NCBI GenBank assembly: GCA_016869145.1
Contig: VGEU01000002.1
Coordinates: 1 to 64,000, forward strand
Origin: Alphaproteobacteria bacterium
GTDB lineage: Bacteria; Pseudomonadota; Alphaproteobacteria; MPNO01; VGEU01
DNA length: 64,000 bases
Direction of reading: 5' to 3'
In this document: piece after piece, positions 1 through 64,000 of the stretch
Layout: every line of letters starts with the position of its first letter
Position numbering within the stretch: position 1 is the stretch's first letter
Position numbers and translations under genes: made by a program
Notes under the pieces: generated by a model
Database searches by the model: none
What the model saw: the letters and a program-made list of their open reading frames with translations, nothing else
Told to the model about the DNA's origin: nothing

Positions 1-447
1 CTTGCGGTCGGCGAGCGCGGGCCGGATCACCTCGGTCCAGGCGCGGGGCGACATCTGCGCGTACTCGTCGAGGATCACGCCGTCGAGATAGAGGCCGCGG
101 AGCGCATCGGGGTTGTCGGCGCCGTAGAGCCGGATCTGGCGATCGCCGGGGAGCGTGACGCGGAGCTCGGTCTCGTGCACCTCGGGGCCCGGGATCGCGG
201 CGGTGTAGGCCTTGAGATAGTCCCACGCCGCCGCCTTCGCCTGGCGGTAGAGCGGCGCGATATAGGCGAAGCGCGGCCGCTCCAGCGCGCAGCCCAGCGC
301 CTCGTGGATCAGCTCGTTGATCGCCATCACCGTCTTCCCGAACCGGCGGTGGCAGACGACGACCGAGAACCGACGCCGCGCCCGGTGGATCTCGTCCTGA
401 AGCTCGCGCGGTCGGTATCCCGTGCTAACGCGTTCGACGCGTCGCAC
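1..447 (-). CDS. phage terminase large subunit (N-terminal part; runs off the left edge)
   Basis: Minus-strand frame opening at GTG 447 reads MRRVERVSTGYRPRELQDEIHRARRRFSVVVCHRRFGKTVMAINELIHEALG...RGLYLDGVILDEYAQMSPRAWTEVIRPALADRK: Walker A (CHRRFGKT) and Walker B (GVILDEYAQM) typical of large terminases. Confidence 0.85.
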   Translation of the reverse strand, partial: MRRVERVSTGYRPRELQDEIHRARRRFSVVVCHRRFGKTVMAINELIHEALGCALERPRFAYIAPLYRQAKAAAWDYLKAYTAAIPGPEVHETELRVTLPGDRQIRLYGADNPDALRGLYLDGVILDEYAQMSPRAWTEVIRPALADRK

Positions 448-889
448 GGCTGATACCTGTGTTGACGATGATGGTCATCGGCGCATCACCGATGCCGTCG
501 GTGTCCTGGCCGAGCTCGCAGCGGCCGAGGAAGATCGCCATCGTCGCGTTCTTCTCGGCAAGACGGCGCTGCAACCAGCGGAGATGGATGCGGCCGCCGA
601 CCTTGCCGCGATCGTATGCCGCGGCGAGCGACGGGTCCTTGAGTGACTTCCGGAAGCGGCCGAGCGGCTGGCCGAACCAGCCGGCGAGCTCGTCGACGGT
701 GCATCCGAGAGCCGCGAGCTCCTCGAGCTCGCGCGCTCCGACCGTGGACGCGTCGCCTCCGGCCTTTCCCGTCGCGGTGCGCCCGACCGCGCGCGCTCCT
801 TGGGCGTGGCTTCGACATGACGCCTCGCTGGAAAAGAAAACGGCCGGCGTCTGGTCGCCGGCCGCGCGATAATTCTCAGAGTTGGTCAT
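425..889 (-). CDS. terminase small subunit-like / phage DNA-packaging protein
   Basis: ORF directly upstream of and overlapping the terminase large subunit; LGRFRKSLKDPSLAAAYDRGKVGGRIHLRWLQRRLAEKNATMAIFLGRCELGQ resembles small-terminase type DNA-binding proteins; start uncertain. Confidence 0.6.
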   Translation of the reverse strand: MTNSENYRAAGDQTPAVFFSSEASCRSHAQGARAVGRTATGKAGGDASTVGARELEELAALGCTVDELAGWFGQPLGRFRKSLKDPSLAAAYDRGKVGGRIHLRWLQRRLAEKNATMAIFLGRCELGQDTDGIGDAPMTIIVNTGISRATRRTR

Positions 890-1104
890 TATTACACGAA
901 AACCGGTCCCCGTTCAACATCGACGAGAGCGACGGTGTCGTCGCGACGCCGACGCATCAGCCGACGTCATGCGGCGAAGCGCAGGCATCCGGCACATCGG
1001 CCTGTTCGGCGCGGCTGACGGCGCGTATCGTTTCACCGAGATCGGTGTCGAGGACTGAAACCCCGCCGCACCCGCGACAGTAAGAAGACGAGGAGGACCG
1101 CGCG

Positions 1105-1983
1105 ATGACGATGAAACCCTTCACGATCGGCGACTGCACGGTGATCGCGATCGAGGAATGGATCGGCCCCTATGTCGCGCCGCTCAAGTTCATGCCCGAT
1201 GCGACCGCCGAGCGGATCGAGCGGCAACGCACGACACTCCAGCCCGTCCACTGGGATCCGAAGACCGATCTCCTCGTCTTCGCATTCCAAAGCTTCGTCG
1301 TGAGGACACCGCGGCACACGGTCGTCATCGATACCTGCGTCGGCAATGACAAGGAGCGACCGGCGCGCCCCAATTGGCACCGCAAGAGCTGGCCGTGGAT
1401 GGACAATCTGCGCCGCGCCGGCATCGCGCCCGAGGCGGTCGACTATGTCCTCTGCACGCACCTGCATGTCGACCATGTCGGCTGGAACACCCGCCTCGTC
1501 GACGGGCGCTGGGTGCCGACCTTTCCCAACGCGCGCTATGTCTTCGCGCGCAAGGAGTACGAATACTGGGAGAAGCGGAACCGCGAGGAGCCCTTGCCGC
1601 AGGGACCGCTCCTTGAGGACAGCGTGTTCCCGATCGTCGAGGCCGGCCGCGCCGTGCTGGTCGATACCGACCACCAGATCGCGCCGGGCCTCAGGCTCGA
1701 GCCGACGCCCGGTCACACGCCGGGACATGTCTGCATCCATCTCGAATCGGGCGGCCGGCACGCGATATTCGTCGGCGACATGATGCATCATCCGATACAG
1801 GTGCCCGAACCGCTCTGGAGCTCCGGCTTCTGCTCCGATCGCGTCCAGTCGGGATTGACCCGGAAGTCTTTCCTCGAGCGCCACGCCGACACCGACGCGG
1901 TCGTCGTTCCGGCGCATTTCGCAGGCGAGACGGCGGGCCGCGTCCGGAGCGACGGCGCGACGTTCCGCTTCGAGTTCGGCTGA
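1105..1983 (+). CDS. MBL-fold metallo-hydrolase
   Basis: CTHLHVDHVGWNTRL (HxHxDH) and later metal-ligand motifs GHTPGH, VGDMMHH; paralogous to 11277-12149. Confidence 0.88.
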   Translation: MTMKPFTIGDCTVIAIEEWIGPYVAPLKFMPDATAERIERQRTTLQPVHWDPKTDLLVFAFQSFVVRTPRHTVVIDTCVGNDKERPARPNWHRKSWPWMDNLRRAGIAPEAVDYVLCTHLHVDHVGWNTRLVDGRWVPTFPNARYVFARKEYEYWEKRNREEPLPQGPLLEDSVFPIVEAGRAVLVDTDHQIAPGLRLEPTPGHTPGHVCIHLESGGRHAIFVGDMMHHPIQVPEPLWSSGFCSDRVQSGLTRKSFLERHADTDAVVVPAHFAGETAGRVRSDGATFRFEFG

Positions 1984-1986
1984 GGC

Positions 1987-4317
1987 TCAGCGCCGGCTCG
2001 CGGCGATCAATTCGAGTATACGGGTCGGCCGTATCGGCGTCTCGCCGATCCGGACGCAGAACGGCGCGAGCGCGTCCTCGACCGCCGAGACGACAGCGGC
2101 CGCAGCCGGTATCGTCCCGCTCTCGCCGACACCCTTGACGCCGAGCGGATTATGCGGGGTCGGGATCTCGATGTGGACCATCTCGATCCGCGGAATCTCC
2201 GGGGCGCCGGGCACGAGATATTCGGCGCTCGTGGTCGTCACCGGCTGCGCCGCCGCGTCGTAGCCCATCCATTCATAGAGCGCGTTACCGATGCCGTGCG
2301 CCGCGCCGCCGAGGATCTGGCCGTCGACCATCATCGGGTTGATCATCATGCCGCTGTCGTGGGCGACGACGTAGCGGCGGATCGCGACCGCGCCGGTCTC
2401 GATGTCGACCTCGACCTCGGCGGCGGTGGTCCCGTAGGCGAAGGTGAGCGCCTCGAACAAGGCATGCCGGCTCGCCTCGACGCCGGGCTCGAGCCCGCCC
2501 GGGATGCCATAGCCGGGCAGACCCGCGAGCGCGTCGGCGAGCTCGCCGATACCGACCGCCATCGCCGGCACGCCCTTGACCCTTATTGTCCCGCCGATGA
2601 TCTCGAGGTCGGTCGCATCGGCCTCGAGATGGATCGCCGCCGCCTGGAGGAGCTTGTGGCGGACGGCGAGCGCGGCGAGATGGACCGAGGTCCCGGCATT
2701 GACCGCCTGGCGGCTGGAGGCCGCGCCGTGGCCGAGCGCGATCGTGCCGGTGTCGCCGGTGACGACGGTGATGCGCGCGACATCGACGCCGATCGCATCG
2801 GCGCAGATCTGGGCGAGCATCGTCTTCGTGCCTTGGCCGATCGCGGTCGCGCCGCTGTAGATCGACACCCGTCCCGAAGGCCCGACGCGGATCGTGACCG
2901 ATTCGAACGGGCCGCGGCCCGTCCCCTTCATGTAGTTCGCGATCCCGACGCCGAGATAGCGGCCTTCGGCGCGCGCCGTCGCCTGCCGGGCGCGGAAGCC
3001 GTCGTAGTCGATCGCCGCCAGCGCGGCCGCCTGACACGCCGGATAATCGCCGCTGTCATAGATCATTTCGGTGCCGCCACGGGTCTTGATCGGCAGCCGA
3101 TAGGGAAGCGCCTCGGGCGGGATCAGGTTGCGCCGGCGCACTTCGGCGCGGTCGAGACCGAGCTCCTGCGCGACCCGGTCGAGGAGCCGCTCCATCGCGA
3201 ACGCGCCTTGCGGATGGCCGGCACCGCGTACCGGTGAGACCGGCACGCGGTTGGTCAGCGCGAGCGTCACGCGAAGCTCGTAGGCCGGCACGCGATAGAC
3301 GCCCGGCACGATCTGCGCCGAGTTCTGTGCGAGGTTGATGCCGCGCGCGGTATAGGCGCCGTGATCGTGGATCATATGGCCACGCACGCCGAGGATGCGG
3401 CCCGTCGCATCGGCCGCGATCTCCATGTCCCAGTGCTGGTCGCGCTCCTGGGTCGTTGCCATGAAATGCTCGCGACGATCCTCGATCCACTTGACCGGCG
3501 CCCCGACGATCCGCGCCGCCAAGGCGACAAGAATATCCTCCTGGTAGAAGACGAGCTTCGGACCGAAGCCGCCGCCGACATCGGGCGATACGACACGGAC
3601 ACGGTTCTCGTCGCAGCCGAGGAGCTTCACCAGCATCCGCGCATGCGAATGCGGTGCCTGTGTCGAGCTCCAGAGAACGAGGCAATCCTGAACCGCGTCG
3701 TAGTGTCCGACCGCGCCGCGGCACTCGATCGGGTGGCTGACGCCGCGGTGCTGCAGAAGCGACGTGCGGACGATATGTGCCGCCGACGCGAAGGCGCCGT
3801 CGAGATCGCCATAGGCCATCGTGAACTCGGCGACGACGTTGGTCGCGGCACCGCTGTGCGCGCGGGGGGCCTCGGGCCGGAGCGCGAGACGCGCATCGCT
3901 CACCGCGGGAAGCGGCTCGAGGTCGAGGTCGACGAGCGCCGCCGCATCCTCGGCGATGTAGCGCGAGCGCGCGATGATGATCGCCACCGGCTCGCCGACA
4001 TAGCGCACCTCGTCGGTCGCGAGCACCGGCCGATCGACCACGAGACGATAGGCCTTGCTCGGAAGCCCGACCGAGAGCGTCGTCGTCGCGAGATGGGGCT
4101 CGAGATCGGCCGCCGCGAGGATCGCGACGACGCCTTCGACCGCCGCCGCCCGGCCGCGATGGAGGCCGCGTAGCCGCGCATGAGCGAGGGGGCTTCGCAC
4201 GATCGCCGCATGGACCATGCCGGGCAGATGGATGTCATCGACGAACCGCCCGCGGCCGGTGAGGAGCGGACGATCCTCGATCCGTGGGATCGGCTTGCCG
4301 AGGAGATCGCCGGCCAT
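1987..4317 (-). CDS. xanthine dehydrogenase family molybdopterin-binding subunit
   Basis: 776 aa; GRGRFVDDIHLPGMVHAAIVRSPLAHA, DVGGGFGPK, GVKGVGESG; the active-site loop reads PVRGAGHPQGAF, not the AYxCSFR of form I CO dehydrogenase. Confidence 0.92.
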   Translation of the reverse strand: MAGDLLGKPIPRIEDRPLLTGRGRFVDDIHLPGMVHAAIVRSPLAHARLRGLHRGRAAAVEGVVAILAAADLEPHLATTTLSVGLPSKAYRLVVDRPVLATDEVRYVGEPVAIIIARSRYIAEDAAALVDLDLEPLPAVSDARLALRPEAPRAHSGAATNVVAEFTMAYGDLDGAFASAAHIVRTSLLQHRGVSHPIECRGAVGHYDAVQDCLVLWSSTQAPHSHARMLVKLLGCDENRVRVVSPDVGGGFGPKLVFYQEDILVALAARIVGAPVKWIEDRREHFMATTQERDQHWDMEIAADATGRILGVRGHMIHDHGAYTARGINLAQNSAQIVPGVYRVPAYELRVTLALTNRVPVSPVRGAGHPQGAFAMERLLDRVAQELGLDRAEVRRRNLIPPEALPYRLPIKTRGGTEMIYDSGDYPACQAAALAAIDYDGFRARQATARAEGRYLGVGIANYMKGTGRGPFESVTIRVGPSGRVSIYSGATAIGQGTKTMLAQICADAIGVDVARITVVTGDTGTIALGHGAASSRQAVNAGTSVHLAALAVRHKLLQAAAIHLEADATDLEIIGGTIRVKGVPAMAVGIGELADALAGLPGYGIPGGLEPGVEASRHALFEALTFAYGTTAAEVEVDIETGAVAIRRYVVAHDSGMMINPMMVDGQILGGAAHGIGNALYEWMGYDAAAQPVTTTSAEYLVPGAPEIPRIEMVHIEIPTPHNPLGVKGVGESGTIPAAAAVVSAVEDALAPFCVRIGETPIRPTRILELIAASRR

Positions 4318-4327
4318 CGTCGCGCCG

Positions 4328-5317
4328 TCAGATGCGCTTGCGCTCGCCGCGTCCGCGTCCCTCGCCCGCCGTCAGGAACAGCTCTTCGATCGTAAGCCGC
4401 CGGTCGATCATGCCTTGTTCGTGGGAATAGCCGACCGCGGTTTCGATATTCTTGCGGTTCTGATCGCCGAGACCATAGACCCAGGGATCGGGGCCGAGGA
4501 GCGCCTGCTGCTCCTCCCATGCCTCGCGGTACCACGCGAGCGGCACGATGCGCGGGTTCTCGAGACGCCGATAGGCTGCGCGCTTGGCCGCCTCGAAGGC
4601 GCGCTGCAGATTGATCGGCGCCCATGGATAGCGATCGACGATCTCCTGGCGGATCGCGGTCACATGCATGATCGGAAAGATGCCGGTCCGCTTGAAATAG
4701 TCGATCTCGACCGCCTTGTGGTCCTCGAACAGGCGGCGCACCCGGGGATCGCCCTCGACGAAGGGGTCGATGAGATCGGGCGAGAGCACCGCCGCGACCT
4801 CGCCCGTCGGCAGCATCGCCTCGACGCTCCGACCCGCCGGGGCCTTGACCAGCCGGAGGCCGGGCGGCGGCGTGAACTCGACGTCCTCGTCAAGCTCGCT
4901 CACCCACTCCACCTCGCGGTGCGGCACGCCGTGATCGTGCTCAAGGATGCCGCGCATCCAGAGGATCGCCGTCGCCTGGTAGGTCTTGACACCGACCTTG
5001 CGGCCGATCAGGTCGCGCGGCGACTTGATCCCGGCGGCGCTGTTGACGAAGACGAAGCCGTGGCGGAAGCGCCGGTGAAGGAACACGGGAATGGACGCGA
5101 AGGGCCGGCCCGTCGCCTTGGCTATTAGGTAGGACGAGAGCGACAGCTCGCACACGTCGAACTCGCTGTTGCGCAGCATCCGCCAGTGGCGGGTGGTCGA
5201 GTCCATGTCTGTCAGCACGTTCAACTCGATGCCGTCTGGGGCGACCGAGCCGTCGCGGAGCGCGCGGACGATCTCATAGTCGCCGCAAGCGAGCGTGAGC
5301 GTGAGTTTTCTCGACAC
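4328..5317 (-). CDS. 4,5-dihydroxyphthalate decarboxylase-like / periplasmic-binding-fold protein
   Basis: 329 aa; LACGDYEIVRALRDGSVAPDGIELNVL...FDVCELSLSSYL, typical of the family annotated as 4,5-dihydroxyphthalate decarboxylase; paralogue of 5458-6477. Confidence 0.72.
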   Translation of the reverse strand: MSRKLTLTLACGDYEIVRALRDGSVAPDGIELNVLTDMDSTTRHWRMLRNSEFDVCELSLSSYLIAKATGRPFASIPVFLHRRFRHGFVFVNSAAGIKSPRDLIGRKVGVKTYQATAILWMRGILEHDHGVPHREVEWVSELDEDVEFTPPPGLRLVKAPAGRSVEAMLPTGEVAAVLSPDLIDPFVEGDPRVRRLFEDHKAVEIDYFKRTGIFPIMHVTAIRQEIVDRYPWAPINLQRAFEAAKRAAYRRLENPRIVPLAWYREAWEEQQALLGPDPWVYGLGDQNRKNIETAVGYSHEQGMIDRRLTIEELFLTAGEGRGRGERKRI

Positions 5318-5329
5318 GGTCTACTCCTC

Positions 5330-5346
5330 CCGTTCCGACCGAACGG
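5330..5346. promoter_or_regulatory. perfect inverted repeat CCGTTC-N5-GAACGG in the divergent intergenic region; candidate operator
   Basis: CCGTTCCGACCGAACGG read directly; lies between divergent starts at 5317 (-) and about 5458 (+). Confidence 0.4.
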
Positions 5347-5457
5347 TTCTAGATCAGCACGGGCTCATTGTCGCGGCCGATCGTGTGTCGTCCTTTGACC
5401 CGCGGGCCGCGCTTGGCTAGGCTTGCCGCCCGAGGCTGGCGAACCGGCCCGGATCAT

Positions 5458-6477
5458 GTGAGCCAGGGGAGACCGTCCATCTCCACCACCATCACGTTCG
5501 CCTGCGCGAACTACGACCGCGTCCGCCCGATCGCCGACGGTCGCATCGCGGTCGAAGGCTGCACGATCAATTTTCTTCCCGTCGGACCCGAGGAGGTGTT
5601 CTTTCGCGCCTTCCGCTACGCCGACTTCGACGTGTCGGAACTCTCGCTCAACAGCCATTCGATGGTCACCGCGCGCGGGCAGAACGCCTATATCGGCATT
5701 CCGGTATTTCCGTCGCGCCTGTTCCGCCACTCGAGCTTCTATATCAGGACCGATCGCGGCATCCGGAGCCCGCAAGACCTGAAGGGTCGCCTCGTCGGCG
5801 TGCCGGAATACCAGCAGACCGCCAATGTCTGGGTCCGCGGCATGCTAGAGGAGGACTACGGGGTCAAGCCATCGGACCTCAAATGGCGAAGCGGTGGCGC
5901 CGAGGAACCGGGCCGCGACGAGCGGACGCCGCTCGTGCTCCCAGACGGCATCGACCTGCAGCCGATCCCGCGCGACAAGACGCTCTCCGGCATGCTCGCC
6001 GCGGGCGAGCTCGACGCGTTCCTCACCGCCCGCGCGCCCTCGGTCTATCTCCACCGCGCACCCAATATCGGCCGCTTGTTTCCCGACTTCCGTGCCGTCG
6101 AGCAGGACTATTTCCGGCGCACGCGGCACTTCCCGATCATGCACCTGATCGGCATCCGCCGCGACATCGTCGCCCGCCATCCATGGCTGCCGGCCAATCT
6201 CTTCCGGGCGCTGGTCGCCGCCAAGGCTCTCGCTATCCGCGACCTCGAGGAGAGCCTCGTCGATCCGGCGATTACGCTCCCCTGGTCGGAGGACATCCTC
6301 GCCCGGACGCGCACGCTGATGGGGCGCAATTTCTGGGCCTATGGGCTCGCGGAGAACCGTCACGATCTGACCGCACTCCTCCGCTACTCGCACGCGCAGG
6401 GCCTCTGCGCGAGGCTGGTCGCACCGGAGGAACTGTTCGATCCGTCCACCCACGCGCTTCCCGACGTCCATCCTTGA
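5458..6477 (+). CDS. 4,5-dihydroxyphthalate decarboxylase-like protein (paralogue)
   Basis: TITFACANYDRVRPIADGRIAVEGCTINFLPVGPEEVFFRAFRYADFDVSELSLNSH; GTG start at 5458 preferred over ATG 5368 because homology begins at SISTTITFACANYD. Confidence 0.72.
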   Translation: MSQGRPSISTTITFACANYDRVRPIADGRIAVEGCTINFLPVGPEEVFFRAFRYADFDVSELSLNSHSMVTARGQNAYIGIPVFPSRLFRHSSFYIRTDRGIRSPQDLKGRLVGVPEYQQTANVWVRGMLEEDYGVKPSDLKWRSGGAEEPGRDERTPLVLPDGIDLQPIPRDKTLSGMLAAGELDAFLTARAPSVYLHRAPNIGRLFPDFRAVEQDYFRRTRHFPIMHLIGIRRDIVARHPWLPANLFRALVAAKALAIRDLEESLVDPAITLPWSEDILARTRTLMGRNFWAYGLAENRHDLTALLRYSHAQGLCARLVAPEELFDPSTHALPDVHP

Positions 6478-6541
6478 AACCACGGCACGAACCTGTCGCG
6501 AGGCCGTTCGTGTCGCGTCACATCACCTGTCGAGGCCGGTC

Positions 6542-8872
6542 ATGACGACGACGAAATTCGGCGTGGGCCAGTCGGTCCACCGGGTCGAGGACCCGCGCTT
6601 CCTTCGCGGCGAGGGCTGCTATGTCGACGACATCGTGCTCCCGCGCCAGGCTTATGCCTATGTCCTCCGCTCGCCGCACGCACACGCCGAGATCGCGCGG
6701 ATCGACACCATTGCGGCGCGCGATCTCGCGGGCGTGCTGGCGGTCCTGACGGGTGCGGATGCACGGGCGGACGGCCTCGGCGAGATTCCCTGCCTGATGA
6801 TGCCGTCCGACCGCGGCCTCACGGTGCAGGAGCACAAGGTGAGCCGTCCGATCCTCGCGGGCGAGCGCGTCCGGCACGTCGGCGAGCCGGTCGCGGTGAT
6901 CGTCGCCGAGAGCCTCGCCATCGCGCGCGACGCGGCGGAGCTGATCGAGATCGACTATGACGCCCGTCCGGCGTCGATATCGATCGAGGCCGCGCGCGCC
7001 GAGGCTGCGGCCCTGGTCTGGCCGACGATCCCGCGCAACCTCGCCTGGTCCTTCGCGATCGGCGACGAGGCGGCGACGAACGCCGCCTTCGCGCGCGCCC
7101 ATCATGTCACGCGCCTCGATATCACCAACAACCGGATCACCGCGAACTCGCTCGAGCCGCGCGGCGCGATCGGCGTCTATAGTCGCGGCGACGACCGCTA
7201 TACGCTCTACTCCAGCGCCCAGAACCCGCACCGGCTGCGACCGCAGCTCGCCCATTTCATCTTCCGCCAGCCCGAGACGAAGTTCCGCGTCATCGCGCGC
7301 GATGTCGGGGGTGGGTTCGGCATGAAGGGGACGTTCTATCCCGAGGAGGCCCTCGTCGTCTGGGCGGCACGTAAGGTCGGTCGCCCGGTCAAATGGATCG
7401 GCGAGCGGAGCGAGAGCCTGATCAGCGACACGCATGGGCGCGACCAACGTTGTCGCGGCGCGCTCGCGCTCGATGCCGACGGCCGTATCCTTGCGCTCCG
7501 CACCGACAGCGCCTTCGACATCGGCGCCTACATGACGACGAGCGGCGGCATCACCTCGGTGATCGGCACCGTGATGATGCCCAATGTCTATCGCATTCCG
7601 GCGATGTGGCTCCGCACCGAGGGCGTGATGACGCATTCCAGTCCGACCGCGCCCTATCGCGGCGCCGGCGGACCGGAGGCGATCTACGTGATCGAAGCGC
7701 TGATCGATCAGGCGGCGGTCGATCTCGGTCTCGATCCGGTCGAGATCCGCCGCCGCAACTTCATCCCGGCCGGCAGCATTCCGTTCACCACGCTGACCGG
7801 ACTGGTCTATGACAGCGGCGAGTATGAGACGCTCCTCGACAAGACCGTCGCGCTCGCCGACTGGGGTGGCTTCGCGACGCGGCGCGCGGGAGCGTCCGCG
7901 CGCGGCCGGCACCGTGGAATCGGTCTCTGCTACTATGTCGAGATGACCGCGATTCTGAACGACCGCATGGAGATCCGCTTCGATCCTGGCGGCAATGTCA
8001 CGATCGTGGCCGGCACGCTCAACTACGGTCAGGGCCACGAGACGGTGTTCGCCCAGATGGTCGCCGATTGGCTCGGCGTGCCGTTCGAGACGATCCGGCT
8101 GATCAACGGCGACACCGACCAGGTCTCGTTCGGCCGTGGCTCGTTCGGCTCGCGGAGCATGACCGTCGGCGGCTCGGCGCTACGGGGCGCTGCGGATCGG
8201 GTGATCGAGCGCGGCAGGAAGCTCGCGGCCCACTTCCTCGAGGCCGCTGAGGCCGATATCGCGTTTGCGGACGGCGGCTTCGCGGTCGTCGGGACCGATC
8301 GGGCGATCTCGCTCACCCGGCTCGCCCAGGCGTCCTACGCCCCGAACCTCCCCGATGCGCTCGGGCTCGGCATCGAAGGGGTCGGCACCTTCATGCCGGA
8401 GACGCCCAATTTCCCGAACGGTTGCCACATCTGCGAGGTCGAGGTCGATCCCGACACCGGAACGGTCGAGATCGTTCGCTATTCGATCGTCGACGACGTC
8501 GGCCGCACGATCAATCCGATGCTGCTCCACGGCCAGGTCCATGGCGGGGTCGCGCAGGGGATCGGCCAGGCCCTGATGGAGCACGTGGTCTATGAGCGCG
8601 AATCGGGCCAGCTGCTGGCTGGCTCGTTCATGGACTACTGCATGCCGCGCGCCGATGACATGCCGTTCTTCACCGTCGGCGCGCACGACACGCCGTGCAC
8701 GACCAATCCGCTCGGCGTCAAGGGCGCGGGCGAGGCGGGATGCGTCGGGGCGCCGCCCGCGGTCGTCGGCGCGATCCTGAACGCGCTCCGGCCGCTCGGC
8801 GTTCGCCACCTAGCGATGCCGGCGACGCCCGAACGCGTGTGGCAGGCGATCAGGACCGCGCGGTCGGCCTGA
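6542..8872 (+). CDS. xanthine dehydrogenase family molybdopterin-binding subunit (paralogue)
   Basis: 776 aa; GEGCYVDDIVLPRQAYAYVLRSPHAHA, DVGGGFGMKG, APYRGAGGPEA, GVKGAGEAG (catalytic Glu region). Confidence 0.92.
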   Translation: MTTTKFGVGQSVHRVEDPRFLRGEGCYVDDIVLPRQAYAYVLRSPHAHAEIARIDTIAARDLAGVLAVLTGADARADGLGEIPCLMMPSDRGLTVQEHKVSRPILAGERVRHVGEPVAVIVAESLAIARDAAELIEIDYDARPASISIEAARAEAAALVWPTIPRNLAWSFAIGDEAATNAAFARAHHVTRLDITNNRITANSLEPRGAIGVYSRGDDRYTLYSSAQNPHRLRPQLAHFIFRQPETKFRVIARDVGGGFGMKGTFYPEEALVVWAARKVGRPVKWIGERSESLISDTHGRDQRCRGALALDADGRILALRTDSAFDIGAYMTTSGGITSVIGTVMMPNVYRIPAMWLRTEGVMTHSSPTAPYRGAGGPEAIYVIEALIDQAAVDLGLDPVEIRRRNFIPAGSIPFTTLTGLVYDSGEYETLLDKTVALADWGGFATRRAGASARGRHRGIGLCYYVEMTAILNDRMEIRFDPGGNVTIVAGTLNYGQGHETVFAQMVADWLGVPFETIRLINGDTDQVSFGRGSFGSRSMTVGGSALRGAADRVIERGRKLAAHFLEAAEADIAFADGGFAVVGTDRAISLTRLAQASYAPNLPDALGLGIEGVGTFMPETPNFPNGCHICEVEVDPDTGTVEIVRYSIVDDVGRTINPMLLHGQVHGGVAQGIGQALMEHVVYERESGQLLAGSFMDYCMPRADDMPFFTVGAHDTPCTTNPLGVKGAGEAGCVGAPPAVVGAILNALRPLGVRHLAMPATPERVWQAIRTARSA

Positions 8873-8896
8873 CGCGCCAACGACGCCGACGCGCCC

Positions 8897-9571
8897 TCAG
8901 GCGAGCTGTCGACGGTCGACGGGCTCGGTCGCGATCTCCGACGCCGGCGCGCGCGACCGGCTCTCGCCGGGCGAGATCGCGAAAGCCATCGCGGGCTCGA
9001 GATACCAGACCCACGCCGGCGGCAGATTCGACCAGACATGCGCGACGCGGCGGCCCTGGAACCCGGCCTTCGCGATCGCTGCGCGCGAGGCCGGCGCGCC
9101 GAGGCTGTAGGTGAACTGGACGAACCGTCCCTCGACCGAGAGGAGATCATGGCTCTGCGTAAGGATCGCCTCCTGGGTCTCGCGCAACATCGAGAGGAGC
9201 GGAAGGCCGGAGACGACGGCCTGGGCGCCTCCCGTCGACCACAGGTCGACATCGGCGAGGAGATCGTGGAGCGCTTCCGCGCCGCCGTGGATGATCCGAA
9301 CGCGCGGGTAACGTTCGCGCAGGATATCGCAGAACCGCCGGTTCTTCTCGACCAGCACGAGGCGATCGGGCGCGAGGCCGGTGGCGAGCAATTCCTCGGT
9401 CAGCGATCCCGTGCCGGGACCGAGCTCGACGACAAGCCCCTTCTGGACTGGATCGACGACGCGCGCCATGGCGCGGGCCAGCGCCGATCCGCTCGGCGCG
9501 ACGGCGCCGATCTGAAGGGGATTACGCAGCCATGAAAAAAAGAATGTACCTGGACGGCTTGCTGTTTCCAT
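8897..9571 (-). CDS. SAM-dependent methyltransferase, phospholipid N-methyltransferase-like
   Basis: FFFSWLRNPLQIGAVAPSGSALARAMA...VVELGPGTGSLTEELL; PmtA/rRNA-dimethylase-like motif I. Confidence 0.8.
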   Translation of the reverse strand: METASRPGTFFFSWLRNPLQIGAVAPSGSALARAMARVVDPVQKGLVVELGPGTGSLTEELLATGLAPDRLVLVEKNRRFCDILRERYPRVRIIHGGAEALHDLLADVDLWSTGGAQAVVSGLPLLSMLRETQEAILTQSHDLLSVEGRFVQFTYSLGAPASRAAIAKAGFQGRRVAHVWSNLPPAWVWYLEPAMAFAISPGESRSRAPASEIATEPVDRRQLA

Positions 9572-9644
9572 GAATCAGTCGGTCGATGTGAGCGGCCCCC
9601 GAAATTCACCCCGCCGGCCGGCGTCCGACGCTGCCCGGCGCCCG

Positions 9645-10148
9645 TCACCCTCCATAGAACACCTTCTCGCCGAGGTCCTTCATCCAGAGGATCGCGTCGT
9701 CGGGACGCGCCGCCGGCGGCTTGGCCACCCGGGCGTCGACGACCTCGGCGATGACGATGTGATGATCGCCGCGCTCGACTATCTCGGCGACTTTGCATTC
9801 GATGCAGGCGATCGCGTTGTCGAGGATCGGTGCCCCGGTGGAGCCCTTGCGGATCGGCTCTCCGCTCAGCGTGTTGCCGTCACGCGAGGCGGGTTTGAAG
9901 AACGCGAACGCCGCGCCTTGCTGTCCCTTGCCCAGCATGTTGAGCGCGAAATGTGGCGTCTTGCGGAGGATCTCGCGGGCGCCCGAATCGGCCTTTACGC
10001 CGATCACGACGAGCGGCGGCGCGAACGAGGTCTGCGTCACCCAGTTGACAGTGGCGCCGGCGATCGTGCCGTCGGCCGCCTCGGCCGTCATGACATAGAT
10101 TCCATAGGGAATCATCCTGAGCGCCGTCTTCTTCGCGTCCGCGTCCAT
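9645..10148 (-). CDS. flavin reductase family protein
   Basis: MIPYGIYVMTAEAADGTIAGATVNWVTQTSFAPPLVVIGVKADSGAREILRKTPHFALNML; FMN-binding split-barrel reductase. Confidence 0.85.
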   Translation of the reverse strand: MDADAKKTALRMIPYGIYVMTAEAADGTIAGATVNWVTQTSFAPPLVVIGVKADSGAREILRKTPHFALNMLGKGQQGAAFAFFKPASRDGNTLSGEPIRKGSTGAPILDNAIACIECKVAEIVERGDHHIVIAEVVDARVAKPPAARPDDAILWMKDLGEKVFYGG

Positions 10149-10249
10149 CGTTCCCTCTCCCTTCGCTCCCCTCGAACTTCGGCAAATAATTCCCGCAACG
10201 CGACGGCCTCCGCAAGGATGTTCTGCGCGGCACCGGGGGAGGGCGCGCA

Positions 10250-10444
10250 CTAGGCCGGAATCTCGATGGTCGCGCGGAGCCCGGGCAGGCCGCGGTGCTC
10301 GTACTGCGCGGCGCGCCGCACGATGAAGGTGCTCGCGAGCCAGTAGACGATGACGGTCAGGAGAAGAACCGACAGGGCGAACAGAGCGACATAGACGAGC
10401 CCGAGACGTGTGGTCGAGCTCCTGAGCAGCCTAGTCGGGTTCAC
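10250..10444 (-). pseudogene. internally deleted sensor histidine kinase (N-terminal TM segment joined to the extreme C-terminus)
   Basis: 64 aa ORF MNPTRLLRSSTTRLGLVYVALFALSVLLLTVIVYWLASTFIVRRAAQYEHRGLPGLRATIEIPA directly downstream of an OmpR-type regulator: HK-like N-terminal TM1 followed by an HK-like C-terminal tail (GLRATIEIPA), with no HAMP, HisKA or HATPase domain. Confidence 0.65.
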
Positions 10445-11108
10445 GGATCACGTATCCGCTGCCGCGGACCGTGTGCAGCATGGGTCGGTCGAACTCCTTG
10501 TCGATCTTGCGGCGGAGACGGCTCACGTGCACGTCGATGACATTGGTCTGCGGATCGAAATGATAGTCCCATACCTGTTCGAGGAGCATGGTGCGCGTCA
10601 CCACGCGCCGCGCGTTCCGCATCAGCACCTCGAGCAGGCGAAACTCGCGCGGTTGGAGATCGATTCGCCGGCCGGCCCGGGTGACGGAACGGTCGAGGAG
10701 GTCGAGACGGAGCTCGCCCACCGCGATCGCCGTCGCGGCCTGCTCCGGAGTCCGCCGTCGCGCCAGCGCCTCGATCCGCGCCGCGAGTTCCGAGAAGGCG
10801 AACGGCTTGGCGAGATAGTCGTCGCCGCCAGCGCGCAGCCCGGCGACCTTGTCATCCGCCTGGGCGAGCGCGCTCAGGATCAGGACCGGGGTCGATCGTC
10901 CGGCGGCGCGGATCGCCCGCACGACCGCGAGGCCGTCGAGTGTCGGCAGCATCCTGTCGACGATCGCAACGTCGTATTCGGTCGACACGGCGAGGGCGAG
11001 GCCTGCGGCCCCGTCCGTCGCGCGATCGACGCGATGGCCCCACTCGCGCAATCCGGCCGCCAGATAGTCCGCGAGCGGCGCGTCGTCCTCGATCACCAAT
11101 AGCCGCAT
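10431..11108 (-). CDS. two-component response regulator, OmpR family
   Basis: MRLLVIEDDAPLADYLAAGL...DVAIVDRMLPTLDGLAVVRAIR...PVLILSA...GGDDYLAKPFAFSEL plus winged helix EFRLLEVLMRNARRVVTRTMLLEQVWDYHFDPQTNVIDVHVSRLRRKID. Confidence 0.95.
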   Translation of the reverse strand: MRLLVIEDDAPLADYLAAGLREWGHRVDRATDGAAGLALAVSTEYDVAIVDRMLPTLDGLAVVRAIRAAGRSTPVLILSALAQADDKVAGLRAGGDDYLAKPFAFSELAARIEALARRRTPEQAATAIAVGELRLDLLDRSVTRAGRRIDLQPREFRLLEVLMRNARRVVTRTMLLEQVWDYHFDPQTNVIDVHVSRLRRKIDKEFDRPMLHTVRGSGYVIREPD

Positions 11109-11276
11109 GGCCTTGCTCGAGACGCCTCGTTCCGGTTCGAACGCTACAGAGATAGGCGTCGGGGCGGCTCCGAAAAAGAGCCGGCGCTGTCCGGACCCCA
11201 CCCTTGCGCCGCGACTGAGGCGTGCCTACCGTACAGCCTCGGTCCGCGAAGACCGCTGGCACATAGGGTCCGCACC

Positions 11277-12149
11277 ATGACGACCATCATGCTGGGCGAG
11301 GTGGCGATCACGCCGATCATCGAACGGGACGGTCCGTGGCGGACGCCGTGGCAGCTCTTCCCGGCGATCGAGCGCCCGACGATGCTCGACCGGCTGGCTC
11401 GGCTCGAGCCGTTCCACTATGACCCGGCGAGCGAGCGGCTGGTGCTGACCTTCCAGAGTTTTCTCGTCCGCACGCCGCGCCATGTCATCCTGATCGACAG
11501 CTGCGTCGGCGATCACAAACAGCGGAAGCGCGACTACGACTACCCCAAGAAGCCCTGGCTCGACGGTTTCCTCGCCACCGGCCTTGCGTTCGAGGCCGTC
11601 GACTTCGTCTTCTGCACCCATATGCACGTCGATCATGTCGGCTGGAACACGCGCCTCGTGGATGGACGCTGGGTGCCGACCTTCCCCAATGCGCGCTATG
11701 TTTTCGCGCGCACCGAATACGAGTACTGGCGCGCCCAGGCGGCCATCGCGCCCGACCCATCCGGGCCGATCTTCGAGGACAGCGTGCTGCCGATCGTCGA
11801 GGCGGACCGCGCGGTGCTGGTCGAGGCCGACTACGCGATCGACGACACGGTATGGTTGACCCCAAGCCATGGCCACACCCCGGGTCACGTCTCGGTGAAT
11901 ATCGAATCGCGCGGCCAGCGGGCGGTCTTCACCGGCGACATCATGCATCATGCCGTCCAGTGCCTCGAACCGGGATGGAGCTCGTGCTTCTGCGCCGACC
12001 CCGTCCAATCGGCGACGACCCGCCGTGCGACGCTCGAGGCCTGCGCCGCCGAAGGGTCGCTGGTGGTCCCCGCTCATTTTCCGGCGCCGACCGCCGGTCG
12101 CATCGTTCCAGAAGGCGACGGCTTCCGGTTCCGATACCTCGCTCGTTGA
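11277..12149 (+). CDS. MBL-fold metallo-hydrolase (paralogue of 1105-1983)
   Basis: FCTHMHVDHVGWNTRLVDGRWVPTFPNARYVFARTEYEYW, near-identical stretch to the first copy; FTGDIMHHAVQ. Confidence 0.88.
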   Translation: MTTIMLGEVAITPIIERDGPWRTPWQLFPAIERPTMLDRLARLEPFHYDPASERLVLTFQSFLVRTPRHVILIDSCVGDHKQRKRDYDYPKKPWLDGFLATGLAFEAVDFVFCTHMHVDHVGWNTRLVDGRWVPTFPNARYVFARTEYEYWRAQAAIAPDPSGPIFEDSVLPIVEADRAVLVEADYAIDDTVWLTPSHGHTPGHVSVNIESRGQRAVFTGDIMHHAVQCLEPGWSSCFCADPVQSATTRRATLEACAAEGSLVVPAHFPAPTAGRIVPEGDGFRFRYLAR

Positions 12150-12186
12150 GCCGCATCGCCGTCGCGGTGTCGGCAGGGAGAGATCC

Positions 12187-12501
12187 ATGCTCTACATCAT
12201 CTACCAGCTCGACAAACCCAACGCCGAGGCGATCCGCGCCGCCGCGCGCGAGGCCCACTTCAAATATCTCGACAAGCACGCCGACATATTGGTGCTGGGC
12301 GGCGCGCTTCTCGGCGAGGACGGCGTGACGCGAACCGGCAGCGTCCTGATCATCAACGTGCCGAGCAAGGCGGACGCCGACCAGTTCTCGGAGAACGAGC
12401 CCTTCCGCAAGGCCGGGCTGTTCCACACGGTCCAGATCAGCCGGATGCGGCGCGGCCAGTGGAATCCCGCGGCCGCGCCGAAGACGGCCGAAGGCAACTG
12501 A
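12187..12501 (+). CDS. YciI family protein
   Basis: MLYIIYQLDKPNAEAIRAAAREAHFKYLDKHADILVLGGALL...GSVLIINVPSKADADQFSENEPFRKAGLF. Confidence 0.82.
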   Translation: MLYIIYQLDKPNAEAIRAAAREAHFKYLDKHADILVLGGALLGEDGVTRTGSVLIINVPSKADADQFSENEPFRKAGLFHTVQISRMRRGQWNPAAAPKTAEGN

Positions 12502-12519
12502 GAACCGGGGAGCGGTGCG

Positions 12520-13443
12520 ATGAAGGCAGCCTATATCGTCGGCCACGGCGGGCTGGAGGTTCTTCGTTACGGCGACGTTCCCGATCCGGTGGCCGGCCCC
12601 GGCGAGGTCGTCGTCGATATCCATGCCGCGAGCGTCAACGGCGCCGACTGGAAGGTCCGCGCCGGGCACTACAGCCGCCTGAGCGCCTTTCCCTACGTGC
12701 TCGGCCGCGACTTCTCCGGCGTCGTCGCGTCGTGTGCGGCGGGCGTCAGCGATGTCGCGGTCGGCGATCCCGTGTTCGGCGTCTGCGAGATGGGCCAGGA
12801 GGGCGCCTATGCGGAGAAGATCGCGATCAAGTCGGCGCTCGTCGCGCGGAAGCCGGAGAGCCTCTCGCATGTCGAGGCGGCGGCGCTCGCCCTCGTCGGC
12901 CTGACCGCGCTCGTCTCGATCGAGGACACGCTCGGGCTGAAACGCGGCGAGACGATCCTGATCCACGGCGGCGCCGGCGGCGTCGCCGGATTCGCGATCG
13001 AGCTCGCCAAGCACATCGGGGCCCACGTCATCACGACCGCGAGCGCCGCCAACCACGACTACGTCCAGAGCCTCGGTGCCGATCGGGTCATCGATTACCG
13101 CAAGGAGGACATCACCAAGACGGTCTCCGATTGCGACGCCGTGTTCGACACGGTCGGCGGCGATGCCACGAGCGTATCCTTCGCGGTTCTCAAACCCGGC
13201 GGGCGCGCGGCCTTCATCGCCGGCGGCAACGCGCCGCCGCCGCCGCCGCGCCCGGACGTCCGCTCGCTCCGCCCCCGGGTGGCGCGCGATCGGCCGCACC
13301 TCGAGCGGATCTGCGCGTTCGTCGCGGCCGGGGCCGTGCGCGTGCCCGAGATCCACAGCTTTCCGCTGTCGTCGGTGGTGGAGGCGCATCGCGTCAGCGA
13401 GGGCCGGCATCTCCGCGGCAAGCTCGTCTTCAAGGTGCGCTGA
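12520..13443 (+). CDS. NADP-dependent MDR-type oxidoreductase (quinone oxidoreductase-like)
   Basis: MKAAYIVGHGGLEVLRYGDVPDPVAGPGEVVVDIHAASVNGADWKVRAG...ILIHGGAGGVAGFAIELAKHIGAHVITTAS. Confidence 0.9.
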   Translation: MKAAYIVGHGGLEVLRYGDVPDPVAGPGEVVVDIHAASVNGADWKVRAGHYSRLSAFPYVLGRDFSGVVASCAAGVSDVAVGDPVFGVCEMGQEGAYAEKIAIKSALVARKPESLSHVEAAALALVGLTALVSIEDTLGLKRGETILIHGGAGGVAGFAIELAKHIGAHVITTASAANHDYVQSLGADRVIDYRKEDITKTVSDCDAVFDTVGGDATSVSFAVLKPGGRAAFIAGGNAPPPPPRPDVRSLRPRVARDRPHLERICAFVAAGAVRVPEIHSFPLSSVVEAHRVSEGRHLRGKLVFKVR

Positions 13444-13540
13444 ACCGCGCGCGGCGCGCGTATTCGATCAACCGCGCGCGGCGCGCGTATTCGATCAACC
13501 GCGCGCAGCGCGCGATTCGATCAACCGCGCGCAGCGCGCG
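13443..13540. repeat. tandem array of four GC-rich palindromic units (27, 27, 26 and partial 18 nt)
   Basis: AACCGCGCGCGGCGCGCGTATTCGATC x2, AACCGCGCGCAGCGCGCGATTCGATC, AACCGCGCGCAGCGCGCG; lies at the convergent gene ends 13443(+)/13521(-). Confidence 0.9.
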
Positions 13541-14156
13541 CCTGGCCGGCCAAGCCGTCGATCTGGGGCCGGTAGCCGGCCGCGATCACGGCGACGACCG
13601 GTCGCGGCGTGAGCACGAGGACCGTTCCGGTCCAGCGGAACGGCGCGCCATAGCCGGCGGCGCTCCATGGCCACAACGCGCCCTGGCAGACCAGAAACGC
13701 GGACGACGGCCGATCGGCGAGCGTGACGAGGACACCATCGGGCAGTTGGTCGACATCCCACGCATAGGTTCGCTTCGCGCCCCTCTCGTCGAGCCGCGCC
13801 GCATGGAGCGCGCGATCGAGTGCAGCGATCCCTGCGACGGGCTCGTGCACCGCCGCCCAGAGCGCGCGAAACCGGTCGAAATCGTGCCGCCGGCATTCGC
13901 CGCAGGGACGGTGGCCGGCGGCGAGCGCCGTCGCCTCGTCGAGAAAGAAGAGCTCGGTATAGCGGCCCGGCGTCATGACGCGCCGATGGCGGTCCTTGAA
14001 TTCGAGCCGGCACGTGATCCAGGCCCGCGTCGTCCAGCGCCGCCGCGACAATGTCCGATCGCTGCCATGCAGCACGCCGCGATTGCCCATCCACGCGCCG
14101 CGCGCCGGCGTCGCGACGATATCCCCGAAGGGTGTGACGCGGTTCTGCAGCGCCAC
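13521..14156 (-). CDS. conserved hypothetical protein (CxxC-containing)
   Basis: From GTG 14156: VALQNRVTPFGDIVATPARGAWMGNRGVLHG...HRPCGECRRHDFDRFRALW...YAWDVDQLPDGVLVTL; reads as a genuine globular protein, family not named. Confidence 0.65.
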   Translation of the reverse strand: MALQNRVTPFGDIVATPARGAWMGNRGVLHGSDRTLSRRRWTTRAWITCRLEFKDRHRRVMTPGRYTELFFLDEATALAAGHRPCGECRRHDFDRFRALWAAVHEPVAGIAALDRALHAARLDERGAKRTYAWDVDQLPDGVLVTLADRPSSAFLVCQGALWPWSAAGYGAPFRWTGTVLVLTPRPVVAVIAAGYRPQIDGLAGQARAARG

Positions 14157-14167
14157 CAGAATGGCCG

Positions 14168-14677
14168 TCAGATCGGATAGATGAGCGCGTTCGGAATGGT
14201 GAGCGAATCGTAGACGCAATGGCGCTCGCGCAGCAACAGCCGGCCATCGCGGCGCACGAACGTGTCCTGGTAGTGCCCGGCCTGGAAGAGCTCGGTCTTC
14301 TCCTCCATCAGCGTCTGGACGACGAGATAGTTGGCGCGCGCCTTGATCGCCCCTTCGGCGCGCACCTCGTCGATCGAGAGATTGCTGATGTAGTGGCGGA
14401 GAAAGCGCGGCTCGAACGTCGTCGTCCGGAGCGTCGCCTGCACGCGGTCCCTCATCATCTTCTTGCCGTCGCAATAGAGGAGACCGAGCGGCAGCCCGCG
14501 GTCGGCGTTGTCGCGCCCGGTCACCCGATAGAGCGCGTCATCGGTGAAGAAATCCGGCCAGCGCGTGATTTCTCCCGCATCGATGGCCTGCGCATAGGCG
14601 ACATGGAACTCCTCGATCTCGAGGCGGAGCGCCCAACGCTCCTCGAGCCTGGGAACAACGTTCCGGAGCGCGGTCAC
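14168..14677 (-). CDS. aromatic-ring-hydroxylating dioxygenase beta subunit
   Basis: LRLEIEEFHVAYAQAIDAGEITRWPDFFTDDALYRVTGRDNADRGLPLGLLYCDGKKMMRDRV; adjacent to the Rieske alpha subunit; GTG start 14677. Confidence 0.88.
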   Translation of the reverse strand: MTALRNVVPRLEERWALRLEIEEFHVAYAQAIDAGEITRWPDFFTDDALYRVTGRDNADRGLPLGLLYCDGKKMMRDRVQATLRTTTFEPRFLRHYISNLSIDEVRAEGAIKARANYLVVQTLMEEKTELFQAGHYQDTFVRRDGRLLLRERHCVYDSLTIPNALIYPI

Positions 14678-15930
14678 AGCCCCATCACCCCGCGGTAGTA
14701 GCGATACATCGAGCGCACCGCCGCCTCGGTGATCAGCGTGTCCGAGGTCCCCTCGTCGCGGCCGCCGAGGAGCGTCAGGCCTTTCTCGGTGACGGAGCGG
14801 CGCGCGCCCTCTTGCACCCACTTGATCGCCTCGTTGTCCTCGATGCCGAGAAAGCCCGCGGGTCCCATGAGATTGGACTGGCAGAGCCGGAGCTTGGTCA
14901 TCTCCTCGGTATCGTCGGCGTAGCCGAACATGGTCCAGTACATGTCGATGGAATCCGGACCGCGCGGCACGATATGGCGGACGCCGAGCGTGTTGAGCTC
15001 GCGCTGGGTGATGAAGTTCGGCCAGATGGTCTGCATAGTGACCGTCCACGGGCTCTTGAACTCCGGCACGAACCCGACGACGCGCCCGTCCTCTAGCTCG
15101 AGCTCGATCATCTTGCGCATCTCCTTGTTCACCGCCTTCTGGTCGACGCCCTCCTCCTCGTCGCCCTTAGCCGAGGCCATGGTTCCGTGGCGGCCGAGCG
15201 GATCGGCGATCATCGCCGACTTCTGCCCGGCCTTCATGAGCCCGAAGGTCACGAGGAAGGTGTGCAGCAGCGTCGCGTGATACGGGTCCTTGAGGTTCTC
15301 GTGATAGAGCTTCCAGTTGCCGTAGAGCGTGTTGCGCCAGTAGCCGAGGATCTTGAGCGGCCGGCCGTCGAAGAGCGTGTCGAAGTCCTTCAGGATCTCG
15401 GGCCCGATATACTGATCGAGCGGCTCGACATGATCGGCGTAGGACGCGAACACGACGCCGTTGCGCGTCGCGACGCGAAGCTTGCGGAGCCCGTGCTCGC
15501 TGAGCTTGAAGTCCGCCGGCATGCCACCCTTGCCCTTGACGCCGCGGCGGAACGGCACCGCGCGGAGCGACCCGTCGAGGTCATAGGTCCACTGGTGGTA
15601 CGGGCAGATGAATTCCTTCGAGTTGCCGGTCAGCGAGCGGCAGAACTCGGCACCGCGATGGGCACAGCGGTTCTCCACCACGTGCACATTGCCGTCGGCG
15701 CCGCGGGTCACGATCACCGGGGCCTCGCCGACCCAGGACCGCTTGTAGTCACCGTGATTGGGGATCTCGGCCTCGAGCGCGACATAGTTCCACGTCGGCC
15801 CGTAGAAGATCCGCTCGAGCTCGCGCTGATAGATTTCGTCACTCGTGTATAGCCAGTCGGGAACGGCGTTGAGCCCTTCCTCCGGCCAGACGAACGCGTT
15901 GCTGCTGCCGTTCGGCGGTTGGACGCTCAT
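14674..15930 (-). CDS. Rieske aromatic-ring-hydroxylating dioxygenase alpha subunit
   Basis: Rieske CAHRGAEFCRSLTGNSKEFICPYHQWTYDLDGSL; ENLKDPYHATLLHTF mononuclear iron region. Confidence 0.93.
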   Translation of the reverse strand: MSVQPPNGSSNAFVWPEEGLNAVPDWLYTSDEIYQRELERIFYGPTWNYVALEAEIPNHGDYKRSWVGEAPVIVTRGADGNVHVVENRCAHRGAEFCRSLTGNSKEFICPYHQWTYDLDGSLRAVPFRRGVKGKGGMPADFKLSEHGLRKLRVATRNGVVFASYADHVEPLDQYIGPEILKDFDTLFDGRPLKILGYWRNTLYGNWKLYHENLKDPYHATLLHTFLVTFGLMKAGQKSAMIADPLGRHGTMASAKGDEEEGVDQKAVNKEMRKMIELELEDGRVVGFVPEFKSPWTVTMQTIWPNFITQRELNTLGVRHIVPRGPDSIDMYWTMFGYADDTEEMTKLRLCQSNLMGPAGFLGIEDNEAIKWVQEGARRSVTEKGLTLLGGRDEGTSDTLITEAAVRSMYRYYRGVMGL

Positions 15931-15976
15931 GGGCTTCTCCCCGGTGACGGGGCCATCCGCGACGGGCGGCGGCGAG

Positions 15977-15989
15977 ATCGTCAGTATAC
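15977..15989 (-). promoter_or_regulatory. shared promoter/operator motif GTATACTGACGAT upstream of the dioxygenase
   Basis: Minus strand AAAGGCGGTATACTGACGAT; matches 18/20 with the site at 18211-18223; also TTGCCC-N17-TATACT on this strand. Confidence 0.5.
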
Positions 15990-16097
15990 CGCCTTTCTCA
16001 CAGCGGGCAACAGTCTGGAAATCGCGCCGGTTCGGGTCTATGCGGTCGCGAGACCGAAGGGCGCGGTTCGACGGCGCTCGCAACCCGGGGGACCTTC

Positions 16098-16736
16098 ATG
16101 AAGCTCTATTCGTTCTTCCGCTCCTCGACCGCCTATCGGATGCGGATCGTACTCAACCTCAAGGGCCTCGCGCACGAACTCGAGGCGGTGAGCCTGCCCA
16201 AGATGGAGCACAAGAAGGCCGCCTTCACCGCGGTCAACCCGCAGGGCCTGGTCCCGGCGCTGGTCGACGGACCCAACGTCCTCGTCCAGTCGATGGCCAT
16301 CATCGAATATCTCGACGAGACCCACCCCGAGCCGCCGCTGATCCCCAAGGCGCCGCTCGATCGCGCCTATGTCCGGGCGATGTCCCAGGTCATCGGGTGC
16401 GAGATCCATCCGCTCAACAACGTGCGCGTGCTCAACTACCTGCGCGACGTGATGAAGCTCGGCGACGATGTCAGACAGCAGTGGTACGAGCACTGGATCG
16501 CCGAGGGCCTCGGCGGCCTCGAATCGCTCCTGAAGCATTACGGCAAGATCGGCCGGTTCTGTTTCAAGGACCAGGTGACGATGGCCGATGTCTGCCTCGT
16601 GCCGCAGGTCTTCAACGCGCAGCGCTTCAACTGCCCGCTCGATGCCTATCCGACCGTCATGCGCATCTTCGAGAACTGCGCATCGATCAAGGCCTTTGCC
16701 GACGCCCATCCGTCGAAGCAGAAGGACGCGATCTGA
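16098..16736 (+). CDS. maiA: maleylacetoacetate isomerase / zeta-class GST (possibly maleylpyruvate isomerase)
   Basis: MKLYSFFRSSTAYRMRIVLNLKGL...AVNPQGLVPALVDG...VQSMAIIEYLDETHPEPPLIP...CEIHPLNNVRVL. Confidence 0.88.
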   Translation: MKLYSFFRSSTAYRMRIVLNLKGLAHELEAVSLPKMEHKKAAFTAVNPQGLVPALVDGPNVLVQSMAIIEYLDETHPEPPLIPKAPLDRAYVRAMSQVIGCEIHPLNNVRVLNYLRDVMKLGDDVRQQWYEHWIAEGLGGLESLLKHYGKIGRFCFKDQVTMADVCLVPQVFNAQRFNCPLDAYPTVMRIFENCASIKAFADAHPSKQKDAI

Positions 16737-16748
16737 GCGTCTCAGCGA

Positions 16749-18185
16749 TCAGCGCGGCGCGTGCGGCGGTCGCCGATCGGTCCACGGTCGCGCCGTCTCG
16801 AACGCCGCCGCGACCCGGAGCAGGGCCGCGTCGGAGAACCAGCGGCCGACGATCTGGAGACCGACCGGGAGCCCGTCGTCACTCCAGCCGCATGGGATGC
16901 TGACCGCCGGGTGGCCGGTGAGGTTGAACAGGTTGAGATAGGAGCCCCAGGCGACCCGCATGTCACCCGCCGGGACGCCATCGATGTCGATCGGATCGGT
17001 TGTCCGGTGGTCGGCGGCGAGCGGCAGACGGCTGATCGTCGGCGTCAGGATGAAGTCGAAACGGTCGAACCAGGTCTGCACGGTGCGGTAGAGCTGTGTC
17101 CGCTTGTAGAGCGCGGCCTGAACCTCGGCGCCGGCGTAGGCCTGGCCCTCGCGCACGCCGGCGACGAGGGCCGGGTCCATCATCGCCGCGGACGTCTCGA
17201 CGTCCTTGGCGAAGCGCACCGCCCAGTTCGACTGCTGCAGGACCCGCCACGTCGGCTCGGCGTTCTCGAACGCCGTGTCGTTCGCCTCTACCGCGCCGCC
17301 GAGCGCGCGCATGACGGCGAGCGCCTCCTCGCAGCGCGCACGAACGATGCGGGCGAGGCGCGTGTTCCCGATCAGCGGACGCCACTCGAACCGGAGGCCT
17401 TCGAGATCGCCGCCGCGCACGACCTCGGCCTCCGCCCGTGTCGGTACTGTCGCGAGCGAATAGGGATCGCTCGCGTCCGCACCCGACAGCACGTCGAGCA
17501 TGCGCGCGGTGTCGCGCACGGTGCGGGCCATGATCCCGAGATGGATGAAATTGCCGAACCCGTCGGGAACCTGGTTGTGCGGCAGGAGGCCGAGCGTCGG
17601 CTTGAGGCCGACGATGCCGGTGCAGGCGGCCGGGAGCCGGGTCGAGGCGCCGGCGTCGGTCGCGAGCGAGAGCGGCCCGAGCCCCGCGGCGACCGCCGCC
17701 GCAGAGCCGCCGCTCGACCCGCCCGCCGTCAACGCGAGATCCCAGGGGTTTCGCGTCACCCCGAACAGCGGCGCATCGGTGACGAGCTTGCTCGCGAACT
17801 CGGGCGTCGTCGTCTTGCCGACCACAATGGCCCCGGCGGCCTTGAGACGGCGTACCGCCACCGCATCGGCGGTCGGCACGCTGTTCGCCAGGGTCTTCGA
17901 TCCGAACGTGGTCGCAATCCCGGCGGTATTGATGATGTCCTTGATGCTGACCGGGACGCCGTGCAGCGAGCCGGCGATCCTGCCCTCGGCGAGTGCCGCA
18001 TCGGCACGCGTCGCCGCCTCGAGCGCCGCGGCGCGGCTCACGGTGATGTAGGCGTTGAGCGTCGGTTGCGCCGCCTCGATCCGGGCGAGGATGTGCTCGG
18101 TTGCTGCGACCGCGGAGATCCGGCGCGCGCGGATGGCGTCGGCCAGCGCGACGGCCGGCGCGAAACTCGGGTCGAAATCGGTCAC
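16749..18185 (-). CDS. amidase (amidase signature family)
   Basis: HGVPVSIKDIINTAG...GGSSGGSAAAVAAGLGPLSLATDAGASTRLPAACTGIVGLKPT; GTG start 18185. Confidence 0.92.
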   Translation of the reverse strand: MTDFDPSFAPAVALADAIRARRISAVAATEHILARIEAAQPTLNAYITVSRAAALEAATRADAALAEGRIAGSLHGVPVSIKDIINTAGIATTFGSKTLANSVPTADAVAVRRLKAAGAIVVGKTTTPEFASKLVTDAPLFGVTRNPWDLALTAGGSSGGSAAAVAAGLGPLSLATDAGASTRLPAACTGIVGLKPTLGLLPHNQVPDGFGNFIHLGIMARTVRDTARMLDVLSGADASDPYSLATVPTRAEAEVVRGGDLEGLRFEWRPLIGNTRLARIVRARCEEALAVMRALGGAVEANDTAFENAEPTWRVLQQSNWAVRFAKDVETSAAMMDPALVAGVREGQAYAGAEVQAALYKRTQLYRTVQTWFDRFDFILTPTISRLPLAADHRTTDPIDIDGVPAGDMRVAWGSYLNLFNLTGHPAVSIPCGWSDDGLPVGLQIVGRWFSDAALLRVAAAFETARPWTDRRPPHAPR

Positions 18186-18210
18186 GGGCTGGCCTCGCGA
18201 GCAAAAAGCA

Positions 18211-18223
18211 GTATACTGACGAT
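18211..18223 (+). promoter_or_regulatory. shared promoter/operator motif GTATACTGACGAT in the amidase/marR divergent region
   Basis: AAAAGCAGTATACTGACGAT; includes the perfect palindrome CAGTATACTG; located 56 bp upstream of the marR ATG (18279). Confidence 0.5.
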
Positions 18224-18278
18224 AGACGGTTCCGCCGGGCAGGGTCAATTCGGTGTGCCCGGACGGCGAGGACTGCAC

Positions 18279-18821
18279 ATGGCTGACATCGCATCGAACA
18301 TCGATCGTCCGGCACCGCCGCTCGGAACCGAGCTCGACGAACGCCCGGGCTATCTGGTCCGCCGGCTGCACCAGATCCACGTGGCGCTGTTCCTCGAGGA
18401 GTGCGGCACCGACGTCACGCCGGTCCAGTACGGTGTTCTGACCGTCCTCTACCGCCACCCGGGAATGGATCAGGCCTCGATCGGCGCCGAAGTCGGGATC
18501 GATCGAACGAACGCCGCCGACGTCTTGGCTCGGCTCGAGGCGCGCGGGCTGGTGCGGCGCGCGGTCGGCGCCACCGACCGACGCGTCAAGCACGCTTTCC
18601 TGACGCCGAAGGGAATCGCGCTCACGCTGGCGATGGAACCCGCGATGCAGCGCGCCCAGGATCGTCTCCTCGCACCGCTGCCGCCGGAGACGCGGGCCGT
18701 CTTCCTCGCGCATCTCGACCGGTTGGTGACCGCCAACAACGCGTTCAGCCGGGCGCCGGCGCGCACCGGCTGGCACGACGACGATCGCTCGCGCGTTGAT
18801 CCCGATCCGGTCGCGCGATAG
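18279..18821 (+). CDS. MarR family transcriptional regulator
   Basis: VTPVQYGVLTVLYRHPGMDQASIGAEVGIDRTNAADVLARLEARGLVRRAVGATDRRVKHAFLTPKG. Confidence 0.92.
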   Translation: MADIASNIDRPAPPLGTELDERPGYLVRRLHQIHVALFLEECGTDVTPVQYGVLTVLYRHPGMDQASIGAEVGIDRTNAADVLARLEARGLVRRAVGATDRRVKHAFLTPKGIALTLAMEPAMQRAQDRLLAPLPPETRAVFLAHLDRLVTANNAFSRAPARTGWHDDDRSRVDPDPVAR

Positions 18822-18854
18822 TGTTTCGCACCTCTCACAGGAAGGAGCACCGCC

Positions 18855-19238
18855 ATGGCCCAGGAGCCGCTCGGGAAGAAGGGCAACTTTTTCCACATCT
18901 ATGATTTCTACGTGAAGGCCGGGACAGGCGATGCGTTCCTTCGCGCCTTCGAGGACTTCGACTATTCGGACGACAACCCGATGCACAAATCGTCGGCCCA
19001 AGTGAAGGACGGCGTGATGCTCCAGGACACCACGAACGCCGACCATTTCTGGCTGATCGCCGAGTGGGCCGACGTCGACGAGCACGCCCGCATCCTCAAG
19101 GTGCTGTCCGGCAAGCTCCGTCCCGAGTTCCTCGACTACATCCTCGATCTCGACAAGGGCGCCTTCGTGCCGAAATACGCGAAGATCGTCTCGAGCACGC
19201 CGCAGGAAATTCTTGATCGCGACGGCAAGGCGGCCTGA
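18855..19238 (+). CDS. hypothetical protein, ABM (antibiotic biosynthesis monooxygenase)-like fold
   Basis: 128 codons: FFHIYDFYVKAGTGDAFLRAFEDFDYSDDNPMHKSSAQVKDGVMLQDTTNADHFWLIAEWADVDEHARIL. Confidence 0.6.
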   Translation: MAQEPLGKKGNFFHIYDFYVKAGTGDAFLRAFEDFDYSDDNPMHKSSAQVKDGVMLQDTTNADHFWLIAEWADVDEHARILKVLSGKLRPEFLDYILDLDKGAFVPKYAKIVSSTPQEILDRDGKAA

Positions 19239-19409
19239 CCGTCGACGCGGCCCGGAACGAGCGCCGCACGGACCGGAACCCGCCGCCCGCATGGGAGGCG
19301 GGTTCGCTCTTTTCGGGGTGCGGCGTGTGCGACGGGGCCTTTGGCCCTTTCGCGGTTCCGTCTATTCTCCGCGGGCGAGCATGATCGCCCCGTAAGCCAA
19401 GGTGCTTCG

Positions 19410-20894
19410 ATGCAGAACAGCAACCTCAAGGCCCACATTCCCTATGACGATCTTCGCGAGTGGATCGCGGAGGCGGAGCGTCTGGGCGAGGTTCGCGTGC
19501 TCAAGGGCCTCAACTGGCAGAACGACATCGCCGACGCCGCCGAGGCGGTGCTGCGGGCCGACCACGGCCCGGCCGTCATTTTCGACGAGGTGCCGGGCTG
19601 TCCCAAGGGTCACCGGCTCATCATCAACGTCTTCGCCGGCAAGCGCCGCAACATGACGCTCGGCTTTCCGGCCGAGCTCGACAAGCAGGAGCTCAGCGAG
19701 GCTTGCTACCAGTCCTATCAGAAGGAGCGGAAGCTCATCCCGCATGAGATCGTCGACGACGGGCCGATCTTCCAGAACGTCATGACCGGCGACGCCGTCG
19801 ATGTGACCGTGTTCCCGACGCCGATCTGGCACGCGGCCGACGGCGGGCGCTATATCGGGACCGGCACCTATACCGTCACGCAGGACCCCGACAGCGGTTG
19901 GATCAATCTCGGCACCTACCGCGCGATGATCCACGACAAGACGTCGGTCGGCTGCCTGATGGTGCCGGGCAAGCACGGCGCCATCCACCGCGACAAGTAT
20001 TTCGCGCGCGGCGAGCCGTGCCCCGTCGTGATGATCATCGGCGGCGATCCGATCACGTTCTTCTCCGGCTGCACCGAGATCCCCTACGGTGTCTGCGAGT
20101 TCGACATCGTCGGCGGGATGCGCGGCAAGCCGGTCGAGGTTGTCCGCGGCAAGATCACCGGCCTCCCCTTCCCGGCCAATGCCGAGATCGTGCTCGAAGG
20201 CTATATCGATCCCAAGACCCGCGTCGTCGAGGGCCCGTTCGGCGAATGGACCGGCTACTATGCCGGCGGCGCACGGCCGGCGCCGGTCATCGACATCAAG
20301 GCGATCTATCACCGCAACGAGCCGATCATCCTCGGCTTCCCGCCGATGGGCGCGGGCGCGGACGAGCTGTCGCGCTACCGCGCGATCATGCGCTCGGCGA
20401 TGCTGAAACAGGACATCAACAACGCCGGCGTCCCCGACGTCACCGGAGTCTGGTGCCACGAGATCGGCTCCTCGCGCCTCCTTCACGGCATCGCCATCCG
20501 CCAGCGCTATCCCGGCCACGCCAAGCAGGCGGGCGTCATCGCGAGCCAGGTCGGCGCCAGCGTCTATGCGAACAAGTACGTCGTCGTGGTCGACGACGAT
20601 GTCGACGTGAGCAACCTCGAGGAGCTGATGTGGGCGATGATCACCCGCTCCGATCCGGCGACCTCGATCGACATCATCCGCAACGCGCGCAACTCGCCCG
20701 CCGATGCGCGCCTCACGCCCGAGCAGCGTTCGATCGGCGATCTGACGACCGCGCGCTGCATCATCGACGCGTGCCGGCCGTTCCACTGGCGTGACCAGTT
20801 CCCGAAGGTCAACGCGCCGACCATCGAGGAAGCCCGCCGTGCGCGCGAACGCTTCGGCTGGATGCTCGATCCGACGGCACGCGAGAAGGCGTAG
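19410..20894 (+). CDS. UbiD family decarboxylase
   Basis: DLREWIAEAERLGEVRVLKGLNWQNDIADAAEAVLRADHGPAVIFDEVPGCPKGHR...VEGPFGEWTGYYAGG...AGVPDVTGVWCHEIG. Confidence 0.93.
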   Translation: MQNSNLKAHIPYDDLREWIAEAERLGEVRVLKGLNWQNDIADAAEAVLRADHGPAVIFDEVPGCPKGHRLIINVFAGKRRNMTLGFPAELDKQELSEACYQSYQKERKLIPHEIVDDGPIFQNVMTGDAVDVTVFPTPIWHAADGGRYIGTGTYTVTQDPDSGWINLGTYRAMIHDKTSVGCLMVPGKHGAIHRDKYFARGEPCPVVMIIGGDPITFFSGCTEIPYGVCEFDIVGGMRGKPVEVVRGKITGLPFPANAEIVLEGYIDPKTRVVEGPFGEWTGYYAGGARPAPVIDIKAIYHRNEPIILGFPPMGAGADELSRYRAIMRSAMLKQDINNAGVPDVTGVWCHEIGSSRLLHGIAIRQRYPGHAKQAGVIASQVGASVYANKYVVVVDDDVDVSNLEELMWAMITRSDPATSIDIIRNARNSPADARLTPEQRSIGDLTTARCIIDACRPFHWRDQFPKVNAPTIEEARRARERFGWMLDPTAREKA

Positions 20895-20921
20895 CGAGCC
20901 CGCCCGCCGATGCAGTGTCGT

Positions 20922-21185
20922 CTACGCGGAGTAGGCGGCCGGGTCGATCCCGCACATCGTCAGGAAGTGGCGGAGCCGCACGACCTCGTCCTTGGAGATC
21001 GAATGGCGGGTGCGCGGGAACGCTGCGGTATGCCCGTTAAGAGACACCGCGATCCTGTCGCCGCCCCGAACCGCGACCTCGGCGCCGAACTCGCGCAGCA
21101 TCGTTTCAACGTCCTTGATGTCGATGTTGGCGCTGACCGGATGATCGAACAGCGCATGCAATATCTTGCGATGGCGATGGTTCAC
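20922..21185 (-). CDS. HicA-like putative toxin (no HicB partner visible)
   Basis: 87 aa: HRKILHALFDHPVSANIDIKDVETMLREFGAEVAVRGGDRIAVSLNGHTAAFPRTRHSISKDEVVRLRHFLTMCGI. Confidence 0.65.
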   Translation of the reverse strand: MNHRHRKILHALFDHPVSANIDIKDVETMLREFGAEVAVRGGDRIAVSLNGHTAAFPRTRHSISKDEVVRLRHFLTMCGIDPAAYSA

Positions 21186-21251
21186 GTCCCTGCTCCCAGC
21201 TGTCCCGACCGTCGGTGACGGCGGGGTCCTCGCCGCTCAAGATGGGGCGCG

Positions 21252-22169
21252 TCAACGCGCGGCGGGAGACGACGCAGCGCCGCTGCGGCGAAACGCCTCC
21301 GCGAACACGCGATCGGGCGACCAGCCGGCCTCGCGCAGGATCCGGATCGTGAACTGCGGTGCGCGCTTGGCGAGACGTCGGCCGGCGTCGTCGACCACCA
21401 GCGGGTGATGGTGCCAGCGCGGCACCGGGAGACCGAGGAGCGCCTGGAGAAGACGATGGACGTGCGTCGCCGCAAAGAGATCGGCCCCGCGCGTCACGAG
21501 ATCGATGCCCTGCGCGGCGTCGTCGACGGTGACCGCGAGGTGATAGCTCGCCTGTGCGTCCTTCCGCGCCAGCACGACGTCGCCGAACATCTCGGGGCGC
21601 GTCGTCTGCGTGCCGGCGGCCTCGTCGATCCAGACGAGGGGACCCGCGAGGCGGCTCGCCGCGGCGACATCGAGGCGAAGCGCATGCGCCTCGCCGCTCG
21701 CTTTCCGCCGTTCCCGCTCTCCGGGCGAGAGCCGGCGACAGGTGCCGGGATAGATCGGGCCATCCGGACTGGTCGAGACGAGATGGGGCGCCGACACGGC
21801 GGTGACGATTTCGGCCTCGATCTCGCGCCGGGTGCAGAAGCACGGGTATAAGATCTCGAGCGCTTCGAGCCGCGCCAGGGCGTCGCGATAGGCATCGAAG
21901 CGGCTCGACTGGCGGATCACCGGCGTCGCCCAGGACAAGCCGAGCCAGGCGAGGTCATCGAGGAGCGCCACCTCTAACTCGGGCCGGCAGCGTGTCGTGT
22001 CGAGATCCTCGATCCGGACAAGGAACCGGCCACCGGTCCGTGTCGCCGCGTCGCGTGCGAACCGGGCCGCGAGCGCGTGGCCGAAGTGCAGCGGCCCGGT
22101 CGGGCTCGGCGCGAAACGCGTCGTCGCGCCGCGTCCGCCGCCCGGAATGACCTCAGAGGAAGTGGCCAC
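21252..22169 (-). CDS. gluQ: glutamyl-Q tRNA(Asp) synthetase
   Basis: RFAPSPTGPLHFGHALAA...RIEDLDTTRCRPE; truncated GluRS-type protein; GTG start 22169 overlaps the ribA stop. Confidence 0.9.
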   Translation of the reverse strand: MATSSEVIPGGGRGATTRFAPSPTGPLHFGHALAARFARDAATRTGGRFLVRIEDLDTTRCRPELEVALLDDLAWLGLSWATPVIRQSSRFDAYRDALARLEALEILYPCFCTRREIEAEIVTAVSAPHLVSTSPDGPIYPGTCRRLSPGERERRKASGEAHALRLDVAAASRLAGPLVWIDEAAGTQTTRPEMFGDVVLARKDAQASYHLAVTVDDAAQGIDLVTRGADLFAATHVHRLLQALLGLPVPRWHHHPLVVDDAGRRLAKRAPQFTIRILREAGWSPDRVFAEAFRRSGAASSPAAR

Positions 22170-23256
22170 CCTTCGACGCCTTGACCGAGAGGTAGAACGC
22201 GTTGTGATCGTTCGCCTCGAAGGCATGGGGAACGCGCTCGACGACCGTGATCCCGTGCTGGGCGAGCCCGTCGACCTTCTCGGGGTTGTTAGTCATGAGC
22301 CGGACGCTGCGATAGCCCATCAGGCGAAGCATTTCCGCCGCCGGCAGGAACAGCCGCTCGTCGAAGCGGAAACCGAGCCGCTGGTTCGCCTCGAACGTGT
22401 CGAAGCCCTGGCCCTGGAGCTGATAGGCGCGGAGCTTGTTGATGAGGCCGATGCCGCGGCCTTCCTGGCGGAGGTACAAGAGGATGCCGGCACCCGTCGC
22501 CGCGATCTGCGCGATAGCGCCACGAAGCTGGTCGCCGCAATCGCACTTGAGCGAGCCCAGGAGATCGCCGGTGAAGCACTCCGAATGGATCCGGATGAGA
22601 ACCGGGCCGGGCCGCGGCGGATCGCCGATCACGATCGCGAGATGCTCGGTGCCGCCGTCGCGCGGCCGGAAGGCGACGATGTTGGTGTTCTCGGCGTCGG
22701 CAAGCGGCACCTTCGCGCTGGTCACGAGCCGGAGCGCGGTCGCGTCCGCGATGTCGTAGCCGAGGATCGGATCGATCGGGCAGCGGACCGCCGTGGCCGG
22801 CGCCGTCGCGGCCGGCACCAGCATGGCGACCACCGCCGGAAGCAGGCGGGCGATCTTGGCCAGTTGCACCGCGGCCTCGTGGGCGCGGAGCGCGCCGCTC
22901 CGCCGCGGCGAGAACGGCCCCCGCAGCGGGTCAGCGAGGTCGCGCGCCGGATCGGCGAGGCTCTGGATCACGCCGGCATCGACATGGCCCTTGACCGGAA
23001 TGAGGATGACGGCCGGGGTATAGAGACCGAGCTTCAGCGTCGCCGCCCGGTCATGGGTCAGGACCAGGTCCGGTGGCTTCGGCGACAAGGACGCCAGGGC
23101 CGCGAGCCGATCCGCGGTGGCGAACTCGGCCGCCAGGACGCAGAGCGCATTGCCTTCGGGGTCTTCGAGGACGACCGGCAGGCCGCGGCGAAGCTCGTCC
23201 GCCGCGCGTTCGACGATCACGAGATCGGAGGGAACGAGGGGGCCGAGGTCGCTCAA
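22153..23256 (-). CDS. ribA: GTP cyclohydrolase II with degenerate N-terminal RibB-like region
   Basis: RIHSECFTGDLLGSLKCDCGDQL...YLRQEGRGIGLINKLRAYQLQ...RLMTNNPEKVDGL. Confidence 0.93.
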   Translation of the reverse strand: MSDLGPLVPSDLVIVERAADELRRGLPVVLEDPEGNALCVLAAEFATADRLAALASLSPKPPDLVLTHDRAATLKLGLYTPAVILIPVKGHVDAGVIQSLADPARDLADPLRGPFSPRRSGALRAHEAAVQLAKIARLLPAVVAMLVPAATAPATAVRCPIDPILGYDIADATALRLVTSAKVPLADAENTNIVAFRPRDGGTEHLAIVIGDPPRPGPVLIRIHSECFTGDLLGSLKCDCGDQLRGAIAQIAATGAGILLYLRQEGRGIGLINKLRAYQLQGQGFDTFEANQRLGFRFDERLFLPAAEMLRLMGYRSVRLMTNNPEKVDGLAQHGITVVERVPHAFEANDHNAFYLSVKASKGGHFL

Positions 23257-23360
23257 CGCGCAATCCTATCCATCGGGCCCGATCCGCTACCCGGCCGGGC
23301 TTGCGGCACTAATACGCGCCGCGCCGACCGGCGGCAACCTGGGACCGCCCGGTCATGCCG

Positions 23361-24083
23361 CTAGCCAGCACCGCCGACGTCGCGAGGGACTGAAGCCGGC
23401 TCGGTTCCGGGCAGCATCGGCACGAACGCGACCGCGAGAACCTCGCGGTCATGCACTACGCCTGACTTGTCCCGGCGGATCAGGCGGAGCGACTGGTGAT
23501 GCGGGCCCGATCCGATCGGGATGACCATCCGTCCGCCGGGGCGGAGCTGCGCGACCAGAGCGGGCGGAAGGTGGTCCGATGCGGCGGTGACGACGATGGC
23601 ATCGAACGGCGCCTCCTCGGGCCAGCCGGCGAAACCGTCGCCGGGGCGGATCGTGACCGTCGCAAAGCCGAGATCGGCGAGCCGGCGTGAAGCGGTCTCG
23701 GCCAATGCGCCGACGCGCTCGATCGAGAACACCGCCGCCGCGAGCCGAGCGAGGACGGCCGCCTGATAGCCCGACCCCGTGCCGATCTCGAGCACCCGGT
23801 CGCACGGCCCCATGTCGACGAGATCCGTCATCAACGCCACCATGAACGGTTGCGAGATGGTCTGTCGATGGCCGATCGGAAGCGGCCGGTCTGCATAGGC
23901 GAGGGAGCGCTCCACACACGGCACAAAGAGGTGACGGGGCACTGACCGGATCGCGGCAATGACGCGGACGGCGAGCCTCGATCGCCCCGTCCACACCGCG
24001 GTCGCCGCCGCCTCATCCTCGATGGTCGCGATCATCGCATCGATCGCGCGATCGCCGCCGTCGCCATCGATTTCGGCCATCAT
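23361..24083 (-). CDS. pcm: protein-L-isoaspartate O-methyltransferase
   Basis: VPRHLFVPCVERSLAYADRPLPIGHRQTISQPFMVALMTDLVDMGPCDRVLEIGTGSGYQAAVLARL. Confidence 0.93.
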   Translation of the reverse strand: MMAEIDGDGGDRAIDAMIATIEDEAAATAVWTGRSRLAVRVIAAIRSVPRHLFVPCVERSLAYADRPLPIGHRQTISQPFMVALMTDLVDMGPCDRVLEIGTGSGYQAAVLARLAAAVFSIERVGALAETASRRLADLGFATVTIRPGDGFAGWPEEAPFDAIVVTAASDHLPPALVAQLRPGGRMVIPIGSGPHHQSLRLIRRDKSGVVHDREVLAVAFVPMLPGTEPASVPRDVGGAG

Positions 24084-24149
24084 CGCGCTCGGTTCACGTC
24101 CGGGTCTCGATCCTTCCAATCGCCCGAGCGCCGTCGCGACGGGCGGTCA

Positions 24150-24177
24150 TTGCGTACCACACTGTGCCTCATATAAT
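24150..24177 (+). promoter_or_regulatory. sigma70-like promoter TTGCGT-N16-TATAAT upstream of the metalloprotease gene
   Basis: Read directly; consensus -10 in an otherwise GC-rich region, about 80 bp upstream of the 24258 ATG. Confidence 0.4.
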
Positions 24178-24257
24178 GGCGCGCGCCCGGGCTGCCCACC
24201 CCGGCCGGCGCGAAACGCGTCGACGGCTTCGCCACGCCTTCGGTAGGGAACGACCCC

Positions 24258-25310
24258 GTGGGTCAGATCACCCATACATTGCAGAGCGGCGTATCGCGCG
24301 ATCTCGCCTCGGTCGCGCCCGACCTCATGCCCGCCGCCGCGGCGAGCCCGGCCCCCGACCCGGTCACGGGTATCCGGACTAAGACTTCCGACTTCATCCT
24401 CGAGGGATTCAAGTTTGGGTCGGTCATTTTCGGCACGCCGAGCGGCACGATCACGTGGTCGATTGCGGTGACCAATTTCGTCGCGCGCGAGCAGTACGAT
24501 TTCACCCTGTCGCGGCTCGGCTTCGAGGCGGCGCCGATCCTCGGCAAGGCATTCGCGACCTGGGCGTCCTACGCCAACTTGACCTTCCTGCAGGTGACAG
24601 ACGGCCCGGCTGTCGATATCCGCTTCGGCATGGGCAATTTCGACGGCCGGTCCGGTGTTCTGGCACGGACCTCGACGACCTTCTCGGGCGCCGAGACCCT
24701 CTATGCCGACATCGAGTTCGACGCCGCCGAGGTGTATTCACCGACCGGTGGCGGGAACTCGGTGAATTTCCGTCAGGTCGCGCTGCACGAGATCGGCCAC
24801 GCGCTCGGTCTCGACCACGAGGACCGCGTGCCGGCCCTGATGAACTCGATCCTGAGCCCGACCATCACAGGCCCGATCGACGACGACATCGCCGGCATCC
24901 GGGCCATCTATGGCGCCGCACCGCCGCCCCCATCGAGCGTTTCCCCCAGCTTCGCGGCCCTCTTCAATGATCAATTCTATCTGGCACAGAATCCGGACGT
25001 CGCGGCGGCCGGCGTCAATCCCAAGGCACACTATCTCGCGTTCGGGTCGAAGGAAGGGCGCGATCCGAACAGGCTCTTCGACACCGACTACTACCTCGCG
25101 CGCAATCCCGACGTGCGAAACGCCGGCGTCAATCCGCTGGAGCACTACGCGAGCTTCGGATTTCGAGAATCCCGCGATCCCGGCCCATCTTTCGACGTCG
25201 ATCTCTACCTGCAGGCCAACCAGGACGTGCGGCTGGTCGGGATCGATCCGCTGACGCACTACCTCAATTTCGGCGAGGCCGAAGGACGGGCGATCTTCCC
25301 GGCGGTTTGA
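24258..25310 (+). CDS. matrixin-type (M10) zinc metalloprotease with three C-terminal 38-aa repeats
   Basis: HEIGHALGLDHE metzincin motif plus LMNSIL Met-turn; C-terminus carries three YL..N.DV...G.(N/D)P..HY..FG..E.R repeats. Confidence 0.85.
   Translation: MGQITHTLQSGVSRDLASVAPDLMPAAAASPAPDPVTGIRTKTSDFILEGFKFGSVIFGTPSGTITWSIAVTNFVAREQYDFTLSRLGFEAAPILGKAFATWASYANLTFLQVTDGPAVDIRFGMGNFDGRSGVLARTSTTFSGAETLYADIEFDAAEVYSPTGGGNSVNFRQVALHEIGHALGLDHEDRVPALMNSILSPTITGPIDDDIAGIRAIYGAAPPPPSSVSPSFAALFNDQFYLAQNPDVAAAGVNPKAHYLAFGSKEGRDPNRLFDTDYYLARNPDVRNAGVNPLEHYASFGFRESRDPGPSFDVDLYLQANQDVRLVGIDPLTHYLNFGEAEGRAIFPAV
24963..25307 (+). repeat. protein-level tandem repeat, 3 x 38 codons
   Basis: FNDQFYLAQNPDVAAAGVNPKAHYLAFGSKEGRDPNRL / FDTDYYLARNPDVRNAGVNPLEHYASFGFRESRDPGPS / FDVDLYLQANQDVRLVGIDPLTHYLNFGEAEGRAIFPA. 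Confidence 0.9.
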
Positions 25311-25460
25311 CGCACCGCCAATGCCGCCTCGCACACTCGGATGATATCGAACGATCCACCACAACGCGCTGGTTGACGACCAGGGTCCGCGCGCCAAGAA
25401 TGGCGCGCCGCGAACGGCAACGAGCGCGATCAAGGATACCAAGAAGCGGAGGCAGTCCCG

Positions 25461-25931
25461 ATGCGGGTTCGCATCACCGAATATCTCGACATCGAACTCG
25501 AGTCCGAACGCTGGTGTTGCAACCGCTGCGGACACGACCTCGGCGACGCGCGCGAATCCTACAAGAAAGGCTGTCTCGTCCGCGATCGCGACCCACGCGA
25601 GATCCATTTTCCGATCGGACCGAGCAAGGAGTTCAACTTCTCCTTCGATCCCAATTGGATGCGGATCGTCGAGTTCTATTGTCCGGGTTGCGGCGTGATG
25701 GTCGAGAACGAGTATCTCCCGCCCGGCCATCCGCTGACCTGGGACATCCAGCTCGACATCGACAAGCTGCGGCAGAGACACGGCGTGACCGGGCCGAAGG
25801 TTGCGTCACGCGCGGCCCCGGCCACCAAACGCAAGAAAGTCGCGCGCGGCGGCGCGACCAAGGCGCCACGCAAGAAGGCAAGGCCGGCCGCAAAGGCCAC
25901 GAAGCGCGCGACTGCGGGACGCCGCAAATGA
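25461..25931 (+). CDS. acetone/acetophenone carboxylase gamma-type subunit with Lys/Ala-rich C-terminal tail
   Basis: CCNRCGHDLGDARESYKKGCLVRDRDPREIHFPIGPSKEFNFSFDPNWMRIVEFYCPGCGVMVENEYLPPGHPLTWDIQLDI; tail KRKKVARGGATKAPRKKARPAAKATKRATAGRRK. Confidence 0.82.
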   Translation: MRVRITEYLDIELESERWCCNRCGHDLGDARESYKKGCLVRDRDPREIHFPIGPSKEFNFSFDPNWMRIVEFYCPGCGVMVENEYLPPGHPLTWDIQLDIDKLRQRHGVTGPKVASRAAPATKRKKVARGGATKAPRKKARPAAKATKRATAGRRK

Positions 25932-28057
25932 CCATGCGCCTCGGCATTGACGTTGGTGGCACGTTCACCGACGTGGTCTTCCTCAAGGATGGCGAGATCT
26001 ATCGCGGGAAATCGGATACCACGCACTACGACCTGAAGCTCGGCTTCATGAACGCGACGCGCGTCGCGGTCGGCCGTGCCGGGCTCGAGCTCGAGGAGGC
26101 GCTGCGCGGCGCCGACGCCATCGTCTACTCGACGACCGTCGGCACCAACGCGCTGATCGAGCGTCGCGGAACCAAGCTCGGCCTCATCACGACCAAGGGC
26201 TTCGAGCACACGGTGCATGTCGGACGCGCCCGCAACTGGGGCGACGGCCTGCCGACGGAGAAGAAGTATGACCGCGGCCGTGCCGTGCGCCCGGTGCCGA
26301 TCCTGCCGCAAGACCGGATCGTCTCGGTCCAGGAACGGATCGACAATCTCGGCAATGTCATCATCCCGCTCCGCGACGACGATGTCCGGAGGCAAGTCCA
26401 GTATCTCGTCGATCAGGGTGTACGCGGCTTCGTCGTCGTGCTCCTCAACGCCTATGTCAATCCGATGCACGAACGGCGCATCGCCGAGCTGATCGCCGAG
26501 CAGTACCCGGATTGCTATCTCGGCCATATGCCGATCTTTCTCTCGCACGAGATCTCGCCCAAGAGCGGCGAGTATCGGCGCTCGATGACGGTGATCATCG
26601 ACGCCTATCTGCGCGACTTGACCGAGGGTCACCTCCTCCGCCTTTCCGACGACCTCCGCGATGTCGGCTACCGCCGGCCGGTCTTCGTCGCAAAGAACAC
26701 GGGCGGCCTGTCGTCCTTGTCGCGCACGCAAGCCCTCCACCTCCTCGGCTCCAGCCCGTCGGCGACCGTGATCGGCTCCGACTACATCGGCAAGGCGGTC
26801 GGCCACGCCAACGTCGTCGTCTCCGACATGGGCGGCACGAGCTTCGACGTCGGTCTCGTCGTCGAAGGACGCGATCGCGTCTACGAGTACGACCCCGTGG
26901 TCGAGCGCTACCGCGTGCAGATCCCCTATGTTGCGCACTGGTCGGTCGGCGCTGGCGGCGGATCGATCGCACGCATCGAGAACGGGGCGCTCCGCGTCGG
27001 GCCGCAGAGCGCGGGGTCCAATCCGGGTCCGGCCTGCTACAACCGCGGCGGCGAGGACGCGACGGTCACAGACAGCGACGTCATACTCGGCTATATCAAC
27101 CCGGACAATTTTCTCGGCGGCAAGCTCCGCATCGACCACGCGCTCGCCGAGCGCGCCGTGCGGACCAAGATCGCCGAGCCGCTCGGCGTGCCGCTCGAGG
27201 AAGCGGCGTGGAACATCAAGCGGCTGATCGACGGCTTCATGGGCCAGGAGATGTATCGCATCTGCGCCCTGACATCCGGCCAGGACCCGCGCGACTTCGT
27301 TCTTTTCGCCCTCGGCGGCGCGGGCCCCGTCCACGCGACCGGCTATGCCGACGGCACCGACGTCGGGCGCATCGCAACCTTCCCGTTCTCAAGCGTGTTC
27401 GGCGCCTTCTCGACGCTGACGCTCGATGTGCTCCAGACCTACGAGAAGACGCTCAACCTCAATCTCTACGCGCACCGCGACGAAAGCTACGCGGTCGACA
27501 ATATCGCGCGGTTCAACGCCGAGATCGACCGGCTGATGGCCTTCGCACGACGCGACATGACGGAGGAGGGTTTCGACATGGCGGGCGTCCAGCTCCAGGT
27601 CGAGATCCACATGTGCTACGGCCAGCAGCGCCAGACGCTCCCCATCCGCGTGCCGAAGGGCCGTCTCGAGAACGCCGCCGACGTCAAATATCTCTGCGAT
27701 ACGTTCAACGCCGCCTACGGCGAAAAATACGGCAAGGGCGCCGTCTATCCGGAGGCGGGCGTCGAGATGGTCGAGATGCGCCTCAACGCGGTCGGCCCGG
27801 CGGAGAAGTACCAACTGCGCCAGATCGCGGCCGACACCGATCCGGAGCGGTCGCGGACCGGCACGCGTAACGCATACTGGGGACCGAGCCACGGCTGGAT
27901 GATGACGCCCGTCTACGCCCGCGAATCGCTCGGTGCCGGCATACGCCTCCCCGGTCCGGTGCTTTGCGAGGCCGAGGACACGGTCATCGTCACACCGCCC
28001 GGCTGGACGTTCCGCGTCGACGACTGGAACGTCGGTTGGATCGAGCGGAACGGCTGA
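25928..28057 (+). CDS. hydantoinase/oxoprolinase family protein (HyuA; Apc-alpha-like)
   Basis: MTMRLGIDVGGTFTDVVFLKDGEIYRGKSDTTHYD...VVVSDMGGTSFDVGLV...GAGGGSIARIENGALRVGPQSAGSNPGPACYNRGGEDATVTDSDV; ATGA overlap with the gamma gene. Confidence 0.93.
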   Translation: MTMRLGIDVGGTFTDVVFLKDGEIYRGKSDTTHYDLKLGFMNATRVAVGRAGLELEEALRGADAIVYSTTVGTNALIERRGTKLGLITTKGFEHTVHVGRARNWGDGLPTEKKYDRGRAVRPVPILPQDRIVSVQERIDNLGNVIIPLRDDDVRRQVQYLVDQGVRGFVVVLLNAYVNPMHERRIAELIAEQYPDCYLGHMPIFLSHEISPKSGEYRRSMTVIIDAYLRDLTEGHLLRLSDDLRDVGYRRPVFVAKNTGGLSSLSRTQALHLLGSSPSATVIGSDYIGKAVGHANVVVSDMGGTSFDVGLVVEGRDRVYEYDPVVERYRVQIPYVAHWSVGAGGGSIARIENGALRVGPQSAGSNPGPACYNRGGEDATVTDSDVILGYINPDNFLGGKLRIDHALAERAVRTKIAEPLGVPLEEAAWNIKRLIDGFMGQEMYRICALTSGQDPRDFVLFALGGAGPVHATGYADGTDVGRIATFPFSSVFGAFSTLTLDVLQTYEKTLNLNLYAHRDESYAVDNIARFNAEIDRLMAFARRDMTEEGFDMAGVQLQVEIHMCYGQQRQTLPIRVPKGRLENAADVKYLCDTFNAAYGEKYGKGAVYPEAGVEMVEMRLNAVGPAEKYQLRQIAADTDPERSRTGTRNAYWGPSHGWMMTPVYARESLGAGIRLPGPVLCEAEDTVIVTPPGWTFRVDDWNVGWIERNG

Positions 28058-28090
28058 CGCAGCCCACGCGGCACGGAGATAGAGTGCGGC

Positions 28091-30226
28091 ATGACCACGT
28101 TGTTCGAACGCCACGCGCGCCTGTTCGAGGGCTATGTCTACGAGCGCGATGTCTACGGTCGGCGCCCGGGTTGCGATCCCGACCTGATCTGCCGCGGCCT
28201 CGAGCCGATCACGGAGATCGAGCGCCGTGGCCTATCGAAGGTCAGCGACGTCGACGTCGATCTCCTCAGCCACAAGCTCACCTCGATCGTCGAGGAGGCG
28301 CGCGATGTCTATACCGCGCTCTCGATCTCCGAGGGCGTGATCATGGGCGACATGAACTGCGGTCTGTTCACCGCGTCCGGCGATCCCGTCGCGGTCGGCA
28401 CCGGGATCTACTTCCACACGCTCCTCAACAACGCCCAGCTCAAATACATTCTCAAATACTACAAGAACGACCCCTCGGTCGGGCTCGCCGACGGCGACGT
28501 GTTCTTCTTCAATGAGGAGCTCGCGGGCGGTGTCCACAATCTCGACATGTTCACGGCGATGCCGATCTTCTGGGAGGGCGAGCTCGTCGCATGGGCCGAG
28601 GTCGGCGGACACCAGGGCGAGACGGGCTCGATCACCCCGGGCGGGTTCGCGCCGACCGCGAAGTCGCGCTACGAGGAAGGCATCCACCTGCCATGCATGC
28701 GGATCGGCCGGAACTTCGAGCTCCGCCAGGATATCCTGGATTTCATGGCAGGCTCGGTCCGCAACGGATTCGTGTTCGTGTCCGACCTCAAGTCGCGGGT
28801 CGCGAGCCTGTTCCAGTCGCGCCGCCGCTTCCTGCGCGAGATTGAGCGGCGCGGCGTCGAGGCGGTGTGCGCCGGCATGCGCCGGATTCTGATCCGCGGC
28901 GAGGAGCAGGCGCGGGCGCGGATTCGCGAGGTGAACGACGGCATCTTCCGCTCGATCCTGTTCAATGACGAGCACGGCACCTTCTTCGGGCTGAGCCGGA
29001 TCCCGGTGACGGTGATCAAGGAAGGCGACGAGATGGCGATTCTCGCGCAGGGCGTTTCGCCCCAGTGCGAGGACGGGCCGTTCAACTCGAGCTGGCATCT
29101 ATCGCGCGCGGCGACGGCGGTCTACCTGTTCTCGTATTTCTTCCGCGGTCTGCCGCCCAATGCCGGGCTGCTCGAGCCGGTCAAGTACTACATCGAGGGT
29201 CCGTCGATGCTGAACTCGATGGACGAGCTCGCCCACGGCCTCGCCAACCAGGTCTGCGCCTTCGTCACCCAGAACATGTACATGGCGGGCGCCAAGATGC
29301 TGTTCGACAGCCCGTACCGAATCGCGGTTCAGGCGCCGCATTCGCGCAACTACATGCTGCCGATCTTCGCCGGCAAGAACCGCCGCGGCTACTATGGCGC
29401 GAACTTCACCGGCACGACCAACGCGGCGGGTGGCGGCGGCCGCTACGACATGGACGGCGAGCCGGCGCTCGGCTTCTACTGGGGGCCGTGGACCGATGCG
29501 GGCGAGGTCGAGGATATCGACGAGCGCCTGCCGCACTTCATCCTCGCTCGCCATCTCGACAAGAACTTCCACGGCTATGGCCGCTATCGCGGCGGCACGC
29601 CGCTGATGGAGGTCGCGACCGTCTGCGGCGACGACGGCTGCGTGTTCTCGAGCTGGGGCTCGTGCGACAAGGTCACGTTCAATTTCGGCCTGTTCGGCGG
29701 CTATGCCGGTCCGCCGAATCCGCGCTTCATCATCCGCAACAGCGATTTCTTCGACCAGATTAAGGCGGGCAAGGACGTCAAGCTCGGCCAGTACCAGCTC
29801 CTGACAGAGAAGAACCTCAAGGGCAACTATCTCCTGTCGTCGAGCTCCAAGGACGCCGAGCCTCTGCGTGAGGGCGACATCATCGTCCACAGCGTCGGTG
29901 CCGCGGGCGGCTATGGCGATGTGCTCGAGCGCGATCCCGAGGCGGTACTCAAGGACCTGGAGGACGAGCAGATCACCGCCGACGTGGCGGCGAAGATCTA
30001 CGGCGTCGTCATCGACGCGAAGACCGGCCTGATCGATGCGGTGAAGACCGACAAGCAGCGCGCCGCGATACGCCGCGAGCGCCTGGCGAAGGGAAAGCCG
30101 TTCGATCAGTTCATCGCCAAGTGGCTGGCGCTCAAGCCGCCGGCGGAGATCCTGACCCGCTATGGCGGCTGGCCGGAGCCGCAGGTCCCCGGCTATCGCA
30201 AGCCGTTCTGGGGCCTTTACACCTAG
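28091..30226 (+). CDS. hydantoinase B/oxoprolinase family protein (Apc-beta / acetone carboxylase-like large subunit)
   Basis: 711 aa; SKVSDVDVDLLSHKLTSIVEEARDVYTALSISEGVIMGDMNCGLFTASGDPVAVGTGIYFHTLLNNAQLKYILKYY. Confidence 0.9.
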   Translation: MTTLFERHARLFEGYVYERDVYGRRPGCDPDLICRGLEPITEIERRGLSKVSDVDVDLLSHKLTSIVEEARDVYTALSISEGVIMGDMNCGLFTASGDPVAVGTGIYFHTLLNNAQLKYILKYYKNDPSVGLADGDVFFFNEELAGGVHNLDMFTAMPIFWEGELVAWAEVGGHQGETGSITPGGFAPTAKSRYEEGIHLPCMRIGRNFELRQDILDFMAGSVRNGFVFVSDLKSRVASLFQSRRRFLREIERRGVEAVCAGMRRILIRGEEQARARIREVNDGIFRSILFNDEHGTFFGLSRIPVTVIKEGDEMAILAQGVSPQCEDGPFNSSWHLSRAATAVYLFSYFFRGLPPNAGLLEPVKYYIEGPSMLNSMDELAHGLANQVCAFVTQNMYMAGAKMLFDSPYRIAVQAPHSRNYMLPIFAGKNRRGYYGANFTGTTNAAGGGGRYDMDGEPALGFYWGPWTDAGEVEDIDERLPHFILARHLDKNFHGYGRYRGGTPLMEVATVCGDDGCVFSSWGSCDKVTFNFGLFGGYAGPPNPRFIIRNSDFFDQIKAGKDVKLGQYQLLTEKNLKGNYLLSSSSKDAEPLREGDIIVHSVGAAGGYGDVLERDPEAVLKDLEDEQITADVAAKIYGVVIDAKTGLIDAVKTDKQRAAIRRERLAKGKPFDQFIAKWLALKPPAEILTRYGGWPEPQVPGYRKPFWGLYT

Positions 30227-30326
30227 GCATCGGATCGGCGGCCATGATCTCGCGCGCGACCGTGCCGAACCCGACCCGACCGTCCTCGAGACCGGGCGGC
30301 GGTCGTGCACCGACGGATTCCGCCTG

Positions 30327-31208
30327 ATGGCGGCGAAGATCGAGGCACTCCACCGCTCGCTTCGACGCGATCTCTTCGCCCCGATCGCTTTCTCGCTCGG
30401 CATCAAGCTCGAGCAGACGAGCTGGGACGAGATCACGGAGGACCCGTCCTTCGCCGCGTTCGTCCTCCAGTCGACGCGCCGGCTGTTCAAGTCCGATGCG
30501 CTGTTCACCTGGTTCGACGGTTGGCTCGAGGCCGAGGCCGCGGGACTGGCACCCAAGCGCGATGCGCAGGGCGGGGTCACGACCGCGCCCCAGGCGCCGG
30601 CGAGCCTTCCCGATGCCACAGCCTTCGTGAAGGCGACCCCGATCACGCGCGTCCTCGATCTGACCCGGCGCCTCTGCGAGGAGACCCGGAACGAGACCGC
30701 CGTCATCGGCTACCTGACCGGCCCGACGACGCTGACGACGCGGCTCGCAGGTGCGGCCGCGCGCGACCCCGAAGCGGTCCGCCGCGTCGCGTCGCTCTCG
30801 ATCGCGCTCGCCCGACAATATGGCGAGCTTGGCGTATCGGCGCTCGTCCTCGCCGAAGACGTCGCCGTCGCGAGCGCGGAGACGATCCGGCCCTATGACG
30901 CGCTGGTCAACGCCGCGGAGTATTACGGCATCCCGACCTATCTTCTCTGCCGGCACGCGATCGATGTCGCCCTGCGGGACGGCCTTCGGAAGCTCGGCTT
31001 TCGCGCGGTGGCATCACCCTCGGGTCCCGATCCGACTGTGCAGCTCATCGACGACGGCGCGCTCGGCGATCCGGCACACGCGCCCGCCTGGCTCGCGGCG
31101 CGACCGGGCGCGCGTGGATCGAGACTGTTCACGACCGGTTGGGATCTCGCGCCCGACATCTCCCCGGAAGTGGTGATGGGCTGGCGCACGGCGATCGCCG
31201 GCGCATGA
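30327..31208 (+). CDS. uroporphyrinogen decarboxylase superfamily-like protein
   Basis: 294 codons; ETRNETAVIGYLTGPTTLTTRLAG...GVSALVLAEDVAVASAETIRPYDALVNAAEYYGIPTYLLCRH...LFTTGWDLAPDISPEVVMGWRTA resembles UroD/MtaA-like TIM barrels. Confidence 0.65.
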   Translation: MAAKIEALHRSLRRDLFAPIAFSLGIKLEQTSWDEITEDPSFAAFVLQSTRRLFKSDALFTWFDGWLEAEAAGLAPKRDAQGGVTTAPQAPASLPDATAFVKATPITRVLDLTRRLCEETRNETAVIGYLTGPTTLTTRLAGAAARDPEAVRRVASLSIALARQYGELGVSALVLAEDVAVASAETIRPYDALVNAAEYYGIPTYLLCRHAIDVALRDGLRKLGFRAVASPSGPDPTVQLIDDGALGDPAHAPAWLAARPGARGSRLFTTGWDLAPDISPEVVMGWRTAIAGA

Positions 31209-31245
31209 TCGAGCGAAGAACAACCCGAAGCGCGGTGGACACGAC

Positions 31246-33216
31246 ATGTACAGCATAGACATCGACATCGGTGGAACCTTCACCGACGGATTCTTCACCG
31301 ACGGCAAGGACGTCCGCATGGAGAAGGTGCTGTCGACGCCGCACGACATCACCGAGTGCTTCATGAATTGTGTCGCCGCCGGCAGCAACGCGTTCGGCCT
31401 CGATCTCGCCGAGTTCCTGCGCCGGTCGTCGGTCGCGCGCGTCTCGACCACGGTCGGCACCAATCTGATCGTACAGCGCTCCGGACCGCGCCTCGGCCTC
31501 ATCGTCACCACGGGCCACGAACAGGATCTCTACGGCACCGGCAAGGCGCCGATGCTCGACCATTTCGTGCGTCAGGACATGGTGTTCGGCATCAGCGAAA
31601 GCGTCGACGACAAGGGCGATGTCGTCCGCCCGCTCGACACCGACGCGCTCCTCGCCGCGGTCCGCGAGCTCGTCCACGCCGGCGCGCGCATGATCGTGAT
31701 CAGCTTCCGGAACGCCTGGCGCAACGCGGCCAACGAGCATGCCGCGCGCACCGCGATCCGCGCCCGCTATCCGATCCACTATCTGAGGTCGGTGCCGCTG
31801 CAGTTGGGGACCGACATCGCCCATGTCGGCGACGACCACAGCCGCACGAACTCGGCGCTCCTCAACGCCTATATCCACAGCGAGATGGCGCGCACGCTCT
31901 ACCGCGCCGAGGACAAGATCCGGTCGGCTGGCTTCCGCAATCCCCTCCTGATCGTCCATTCGAATGGCGGCAACGCGCGCGTCGCCAAGACCATCGCCCT
32001 CAACACGCTTCATTCCGGTCCGGCGGTCGCGGCACGCGGTGCGGCGGAGCTCGCGGGCCTCCTCAAGCTCAAGAAGGTCGTCACCGCCGACATGGGCGGC
32101 ACCAGCTTCGACATGGCCGTCATCGACAGCGGCGACGTCCGCTACGAGGGCGAGCCCGAGATCGACGGCGTGCGCATCGCGGTGCCGATGATCTCCGTCG
32201 ATTCGCTCGGCGCGGGCGGCGGCTCGATCGCGCGCGCGAATGACGGGAAGCTCACCGTCGGACCCGATAGTGCCGGCTCCGCACCGGGTCCGGCGAGCTA
32301 TGCCAAGGGCGGCGTCGAGCCCACCGTGACCGATGCGAACGTCGTTCTCGGCTTCATCGACCCCAACTACTTCCTCGGTGGACGCATGACGCTCGACCGC
32401 GCGGCGGCGGAGCGCGCGATCGAGCGCCGCGTCGCGCGCCGGCTCGGCATCTCGGTGCCGGAGGCCGCCTTCGATATCCGCGCCGAGATCAACCGCGCGA
32501 TGGGCGAGGAGATGAGGCTCCGCCTGCGCGAGCAGGGTCACAAACCGTCCGGGTTCGCGATGTTCGCCTTCGGCGGCGGCGGCCCGCTGCACGGCTGCGC
32601 AATCGCCGATCACGTCGGGATTCGCCGGATCGTGGCGTTTCCGTTCGGCTCGGTCTTCAGCGCCTATGGCGGCTCGACGACGAGCGTCCAGCATCACTAT
32701 GCCAAGACGGTCAACCTCACGACCGGCGGTGTCGCGGAGATCGATGCCGTCCTCGCCGCGCTCCGCGACCAGGCCGAGCGCGACATGGTCGGCGAAGGTT
32801 TCGCGCTGTCCGACATCCACTACGCCGCGGGCGTCGAGGTGGTGGTCGGCGCCAAGCGCGCTTGGCACGACAAGAGCGGCAAGCGCGTGCGCGCGAAGGA
32901 CATCCTCGCCGGTGCCGGTCGCCGGGCGTCGATCGAGCAGATCAGGCTCACGGCCCGTTGCGACGTGCCGCACTGGAACCCCGCCGCGGTCAGGAAGCTC
33001 GCCAAGGGCCGGCCGGCTGCGAAGACGCGACGGCCGATCGGCTGGGAGCGCGGACGGGTCACCGACACGCCGATCTACGATCGCGACCGGCTGTCGCCCG
33101 GCCATGTCGTCGAAGGCCCGGCGCTGGTCGAGGGTCCGGATACGGCCTATGCTGTTGCGCCGGGTTGGCGTCTCGAGGTGGACCCGTTCGGCAGTCTCGT
33201 TATGATCCGGTCCTGA
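31246..33216 (+). CDS. hydantoinase/oxoprolinase family protein (HyuA; second, Apc-alpha-prime-like)
   Basis: MYSIDIDIGGTFTDGFFTDGKDVRMEKVLSTPHDI...VVTADMGGTSFDMAVIDSGDVRYEG...GAGGGSIARANDGKLTVGPDSAGSAPGPASYAKGG. Confidence 0.92.
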   Translation: MYSIDIDIGGTFTDGFFTDGKDVRMEKVLSTPHDITECFMNCVAAGSNAFGLDLAEFLRRSSVARVSTTVGTNLIVQRSGPRLGLIVTTGHEQDLYGTGKAPMLDHFVRQDMVFGISESVDDKGDVVRPLDTDALLAAVRELVHAGARMIVISFRNAWRNAANEHAARTAIRARYPIHYLRSVPLQLGTDIAHVGDDHSRTNSALLNAYIHSEMARTLYRAEDKIRSAGFRNPLLIVHSNGGNARVAKTIALNTLHSGPAVAARGAAELAGLLKLKKVVTADMGGTSFDMAVIDSGDVRYEGEPEIDGVRIAVPMISVDSLGAGGGSIARANDGKLTVGPDSAGSAPGPASYAKGGVEPTVTDANVVLGFIDPNYFLGGRMTLDRAAAERAIERRVARRLGISVPEAAFDIRAEINRAMGEEMRLRLREQGHKPSGFAMFAFGGGGPLHGCAIADHVGIRRIVAFPFGSVFSAYGGSTTSVQHHYAKTVNLTTGGVAEIDAVLAALRDQAERDMVGEGFALSDIHYAAGVEVVVGAKRAWHDKSGKRVRAKDILAGAGRRASIEQIRLTARCDVPHWNPAAVRKLAKGRPAAKTRRPIGWERGRVTDTPIYDRDRLSPGHVVEGPALVEGPDTAYAVAPGWRLEVDPFGSLVMIRS

Positions 33217-33231
33217 ATGATCCGGTCCTGA
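33202..33231. repeat. perfect tandem duplication of a 15-mer across a stop codon
   Basis: ATGATCCGGTCCTGA ATGATCCGGTCCTGA. Confidence 0.9.
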
Positions 33232-33386
33232 CGGGGGCGATCGGCAACGGGGGCCGACATGGCCGCGGTCCTGGACGGAATGCGCGCCGCCCGCATGAAG
33301 CCGACCGGACCGTAGACCGCTGTCGCGGCCGCCCGTCCTGATGTAGGGTCGCGCACGCACGCGACTGGTTGCAAATGGAGGCCCGC

Positions 33387-34565
33387 ATGGCGGGAGCGTT
33401 GCAAGGCATCACCGTCATCGAGCTCACCACGATGATCACCGGCCCCTTGTGCGGGCAGATGCTCGGCGACCTCGGCGCCAATGTCATCAAGCTCGAGAAC
33501 CCCAAGGGCGGCGATCCGTTCCGCAATTTCCGCGGCGGGCTCTACAGCCCCCACTATTGCGCCTACAACCGCAACAAGCGGAGCATCACCGTCGATCTCC
33601 GCTCCGAGGCCGGCAAGAAGATCGCGCTCGAGCTGATCGATCGTGCGGACGTGGTGCTCGAGAATTTCCGGCCGGGCGTGATGGATCGGCTCGGTCTCGG
33701 GCTGAAGACGCTGCGGGCGCGCAATCCGCGGCTGATCTACGCCTCGATCACCGGGTTCGGAAAGGACGGCCCCTACAAGGATCGGCCCGCCTATGACGCG
33801 GTCGCGCAGGCGATCGCCGGCACCTCGAGCCTGTTCGTCGATCCCGAGCGTCCGCAGCTCACTGGCCCGACGATTAGCGACAACCTCACCGGCATCTTCG
33901 CCTGCCATGGAATCATGGGCGCCTTGTTCGAGCGCGAGCGGACCGGCGTAGCGCGGACGATCGAGGTCAACATGCTCGAATCGACCGTCGCGCTGTCGCC
34001 CGACCCGTTCGCGAATCTCACCCAGCTCTCCATTCCGCAGCATCCGCTGAGCCGCGTCTCTGCGTCGCAGTCCTATGCGCTCCTTTGCGCCGACGGCAAG
34101 CTTCTCGCGATCCATCTTTCGTCGCAGGAGAAATTCTGGGAAGGCGTGACAACGGCCTTCGATCGGATGGATCTGCGCCAGGATCCGCGCTTCGCCACGC
34201 GCATGTCGCGCATCGAGCACTATGTCGCGCTCGGCGATGAGTTCCGCAAGACCGCGCCGCGTCGCCCGCGGCTCGAGTGGATGCAGCGGCTCGAGGCGAA
34301 CGACGTGCCGTTCGCGCCGATCAACACGCTCCCAGAGGTGATGGAGGATCCGCAGGTCCGCCACCTCGGCACCTTCTTCGACTACACCCACCCGACCGAG
34401 GGCTCGATCCGCGCGATCCGTCGGCCGGTCTGGATCGACGGCTCGCGCGACGACCAGCCGCTGATCCCGCCGCCGACGCTTGGCGAGAACACCGATCAGA
34501 TACTGGCCGAACTCGGCTATAGTGCCGATCGGATCAAGACGCTCCGCGACGGCGAAATCGTGTGA
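33387..34565 (+). CDS. CoA-transferase, CaiB/BaiF (class III) family
   Basis: GITVIELTTMITGPLCGQMLGDLGANVIKLENPKGGDPFR...YNRNKRSITVDLRSEAGKK...ADVVLENFRPGVMDRLGL. Confidence 0.93.
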   Translation: MAGALQGITVIELTTMITGPLCGQMLGDLGANVIKLENPKGGDPFRNFRGGLYSPHYCAYNRNKRSITVDLRSEAGKKIALELIDRADVVLENFRPGVMDRLGLGLKTLRARNPRLIYASITGFGKDGPYKDRPAYDAVAQAIAGTSSLFVDPERPQLTGPTISDNLTGIFACHGIMGALFERERTGVARTIEVNMLESTVALSPDPFANLTQLSIPQHPLSRVSASQSYALLCADGKLLAIHLSSQEKFWEGVTTAFDRMDLRQDPRFATRMSRIEHYVALGDEFRKTAPRRPRLEWMQRLEANDVPFAPINTLPEVMEDPQVRHLGTFFDYTHPTEGSIRAIRRPVWIDGSRDDQPLIPPPTLGENTDQILAELGYSADRIKTLRDGEIV

Positions 34566-34587
34566 GCGGCGAAACCGGGGAGATGTC

Positions 34588-35820
34588 ATGAAAGGGGCGC
34601 GTCGTTTTCGAGAACAGAAATGGCTCCTCGATTCGGTGATCTCGACCGTCGGGCTCGACTGGGACCAGCTCCGCATGGCCGTGACGGTCGCGCCGTCGGG
34701 GTTCGAAGGCGCCGGCGACTGGGCAGTGATCGCGGCCACGGTGAAGCGATTTGACGAGATCACGCCCGGCTTCCACGTCGGCGGCGACCGTCGTCTCGTT
34801 CGTGCCCAGGAGGCCGATGCCCGCGGCGACCGGACGAGCGCGCGCGAGTCCTACCTGATCGCGGCCATTTATTACGGCATCGCGCAGTGGCCGATCGACG
34901 AGGACAGCGCGCTCAACACGGAGCTCAACGCGAAGAAGATCGCGGCGTTCACAAAATACGCGTCGATGGCCCATCACCGGATCGAGCGGGTCGAGATGCC
35001 GATGGGCCGCCACACGATCCCGGGCTGGCTCCACATCCCGGTCGGCGCCACGGCGCCTTTTCCCGTCGTCATCATGTTGCCCGGCATGGACACCTTCAAG
35101 GAGAAGCTCGTCTGGGGCTATGGCGACAAGATCCTGGAACGCGGCATGGCCGCGCTCGCGATCGACGGGCCGGGCCAGTCGGAGGCGCTCGTCAACGGGC
35201 TCAAGGTGACGGCGGACAACTACGCCGACACCGCGCTCGCCTGCATGAAGTTCATCGAGTCGCGGAAGGATCTCGACGCCGATCGCGTCGGCATTTTCGG
35301 GCGCAGCTTCGGGTCCTATTTCGGGACCGTCATGGGCAACGCGCTCGGCGGCAAGCTCCGCGGCGTCGCGGTCGGCCTGCCGTGCCATGAGCCCGGCTGC
35401 CACACGATCTTCGAGCAGGCCTCGCCGACCTTCAAGAACCGCTTCATGTATATGGCGGGCTACGATGACGAAGCGGCGTTCGATCGCTTCATCAAGGATT
35501 TCGATCTCAGGAAGCGCGTCGGCAACCTGACCTGTCCCTATCTCGTGCTAGGCGGCGAGCTCGACGAGCTGTCGCCGATCCGCCACACCTATGATCTCGT
35601 CTCCCACGTCCCGGGGCCGACCGAGCTCGTGATCTACCAGAACGAGCGCCATGCGCCGGGCCGCAGCCCCGCCTCGCAGTTCGGGCCGCACTGGTACACG
35701 ACGATGGCGGACTGGCTCGGCACGCGGGTGCGCGACCGCAAGGCGCCGACCGCGAACCGCTTCATGTACGTCACCGCGTCGGGCAAGGTCGAGGACCGGC
35801 CCTTTCCGACGCGGCGCTAG
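34588..35820 (+). CDS. alpha/beta hydrolase, 2,6-dihydroxypseudooxynicotine hydrolase / FrsA-like
   Basis: HHRIERVEMPMGRHTIPGWLHIPVGATAPFPVVIMLPGMDTFKEKLVWGYGDKILERGMAALAIDGPGQSEA...RVGIFGRSFGSYFGTVMG. Confidence 0.82.
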   Translation: MKGARRFREQKWLLDSVISTVGLDWDQLRMAVTVAPSGFEGAGDWAVIAATVKRFDEITPGFHVGGDRRLVRAQEADARGDRTSARESYLIAAIYYGIAQWPIDEDSALNTELNAKKIAAFTKYASMAHHRIERVEMPMGRHTIPGWLHIPVGATAPFPVVIMLPGMDTFKEKLVWGYGDKILERGMAALAIDGPGQSEALVNGLKVTADNYADTALACMKFIESRKDLDADRVGIFGRSFGSYFGTVMGNALGGKLRGVAVGLPCHEPGCHTIFEQASPTFKNRFMYMAGYDDEAAFDRFIKDFDLRKRVGNLTCPYLVLGGELDELSPIRHTYDLVSHVPGPTELVIYQNERHAPGRSPASQFGPHWYTTMADWLGTRVRDRKAPTANRFMYVTASGKVEDRPFPTRR

Positions 35821-35848
35821 AACGGTCGCCAGAACCCAAGGACTCGCG

Positions 35849-37369
35849 ATGCTCCGAACCGGCAAGCAGTATGTGGACGCGATAAAGTGTCGTGCCGACG
35901 TCTATGTCGGCGGTGAGCGCGTCAAGGACGTCACGACCCATCCGGCGTTCCGCAATTCGGTCGCCTCCGTCGCACGGCTCTACGACGTCACCTCGGACCC
36001 GAAGAACCGGGACAGGCTGAGCTATGTCGAAGCCGAGACCGGGACGCGGTGCAACAGCATCTTCCTCCGACCCCGATCGGTCGACGATCTCGCCGCCCGC
36101 CGGCGCGTGCACGAGGCGTGGGGTGACGAGACGTGGGGCCTTCTCGGCCGCTCGCCCGACCACGTCGCAGCTTTCATCACGGGCATGGCGTGCAAGCCCG
36201 ACGTGTTCGATCTGCACAACCAGGGCTTCTCGCGCAACATCACCGACTACTGGCGCTACATCCGCGACAACGACCTCTACCTCGCCTATGCCGTCGTGCC
36301 GCCGGCCGGCGCCAAGGGCTCCGAGGCGGTGGCGACGCCGCAGAAGAAGGCGTCGACGGATTCGCAATGGGGCGAGAACGCCGGGCTCCGGGTCGTCAAG
36401 GAGGACGATTCGGGCATCACGGTGTGGGGATTCAAGATTCTCGCCACCGCGGCGATCCTCGCCGACGAGGTGCTGGTCGGCAACGTGCTGCCGCTGGCCC
36501 CCGGCGAGGAGAAGTCGGCGATCACATTCGCGCTCCCGGTCGATGCGCCCGGCCTCAAGCTTCTGTCGCGCCGGCCCTATGAGAAGCTCGCGCTGAGCGA
36601 GCTCGACGACCCGCTCGCCTACCGTTACGACGAGACCGACGCCGTCGTCTTCTGCGACAACGTCAAGGTGCCGTGGGAGCGCGTTTTCGCCCACAACCAC
36701 ATCGATACCGCGCGCGCGATCTTCTACGACACGCCGTCGCACACGCTCGGCAACGCACAGGCCCACATCCGTCTTCTGTCGAAGCTGAGGCTGACCCTCG
36801 GTATTGTCCGCAAGATCGCCGAGCAGAACGGTATCGCCCAGATTCCCGCGGTCCGCGACACGATCTTCGGCCTCGGCGTCCGTGTCGCGATGGTCGAGGC
36901 GCTTATCGTCGCCCAGGAGGCTCGCCCGCAGCAATGGCCCGACGGCTATGTCTCCCAGGACCGTCAGACCATGTACGCGACGATGTCGTGGACGATGGAG
37001 TACTATCCGGAGTTCGTCCGCATCGTGCGCGAGCTCCTCGGCAGCCATCCGTTCCAGCAACCCGCCGACGTCAGCGTGTTCGACAATCCGGTGACCGCCC
37101 ATATCTTCGCCAAGTTCTCGGTCGGAGATTCGGCGCAGGCTCTCGAGCGCTACAAGCTGATGCGGATCGCCTGGGATCTCGTCGGATCGGAGTTCGCGAG
37201 CCGCCACACGCAGTATGAGATGTTCTATGCAGGCCCGCGCCATGTCACGCGCGGACGTTCCGGCTACTATTTTCGCTGGGACGTCGTCGACCGCGAGGCG
37301 GAAAAGGCGCTTGCACGGCTTGGCGATTATGACAGGCTGGTGAAGAACCGCGCCCGCGCGCGCGGCTGA
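35849..37369 (+). CDS. 4-hydroxyphenylacetate 3-monooxygenase (HpaB)-family flavin monooxygenase, oxygenase component
   Basis: MLRTGKQYVDAIKCRADVYVGGERVKDVTTHPAFRNSVASVARLYD...NITDYWRYIRDNDLYLAYAVVPP...DAVVFCDNVKVPWERVFAHNHIDTAR. Confidence 0.9.
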   Translation: MLRTGKQYVDAIKCRADVYVGGERVKDVTTHPAFRNSVASVARLYDVTSDPKNRDRLSYVEAETGTRCNSIFLRPRSVDDLAARRRVHEAWGDETWGLLGRSPDHVAAFITGMACKPDVFDLHNQGFSRNITDYWRYIRDNDLYLAYAVVPPAGAKGSEAVATPQKKASTDSQWGENAGLRVVKEDDSGITVWGFKILATAAILADEVLVGNVLPLAPGEEKSAITFALPVDAPGLKLLSRRPYEKLALSELDDPLAYRYDETDAVVFCDNVKVPWERVFAHNHIDTARAIFYDTPSHTLGNAQAHIRLLSKLRLTLGIVRKIAEQNGIAQIPAVRDTIFGLGVRVAMVEALIVAQEARPQQWPDGYVSQDRQTMYATMSWTMEYYPEFVRIVRELLGSHPFQQPADVSVFDNPVTAHIFAKFSVGDSAQALERYKLMRIAWDLVGSEFASRHTQYEMFYAGPRHVTRGRSGYYFRWDVVDREAEKALARLGDYDRLVKNRARARG

Positions 37370-37445
37370 CATCGCACCACGCCGCAGGGCAGTAAGGCGC
37401 ATCCGACCGCGATCAGAACGGCCGGACGCCACGGGAGGGAGGATC

Positions 37446-37502
37446 ATGGCGAAACCGTCGACACCGGAGCGCCGCGCGATCGCGGATGGCCGAGGGAGCT
37501 GA
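37446..37502 (+). pseudogene. possible 18-codon remnant in the position expected for a TRAP substrate-binding gene (dctP)
   Basis: GGGAGGGAGGATC-ATG GCG AAA CCG TCG ACA CCG GAG CGC CGC GCG ATC GCG GAT GGC CGA GGG AGC TGA (MAKPSTPERRAIADGRGS*) with a strong RBS, just before dctQM; no SBP in the window. Confidence 0.25.
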
Positions 37503-37507
37503 TCTCC

Positions 37508-38014
37508 ATGGCCACGCTCGCGCGAATCCACGACAATCTGACCCGCCTCGGCTTTCAGATCAGCGCCCTCCTGCTCGGTCTCATCACCGTCGTCTACTGC
37601 CTCGAGGTGGTGCTGCGATACGTGTTCAACGCGCCTACCACGTGGGGCGGGGAGGCGATCGCCTACTCGCTCTGTATCGGCGTGTTTCTCGCGATGCCGC
37701 ACGTGACCAAGATCGGCGGGCATGTCGCGGTCACGATCGTCATCGAGAAGACGTCACCGCGGGTCGGGCAGATGATCAGCTGGGTGATCTATCTCCTCGC
37801 CTTCGTGTTCTGCGCCATCGGAACCTGGATCAGCCTCGATGAGAACATCCGGCAATATGTCCAGAAGGTGAACCTGATGAAGGTGCACCCCATTCCGCAG
37901 TGGTGGATTTCCGTCTTCATCACCTATGGCTTCGCGATGTCGGCGATCCACTATCTCCGCAAGCTCAGCTTGCGGCATTTCGCGGCCGAGCGGCTGACTA
38001 GCGGGAAGGTCTAG
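37508..38014 (+). CDS. TRAP transporter small permease (DctQ)
   Basis: Four-TM DctQ-like; TVVYCLEVVLRYVFNAPTTWGGEAIAYSLCIGVFLAMPHVTKIGGHVAV. Confidence 0.88.
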   Translation: MATLARIHDNLTRLGFQISALLLGLITVVYCLEVVLRYVFNAPTTWGGEAIAYSLCIGVFLAMPHVTKIGGHVAVTIVIEKTSPRVGQMISWVIYLLAFVFCAIGTWISLDENIRQYVQKVNLMKVHPIPQWWISVFITYGFAMSAIHYLRKLSLRHFAAERLTSGKV

Positions 38015-38016
38015 CC

Positions 38017-39327
38017 ATGGAATGGTGGGCGATCCTTCTTTACGGCATGGCGATCTTGCTCGCCCTGTTCATGTCTGGCGTGCCGATCTACCTGACCTTC
38101 CTCGTCATCAATGTCGGCGGCGTCCTCCTTCTCCTCGGCCAGGCCGGCTTCGGCATGTTCGCCAACAGCCTGTTCGAGACGACGAACACCGAGGCCCTGT
38201 CGGCGATCGCTCTGTTCATTCTGATGGGTGAGATTCTGTTCCGCTGCGGCGCGATCGACGCGAGCTTCGGGGCGATGGACAAGCTGGTCGGCCGGGTGCG
38301 CGGCCGCCAGTTCTTCCTCTGCATCTCGCTCTCGACGTTCATCGGTGCCCTCGCGGGCTCGGCCATGGGGGTCGCCGCCATGCTCGGGCGTAGCCTCTAC
38401 CCGGCGATGGCGACGCGCGGCTACGACGTCCGCCTTTCGATCGGAACGATCCTTTCCGGCGCGAGCCTCGCGCCCATCATTCCGCCGAGCGTCCTCGTCA
38501 TCATCATCGGCTCGCTCGCCGACACCTCGATCGCCGACCTCCTGATCGCCGGCATCCTGCCGGGCTTTCTCCTCTCGGCGCTCTTTCTCGGCTACGTGAT
38601 CATCCGCATTCGTATGAACCCGGGCCTCTATCCGGAGATGTCCAAGGAGCCGTCGCGCGATTCGACGTCACGCGACAAGATCCAGGCGTTCTGGGACCTG
38701 ATGCCGATCAACCTGATCCTGATCGTCGTGATGGGCTTCATCATGTTCGGGATCTGCACGCCGTCGGAATCGGCGGCGCTCGGTGTCATAGGGGCGGTCA
38801 TTTCGGCGGTCTACTACCGCACCCTCAGCTGGAAGATGATCTGGGATTCGCTCCTCGAGTCGGCGGCGATCTCGTCGATGGTCATGGTCATCATGGCCTG
38901 TGCGACGATGTTCTCGCAGCTTCTCGCCTTCACCGGCGCGACGGTCGCTCTCACCCAGTGGGTCGCGAATCTCGGCCTCGATCCGCTCGCCATGCTGTTC
39001 GTCATGCTGGCGATGCCGTTTATCTGGTGCATGTTCTGCGACCAGATCGCGCTCCTGATCGTGATCACGCCGATTTACCAACCGCTCCTCAAGGCGCTCC
39101 AATTCGATCCGGTCTGGTTCTGGACATTGATGCTGATCAACGTCACCGTCGGCGGCATGACGCCGCCGTTCGGCTACACCATGTTCGCGTTCAAGGGCGC
39201 GGCGCCGGACGTGTCGATGCGCGACATATTCGCCGCGTCTTGGCCGTTCGTCTGGCTCTACGTCCTCAGCATGGTGATCATCGCGCTCTTTCCCGGCGTC
39301 GCGACCTGGCTGCCCAAGGTCCTATAG
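38017..39327 (+). CDS. TRAP transporter large permease (DctM)
   Basis: FMSGVPIYLTFLVINVGG...GSAMGVAAMLGRSLYPAMATRGYDVRLSIGTILSGASLAPIIPPSVLVIIIGSLADTSIADLLIAGILPG...TPPFGYTMFAFKG. Confidence 0.95.
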   Translation: MEWWAILLYGMAILLALFMSGVPIYLTFLVINVGGVLLLLGQAGFGMFANSLFETTNTEALSAIALFILMGEILFRCGAIDASFGAMDKLVGRVRGRQFFLCISLSTFIGALAGSAMGVAAMLGRSLYPAMATRGYDVRLSIGTILSGASLAPIIPPSVLVIIIGSLADTSIADLLIAGILPGFLLSALFLGYVIIRIRMNPGLYPEMSKEPSRDSTSRDKIQAFWDLMPINLILIVVMGFIMFGICTPSESAALGVIGAVISAVYYRTLSWKMIWDSLLESAAISSMVMVIMACATMFSQLLAFTGATVALTQWVANLGLDPLAMLFVMLAMPFIWCMFCDQIALLIVITPIYQPLLKALQFDPVWFWTLMLINVTVGGMTPPFGYTMFAFKGAAPDVSMRDIFAASWPFVWLYVLSMVIIALFPGVATWLPKVL

Positions 39328-39339
39328 CCGCGATCGCCG

Positions 39340-40620
39340 CTACTGGCGCGTGTGGAGCCACTTCGCGATCCGGAGCACCGTCTCGTCCTCGCCCTCGCGC
39401 CCGATGATCTGGACGCCGACGGGCAGGCCGCGCGGACCGAGGCCGAACGGCACCGTCGCACACGGCAGGTGCATCAGGGTCCAGGCGAGCTGGAAGATCG
39501 GATTGCCGGTCGTGCCGAGGCCCTCCGGCGCCTCGCCGGGCGCGCTCGGACAGAGGAACACATCCCAGTCGCCGAACACGGTGTTGATCCCGCGACGGCA
39601 GCGCTCGGCGTGATCGACCGCCGCCGCGAGCCGGTCGGGTGGACAGGCGAGCCCGTCCTCGATCATGCCGCGGAGCCGCTCGCTGATCCGATTGCCGTTC
39701 GTGCGGTATATCTCGCCGAGATTGCGGGACAGCCCGACATTGAGGATCGTCGCATGCGTCGCAGGGAGGCTCGCATAGGTGTCAGGCAGGCGCACGTCGC
39801 CGACCGAGGCGCCGAGTGAGCCGAGCCGCGTCGCCGCACGCGCCACCGCCTCGCGTGACGGCGCTTCGGTCACATCGGTATTGAAGTTCGCGAGCACACC
39901 GATCCGCGGTGGACGCGGCAGGGTGTCGGGCACCGGCGGCATCGCGACACCGCGAACGATGCCGTAGAACGCGGCGATATCGTCGAAGCTGCGCGCCATG
40001 TAGCCGAGCGTGTCGAAGCTGTTCTCGAGCGCGAGGATGCCGCCGAGATCGACCGTGCCGAAGGTGGGCTTCAGCGCGCACACGCCGCAATAGGCGGCGG
40101 GTCGGATCAGCGAGCCGGCGGTCTGGTTGCCGAACGCGATCGGCACCATGCGATCACCGACGGCCGCAGCCGAGCCGCTCGAAGAGCCGCCCGGGGTATG
40201 GCCGGCGTTGACCGGGTTCCTCGTCTTGCCGGGTCGGTAGGTCGCGAACTCGGTCGAGACGGTCTTTCCCATCAGCACCGCGCCGGCGGCCTTCATCTTG
40301 GCGATGCAGGCGGCGTCCTGGCTCGGCCGGTTGCCGGCGAAGATCTCGCTGCCGTACTCGGTCGGGAGATCGGCGCTGTCGATCACGTCCTTGACGCCGA
40401 AGGGAATGCCGTGCAGCGCGCTCCGCGGCGCGACCGCATCGGCGGCGCGCGCCGCGGCGCGCACGCGGTCGGGGTCGATATGGGCCCAGGCCTCGACCTC
40501 CGGCTCGCGGCGGCGAACGCGATCGAGGCAGGCTTCCGCGAGTTCCGCCGCGCTCAGCTTGCGCGATCGGATCAAGGCGGCGGCCTCGGTCGCGGTCAGC
40601 GTGGTCGGGTCCTGTGCCAT
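39340..40620 (-). CDS. amidase (amidase signature family)
   Basis: LHGIPFGVKDVIDSADLPTEYGS...GHTPGGSSSGSAAAVGDRMVPIAFGNQTAGSLIRPAAYCGVCALKPT. Confidence 0.93.
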   Translation of the reverse strand: MAQDPTTLTATEAAALIRSRKLSAAELAEACLDRVRRREPEVEAWAHIDPDRVRAAARAADAVAPRSALHGIPFGVKDVIDSADLPTEYGSEIFAGNRPSQDAACIAKMKAAGAVLMGKTVSTEFATYRPGKTRNPVNAGHTPGGSSSGSAAAVGDRMVPIAFGNQTAGSLIRPAAYCGVCALKPTFGTVDLGGILALENSFDTLGYMARSFDDIAAFYGIVRGVAMPPVPDTLPRPPRIGVLANFNTDVTEAPSREAVARAATRLGSLGASVGDVRLPDTYASLPATHATILNVGLSRNLGEIYRTNGNRISERLRGMIEDGLACPPDRLAAAVDHAERCRRGINTVFGDWDVFLCPSAPGEAPEGLGTTGNPIFQLAWTLMHLPCATVPFGLGPRGLPVGVQIIGREGEDETVLRIAKWLHTRQ

Positions 40621-40743
40621 CCTCCGTCTCCCGTCTTGGTTTTTGCAGGGGCGGCGTTCGCGCCACAGCTCTGGCGCACTCTGGGATGGTGGCGGCTCGC
40701 GTGCAACGAGGACCGGATCGATGCGCGACGGGAAAGAGATCGG

Positions 40744-40764
40744 AATTTACGCATTATGTAATTT
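40744..40764. promoter_or_regulatory. candidate repressor operator TTAC-N7-GTAA (AATTTACGCATTATGTAATTT)
   Basis: Same TTAC-N7-GTAA spacing as 41541-41555 on the other side of the repressor gene; AT-rich island. Confidence 0.45.
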
Positions 40765-40768
40765 CTTG

Positions 40769-40794
40769 TTGACATAATTTGCTCTATATGTCAA
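40769..40794. repeat. inverted repeat TTGACATA-N10-TATGTCAA
   Basis: Perfect 8-bp arms read directly; adjacent to the operator candidate. Confidence 0.6.
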
Positions 40795-40818
40795 TTATTC
40801 TCGTATAGAGGGAATCTA

Positions 40819-41472
40819 TCAACAATCATTCAATCTTTTATGATCCCGCTCGACGTCGATCGGCCCCGACTGTTCCACCGCGAGGTCGTCTTCGCTCGTC
40901 GGCCGCGCCTCGAGCACCGGCGCCGCCCAGGACAGGAGGACATCCTCGATCTCGCGCGCGTTGGTGCTGTAGAGATTGAAGGTGCCGGGACGCCGTCCGA
41001 ACTTGACGCGCTTGACATAGCGCGCGCCGCCACCGGCCAACTGGACGACGCAGAGCTTGCCCAGGCATTCGCTCGGCACGCCGTCGTAGTTGCGCGTGTA
41101 GAAGAGGAGCCAGCCCTCCTCGATCGGCAGCATCGAGTCGCCCTCGACTTCGACGGCCACGGTTTTCTGCGGATCCAGGCGGTCCGGGCAGCGCACGAAG
41201 CGCGCCGCTTGGCCGAGCGGGTAGTCGTCGACGGCATTGACGACCGATCCGGCGCCGACCTTGCCGACGACCGGCACCCGCATCTCGGGCGCCACCAGAT
41301 CGACGACGCTGCACCGTAGCTTGGCCGCGATCCCGGCGAGCCGATCCAGCGTGATGCCGACCTTCCCCGTTTCCCAACGATGCACGTTCGCCGCCGACGT
41401 GCCGAGCGCCGCGGCGAGTTGGTCGAGGGTCATGTGGCGTCGCTTCCGCCATTCTCTGATTTGCGTTTTCAT
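40819..41472 (-). CDS. phage-type transcriptional repressor: XRE helix-turn-helix + S24 peptidase-like domain
   Basis: MTLDQLAAALGTSAANVHRWETGKVGITLDRLAGIAAKLRCSVVDLV (HTH) and VAVEVEGDSMLPIEEGWLLFYTRNY...CVVQLAGGGARYVKRVK (S24). Confidence 0.92.
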   Translation of the reverse strand: MKTQIREWRKRRHMTLDQLAAALGTSAANVHRWETGKVGITLDRLAGIAAKLRCSVVDLVAPEMRVPVVGKVGAGSVVNAVDDYPLGQAARFVRCPDRLDPQKTVAVEVEGDSMLPIEEGWLLFYTRNYDGVPSECLGKLCVVQLAGGGARYVKRVKFGRRPGTFNLYSTNAREIEDVLLSWAAPVLEARPTSEDDLAVEQSGPIDVERDHKRLNDC

Positions 41473-41540
41473 GCGCTTGCGATCGTCGCCTCGACCTCTC
41501 GAATATCATGGCATGAGATGAAAATAACGCAAAACGAAAA

Positions 41541-41555
41541 TTACACAAAATGTAA
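41541..41555. promoter_or_regulatory. candidate repressor operator TTACACAAAATGTAA with nested flanking inverted repeats
   Basis: TTACA-CAAAA-TGTAA; flanked by TAACG(41525)/CGTTA(41572) and ATATCATG(41503)/CATGATAT(41581), roughly concentric. Confidence 0.5.
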
Positions 41556-41796
41556 ATTTAACGTGCTCAATCGTTATGTTCATGATATGTTCTTTCCTCG
41601 CGCCTGTCCACTCCGTTCAACCCTGGCGAGAAAGTAAATGTCTGAACCCATCGAACGCTCGACCGCCTTGCCCGAACGATCCGGCCCGGCCACCGACCGA
41701 TCGGCGCCCCGCACATCCGAACGACGGTCCGCCGACCGCCACTCTCCGATCGCGTCGCGGCACCGTCGTGCCGTGCTCGGGTCAGGCGAGGCGGCG

Positions 41797-41956
41797 ATGC
41801 GGCGTTGCCTCTCCTGTCAGGTGGTGTTCGCGAGCACGCACGCCGGCAACCGGATCTGCCCGGTCTGCCGCGGCGGCGACGAGTACCAGGCGGCCCCGAT
41901 GCTGGAGCCCTACGGATCCGCACGGAGCGCCGGCGGTGAAGGTGGATCCGATCCCG
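41797..41956 (+). CDS. zinc-ribbon-like small phage-associated protein (frame stays open beyond; true end unclear)
   Basis: MRRCLSCQVVFASTHAGNRICPVCRGGDEYQAAPMLEPYG: two CxxC pairs. Confidence 0.4.
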
Positions 41957-42631
41957 ATGTCCGACATCGCGGGCCGACGCGACGGTCTTGCGACACGCCC
42001 TCGCCCGCGGTCGCTCCGCGACACCGTGCTCCGCCTCGGCGGCGAGGGACGGCTCACGGGCGAGGAGGTGGGCGCCGCTGTCGAGATCCGGGCGATCTGG
42101 GAGGCCTTGTCACGCGCCTTGTTCGCGCGGAGCCGGATCGCCACCACGACGCTCGGGGTCCGCTCGACCGTCGGACGCCCGCGCACCCCCTTCGACGGCC
42201 TCGGGCGCGCCGAGGAGTTCGCGTGGCGGCGCTGCTACAAGCCCTGGGCGGACGAGATGTCGGTCGAGGTGGTGGCGGGGGTCCGGCGCACCACGCGGCT
42301 CCAGATCGCGCTCGATATCGTCGTCGACAACCGCGGCATCCGGGCCGTGGAGACCGCCTACCGGCTGAAGCACGGCACGGCTGTCGGCCACCTCGCCGCG
42401 TCTCTCCGCCGCTATGTCGAGATCGCCGAAGACGCGCGGCGGCACATGCGGGCGATACACCCCGTGCGACCCTCACCCGCCGGCGACGATCGCCCTCTGC
42501 GCGGTCTCGAACAGCGCCAACGGCGGCCGGTAGAGCCCGGCGCCGAGCCCGCCGTCGAGGCCAGCGGCGTGAACGAGCCCGAGCTCGACCACCGGAGCCG
42601 TCCGCGCCGCGACGACCGCATGGACGGATAG
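41957..42631 (+). CDS. hypothetical phage-associated protein; 3' part probably not native
   Basis: MSDIAGRRDGLATRPRPRSLRDTVLRLGGEGRLTGEEVGAAVEIRAIWEALSRALF...RRCYKPWADEMSVEVVAGVRRTTRLQIALDIVVDNRGIRAVETAYRLKHGTAVGHLAASLRRYVEIA; last ~50 codons run antisense into the DUF1116 gene. Confidence 0.5.
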   Translation: MSDIAGRRDGLATRPRPRSLRDTVLRLGGEGRLTGEEVGAAVEIRAIWEALSRALFARSRIATTTLGVRSTVGRPRTPFDGLGRAEEFAWRRCYKPWADEMSVEVVAGVRRTTRLQIALDIVVDNRGIRAVETAYRLKHGTAVGHLAASLRRYVEIAEDARRHMRAIHPVRPSPAGDDRPLRGLEQRQRRPVEPGAEPAVEASGVNEPELDHRSRPRRDDRMDG

Positions 42632-43702
42632 GCCGGCGCGTGCGCGCGAGCGCGGAAACGCCGGATGCTCGGCGAGAAGGAGGCGCTCGGGCAACGCGAG
42701 AAGATCGGGCGGCGTGAAATCCTTGTGCAGCGCCCGCATGTCGGGGCAGTAGGCGTGCGCCATGGCACCGAGGCCGAAGGCTTCGGCGAGCGCGCTGTCG
42801 CCATAGGCGCCGGTGCAGTCGGCGAGGACGTAGGGATCCCGCACCTTGCCGAGCGGCGGCTCGGCCGGCACGGTGAACCAGCGGCGCGGCATGGCGCTCA
42901 CCTGGAGGCCGAAGCGCGCGCCATTGCCGCCGAAGGCCGTGACGAAGCCGCTGCCGGCGACCCCCTCGGCGGCGCCGAGCGCGAGCCGTGCTGCCGCCAT
43001 CCAGAAATTGAGATGAAAGATGGGGAACTCGGCGACGAAGGTGCCGACCTTGCCGCCCGCGAAGGCGGCGCCGAGGCGGGTGCGGAGGATCTCGACGAGA
43101 AGCTTGTGCGCCTCGAGATGACGAAGATGGGCGTCGTCGCCCCGTGTCAGCGCCTCGTCGACCAGCGGGAACCACGGGATCGGATCCGCCGCCGCCGGCG
43201 CGATCGCAGGCGCGACATCGTCGTTGAGGAAGCGCAACAGGTCGATCGCCTCCTGCGACCGCCGGCCATAGCGCGGTGCATGCGCGGCGCCGGTACCGCC
43301 GCCGTTGACCGGCGCACAGCTCCGGCGCGCGGGATCGTTTCGATCGGCGAAGGTGAGGACCTTCATCGACGGCGACACGACCGCGGCGAGCGGCGTCGCG
43401 ACGCGATGGTCCTGGGCCGGCGCAAACCGGATGCCGCCCGATGTGATCAGCGCATCGGCCTCGTCGAGAGAGCGCGCCCATCCCTCGTAGACGCAGGCGA
43501 CGGCGGCCGAGTTGATGGTAGGCTTCACCAGCGGGAAACCCGGCTCCGCGGGCGGGCCGCTGTGAAGGAGGACACGGTCGCTGAACCCGGTGATTTCGGC
43601 GGCTCGGGCGACGCCGGTCCAAGCGGGCGACGCGGCGAAGAACCGCGCGACGGCCGCGCCGTCCTCCTTAGGGACCGTCATGGGCGCCTCCGTTCCGGCC
43701 AC
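42473..43702 (-). CDS. DUF1116 family protein (YlbE/AllG-like)
   Basis: TGVARAAEITGFSDRVLLHSGPPAEPGFPLVKPTINSAAVACVYEGWARSLDEADALI...GGGTGAAHAPRYGRRSQEAIDLLRFLNDDVAPAI. Confidence 0.75.
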   Translation of the reverse strand: MAGTEAPMTVPKEDGAAVARFFAASPAWTGVARAAEITGFSDRVLLHSGPPAEPGFPLVKPTINSAAVACVYEGWARSLDEADALITSGGIRFAPAQDHRVATPLAAVVSPSMKVLTFADRNDPARRSCAPVNGGGTGAAHAPRYGRRSQEAIDLLRFLNDDVAPAIAPAAADPIPWFPLVDEALTRGDDAHLRHLEAHKLLVEILRTRLGAAFAGGKVGTFVAEFPIFHLNFWMAAARLALGAAEGVAGSGFVTAFGGNGARFGLQVSAMPRRWFTVPAEPPLGKVRDPYVLADCTGAYGDSALAEAFGLGAMAHAYCPDMRALHKDFTPPDLLALPERLLLAEHPAFPRSRARAGLSVHAVVAARTAPVVELGLVHAAGLDGGLGAGLYRPPLALFETAQRAIVAGG

Positions 43703-43736
43703 GACGCCCGGCGGCGCGTCGCCGCGATTCAGGGTT

Positions 43737-43812
<76 letters not shown>

Positions 43813-43872
43813 TGGGGGCGCGGTATAGCAAACGGCCCCCCGCTTGTCGAGGCGCCCGGACGCGCGGCAACG

Positions 43873-45027
43873 TCAGGGCGAATCGCCGTGCCGGTTGATC
43901 CGGAGGTCTCGGTGGACATCGGCCGAGAGCAGAAGCCCGAAGCCGATCATCACGCTCAGCATCGCCGTGCCACCGTTCGAGACCAGCGGCAGCGGCACGC
44001 CGACGACCGGCAGGAGACCCATCACCATCGCGGTATTGATGAAGACGTAGAGGAAAAACGTTGCCGTGATCCCGATCGCCACCATGCGCCCGAAATGGCT
44101 CTGCACGCGCAGACTGATCGCGATGCCGCCGGCGATCAGGAGGATGAAGATGAACAGGAGCGTCAGCCCGCCGAACAGACCGAGCTCCTCGGCGAGCATC
44201 GTGAACACGAAATCGGTCTGCTTCTCGGGCAGGAAGTTGAGGTGGCTCTGTGTGCCCTGGAGATAGCCCTTGCCGCTCACCCCGCCCGATCCGAGCGCGA
44301 TCTTGGACTGAAGGATGTGATAGCCGGCGCCGAGCGGATCGGATTCGGGATCCAGGAAGGTGAGGATGCGCTTCTTCTGGTATTCGCGGAGATGGCCCCA
44401 CGCGAGCGGTACGACCGCGAGCGCGAGCGCAGCGACGATGCCGAACTTCCACAGCCGGACCCCGGCGACGAAGAACAGCATGGCGCCCGCGAACACCAGC
44501 ATCATCGCCGTCCCGAGATCGGGCTGGATCAGGACCAGAAGCGCCGGCGCTGCCACCATCGCCGCCGGCACGATCAGATAGAGCGGCCGCGCCACGTTCT
44601 CGTAGTTGACGCTATGGAAATAGCGGGCGAGCGCGAGGACGAGCGCGATCTTCATCAGCTCCGACGGTTGGAGCTGCATGAAGCCGAGATTGATCCAGCG
44701 CTGCGCGCCCATGCCGATCGAACCGGCGAATTCGACGATCAGGAGAAGGGCGAGGACGACGCCATAGATCGCGTAGGCGTAGCCGAGCCAGAAACGCAGA
44801 TCGGAGACCGCGAGCGCGATCAGGAGCGCGAGCGCGACGGCGAAGCGCATCAAATGACGGCTCGCCCACGGGTCCCAGTTGCCGTTGCCGGCCGAATAGA
44901 GCATCGCCGTGCCGACCGCGGCGATGACGATGAGAAGGAACACCATCGGCCAGCTGATGAGGCCGATCTTGCGTCCGATCGAGCGCTGCCCGGCATCGGC
45001 CGACGACGACAGACCGCTCTCGGCCAT
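43873..45027 (-). CDS. rodA: rod shape-determining protein RodA (SEDS glycosyltransferase)
   Basis: GMGAQRWINLGFMQLQPSELMKIALVLALARYF...QPDLGTAMMLVF...KQTDFVFTMLAEELGLFGG...GLLPVVGVPLPLVSNGGTAML. Confidence 0.97.
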   Translation of the reverse strand: MAESGLSSSADAGQRSIGRKIGLISWPMVFLLIVIAAVGTAMLYSAGNGNWDPWASRHLMRFAVALALLIALAVSDLRFWLGYAYAIYGVVLALLLIVEFAGSIGMGAQRWINLGFMQLQPSELMKIALVLALARYFHSVNYENVARPLYLIVPAAMVAAPALLVLIQPDLGTAMMLVFAGAMLFFVAGVRLWKFGIVAALALAVVPLAWGHLREYQKKRILTFLDPESDPLGAGYHILQSKIALGSGGVSGKGYLQGTQSHLNFLPEKQTDFVFTMLAEELGLFGGLTLLFIFILLIAGGIAISLRVQSHFGRMVAIGITATFFLYVFINTAMVMGLLPVVGVPLPLVSNGGTAMLSVMIGFGLLLSADVHRDLRINRHGDSP

Positions 45028-46922
45028 CAGCGTCGCTCCGTCTCGTTCACGGCGGCGATCCGATCGTCGCCGCGCGGTGCGCGGTCGCGCCGTGACGGGT
45101 CGCGCCGCTGCGTCTCGATCAGGATGTCGCGCGCGATCGGCGCCGCGACCTTTGATCCGCCGCCGCCATGCTCGACGATCACGGCCACCGCATATTGCGG
45201 CGCGTGCACCGGCGCATAGCCGACGAAGAGCGCGTGGTCGCGCTCCTCCCACGGCAGCTCCTCGTTCTTGAGCACGCGCGTCGCGCGCTCCGCCTTGGTG
45301 ATACGGCGCACCTGCGAGGTGCCGGTCTTGCCCCCCATCTCCTTTCCAACCTCGGCGATGCGCGCGCCATAGGCGGTGCCGGAGCGGCTGTTGGTGACCT
45401 GGTTCATGCCCTCGAGCACGACGCGGAGCGCCGATGGCGGAATGCCGAGAGCGGGCGCCTCGCCGGCACGATGGACGCGCGCACTCTCCCCGCTCGCGTC
45501 CGACAGGGTGAGATGCGGGACCACCGCGCGGCCGCCGTTGACGAGGCGCGCGGTCATCGTCGCGAGCTGCAGCGGGGTGGTCGTGATATAGCCCTGGCCG
45601 ATACCGGCGACGAGCGTCTCGCCCTGCTGCCAGTTCTCGCCGAACGTCGCGCGCTTCCACGCCCGCGTCGGGATCAGCCCCGGCTTTTCGCCCGGGATGT
45701 CGAGCCCGAGGGTCCGACCGAGTCCGAGCTTCAAGGACATCGCTTGGATGCGATCGACGCCGACGCGACGCGCGAGCTCGTAGAAATAGACGTCACAGGA
45801 CTGGGCCAGCCCCGAGATCATGTCCATGGGACCGTGGCCGTGCTTCTTCCAGCAATGGAACCGCGCGTTGCCGAGCTCGGTGTAGCCGCTGCACGTGATG
45901 CGCGTCGCGGGCGTCACCGCACCGGCCTCGAGCGCGGCGAGCGCCACCACCATCTTGAACGTCGACCCCGGTGCGTACTGCCCCGCGATCGCCTTGTTGG
46001 TCAACGGTCCGCGCGGGTCGCGCGTGAGCTCGCGCCACATCGTGGCCGACAGCCCCTGGCTGAAAGCGTTCGGATCGTAGCTCGGCCAGGACGCGAGCAC
46101 GAGGATATCGCCGTTGTGGACGTCGATGACCACCGCCGCCGCCGATTCCTCCGCCTTGAGCCTTTCCATCGCGACACGCTGCAGCTCGATGTCGAGCGTC
46201 AGCGTCACGTCGGCGCCGGGCGTGCCCTCCTCGCGGTAGATCTCGCGGATCGGCCTGCCGACGGCATTGACCTCGACCTGGCTGTTCCCTGCCTTGCCGC
46301 GGAGCCCCGTCTCGTGGAACCGCTCGACACCGGTCTTGCCGATCCTGAAACCGGGCAGCTCGAGCAGCGGGTCGCCGTCGAGATCGCGCTCGGCGGCGGC
46401 GGCGACGTAGCCGAGGACGTTGGCGGCGTCGATACCGAACGGATACTCGCGCGTCTGCCCCACCTCGATGCGCACGCCGGGAAGGTCCGGGGCATTGACC
46501 TCGATCCGCGACACATCGGACCAGTTCAGATTCTCCCGCACCGTGACCGGCACGAACCGCCTGATGCGCTTGAGCTCGCGATAGATGCGCTGGCGATCGG
46601 CATCGGTGACCGTCGTCATCTCCGACAGGATATCGAGCGTCCGATCGACGTCCTGCGCCTGCTCGGCGACGAGCAGCATCCGATAGTTCTCGCGGTTGAT
46701 CGCGAGCGGCTGTCCGGTGCGGTCGAGGATCCAGCCGCGTGGCGGCGCGAGAAGCCGGACGTTGATCCGGTTGTCCTCGGCGAGAAGCGTGTATTTCTCG
46801 GACTCGAGGACCTGCAGCTGATAGAGCCGCGCGCCGAGCAACCCGAACAACGCCATCTGCCCGCCGGCGAGGATCGCCACCCGGCGTGAGAAGCCGCGAT
46901 ACTGGCCGTTGTCGCGATACAT
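45027..46922 (-). CDS. mrdA: penicillin-binding protein 2
   Basis: RINVRLLAPPRGWILDRTGQPLA...IAGQYAPGSTFKMVVALAALEAG...GGKTGTSQVR. Confidence 0.97.
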   Translation of the reverse strand: MYRDNGQYRGFSRRVAILAGGQMALFGLLGARLYQLQVLESEKYTLLAEDNRINVRLLAPPRGWILDRTGQPLAINRENYRMLLVAEQAQDVDRTLDILSEMTTVTDADRQRIYRELKRIRRFVPVTVRENLNWSDVSRIEVNAPDLPGVRIEVGQTREYPFGIDAANVLGYVAAAAERDLDGDPLLELPGFRIGKTGVERFHETGLRGKAGNSQVEVNAVGRPIREIYREEGTPGADVTLTLDIELQRVAMERLKAEESAAAVVIDVHNGDILVLASWPSYDPNAFSQGLSATMWRELTRDPRGPLTNKAIAGQYAPGSTFKMVVALAALEAGAVTPATRITCSGYTELGNARFHCWKKHGHGPMDMISGLAQSCDVYFYELARRVGVDRIQAMSLKLGLGRTLGLDIPGEKPGLIPTRAWKRATFGENWQQGETLVAGIGQGYITTTPLQLATMTARLVNGGRAVVPHLTLSDASGESARVHRAGEAPALGIPPSALRVVLEGMNQVTNSRSGTAYGARIAEVGKEMGGKTGTSQVRRITKAERATRVLKNEELPWEERDHALFVGYAPVHAPQYAVAVIVEHGGGGSKVAAPIARDILIETQRRDPSRRDRAPRGDDRIAAVNETERR

Positions 46923-46936
46923 GGCCACGCGATCCC

Positions 46937-47446
46937 TCACCGCAGGATGTACTGGTGGAGACGCGCGAAGAACCAGACGAGCACCGGACACGCGCCGAGG
47001 GTGAGGAAGAACTGGAACACCGCGGGCAGCGGATCGACGAACGTGAATGCGAGACCCATGGTCACGAGCCACATGAGCGCGGCGGCGCCGGCGGCGATCA
47101 TGGTGAACGCCCACCAGACGACGAGGAAGGACTTCCCGATGAAGAACCGTTGCTGGTTCGACACCACGTGGTGGACGGTGACCAGGATCAGCGCATGGAG
47201 CCCGAGCGGCGTGCCGGCGAGAACGTCCTGGAACAGTCCGATCCCGAACGCGACCGAGAGCGGCAAGAGGTCGGGCCGGAAGATCGCCCAGTAGAACACC
47301 ACCACGAGGACGAGATTCGGCGCGATCCGCCAATAGCCCGGAAGGCCCAGCGGCAGCGTCGACATCAGCACCAGCGTGACGCAGAGCGCGATCGGCGTGC
47401 AATTCCGTGCGGTGCGATCGAGCCGCTGGAGGAACTCGACGATCAC
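46937..47446 (-). CDS. mreD: rod shape-determining protein MreD
   Basis: 169 aa polytopic membrane protein between mrdA and mreC; SVAFGIGLFQDVLAGTPLGLHAL. Confidence 0.88.
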   Translation of the reverse strand: MIVEFLQRLDRTARNCTPIALCVTLVLMSTLPLGLPGYWRIAPNLVLVVVFYWAIFRPDLLPLSVAFGIGLFQDVLAGTPLGLHALILVTVHHVVSNQQRFFIGKSFLVVWWAFTMIAAGAAALMWLVTMGLAFTFVDPLPAVFQFFLTLGACPVLVWFFARLHQYILR

Positions 47447-48327
47447 GGCCGCTTTCTCGCCGGCGCCGCCCTCTCTGCGGGCAGCACGCCCTCGATGCCG
47501 GGATAGTTGATCACGCGCACGGTCTCGATCCGGTCGAGATCGACCAGCGGGCGCACGCGGATCACGCCCTCCCCGACCGAGCCGACGACGCCGATCGGGA
47601 TCCCGGGCGGGAACACGCCGCCCTGGCCCGAGGTGACGATGCGATCGCCCGGCGCGACGACCGAGTTCTGCGGCAGGAACACCAGACGCGGGTCGCGGGT
47701 GTTGTCGCCGGCGAGAATGCCGTTGTCGCGGGAGGATTCGACCAGGACCGGGATGCGCGAGTTGAGGTCGGTCACGAGAAGGACGCGCGCGGAGCGCTCG
47801 CCCACGGTCGTGATGCGTCCGGCGAGCCCCGCGCCCGTGACCACCGCCTGCCCGCGGCCGACGCCGTCGCGCGAACCGGCGTTGATCAGCATCGAGTGGA
47901 CGAACACGCCGCTCGAATCGGCGAAGATCCGCGCCGTGATCGCCGTCGCGTTCGGATCGGGCACGAACTCGAGAAGTGTCCGGTAGTGCGCGTTTTCATG
48001 CGTGAGGCGGAGCGCGATCGTCTGCCACTCGAGAAGCCGCGCGTTCTGCTCGCGAAGTCGCGTGTTCTCCTCGCGGAGGCTGAACAGATCGTGCAGGGTC
48101 TCGATCCCGCGCGAGACGGCCGCGAGCGGCTCTGCGGCGACATGCATCAGCGGCGAGACGACATCGACGATGCCGCCGCGCACGCGCTCGATGACGACGG
48201 TCTCGGCCTTGCCGAGCAGCATCAGCGCGAAGGCGGAGAGCACCAGGAGGAAGAAGGCGAAGCGCTGCGCGAGGGCGCGCAGGGGGACTGCGATCCGCGT
48301 CGCCGTGCCTGTGCGCTGCTTGGCCAT
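47443..48327 (-). CDS. mreC: rod shape-determining protein MreC
   Basis: N-terminal TM, LREENTRLREQNARLLEWQ coiled coil, AGLAGRITTVGERSARVLLVTDLNSRIPVLVESS. Confidence 0.93.
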   Translation of the reverse strand: MAKQRTGTATRIAVPLRALAQRFAFFLLVLSAFALMLLGKAETVVIERVRGGIVDVVSPLMHVAAEPLAAVSRGIETLHDLFSLREENTRLREQNARLLEWQTIALRLTHENAHYRTLLEFVPDPNATAITARIFADSSGVFVHSMLINAGSRDGVGRGQAVVTGAGLAGRITTVGERSARVLLVTDLNSRIPVLVESSRDNGILAGDNTRDPRLVFLPQNSVVAPGDRIVTSGQGGVFPPGIPIGVVGSVGEGVIRVRPLVDLDRIETVRVINYPGIEGVLPAERAAPARKRP

Positions 48328-48401
48328 CTTCGTTTCGCTCCGCGCTGCGGCCGGTGGATCCGGTTTCGACGATTGTGGGTCGCGAAGGCGTTAAGGCGCC
48401 G

Positions 48402-49463
<1,062 letters not shown>

Positions 49464-49533
49464 TCAACGGCTCGGCAGCCGGCGGCGCCGGCGCCCGCCC
49501 TGATTGCCTTGGCGTCGACCCGGGATTTCGGTT

Positions 49534-51087
49534 CTACGCGCTGAGAGCCTTCGGTACTGTTTTCTCTCTCTTTACTAACAGTTTGTTTAACGCGTTCACA
49601 TAGGCGCGCGCGGCACTGACGAGCGTGTCGGTATCGGCACCCTGGCCGTTGACCGTCTTGCCGCCTTCCTCGAGCCGGACCGTGACCTCAGCCTGGGCAT
49701 CGGTCCCCTCGGTCACCGCGTTCACCTGGAACAGCTGCAGCTTCACCTCGTGCGGGAACAGCGCCTTGATCGCGTTGAAGGTGGCATCGACCGGGCCGTC
49801 CCCGGTCGCCGTGGTTTGGCGGACCTCGCCGTCGATGTCGAGCTCGAGATCGGCAGTCGGCGCCCCGCGCGAGCCACAGACGATCTGGAGCGAGACGAAC
49901 TTCACCCGGTCGTGGCGCCGCATCACCTCGTCGTCGACGAGGGCGACGATATCCTCGTCGAACACGTCCTTCTTCTTGTCGGCGAGGACCTTGAAGCGGC
50001 GGAACGCCTCCTGGACCGCGTTGTCGCCGAGCTCGTAGCCGAGCTCCTTCAGCTTCACCTTGAAGGCGTGCCGGCCGGAGTGCTTGCCCATCACGAGCGT
50101 CGACTTGGTGAGGCCGATCGATTCGGGCGTCATGATCTCGTAGGTTCCGGCATGCTTGAGCATGCCGTCCTGGTGGATGCCCGATTCGTGCGCGAACGCG
50201 TTGGCGCCGACGATCGCCTTGTTCGGCTGGACGACGAAGCCGGTGACCGTCGAGACCAGGCGCGAGGCCTTGGTGATCATCTTGGTGTTGATGCCGGTCG
50301 TGTAGGGCATCGAATCAGCGCGGGTGCGCAGCGCCATCACGACCTCCTCGAGCGCGGCGTTGCCCGCGCGCTCGCCGAGACCGTTGATCGTGCACTCGAT
50401 CTGTCGGGCGCCGCCGGCGACGCCGGCGAGCGAGTTTGCCACCGCGAGGCCGAGATCGTTGTGGCAATGGGTCGAGAACACGGCCTTGTCGCTGTTCGGC
50501 ACGCGCTCGCGCAGCATGCGGAACACCGCGCCATATTCCTCCGGAACCGCATAGCCGACGGTGTCGGGAATGTTGATGGTCCGCGCCCCCGACTTGATCG
50601 CCGCCTCGACGCAGCGGCACAGGAAGTCGTGCTCGGTGCGCGAGCCGTCTTCGGCCGACCATTCGACATCATCGGTGAAGCGGCGCGCATGGGTCACGCT
50701 GTCGACGACCGCCTGATGCACCTCCTCCGGGCTCATCTGCAGCTTGAACTTCATGTGCAGCGGGCTCGTGGAGATGAAGGTGTGGATGCGCGCACGCCTG
50801 GCGGGCTTCAACGCCTCGCCGGCGCGATCGATGTCGCCGCGACTCGACCGCGCGAGGCCGCACACGACCGCGTCCTTAATCAGCTTCGAGACCTCGGAGA
50901 CGGAGGCGAAGTCACCCGGCGAGGCGATCGGGAAGCCGGCCTCGATCACGTCGACGCCGAGCTCCTGGAGGAGCTCCGCGATCTTCAACTTCTCGTCGAG
51001 GTTCATGGAGGCGCCCGGCGATTGCTCGCCGTCGCGGAGCGTGGTGTCGAATATCGTGACGCGGTTCGCGTCGGTCTTGGTGCTCAT
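49534..51087 (-). CDS. leuA: 2-isopropylmalate synthase
   Basis: [44 protein letters not shown]...[17 protein letters not shown]...[13 protein letters not shown]; alternative in-frame ATG at 51138. Confidence 0.96.
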
Positions 51088-51116
51088 GGATGAGCTCCCT
51101 TTCAACCTTCGTTGCG

Positions 51117-51190
51117 GACTTAGGTGGATTGGCGGCATTTTTCCCCTGATCCCGTGCGTCACGCGGACGCCGGTCAGGGGCACCTAAGTC
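51117..51190 (-). promoter_or_regulatory. structured leuA leader: two-tier stem GACTTAGGTG...CACCTAAGTC / CCCCTGA...TCAGGGG
   Basis: Perfect 10-bp and 7-bp arms; one arm continuous (51174-51190), the other interrupted by 16 nt (51117-51126, 51143-51149). Confidence 0.55.
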
Positions 51191-51236
51191 GCAGAACCCC
51201 GTCGCCACCCTGGTTGTTGATGCCGAGCGCAGGCAT
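51174..51236 (-). other. possible leuA leader peptide ORF MPALGINNQGGDGVLRLRCP*
   Basis: 20-codon ORF (ATG 51236, TGA at 51174) whose 3' end and stop lie inside the leader stem; V-L-R-L near the end. Confidence 0.3.
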
Positions 51237-51248
51237 GACCGGCCGCGT

Positions 51249-51467
51249 CGCCGCGGCGGCGCCGTTCGCATCCCCCCTCGTGTGCCGTCCGCGACATCGG
51301 GATGACCTTGCACTCGATCCGTCTAGGTATTTGTCCACTAGGTACGGGTCCACGCGCCGCGGCGGCGCCGTTCGCATCCCCCCTCGTGTGCCGTCCGCGA
51401 CATCGGGATGACCTTGCACTCGATCCGTCTAGGTATTTGTCCACTAGGTACGGGTCCACGCGCCGCG
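51249..51467. repeat. perfect 106-bp tandem duplication (51249-51354, 51355-51460) plus 7-bp start of a third unit
   Basis: CGCCGCGGCGGCGCCGTTCGCATCCCCCCTCGTGTGCCGTCCGCGACATCGGGATGACCTTGCACTCGATCCGTCTAGGTATTTGTCCACTAGGTACGGGTCCACG read twice. Confidence 0.9.
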
Positions 51468-51550
51468 CCGGCGCTGGTCGCCGCCGTCGGTCGTGGCCGA
51501 ATGCCTATGTCTACGCCATGTCGCCGCGCCGTCGCAACGGAATTGTGGAA

Positions 51551-51572
51551 AACCCGCGATTTCTTGCGGGTT
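51551..51572 (-). terminator. Rho-independent-like terminator downstream of ilvC
   Basis: Minus strand AACCCGC-AAGAAATC-GCGGGTT followed by TT; begins 28 bp past the ilvC stop. Confidence 0.55.
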
Positions 51573-51599
51573 CCAGCGTGTTGCGACGACCGGGCGGCG

Positions 51600-53260
<1,661 letters not shown>

Positions 53261-53287
53261 GATCTCTGTCCGACGCGCCGGTCCGGC

Positions 53288-55051
53288 TCAGACCAGCACC
53301 ATGCCTTCCTCGGAGATCGGCCGCTTGGCCTCGTCATCGGGGCCGAGCAGCATCTCGTTGTGGGCCGCCCCCGACGGGATCATCGGGAAGCAGTTCTCGG
53401 TCTGGTCGACCTGGATGTCGGCAATCACCGGCTTGTCGACGGCGATCATCTCGGCGATCACGCCGTCGACGTCGCCGGGTTTGGTTGCGCGCAGCCCGAC
53501 GCCACCGAACGCCTCGGCGAGCTTGACGAAGTCGGGGAGCGCCGCGGTGTAGCTCTCCGAATAGCGTCCGCCGTGCAGGAGTTCCTGCCACTGGCGAACC
53601 ATGCCCATCCACTGGTTGTTGATGATGAACACCTTGACCGGCAAGCGGTGCTGGATCGCGGTCGACATCTCCTGGATGTTCATCAGGATCGAGGCCTCGC
53701 CCGCGATATCGATGACGAGCGCCTTCGGGTGCGCGATCTGCACGCCGATCGCGGCCGGCAGGCCATAGCCCATGGTGCCGAGCCCGCCCGATGTCATCCA
53801 GCGGTTCGGCTCCTCGAACTTGAAGAACTGTGCCGCCCACATCTGGTGCTGGCCGACCTCGGTGGTGATGTAGACGTCGCGGTCCTTGACGTGCTCGTAG
53901 AGGCGCTGGATCGCATATTGCGGCTTGATGATCGAATCCGAGCCCGCGTAGCGGAGACAGTCGCGCGCGCGCCATTGATCGATCTGCGTCCACCAGGCGG
54001 CGATCGCCTTGCGGTCGGGGCTCAACTTCTTGGCCTTCCAGCGCGCGATCAGGGCCTCGAGCACGTGCGTCGCGTCGCCGACCAGCGGCACCTCGACCGG
54101 CACGTTCTTGTTGATCGACGACGAATCGATGTCGACATGGATTCTCTTCGAGTTGGGCGAGAAGGCGGCGAGGCGCCCGGTGACGCGATCGTCGAACCGC
54201 GCACCGACATTGATCAGGACGTCGCAACCGTGCATCGCGAGGTTCGACTCGTACGTGCCGTGCATGCCGACCATGCCGAGGAACTGGCGGTCGGACGCCG
54301 GATAGGCGCCGAGCCCCATCAGCGTCAGCGTGATGGGATAGCCGGTCATCTGCACCAAGCGGCGCAGGAGCTCGGACGCCTTCGGGCCGGAATTGATCAC
54401 ACCGCCGCCGCAGTAGAAGAGCGGCCGCCGCGCGTTGGCGATCAGATCGACGGCGCGGTCGATCGCATCGGGATCGGCGTCGAGACGCGGCTGGTAGCGC
54501 TTGTGCTGCACCTTGATGGCCTGGCCCGAATAGGTGTGGAGGGCCATCAGGATGTCCTTGGGCAGATCGACCAGCACCGGACCCGGCCGCCCGCTCCGCG
54601 CGACGTAGAAGGCCTCGTGCATGACCCGCTCGAGGTCCTCGATCTTCTTCACGAGATAGTTGTGCTTGGTGCAGGGCCGCGTGATGCCGGTGGTATCGGC
54701 CTCCTGGAAGGCGTCGTTGCCGATGAGGTGGGTCGGGACCTGGCCGGTGAGGCAGACCAGCGGGATCGAATCCATGAACGCGTCGGTCAGGCCGGTCACG
54801 ATGTTGGTCGCGCCGGGGCCGGAGGTGACCAGAACCACGCCGACCTTGCCGGTCGAGCGCGCATAGCCCTCGGCCATGTGGACGGCGCCGCCCTCCTCGC
54901 GCACCAGGATGTGGCGGACGGAGTTCTGCTTGAACAGCGCGTCATAGATCGGGAGAACGGCGCCTCCGGGATAGCCGAAGATGACGTCGACGCCCTGGTC
55001 CACGAGCGCCCGGATGGCGATTTCGGACCCTGTCATCGGCTGTTCGGACAT
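53288..55051 (-). CDS. ilvB: acetolactate synthase large subunit
   Basis: MTGSEIAIRALVDQGVDVIFGYPGGAVLPIYDAL...EGGAVHMAEGYARSTGKVGVVLVTSGPGATN; ThDP motif GEASILMNIQEMSTAIQHRLPVKVFIINNQWMGMVRQWQ. Confidence 0.97.
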   Translation of the reverse strand: MSEQPMTGSEIAIRALVDQGVDVIFGYPGGAVLPIYDALFKQNSVRHILVREEGGAVHMAEGYARSTGKVGVVLVTSGPGATNIVTGLTDAFMDSIPLVCLTGQVPTHLIGNDAFQEADTTGITRPCTKHNYLVKKIEDLERVMHEAFYVARSGRPGPVLVDLPKDILMALHTYSGQAIKVQHKRYQPRLDADPDAIDRAVDLIANARRPLFYCGGGVINSGPKASELLRRLVQMTGYPITLTLMGLGAYPASDRQFLGMVGMHGTYESNLAMHGCDVLINVGARFDDRVTGRLAAFSPNSKRIHVDIDSSSINKNVPVEVPLVGDATHVLEALIARWKAKKLSPDRKAIAAWWTQIDQWRARDCLRYAGSDSIIKPQYAIQRLYEHVKDRDVYITTEVGQHQMWAAQFFKFEEPNRWMTSGGLGTMGYGLPAAIGVQIAHPKALVIDIAGEASILMNIQEMSTAIQHRLPVKVFIINNQWMGMVRQWQELLHGGRYSESYTAALPDFVKLAEAFGGVGLRATKPGDVDGVIAEMIAVDKPVIADIQVDQTENCFPMIPSGAAHNEMLLGPDDEAKRPISEEGMVLV

Positions 55052-55202
55052 GACGCACAAACCTCTCCGTCTATCGGCTCTCGCCGGTAATCGCCTGGAT
55101 GTTCCCTCGCGTGGATCGCTGGTGCCTGCTAGGCCGCCCGAAGCGGCGCGAAACCGGTCCCGAACGGCCGACTCGCCGACCAGCGCGGCGGAACCTATCC
55201 GC

Positions 55203-56186
55203 TCAACCGTCGAGGGTCAATAGGGAAGCGCTAATAAATGCAAAGATTCCCGGCCCGTGACTTTCCGAATATTTCTCACCGATCCGGACATCGGGTCGCA
55301 GCTGGTGGCGAAACCAGGTCGCCTGACGCTTGGCATAGCGGCAGGTCGCGGCCACCGTCGCGGCCTCGGCCTCGGCGAGCGATGCCCGCCCGGCGAGATG
55401 GTCCGCAAGCTCCCGGACCCCGAGCGCCTTCCGCGCCGGCAGCCGGTCGTCACCGGCGATCGCGATGAGCCGCCGTACCTCGTCGAGGGCCCCGCCCGCG
55501 ACCATGCGGCGGAGCCGGGCGGCGACGGCCTCGCGCACGGCGGCGCGATCCGGATCGACCAGGATCACGACGAAGCGACCCGCGACCGCCAGGGTCTCCG
55601 GCTCCTTCTGCCACGACGACAGCGACCGACCGGTGGCCAGGAGGACCTCCCAGGCCCGGCGCACGCGCTGCGTGTCGGCCGGCGCGATCCGCGCGGCCAT
55701 CGCCGGATCTTCGGCCGCGAGGCGCGCGTGGAGCCCGCGTTGGCCGAGCCGGGCGAGGGTACGGCCGGCCTCCGCCTGGACCTCGGACGGGACCTCCGGG
55801 ATCGGCGCGAGACCGCGCATGAGCGCGTTCAGATAGAACCCCGTGCCGCCGACGACGACGGGCAATCGGCCGCGCGCCCGAGCCTCCGCGATCGCTGCCG
55901 TTGCCAAACGGCTCCAGCGCCCGGCCGAACAGGGCTCGGTCGGGTCGAGGAATCCGAACAAAAGGTGCGGCAGCCTCACCTGGGCAGCCGCGTCCGGCTG
56001 GTCGGTCAGCACCTCGATCCCTCGATAGACCTGCATCGCGTCGGCGTTGACGACGGTGCCGTCAAATCGCGCCGCGAGATCGAGCGCAAGTGCGGACTTG
56101 CCGCTCGCTGTCGGCCCGGCGATAACGACCACCAGCCGAGCGGTGTCACGGACATCGCCCGACGCCCCTTCGATCACGACGCCCAT
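55203..56186 (-). CDS. miaA: tRNA dimethylallyltransferase
   Basis: VVIAGPTASGKSALALDLAARFDGTVVNADAMQVYRGIEVLTDQP...YAKRQATWFRHQL. Confidence 0.95.
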   Translation of the reverse strand: MGVVIEGASGDVRDTARLVVVIAGPTASGKSALALDLAARFDGTVVNADAMQVYRGIEVLTDQPDAAAQVRLPHLLFGFLDPTEPCSAGRWSRLATAAIAEARARGRLPVVVGGTGFYLNALMRGLAPIPEVPSEVQAEAGRTLARLGQRGLHARLAAEDPAMAARIAPADTQRVRRAWEVLLATGRSLSSWQKEPETLAVAGRFVVILVDPDRAAVREAVAARLRRMVAGGALDEVRRLIAIAGDDRLPARKALGVRELADHLAGRASLAEAEAATVAATCRYAKRQATWFRHQLRPDVRIGEKYSESHGPGIFAFISASLLTLDG

Positions 56187-56212
56187 CTTGTTTCCGTCCG
56201 CGGGGTTCGGCC

Positions 56213-57109
56213 ATGCAGGACGTCGCCACGCTTCTCACCGCAACGTCGCGGGCCGATCTGACCGACCGCGATGCCGCCGCCGTGCGCGCGGCGATCGCGC
56301 AATCCGGCGCGACACCGATCGCGACGCAATGGCTGTCGCCGCAGATCGCCTGCGACGTCGTGTTTACGGGCGCGAACCGGGGCGATGTGTCGGCGGCGTT
56401 GCGCAAGACGTTCGCCGACGCGGCCTTCGATCTCGTCGTTCAGCGGCGGCCCGGACGGCGCAAGGACCTCCTCGTCGCCGACATGGACGCGACGATCATC
56501 GCCGAGGAGACGCTCGACGAACTTGCCGCGGTCGCCGGCCTCCGCGACCGCATCGCACCGATCACCCAACGCGCGATGAACGGCGAGATCGGGTTCGAGG
56601 AAGCGATGCGCCTGCGCGTGCGGATGCTCGAGGGAGTCCATGTTTCCCAGCTCGAATCGACATTCGACCGCATCAGCATGACCCCCGGCGCGCGCACGCT
56701 GGTGCAGACCATGCGCGCGCACGGCTCCTATACCTTGCTGCTGTCGGGCGGGTTCAGCTATTTCACGAGCCGGATCCGCGGCGCGATCGGTTTCGATCGC
56801 GACATCGGGAACGACATCGCGATCGAAGGCGACCAGCTCACCGGTGCGATCGACGGCCCGGTCCTCGCGCCCGGCGCGAAGCACGCCGCGCTCGTTCGGA
56901 TCGCCGCCGAGCGCCATGTGCCGCTCTCCGAGACGCTCGCCGTCGGCGACGGCGCCAACGATATCGGCATGCTGCAGGCCGCAGGGCTCGGCGTCGCCTA
57001 CCGGCCGAAGCCGGTCGTCGCCGCCGCGGTCGCGGTCCAGCTTCGCCACGCCGATCTCACCGGGCTTCTCTACCTGCAGGGCTATAGCCAGCAGGAGTTC
57101 CGGCGCTAG
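56213..57109 (+). CDS. serB: phosphoserine phosphatase
   Basis: LLVADMDATIIAEETLDELAAVAGL...LLSGGFSYFTSRI...LAVGDGANDIGMLQAAGLGVAYRPKP. Confidence 0.95.
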   Translation: MQDVATLLTATSRADLTDRDAAAVRAAIAQSGATPIATQWLSPQIACDVVFTGANRGDVSAALRKTFADAAFDLVVQRRPGRRKDLLVADMDATIIAEETLDELAAVAGLRDRIAPITQRAMNGEIGFEEAMRLRVRMLEGVHVSQLESTFDRISMTPGARTLVQTMRAHGSYTLLLSGGFSYFTSRIRGAIGFDRDIGNDIAIEGDQLTGAIDGPVLAPGAKHAALVRIAAERHVPLSETLAVGDGANDIGMLQAAGLGVAYRPKPVVAAAVAVQLRHADLTGLLYLQGYSQQEFRR

Positions 57110-57140
57110 CGCGGACCACGCCGTCACGCGGGCGACCCGA

Positions 57141-58715
57141 TCACCCCTTGTTGTCGACCCGAAGCGCCACGAAACGCTGGTTCCCCTCGGTCTCGAGCAG
57201 GACGAGGATCGTCTTCATCTTCGCCTTGCGCGCGTTCTCGACCTTCTGGCGGACCTGGTTCGGGGTCTTCACGACCTCCTGCTCGGGACCGATCTTGCGA
57301 ATGATGTCGCCGGGTCGGATCCGGCGCTCGGCGGCCGGGCTGTCGTCCTCGACCTTGGTCACGACCACGCCGTCGGTGACATCCGGAAGCTTGAACCGCG
57401 ACCGGAGATCGGGCGACATCGGCTCGAGCACGAGACCGAGCGTCGCGACGCTCGGTCCGCCCCCCGAAGGCGCATCGGGGCGCGACGACGCGGCCGCCAC
57501 CTTCTCGTCCTCGGGGAATTCGCCGACCGCGACCTGCAAGGCGACTTTGCGGCCCTTGCGCCACACCTCGATCGGCACCGCACGCCCGACCGGCGTCTCC
57601 GCGACGACCCGGGGCAGCGTCCGCATCTCGTTGATGTCCTTGCCGTTGAACTTGAGGATGACGTCGCCGACCTCGATCTTGGCCTTTTCCGCGGGACCGC
57701 CTTCGGTGAGGTTCGCGACCAGGGCGCCGTTGACGCCGTCGAGGCCGAGGCCCTGCGCGATCTCCTCGGTCACGGTCTGGATGCGGACACCGATCCAACC
57801 GCGGCGGGCGCGGCCGAACTCCTGCAGCTGGGCGACGATCGGCTTGGCGAGATTGGCCGGGATCGCGAAGCCGATGCCGACGCTGCCGCCCGACGGCGAG
57901 TAGATCGCCGTGTTGACGCCGATCACCTCGCCGGCGAGGTTGAACATCGGGCCGCCCGAGTTGCCACGGTTGATCGAGGCATCGGTCTGGATGAAGTCGT
58001 CATAGGGTCCCGAGTTGATGTCGCGCGAGCGGGCCGAGATGATGCCCGCGGTCACGCTGCCACCGAGACCGAACGGATTGCCGATCGCGAGCACCCAGTC
58101 GCCGACGCGCGAGCGGTCCGAATCGCCAAATCGCACCGCCGGCAAAGGCTTCGGCGGATCGACCTTGAGCACGGCGAGATCGGTCATCTGGTCGCGACCG
58201 ACCATGCGTGCCTTGAGGTTGGTGTTGTCCTGGAGTGTCACCGAGATCTCGTCGGCCTCGGCGATGACATGGTTGTTGGTGATGATCACGCCCGCCGGGT
58301 CGATGATGAAGCCCGAGCCCAGCGACGTCGCCCGCCGTTCCGGCGTGTCGCGCCGCTGCTGGCGGTCGAAGAACTCGCGGAAGAACTCCTCGAACGGCGA
58401 GCCGGGTGGAAAGCGCGGGATCTCGAGGCCCGGTCCCTGGCCCTGACCCGGACCGCGCTCGCGCCCGCGGACGACCTGGGTGGTCGAGATGTTGACCACC
58501 GACGGAAGAAGCCGCTCGGCGAGATCGGCGAAGCTATCCGGCGCGCCGCGCGGGGCCTGGGCCAGCGCCGCGCCGGTCGGCGCGATCAGCGCCGCCGCGA
58601 CCGCGATCGCGATCGTGCCGATGCGGCGGCGGAACGAGCCTGGCCGACCGCGGGGCCGCCCGCGGGCCGGATCACCGACGCCCGCTTCGGACCGGGCGAG
58701 GAACAACATGCGCAT
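57141..58715 (-). CDS. DegP/Do-type periplasmic serine protease with PDZ domains
   Basis: GSGFIIDPAGVIITNNHVIAEADEI...TDLAVLKV...IQTDASINRGNSGGPMFNLAGEVIGVNTAIYSPSGG. Confidence 0.95.
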   Translation of the reverse strand: MRMLFLARSEAGVGDPARGRPRGRPGSFRRRIGTIAIAVAAALIAPTGAALAQAPRGAPDSFADLAERLLPSVVNISTTQVVRGRERGPGQGQGPGLEIPRFPPGSPFEEFFREFFDRQQRRDTPERRATSLGSGFIIDPAGVIITNNHVIAEADEISVTLQDNTNLKARMVGRDQMTDLAVLKVDPPKPLPAVRFGDSDRSRVGDWVLAIGNPFGLGGSVTAGIISARSRDINSGPYDDFIQTDASINRGNSGGPMFNLAGEVIGVNTAIYSPSGGSVGIGFAIPANLAKPIVAQLQEFGRARRGWIGVRIQTVTEEIAQGLGLDGVNGALVANLTEGGPAEKAKIEVGDVILKFNGKDINEMRTLPRVVAETPVGRAVPIEVWRKGRKVALQVAVGEFPEDEKVAAASSRPDAPSGGGPSVATLGLVLEPMSPDLRSRFKLPDVTDGVVVTKVEDDSPAAERRIRPGDIIRKIGPEQEVVKTPNQVRQKVENARKAKMKTILVLLETEGNQRFVALRVDNKG

Positions 58716-58726
58716 CGGGTCTCTCC

Positions 58727-58915
58727 TCATCCGCGCAATACCCACACCATGCCGACGCCGAGCGCGACCGCGAACACGCCCGCCATGCGGAGCGTCGCGG
58801 CCGGTTGGACGAGCACGGCCTCCATCATACGACGCATGGCGTCGGGGAACAGCGCATAGAGCACGCCCTCGATCACGAGAACGAGCGCGAGCGCCGTTCC
58901 GATCTCGACCACCAT
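58727..58915 (-). CDS. DUF2065 small membrane protein
   Basis: LALVLVIEGVLYALFPDAMRRMMEAVLVQPAATLRMAGVFAVALGVGMVWVLRG; adjacent to hflC. Confidence 0.88.
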   Translation of the reverse strand: MVVEIGTALALVLVIEGVLYALFPDAMRRMMEAVLVQPAATLRMAGVFAVALGVGMVWVLRG

Positions 58916-58924
58916 CGCAACGGT

Positions 58925-59815
58925 TCAACGCGCCGGCGGCGCCGGCCCGCGACCGGTGATGCTGCCGAAATAGCGGAAGAAATCGCTGTCTGGGCTCATC
59001 ACCATCGTCGTGTCGTCGTTCCCCAGGGCCTCGCGATAGGCCTGCATCGACCGGTAGAACCGGAAGAACTGCGGATCGCGTCCGAAGGCACTGGCCCAGA
59101 TCTGGTTCGCGTCGCGCTCGCCTTCGCCGCGGAGGATTTCGGCCTGCTTGCGCGCTTCCGCGAGGATCACCGTGCGCTCGCGGTCGGCGGCAGACCGGAT
59201 CTGCTGCGACCGTTCGAAGCCCTGCGCACGCTCGTCGCGCGCCTTGCGTTCGCGTTCTGAGCGCATTCGTGCATAGATCGACATGGCAGCCTGATCCGGC
59301 AGGTCGGCGCGCCGGATGCGCACGTCGACGATATCGATCCCGAAATTGCTTGCTTCCTGCTCGAGATCGCGCTTGACACCCGCCATCACCCGAATCCGGG
59401 CATCGCCGAGAACGTCGGAGAGCGTCACGCCGCCGAGCTGGCGGCGGAGCCCCGAGTTCAGGAGCGCGCCGAGCCGGGACCGCGCGATCTCCTCGGTGCC
59501 GAGGGTCTGGTTGAAGCGCAATGGATCGCGGATGCGATAGCGCAAGTAGGAGTCGACCTCGAGGCGTTTCTGGTCGGAAAGAATGACCGTCTCGAGCGGC
59601 GGCTCGAGGTCGAGGATCCGCTTGTCGTAGTAGACGACGTTCTGGATGAACGGGAACTTGAAGTTGAGCCCGGGTTCACGGATGACGCGCTTCGGCTCGC
59701 CGAACTGGAGGACCAGCACCTGCTGGGTCTGATAGACGGTGAACAGAGAGCTGAACAGGATCACGCCGAGGACGATGACGATGATCCCGATGATCGTCAG
59801 GCGGTTGCGGCTCAC
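58925..59815 (-). CDS. hflC: protease modulator HflC
   Basis: SPFH/band-7: VYQTQQVLVLQFGEPKRVIREPGLNFKFPFIQNVVYYDKRILDLE...GERDANQIWASAFGRDPQFFRFYRSMQAYREAL. Confidence 0.95.
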   Translation of the reverse strand: MSRNRLTIIGIIVIVLGVILFSSLFTVYQTQQVLVLQFGEPKRVIREPGLNFKFPFIQNVVYYDKRILDLEPPLETVILSDQKRLEVDSYLRYRIRDPLRFNQTLGTEEIARSRLGALLNSGLRRQLGGVTLSDVLGDARIRVMAGVKRDLEQEASNFGIDIVDVRIRRADLPDQAAMSIYARMRSERERKARDERAQGFERSQQIRSAADRERTVILAEARKQAEILRGEGERDANQIWASAFGRDPQFFRFYRSMQAYREALGNDDTTMVMSPDSDFFRYFGSITGRGPAPPAR

Positions 59816-60969
59816 TGTTGTGCTCCCGTCGATTGGGCGGGCGCCGCGGGGCGCCGGCGCAACTCAGGCAACGGCAGATAGGGCACGACCCCGCCGGCCG
59901 CGCCGTTCGCCTGGTTGGTGTCGATGATGACCTTGTTCATGCCGCGGAATACGTGCTCCAGCGTCTCGAGATAGATGCGTTGGGTCGTCACATCCTTGGC
60001 ATGGCGATAGGATTCATAGACCTCGTTGAACCGCTGCGCCTCACCCTGCGCCCGGTTCACGACCTCCTCGCGGTAGGCGCGTGCCTCCTGGATTTGGCGC
60101 TCTGCCTCGCCGCGCGCGCGCGGCAGGATGTCGTTCCGGTAGCCCTCGGCCTCGTTGCGCATCCGCTCCTGGTCCGCGCTCGCGCGCTGGACATCGATGA
60201 AGGCGTCGATCACCGGACCGGGCGGCTCGGCCTTTCCGAGATTGACCTGGTTGATGTTGATGCCGGCGCCGTATTCGTCGAGAAGCCGCTGCAGGATCGG
60301 CCTCGTCTTGTCCTGGACCTCCACGCGCTTCTGCGAGAACACCTGATCGGCCTCGTACTGGCCGACCACCTCGCGCAGCGCGCTCTCGGCGGCGACCTTC
60401 ACCGTCGCCTCGGGATTGCGCACGTTGAACAGGAACTGGCCGGCGTCCTTGATCACCCACAGGATGGTCGTGTCGACGTCGACGATGTTCTCGTCGCCGG
60501 TCAGCATCAGGCTCTCCTCCGGCACGTCGCGGACCGATCCGCCACGCCCGGGATCGCCGATCGAGCGGTGGCCGATCTCGAGCCGGTTGACCTTCGTGAC
60601 CTTGGGCGTCAGCACCTTTTCGATCGGCGACGGCAAATGATAGTTGAGGCCGGCCTGGGTCGTGCCGACGAACTTGCCGAAGCGGAGCACGACGCCCTGC
60701 TCGTCCGGCTCGACGCGATAGAACCCGCTGAGCAGCCAGAGGCCGATCGCGGCAAGGACGACGAAGAACAGGCCGCGGCCGCTGCCGATCCCGCCCGGCA
60801 TCACCCGCTTGATGCGATCCTGGCCCTTGCGCAGCAGATCCTCGAAGTCGGGCGGCTGCGGTCCCGAGGGGCCGCGGTTCCACGGCCCCTGGCCGCCACC
60901 GCCACCGCCGCCACCGCCACCGCCGCCACCGCTACCCCAGGGCCCACCGCCCTGCTGTTTCCAAGGCAT
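59812..60969 (-). CDS. hflK: FtsH protease activity modulator HflK (Gly-rich N-terminus)
   Basis: MPWKQQGGGPWGSGGGGGGGGGGGGGQGPWNRG...GFYRVEPDEQGVVLRFGKFVGTTQAGLNYHLPSPIEKV. Confidence 0.95.
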   Translation of the reverse strand: MPWKQQGGGPWGSGGGGGGGGGGGGGQGPWNRGPSGPQPPDFEDLLRKGQDRIKRVMPGGIGSGRGLFFVVLAAIGLWLLSGFYRVEPDEQGVVLRFGKFVGTTQAGLNYHLPSPIEKVLTPKVTKVNRLEIGHRSIGDPGRGGSVRDVPEESLMLTGDENIVDVDTTILWVIKDAGQFLFNVRNPEATVKVAAESALREVVGQYEADQVFSQKRVEVQDKTRPILQRLLDEYGAGININQVNLGKAEPPGPVIDAFIDVQRASADQERMRNEAEGYRNDILPRARGEAERQIQEARAYREEVVNRAQGEAQRFNEVYESYRHAKDVTTQRIYLETLEHVFRGMNKVIIDTNQANGAAGGVVPYLPLPELRRRPAAPAQSTGAQQ

Positions 60970-61155
60970 CGCTTCCTCGTTCTCCCGAGAGTGCCCGTGC
61001 GCGTCGCGTGCGCGTTGCGGGCGAATGTCCCTTCAGTCGTCTTTGCCCGGCTTTGGCCGAACCTATATGTTCGCTAGGCTCCACTGGATGCCGCTCGGCC
61101 CACCGACACGGCCCCCGCTAACATCCATATCAATCGATCGGTCGCACTTTCAAGT

Positions 61156-62244
61156 ATGACACAGCCGAGCGAACAACAAGTGATGGAAACGCTGCGGGCG
61201 ATCCGAGACCCGGCCGGCGGCGGTGACATCGTCGCGCTCGGCATGGTCTCCGGGATCGTGGTCCGCGGCGGCAATGTCGGTTTCACGATCGAGGTCGATC
61301 CGGCCCGCGGGCCGGCGCTGGAGCCGCTCCGCAAGGCTGCGGAGGAGGCGGTGCGCAAGCTTCCCGGCGTCCTGTCGGTGACCGCGGTCCTGACCGCGCA
61401 CCGCGCCCCGGTACCCGAGACGCCCCGGCGCCCGGCCGGCCCCGCCTATCTCCCCGGCGTGACCTCGGTCATCGCCGTCGCATCGGGCAAGGGTGGCGTC
61501 GGCAAGTCGACCACCGCGGTGAACCTCGCGCTGGCATTGGCCGCCGGTGGGCGGGCGGTCGGGATACTCGATGCCGACATCTTCGGCCCGTCGCTCCCCA
61601 CCATGATGGGCATCCGGCGCCGCCCGGCGTCACCCGACGGTAAGAAGATCATCCCGATCGACCAGCACGGGCTTCGCTGTATGTCGATCGGGTTCATGGT
61701 CCCCGAGGAGACGCCGATGATCTGGCGCGGCCCGATGGTCATGGGTGCGCTCGAGCAGATGCTCCGCGACGTCGAGTGGGGGACGCTCGACGTCCTCGTC
61801 GTCGACATGCCGCCCGGCACAGGCGATGCCCAGCTCACGCTCTCCCAGCGCGTGCCGCTGGCCGGCGCCGTCATCGTCTCGACGCCGCAGGACCTCGCTT
61901 TGATCGATGCCCGCCGCGGTCTCAACATGTTCCGGAAGGTCGACGTGCCGGTCCTCGGCATCATCGAGAACATGAGCTATTTCATCTGCCCGCATTGCGG
62001 CGGGCGATCGGACATTTTCACCCACGGCGGCGCGCGCAAGGAGGCCGAGCGGCTCGGCGTCGAGTTCCTGGGCGAGATCCCGCTCGACATGGCGATCCGC
62101 GAGACCGCCGACGGCGGCACGCCGATTGTTATCGCCGCCCCCGACAGCCCGCAGGCCAAGGCCTACGCCGCCATCGCCGAGCGGATCGGCGCCAGGCTCG
62201 CCGCCGACGGCGGCCGCGCCGCGCCCCGGATCGTCGTCCAGTAG
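61156..62244 (+). CDS. apbC: Mrp/NBP35 family iron-sulfur cluster carrier ATPase
   Basis: SVIAVASGKGGVGKSTTAVNLALALA...DADIFGPSLPTMMGI...DMPPGTGDAQLTL...CPHCG. Confidence 0.95.
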   Translation: MTQPSEQQVMETLRAIRDPAGGGDIVALGMVSGIVVRGGNVGFTIEVDPARGPALEPLRKAAEEAVRKLPGVLSVTAVLTAHRAPVPETPRRPAGPAYLPGVTSVIAVASGKGGVGKSTTAVNLALALAAGGRAVGILDADIFGPSLPTMMGIRRRPASPDGKKIIPIDQHGLRCMSIGFMVPEETPMIWRGPMVMGALEQMLRDVEWGTLDVLVVDMPPGTGDAQLTLSQRVPLAGAVIVSTPQDLALIDARRGLNMFRKVDVPVLGIIENMSYFICPHCGGRSDIFTHGGARKEAERLGVEFLGEIPLDMAIRETADGGTPIVIAAPDSPQAKAYAAIAERIGARLAADGGRAAPRIVVQ

Positions 62245-62279
62245 GCCAAACCGCACAACGCCCGAGACCCGACCGCACC

Positions 62280-63176
62280 ATGAGCGCCCCGACGATCCCG
62301 TTCCGCCGCGAGATGACCGTGCGCTACCGCGTGGCCGAGGAGCTCTCGCCGCGCGTCCGTCGTGTGATCGCGGAGAATCCGAGCTCGTTCACCTTCCGCG
62401 GCACCAACACCTACATCGTCGGTCGCGGGCGGGTCGCGGTGATCGATCCCGGGCCGCGGATCGAGGCCCATCTCGATGCGCTCGTCGCCGCGCTTGCACG
62501 CGAGGTGGTGACGCACATCTTCGTTACCCATACCCATCTCGACCATTCCGAGGCCACGCACGCGCTCCGCGATCGTGTCGGCGGCAAGCTCGTCGGCGCC
62601 CACCCGCGGCCGATCGACGAGGCGGAGAAACCTTCCGAGTCGATCGACCGGCGATTCGCCCCCGACATCGTGCTCACCGACGGGGCCGTCTTCGCCGAGG
62701 GCGGCTGGACGCTCCGGTCGGTGTTCACGCCGGGCCACATGTCGAACCACCACTGCTTCGCCCTCGAGGAAGAGAACGTCCTGTTCTCCGGCGACCATGT
62801 CATGGGCTGGAACACCTCGATCGTCTCGCCGCCCGACGGCAACATGCGCGAATACATGGCGAGCCTCGACCGCTGCCTCGCCCGTGGCGACCGCCTCTAC
62901 TGGCCTGGCCACGGGCCCGAGATCCCGGAGCCGAGACCCTTCGTCCGCGCCTATCTCGGCCATCGCCGGATGCGCGAGACCGAGATCACCCGCTGCATGG
63001 AGCGGGGTCAGCGGACAATTCCGGAGATGGTGGCCACGATGTACCGTCATCTGCCGATCGAGATGCACGGGGCGGCCGGCCGCGCGGTGTTCGCCCATCT
63101 CGAGCACATGGTCGAGACCGGGCGGGCGGCGTGCGACGGCCCGGTCACCGCTGCGTCGAGCTATCGGCTGCCGTAG
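62280..63176 (+). CDS. MBL-fold metallo-hydrolase (LACTB2-like)
   Basis: PSSFTFRGTNTYIVGRGRVAVIDPGPRIEAHLDAL...FVTHTHLDHSEATHAL...LFSGDHVMGWNTSIVSPPDGNMREYMASL. Confidence 0.92.
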   Translation: MSAPTIPFRREMTVRYRVAEELSPRVRRVIAENPSSFTFRGTNTYIVGRGRVAVIDPGPRIEAHLDALVAALAREVVTHIFVTHTHLDHSEATHALRDRVGGKLVGAHPRPIDEAEKPSESIDRRFAPDIVLTDGAVFAEGGWTLRSVFTPGHMSNHHCFALEEENVLFSGDHVMGWNTSIVSPPDGNMREYMASLDRCLARGDRLYWPGHGPEIPEPRPFVRAYLGHRRMRETEITRCMERGQRTIPEMVATMYRHLPIEMHGAAGRAVFAHLEHMVETGRAACDGPVTAASSYRLP

Positions 63177-63182
63177 GCCGGC

Positions 63183-63707
63183 TCAGGGCAGGATATCGAT
63201 CGGCGTACCATCGTCGACGGCGGCCCAGATCTCGTCCATCTCGCGGTTGGTGACCGCGATGCAGCCGCGCGTCCAGTTGAGGGCTGGATGGCCGAGCGCG
63301 CGCGCCGACCAGCCGTTGGCGAGCCCGTGGATCATGATATTGCCGCCCGGCTTCACGCCGCGCTCGCGCGCCCGGGCGATGTCGTCCTCGTTGGGATAGG
63401 TGACGCGGATCGCCTTGTAGAAATTGCTGCGCGCGTTGCGGCCGTCCAGCCAATAACGGCCCTCGGGCGTGCGGCTGTCGCCCTGCTCCTCCTTGTGCCC
63501 TTCCGCATAGCGGCCGAGCGCGATCGTATAGGTCTTGAGGATCGCCTCGCCCTGCATCAGGTGCATCCGCTTGGCAGCCTTCTCGACGACGACGCGGTCG
63601 GCCTTGCCGAGCGGGCGGGTCGCGGCCAGCGCCTCGCCGGCGCGCACCGGGGCACCGTCGATCAGCAGCACGGCGAGAAGCGCAAGAGCGACGATGAAGG
63701 CACGCAT
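63183..63707 (-). CDS. L,D-transpeptidase (YkuD domain)
   Basis: RVVVEKAAKRMHLMQGEAILKTYTIALGRYAEGHKEEQGDSRTPEGRYWLDGRN...IMIHGLANGW...NWTRGCIAVTNREMDEIW. Confidence 0.95.
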   Translation of the reverse strand: MRAFIVALALLAVLLIDGAPVRAGEALAATRPLGKADRVVVEKAAKRMHLMQGEAILKTYTIALGRYAEGHKEEQGDSRTPEGRYWLDGRNARSNFYKAIRVTYPNEDDIARARERGVKPGGNIMIHGLANGWSARALGHPALNWTRGCIAVTNREMDEIWAAVDDGTPIDILP

Positions 63708-63801
63708 CGATCGGGCTGTCAGCGCGGTTTCGGGGCCGTTCGGACGCAACGTTCCGGCCCTGGACTTACCAGACCGCTAACGGCGCCCGCAAGACATCCG
63801 A

Positions 63802-64000
63802 TCAACGCCCGTCGCGTCCGAGAACCGCCATCAGCTCGCGCCATTCCCTCGCGCCGAGGCCGGAGCCGGGCTGGTCGACCGTCTCGCCGGCCAGCATGCG
63901 GCGGACGACCGCGATCGCCGTCCGCGACAGGGCCGCGCCCCCCATCCGGTATTCCATGAACGCCGCATGCACCATCGGGACCCAGCGCTTCAGGACCTCG
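63802..64000 (-). CDS. thyX: C-terminal part of a probable FAD-dependent thymidylate synthase (runs off the right edge)
   Basis: EVLKRWVPMVHAAFMEYRMGGAALSRTAIAVVRRMLAGETVDQPGSGLGAREWRELMAVLGRDGR*; resembles the alphaproteobacterial ThyX C-terminus. Confidence 0.5.
   Translation of the reverse strand, partial: EVLKRWVPMVHAAFMEYRMGGAALSRTAIAVVRRMLAGETVDQPGSGLGAREWRELMAVLGRDGR

Follow-up and report, generated by a model that had tools for sequence, protein, structure and literature searches.

Acetophenone carboxylase (Apc) of Aromatoleum aromaticum consists of five subunit types, and structures have been solved for its core (5l9w) and for its epsilon subunit, ApcE (9fou, released 2025-12-24). 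In the solved core, the kinase sites of alpha and alpha' are 50 Å apart, seven Apc-alpha residues have been suggested as the lining of the acetophenone pocket, and an alpha/beta-interface fingerprint (R/KERiDsxG) is present in Apc-alpha and absent from Apc-alpha' (PMC5214803). The same 2017 structure paper reported that ApcE is required for Apc activity, called epsilon elusive, and found close epsilon orthologues in just two other gene clusters (PMC5214803). Within the library searched, we found no publication that describes the 9fou structure and none that links Apc to uroporphyrinogen decarboxylase (UroD). Acetone carboxylase (AcxABC), another ketone-carboxylating enzyme, also has alpha, beta and gamma subunits, the gamma with a longer N-terminus of its own, and has neither alpha' nor epsilon. 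Hydantoinase, 5-oxoprolinase and caprolactamase (HyuAB, CapAB) share the alpha and beta families and are devoid of gamma, alpha' and epsilon. Breakdown of acetovanillone proceeds by ketone carboxylation, CoA activation and then beta-keto hydrolysis in the Hpe/Acv pathways of Rhodococcus GD02 and Sphingobium SYK-6, in which the phenol kinase is separate and the carboxylase depends on biotin (PMC9618137). Here, we describe an alphaproteobacterial locus in which the Apc subunit types are encoded in a permuted order.

Results

Five Apc-type subunits are encoded together

The locus lies in a window of 64,000 nucleotides, the whole stretch of DNA analysed here. Five co-directional ORFs had been proposed previously, and re-reading of the sequence bore out both the ORFs and their coordinates:

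25461..25931, + strand: gamma (ApcB-like), 156 aa; Zn-ribbon C20/C23/C74/C77; Lys/Ala-rich C-terminal tail
25928..28057, + strand: alpha (ApcC-like ASKHA kinase; proposed ketone kinase), 709 aa
28091..30226, + strand: beta (ApcD-like, HyuB family), 711 aa; H149-x-x-D152 and GGH (His174)
30327..31208, + strand: epsilon (ApcE-like; UroD/MtaA-superfamily barrel), 293 aa
31246..33216, + strand: alpha' (ApcA-like ASKHA kinase; proposed bicarbonate kinase), 656 aa

The successive intergenic gaps are −4, 33, 100 and 37 bp. A longer in-frame start at 30162 is possible for epsilon, and the family alignment favours the 293-aa form. The gamma gene of this cluster is the only one in its genome, which encodes just two UroD-family proteins (the window epsilon and HemE) and eight more HyuA genes outside the cluster, all of the hydantoinase type.

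Pfam matches of the core subunits had E-values from 1e-34 to 1e-78, far beyond chance, with gamma matching PF08882 at 4e-34. Against NCBIfam, the best models were ApcB for gamma (150 bits, E 3e-44; cut-off 250), ApcC, that is Apc-alpha, for alpha (580 bits; cut-off 1500), ApcD for beta (341 bits; cut-off 1500), ApcA, that is Apc-alpha', for alpha' (465 bits; cut-off 1250) and ApcE for epsilon (47 bits, E 1.7e-12; cut-off 450). Among solved structures, the best matches of the four core subunits were chains of the Apc core: 5l9w_C for gamma (E 7.6e-41), 5l9w_B for alpha (E 1.6e-158), 5l9w_A for beta (E 1.3e-91) and 5l9w_b for alpha' (E 1.6e-112). Window alpha is less similar to AcxABC (E 1e-109) than to Apc (E 1e-158). 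All five Apc subunit types are thus encoded together, with lengths similar to those of Apc. However, none of the five reached its equivalog cut-off, so that the enzyme, although of the Apc type, is probably not acetophenone carboxylase itself.

The ASKHA ATP motifs are intact in both alpha (DVGGTFTD, DMGGTSFD and GPQSAGSNPGP) and alpha'. The interface fingerprint reads QERIDNLG in window alpha, with Q instead of R/K at the first position, whereas alpha' has SESVDDKG in its place; with Q allowed, the fingerprint was found in 51 of 77 alphas versus 0 of 80 alpha's in the surveyed loci. As in Apc, the gamma subunit has its Zn cysteines, C20, C23, C74 and C77 being invariant in an alignment of 11 gammas, and it has no long N-terminal extension. 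By contrast, six of the seven ketone-pocket residues of Apc-alpha are changed in window alpha, leaving Pro285 alone. Where ApcA has DVGGTTTK, window alpha' has DMGGTSFD; among the ApcA residues compared, Asp274 is kept while Glu248 is replaced by His and Lys281 by Asp, and window alpha' therefore resembles, by sequence, the ordinary members of the family more closely than ApcA does.

The epsilon subunit is modelled as a UroD-fold protein

Window epsilon scored 36.2 bits against PF01208 (gathering score 23.9), and both this score and Foldseek place it in the UroD superfamily. A single-sequence search of the PDB returned ApcE (9fou, E 1e-7) as the sole trustworthy relative. With a profile of 44 epsilon-family members, 9fou was matched at 7.6e-39, the MtaA methyltransferase 4ay7 at 1.5e-19 and a UroD at 0.0045; in profile-profile comparison over about 297 columns, MtaA-like proteins (E 4e-15) and HemE (E 6e-12) were matched. 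The AlphaFold2 model of epsilon is a confident one (pLDDT 89, pTM 0.89), and Foldseek again put 9fou on top (E 3.9e-14, TM about 0.73), followed by MtaA and then by many UroDs. The divergent epsilon of L057, on another branch, was likewise modelled confidently (pLDDT 90.5) and matched 9fou, then UroD and MtaA, although proteins of its kind have no Pfam or NCBIfam match above the curated cut-offs. A Pfam search with the aligned fragment of 9fou did not return URO-D either, so sequence profiles alone would miss the link between ApcE and UroD.

While fold and profile similarity are shared with UroD and with MtaA/CmuA, the catalytic Arg pair and the Zn ligands are not. The Arg pair of UroD (MRQAGR) and the HxCG zinc site of MtaA are both missing from epsilon, and on these grounds we rejected it as an independent UroD or MtaA enzyme. 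Asp64, which aligns with UroD Asp86, is conserved in 63% of the family; conserved residues in window numbering are Asp57, Arg115, Gly132-Pro133, Glu177, Asn195 and Tyr200. Matches to family profiles and to solved structures, the predicted fold and the conservation of epsilon in dozens of clusters together support the UroD-like protein as the counterpart of ApcE, as the earlier note had supposed. Its further claim, that the UroD fold is the new element of this locus, fails because the closest structural match is ApcE itself. The UroD fold is the general fold of epsilon, already represented by solved ApcE.

Two HyuA-type subunits form mirrored subclades

In a tree of 86 HyuA-type proteins, window alpha and alpha' fell into two mirrored subclades with largely identical organism sets. 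The tree is a fast LG+G4 one with some long branches, its reference chains being aligned stretches and not full chains, so its deep order should not be over-read. Grouping alpha' with hydantoinases, acetone carboxylase and oxoprolinase was rejected (AU p 0.0147), whereas the same grouping of the window-type alpha clade was not (AU p 0.62).

Epsilon-bearing clusters are widespread

Searches with the ApcE model over 61 relatives and with window epsilon over 395 genomes of the class returned the window's own genome only, and an epsilon query found nothing on plasmids. These single-sequence searches were nearly empty because epsilon is too divergent, which a gamma-based scan overcame. The scan covered 85,488 species genomes, and 80 loci were taken from at least 553 candidate stretches encoding relatives, a sample biased toward window-like gammas. 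After plasmid and genome loci were added to these 80, an iterative HMM search from window epsilon over 2044 ORFs yielded 65 epsilon homologues, 63 of which adjoin Apc-type carboxylase genes. All four core genes are present in 70 clusters, with epsilon found in 57 by ORF search and in 3 more (L033, L070 and L090) by a genome search that located it in the expected place where simple ORF calling had missed it. With epsilon beside the core genes in about 60 of these 70 clusters, from bacteria and archaea alike, its range is far wider than the 2017 literature describes. One Thermoleophilia genome (FR_37, G794; L088, also L054) holds 17 epsilon-profile matches on one chromosome, which could reflect either numerous systems of the Apc kind or a sizeable UroD/MtaA family. 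Separately, one Apc-like cluster of a Chloroflexota MAG carries two beta-subunit genes in tandem (L080:11330-15470).

At least four gene orders were found among Apc-like clusters, and gene order is therefore not diagnostic of the wider family. The Apc order apcABCD(E), alpha'-gamma-alpha-beta-epsilon, occurs in 36 clusters; alpha'-gamma-epsilon-alpha-beta in 15 clusters plus variants; gamma-alpha-beta-epsilon-alpha', the order of the window, in 5 clusters and two that are cut off; and alpha'-epsilon-gamma-alpha-beta in 2 clusters, both haloarchaeal. The last pair, from Haloterrigena and Halopenitus, and the alpha'-gamma-epsilon-alpha-beta clusters of Azoarcus, Desulfarculaceae and G712 all have five subunits with an epsilon of the same family, but their alpha' subunits belong to clades other than that of the window.

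Taken together, the profile and structure matches, the modelled fold and the recurrence of these genes over dozens of clusters support the earlier assignment of the locus to the Apc type. Two findings had been named in advance as fatal to that assignment, namely both HyuA proteins falling in the hydantoinase/oxoprolinase clade and absence of the UroD-like gene from all orthologous clusters; instead, alpha' is kept out of that clade (AU p = 0.015), and the UroD-like gene adjoins most of those clusters.

A permuted-operon subclade with a conserved CoA-transferase

The window is a member of a distinct subclade whose gene order is permuted to gamma-alpha-beta-epsilon-alpha', in most cases with a class III CoA-transferase gene next in line. 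Besides the window, this order was found in Actinomycetota and in two MAGs, one from Bradyrhizobiaceae and one deltaproteobacterial and filed under Myxococcota. The CaiB-type gene sits directly 3' of alpha' in L030, L032, L033 and L040, and does so without epsilon in two Chloroflexota clusters, L029:9686-17820 and L036:9728-17823, in which the order is gamma-alpha-beta-alpha'-CaiB and the space between beta and alpha' has no epsilon gene. A search for epsilon elsewhere in these genomes found none in that of L029 and a weak match only (E 2.2e-4) in that of L036; the Chloroflexota lineage therefore appears to run without epsilon or with an unrecognised replacement. In L107, an M20 hydantoinase/carbamoylase-family gene (L107:5408-6700) directly follows alpha', in the place that CaiB takes in other subclade clusters, and a VanA-type Rieske enzyme with its reductase lies on the opposite side of the cluster.

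Defluviicoccus divides the system between two contigs, of which one has alpha-beta-epsilon-alpha' (L105, L106) and the other gamma. Its gammas (L025:8654-9091, L026:9950-10417 and L027:10001-10417) are 72-82% identical to window gamma and sit between CaiB and a TRAP transporter, with a VanA-type Rieske enzyme also present in L026. A gamma-only system was considered for these orphan genes and rejected, as the remaining four subunits are encoded elsewhere in those genomes, on separate contigs. The match between window and Defluviicoccus gammas extends into the Lys/Ala-rich tail (residues 108-156; 25784-25931), which is absent from many gammas.

Neighbouring genes

Downstream of alpha', the window continues on the same strand with genes that follow at gaps of 2-158 bp:

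33375..34565, + strand: class III CoA-transferase (CaiB/Frc family), PF02515 E 1e-105; proposed CoA activation of a beta-keto acid
34588..35820, + strand: alpha/beta hydrolase (AbH; dihydroxy-pseudooxynicotine hydrolase/Ayg1/AntI group), 2jbw E 1.2e-14, 8qd7 E 1.1e-12
35849..37369, + strand: HpaB-type flavin-dependent phenol hydroxylase, PF11794/PF03241; 9lft E 6e-65, 2yyk E 1e-61
37508..39327, + strand: TRAP permeases, small DctQ and large DctM, PF04290 and PF06808; proposed substrate uptake

The CaiB protein takes the place of the benzoylacetate-CoA ligase of the Apc system. It is 67-69% identical to the CaiB adjoining gamma in Defluviicoccus, and the nearest models of this conserved protein are formyl- and succinyl-type CoA-transferases. 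AbH and HpaB lie directly behind it, with gaps of 22 and 28 bp, and neither is conserved beside the relatives' clusters. Dihydroxy-pseudooxynicotine hydrolase and the Ayg1/AntI proteins cut C-C bonds adjacent to carbonyls. TRAP genes recur among relatives: in L035 a DctQ-DctM pair immediately precedes gamma, and in Defluviicoccus a DctM gene lies downstream of gamma. VanA-type Rieske enzymes adjoin two relatives. Close to the window cluster, two amidases are encoded. Upstream in the window are a Rieske ring-hydroxylating dioxygenase pair (14171-15930), whose best NCBIfam models, below cut-off, are AndAd and AndAc (anthranilate 1,2-dioxygenase), and a UbiD-family decarboxylase (19407-20891), with the phenylphosphate carboxylase beta subunit as best model, also below cut-off.

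Discussion

We consider the locus to encode a five-subunit, biotin-independent, ATP-dependent Apc-type ketone carboxylase of the permuted-operon subclade, with a probability of roughly three in four. The best matches to ApcC, ApcA and the other Apc subunits, the motifs, the co-occurrence of epsilon, the recurrence of the CaiB-followed subclade in several phyla and the phenolic or aromatic neighbours count for this reading. Counted against it are the missed equivalog cut-offs, the six changed pocket residues, the lack of conservation of AbH and HpaB beside relatives, the AU p = 0.62 of alpha, the two Chloroflexota clusters without epsilon, and the M20 gene of L107 and the two amidases near the window, which are compatible with amide chemistry. 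These last genes and the unrejected union of the alpha clade with hydantoinases and oxoprolinases would equally suit an ATP-dependent cyclic-amide hydrolase of hydantoinase, lactamase or oxoprolinase type that had acquired gamma, alpha' and epsilon and opens a ring amide. However, hydantoinases consist of alpha and beta only, without gamma (PMC5214803), none of the genome's eight hydantoinase-type HyuA genes comes with a second gamma or epsilon, and the gene conserved right next to the cluster encodes a CoA-transferase rather than an amidase, leaving such a hydrolase unlikely. That the UroD-like protein is an independent methyltransferase or decarboxylase, simply co-transcribed with the carboxylase, is highly improbable: its kinship in sequence and fold with MtaA and UroD and the frequent retention of Asp64 are offset by the loss of both catalytic motifs, by a best structural match, ApcE, that is itself needed for Apc activity (PMC5214803), and by the adjacency of nearly all family members to carboxylase genes in no fewer than four orders.

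The nature of the ketone is a separate matter. AbH, HpaB, the AndAc/AndAd-like dioxygenase and UbiD are the basis on which a phenolic aryl ketone is favoured as the substrate. It is nevertheless quite possible that an Apc-type carboxylase acts here on an aliphatic or acidic, TRAP-imported ketone and that the aromatic genes are unrelated neighbours, given that TRAP permeases recur by the subclade, CaiB is nearest to formyl- and succinyl-type transferases, the pocket differs from that of Apc, and AbH and HpaB are specific to the window. The tight packing of AbH and HpaB after CaiB, the VanA-type enzymes by two relatives and the Rieske dioxygenase and UbiD genes upstream argue for the aromatic substrate instead. 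Because AbH and HpaB are not conserved in relatives, and TRAP and CaiB also fit other ketones, we take the phenolic aryl ketone no further than a preference.

For the Apc-type carboxylase with such a substrate, we infer the following course by analogy with Apc. Alpha would phosphorylate the enol form of the ketone to an enol phosphate, alpha' would phosphorylate bicarbonate to carboxyphosphate, and beta and gamma would form the core scaffold. Epsilon, devoid of UroD and MtaA catalytic motifs, may dock so as to shut the complex and hand CO2 or carboxyphosphate from one kinase site to the other. The product would be a beta-keto acid, probably from a phenolic aryl ketone, which the CaiB-type transferase could convert to a CoA ester; AbH is a candidate retro-Claisen hydrolase for cleaving the C-C bond of the CoA-activated beta-keto compound, and HpaB might hydroxylate the resulting phenolic product. 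Carboxylation, CoA activation and beta-keto hydrolysis would succeed one another as they do in the Hpe/Acv pathways, whose system is not homologous to that of the window.

A bolder and rather doubtful alternative for epsilon is that it acts as a repurposed UroD active site instead of a passive clamp, with the barrel and its conserved residues taking carboxyphosphate or CO2 from alpha' and forming the C-C bond. Were these proposals true, a decarboxylase fold would serve as a carboxylation chamber, and the permuted-operon subclade would be a carboxylase family for ketones not yet assigned. The UroD-fold epsilon family in bacteria and archaea, some members of which are annotated as hypothetical, gives the UroD barrel a role in ATP-dependent carboxylation that can be put to the test, and the permuted subclade with its CoA-transferase may mark a set of CO2-fixing ketone pathways. 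Since the epsilon counterpart ApcE has the same solved fold, the operon represents a new branch within an enzyme family already known and not a new type of machine. Elsewhere in the window (1990-8869), two CO-dehydrogenase-type molybdenum large subunits are encoded in opposite directions, and next to each lies an ORF (4331-5317 and 5368-6474) with no Pfam or NCBIfam match.
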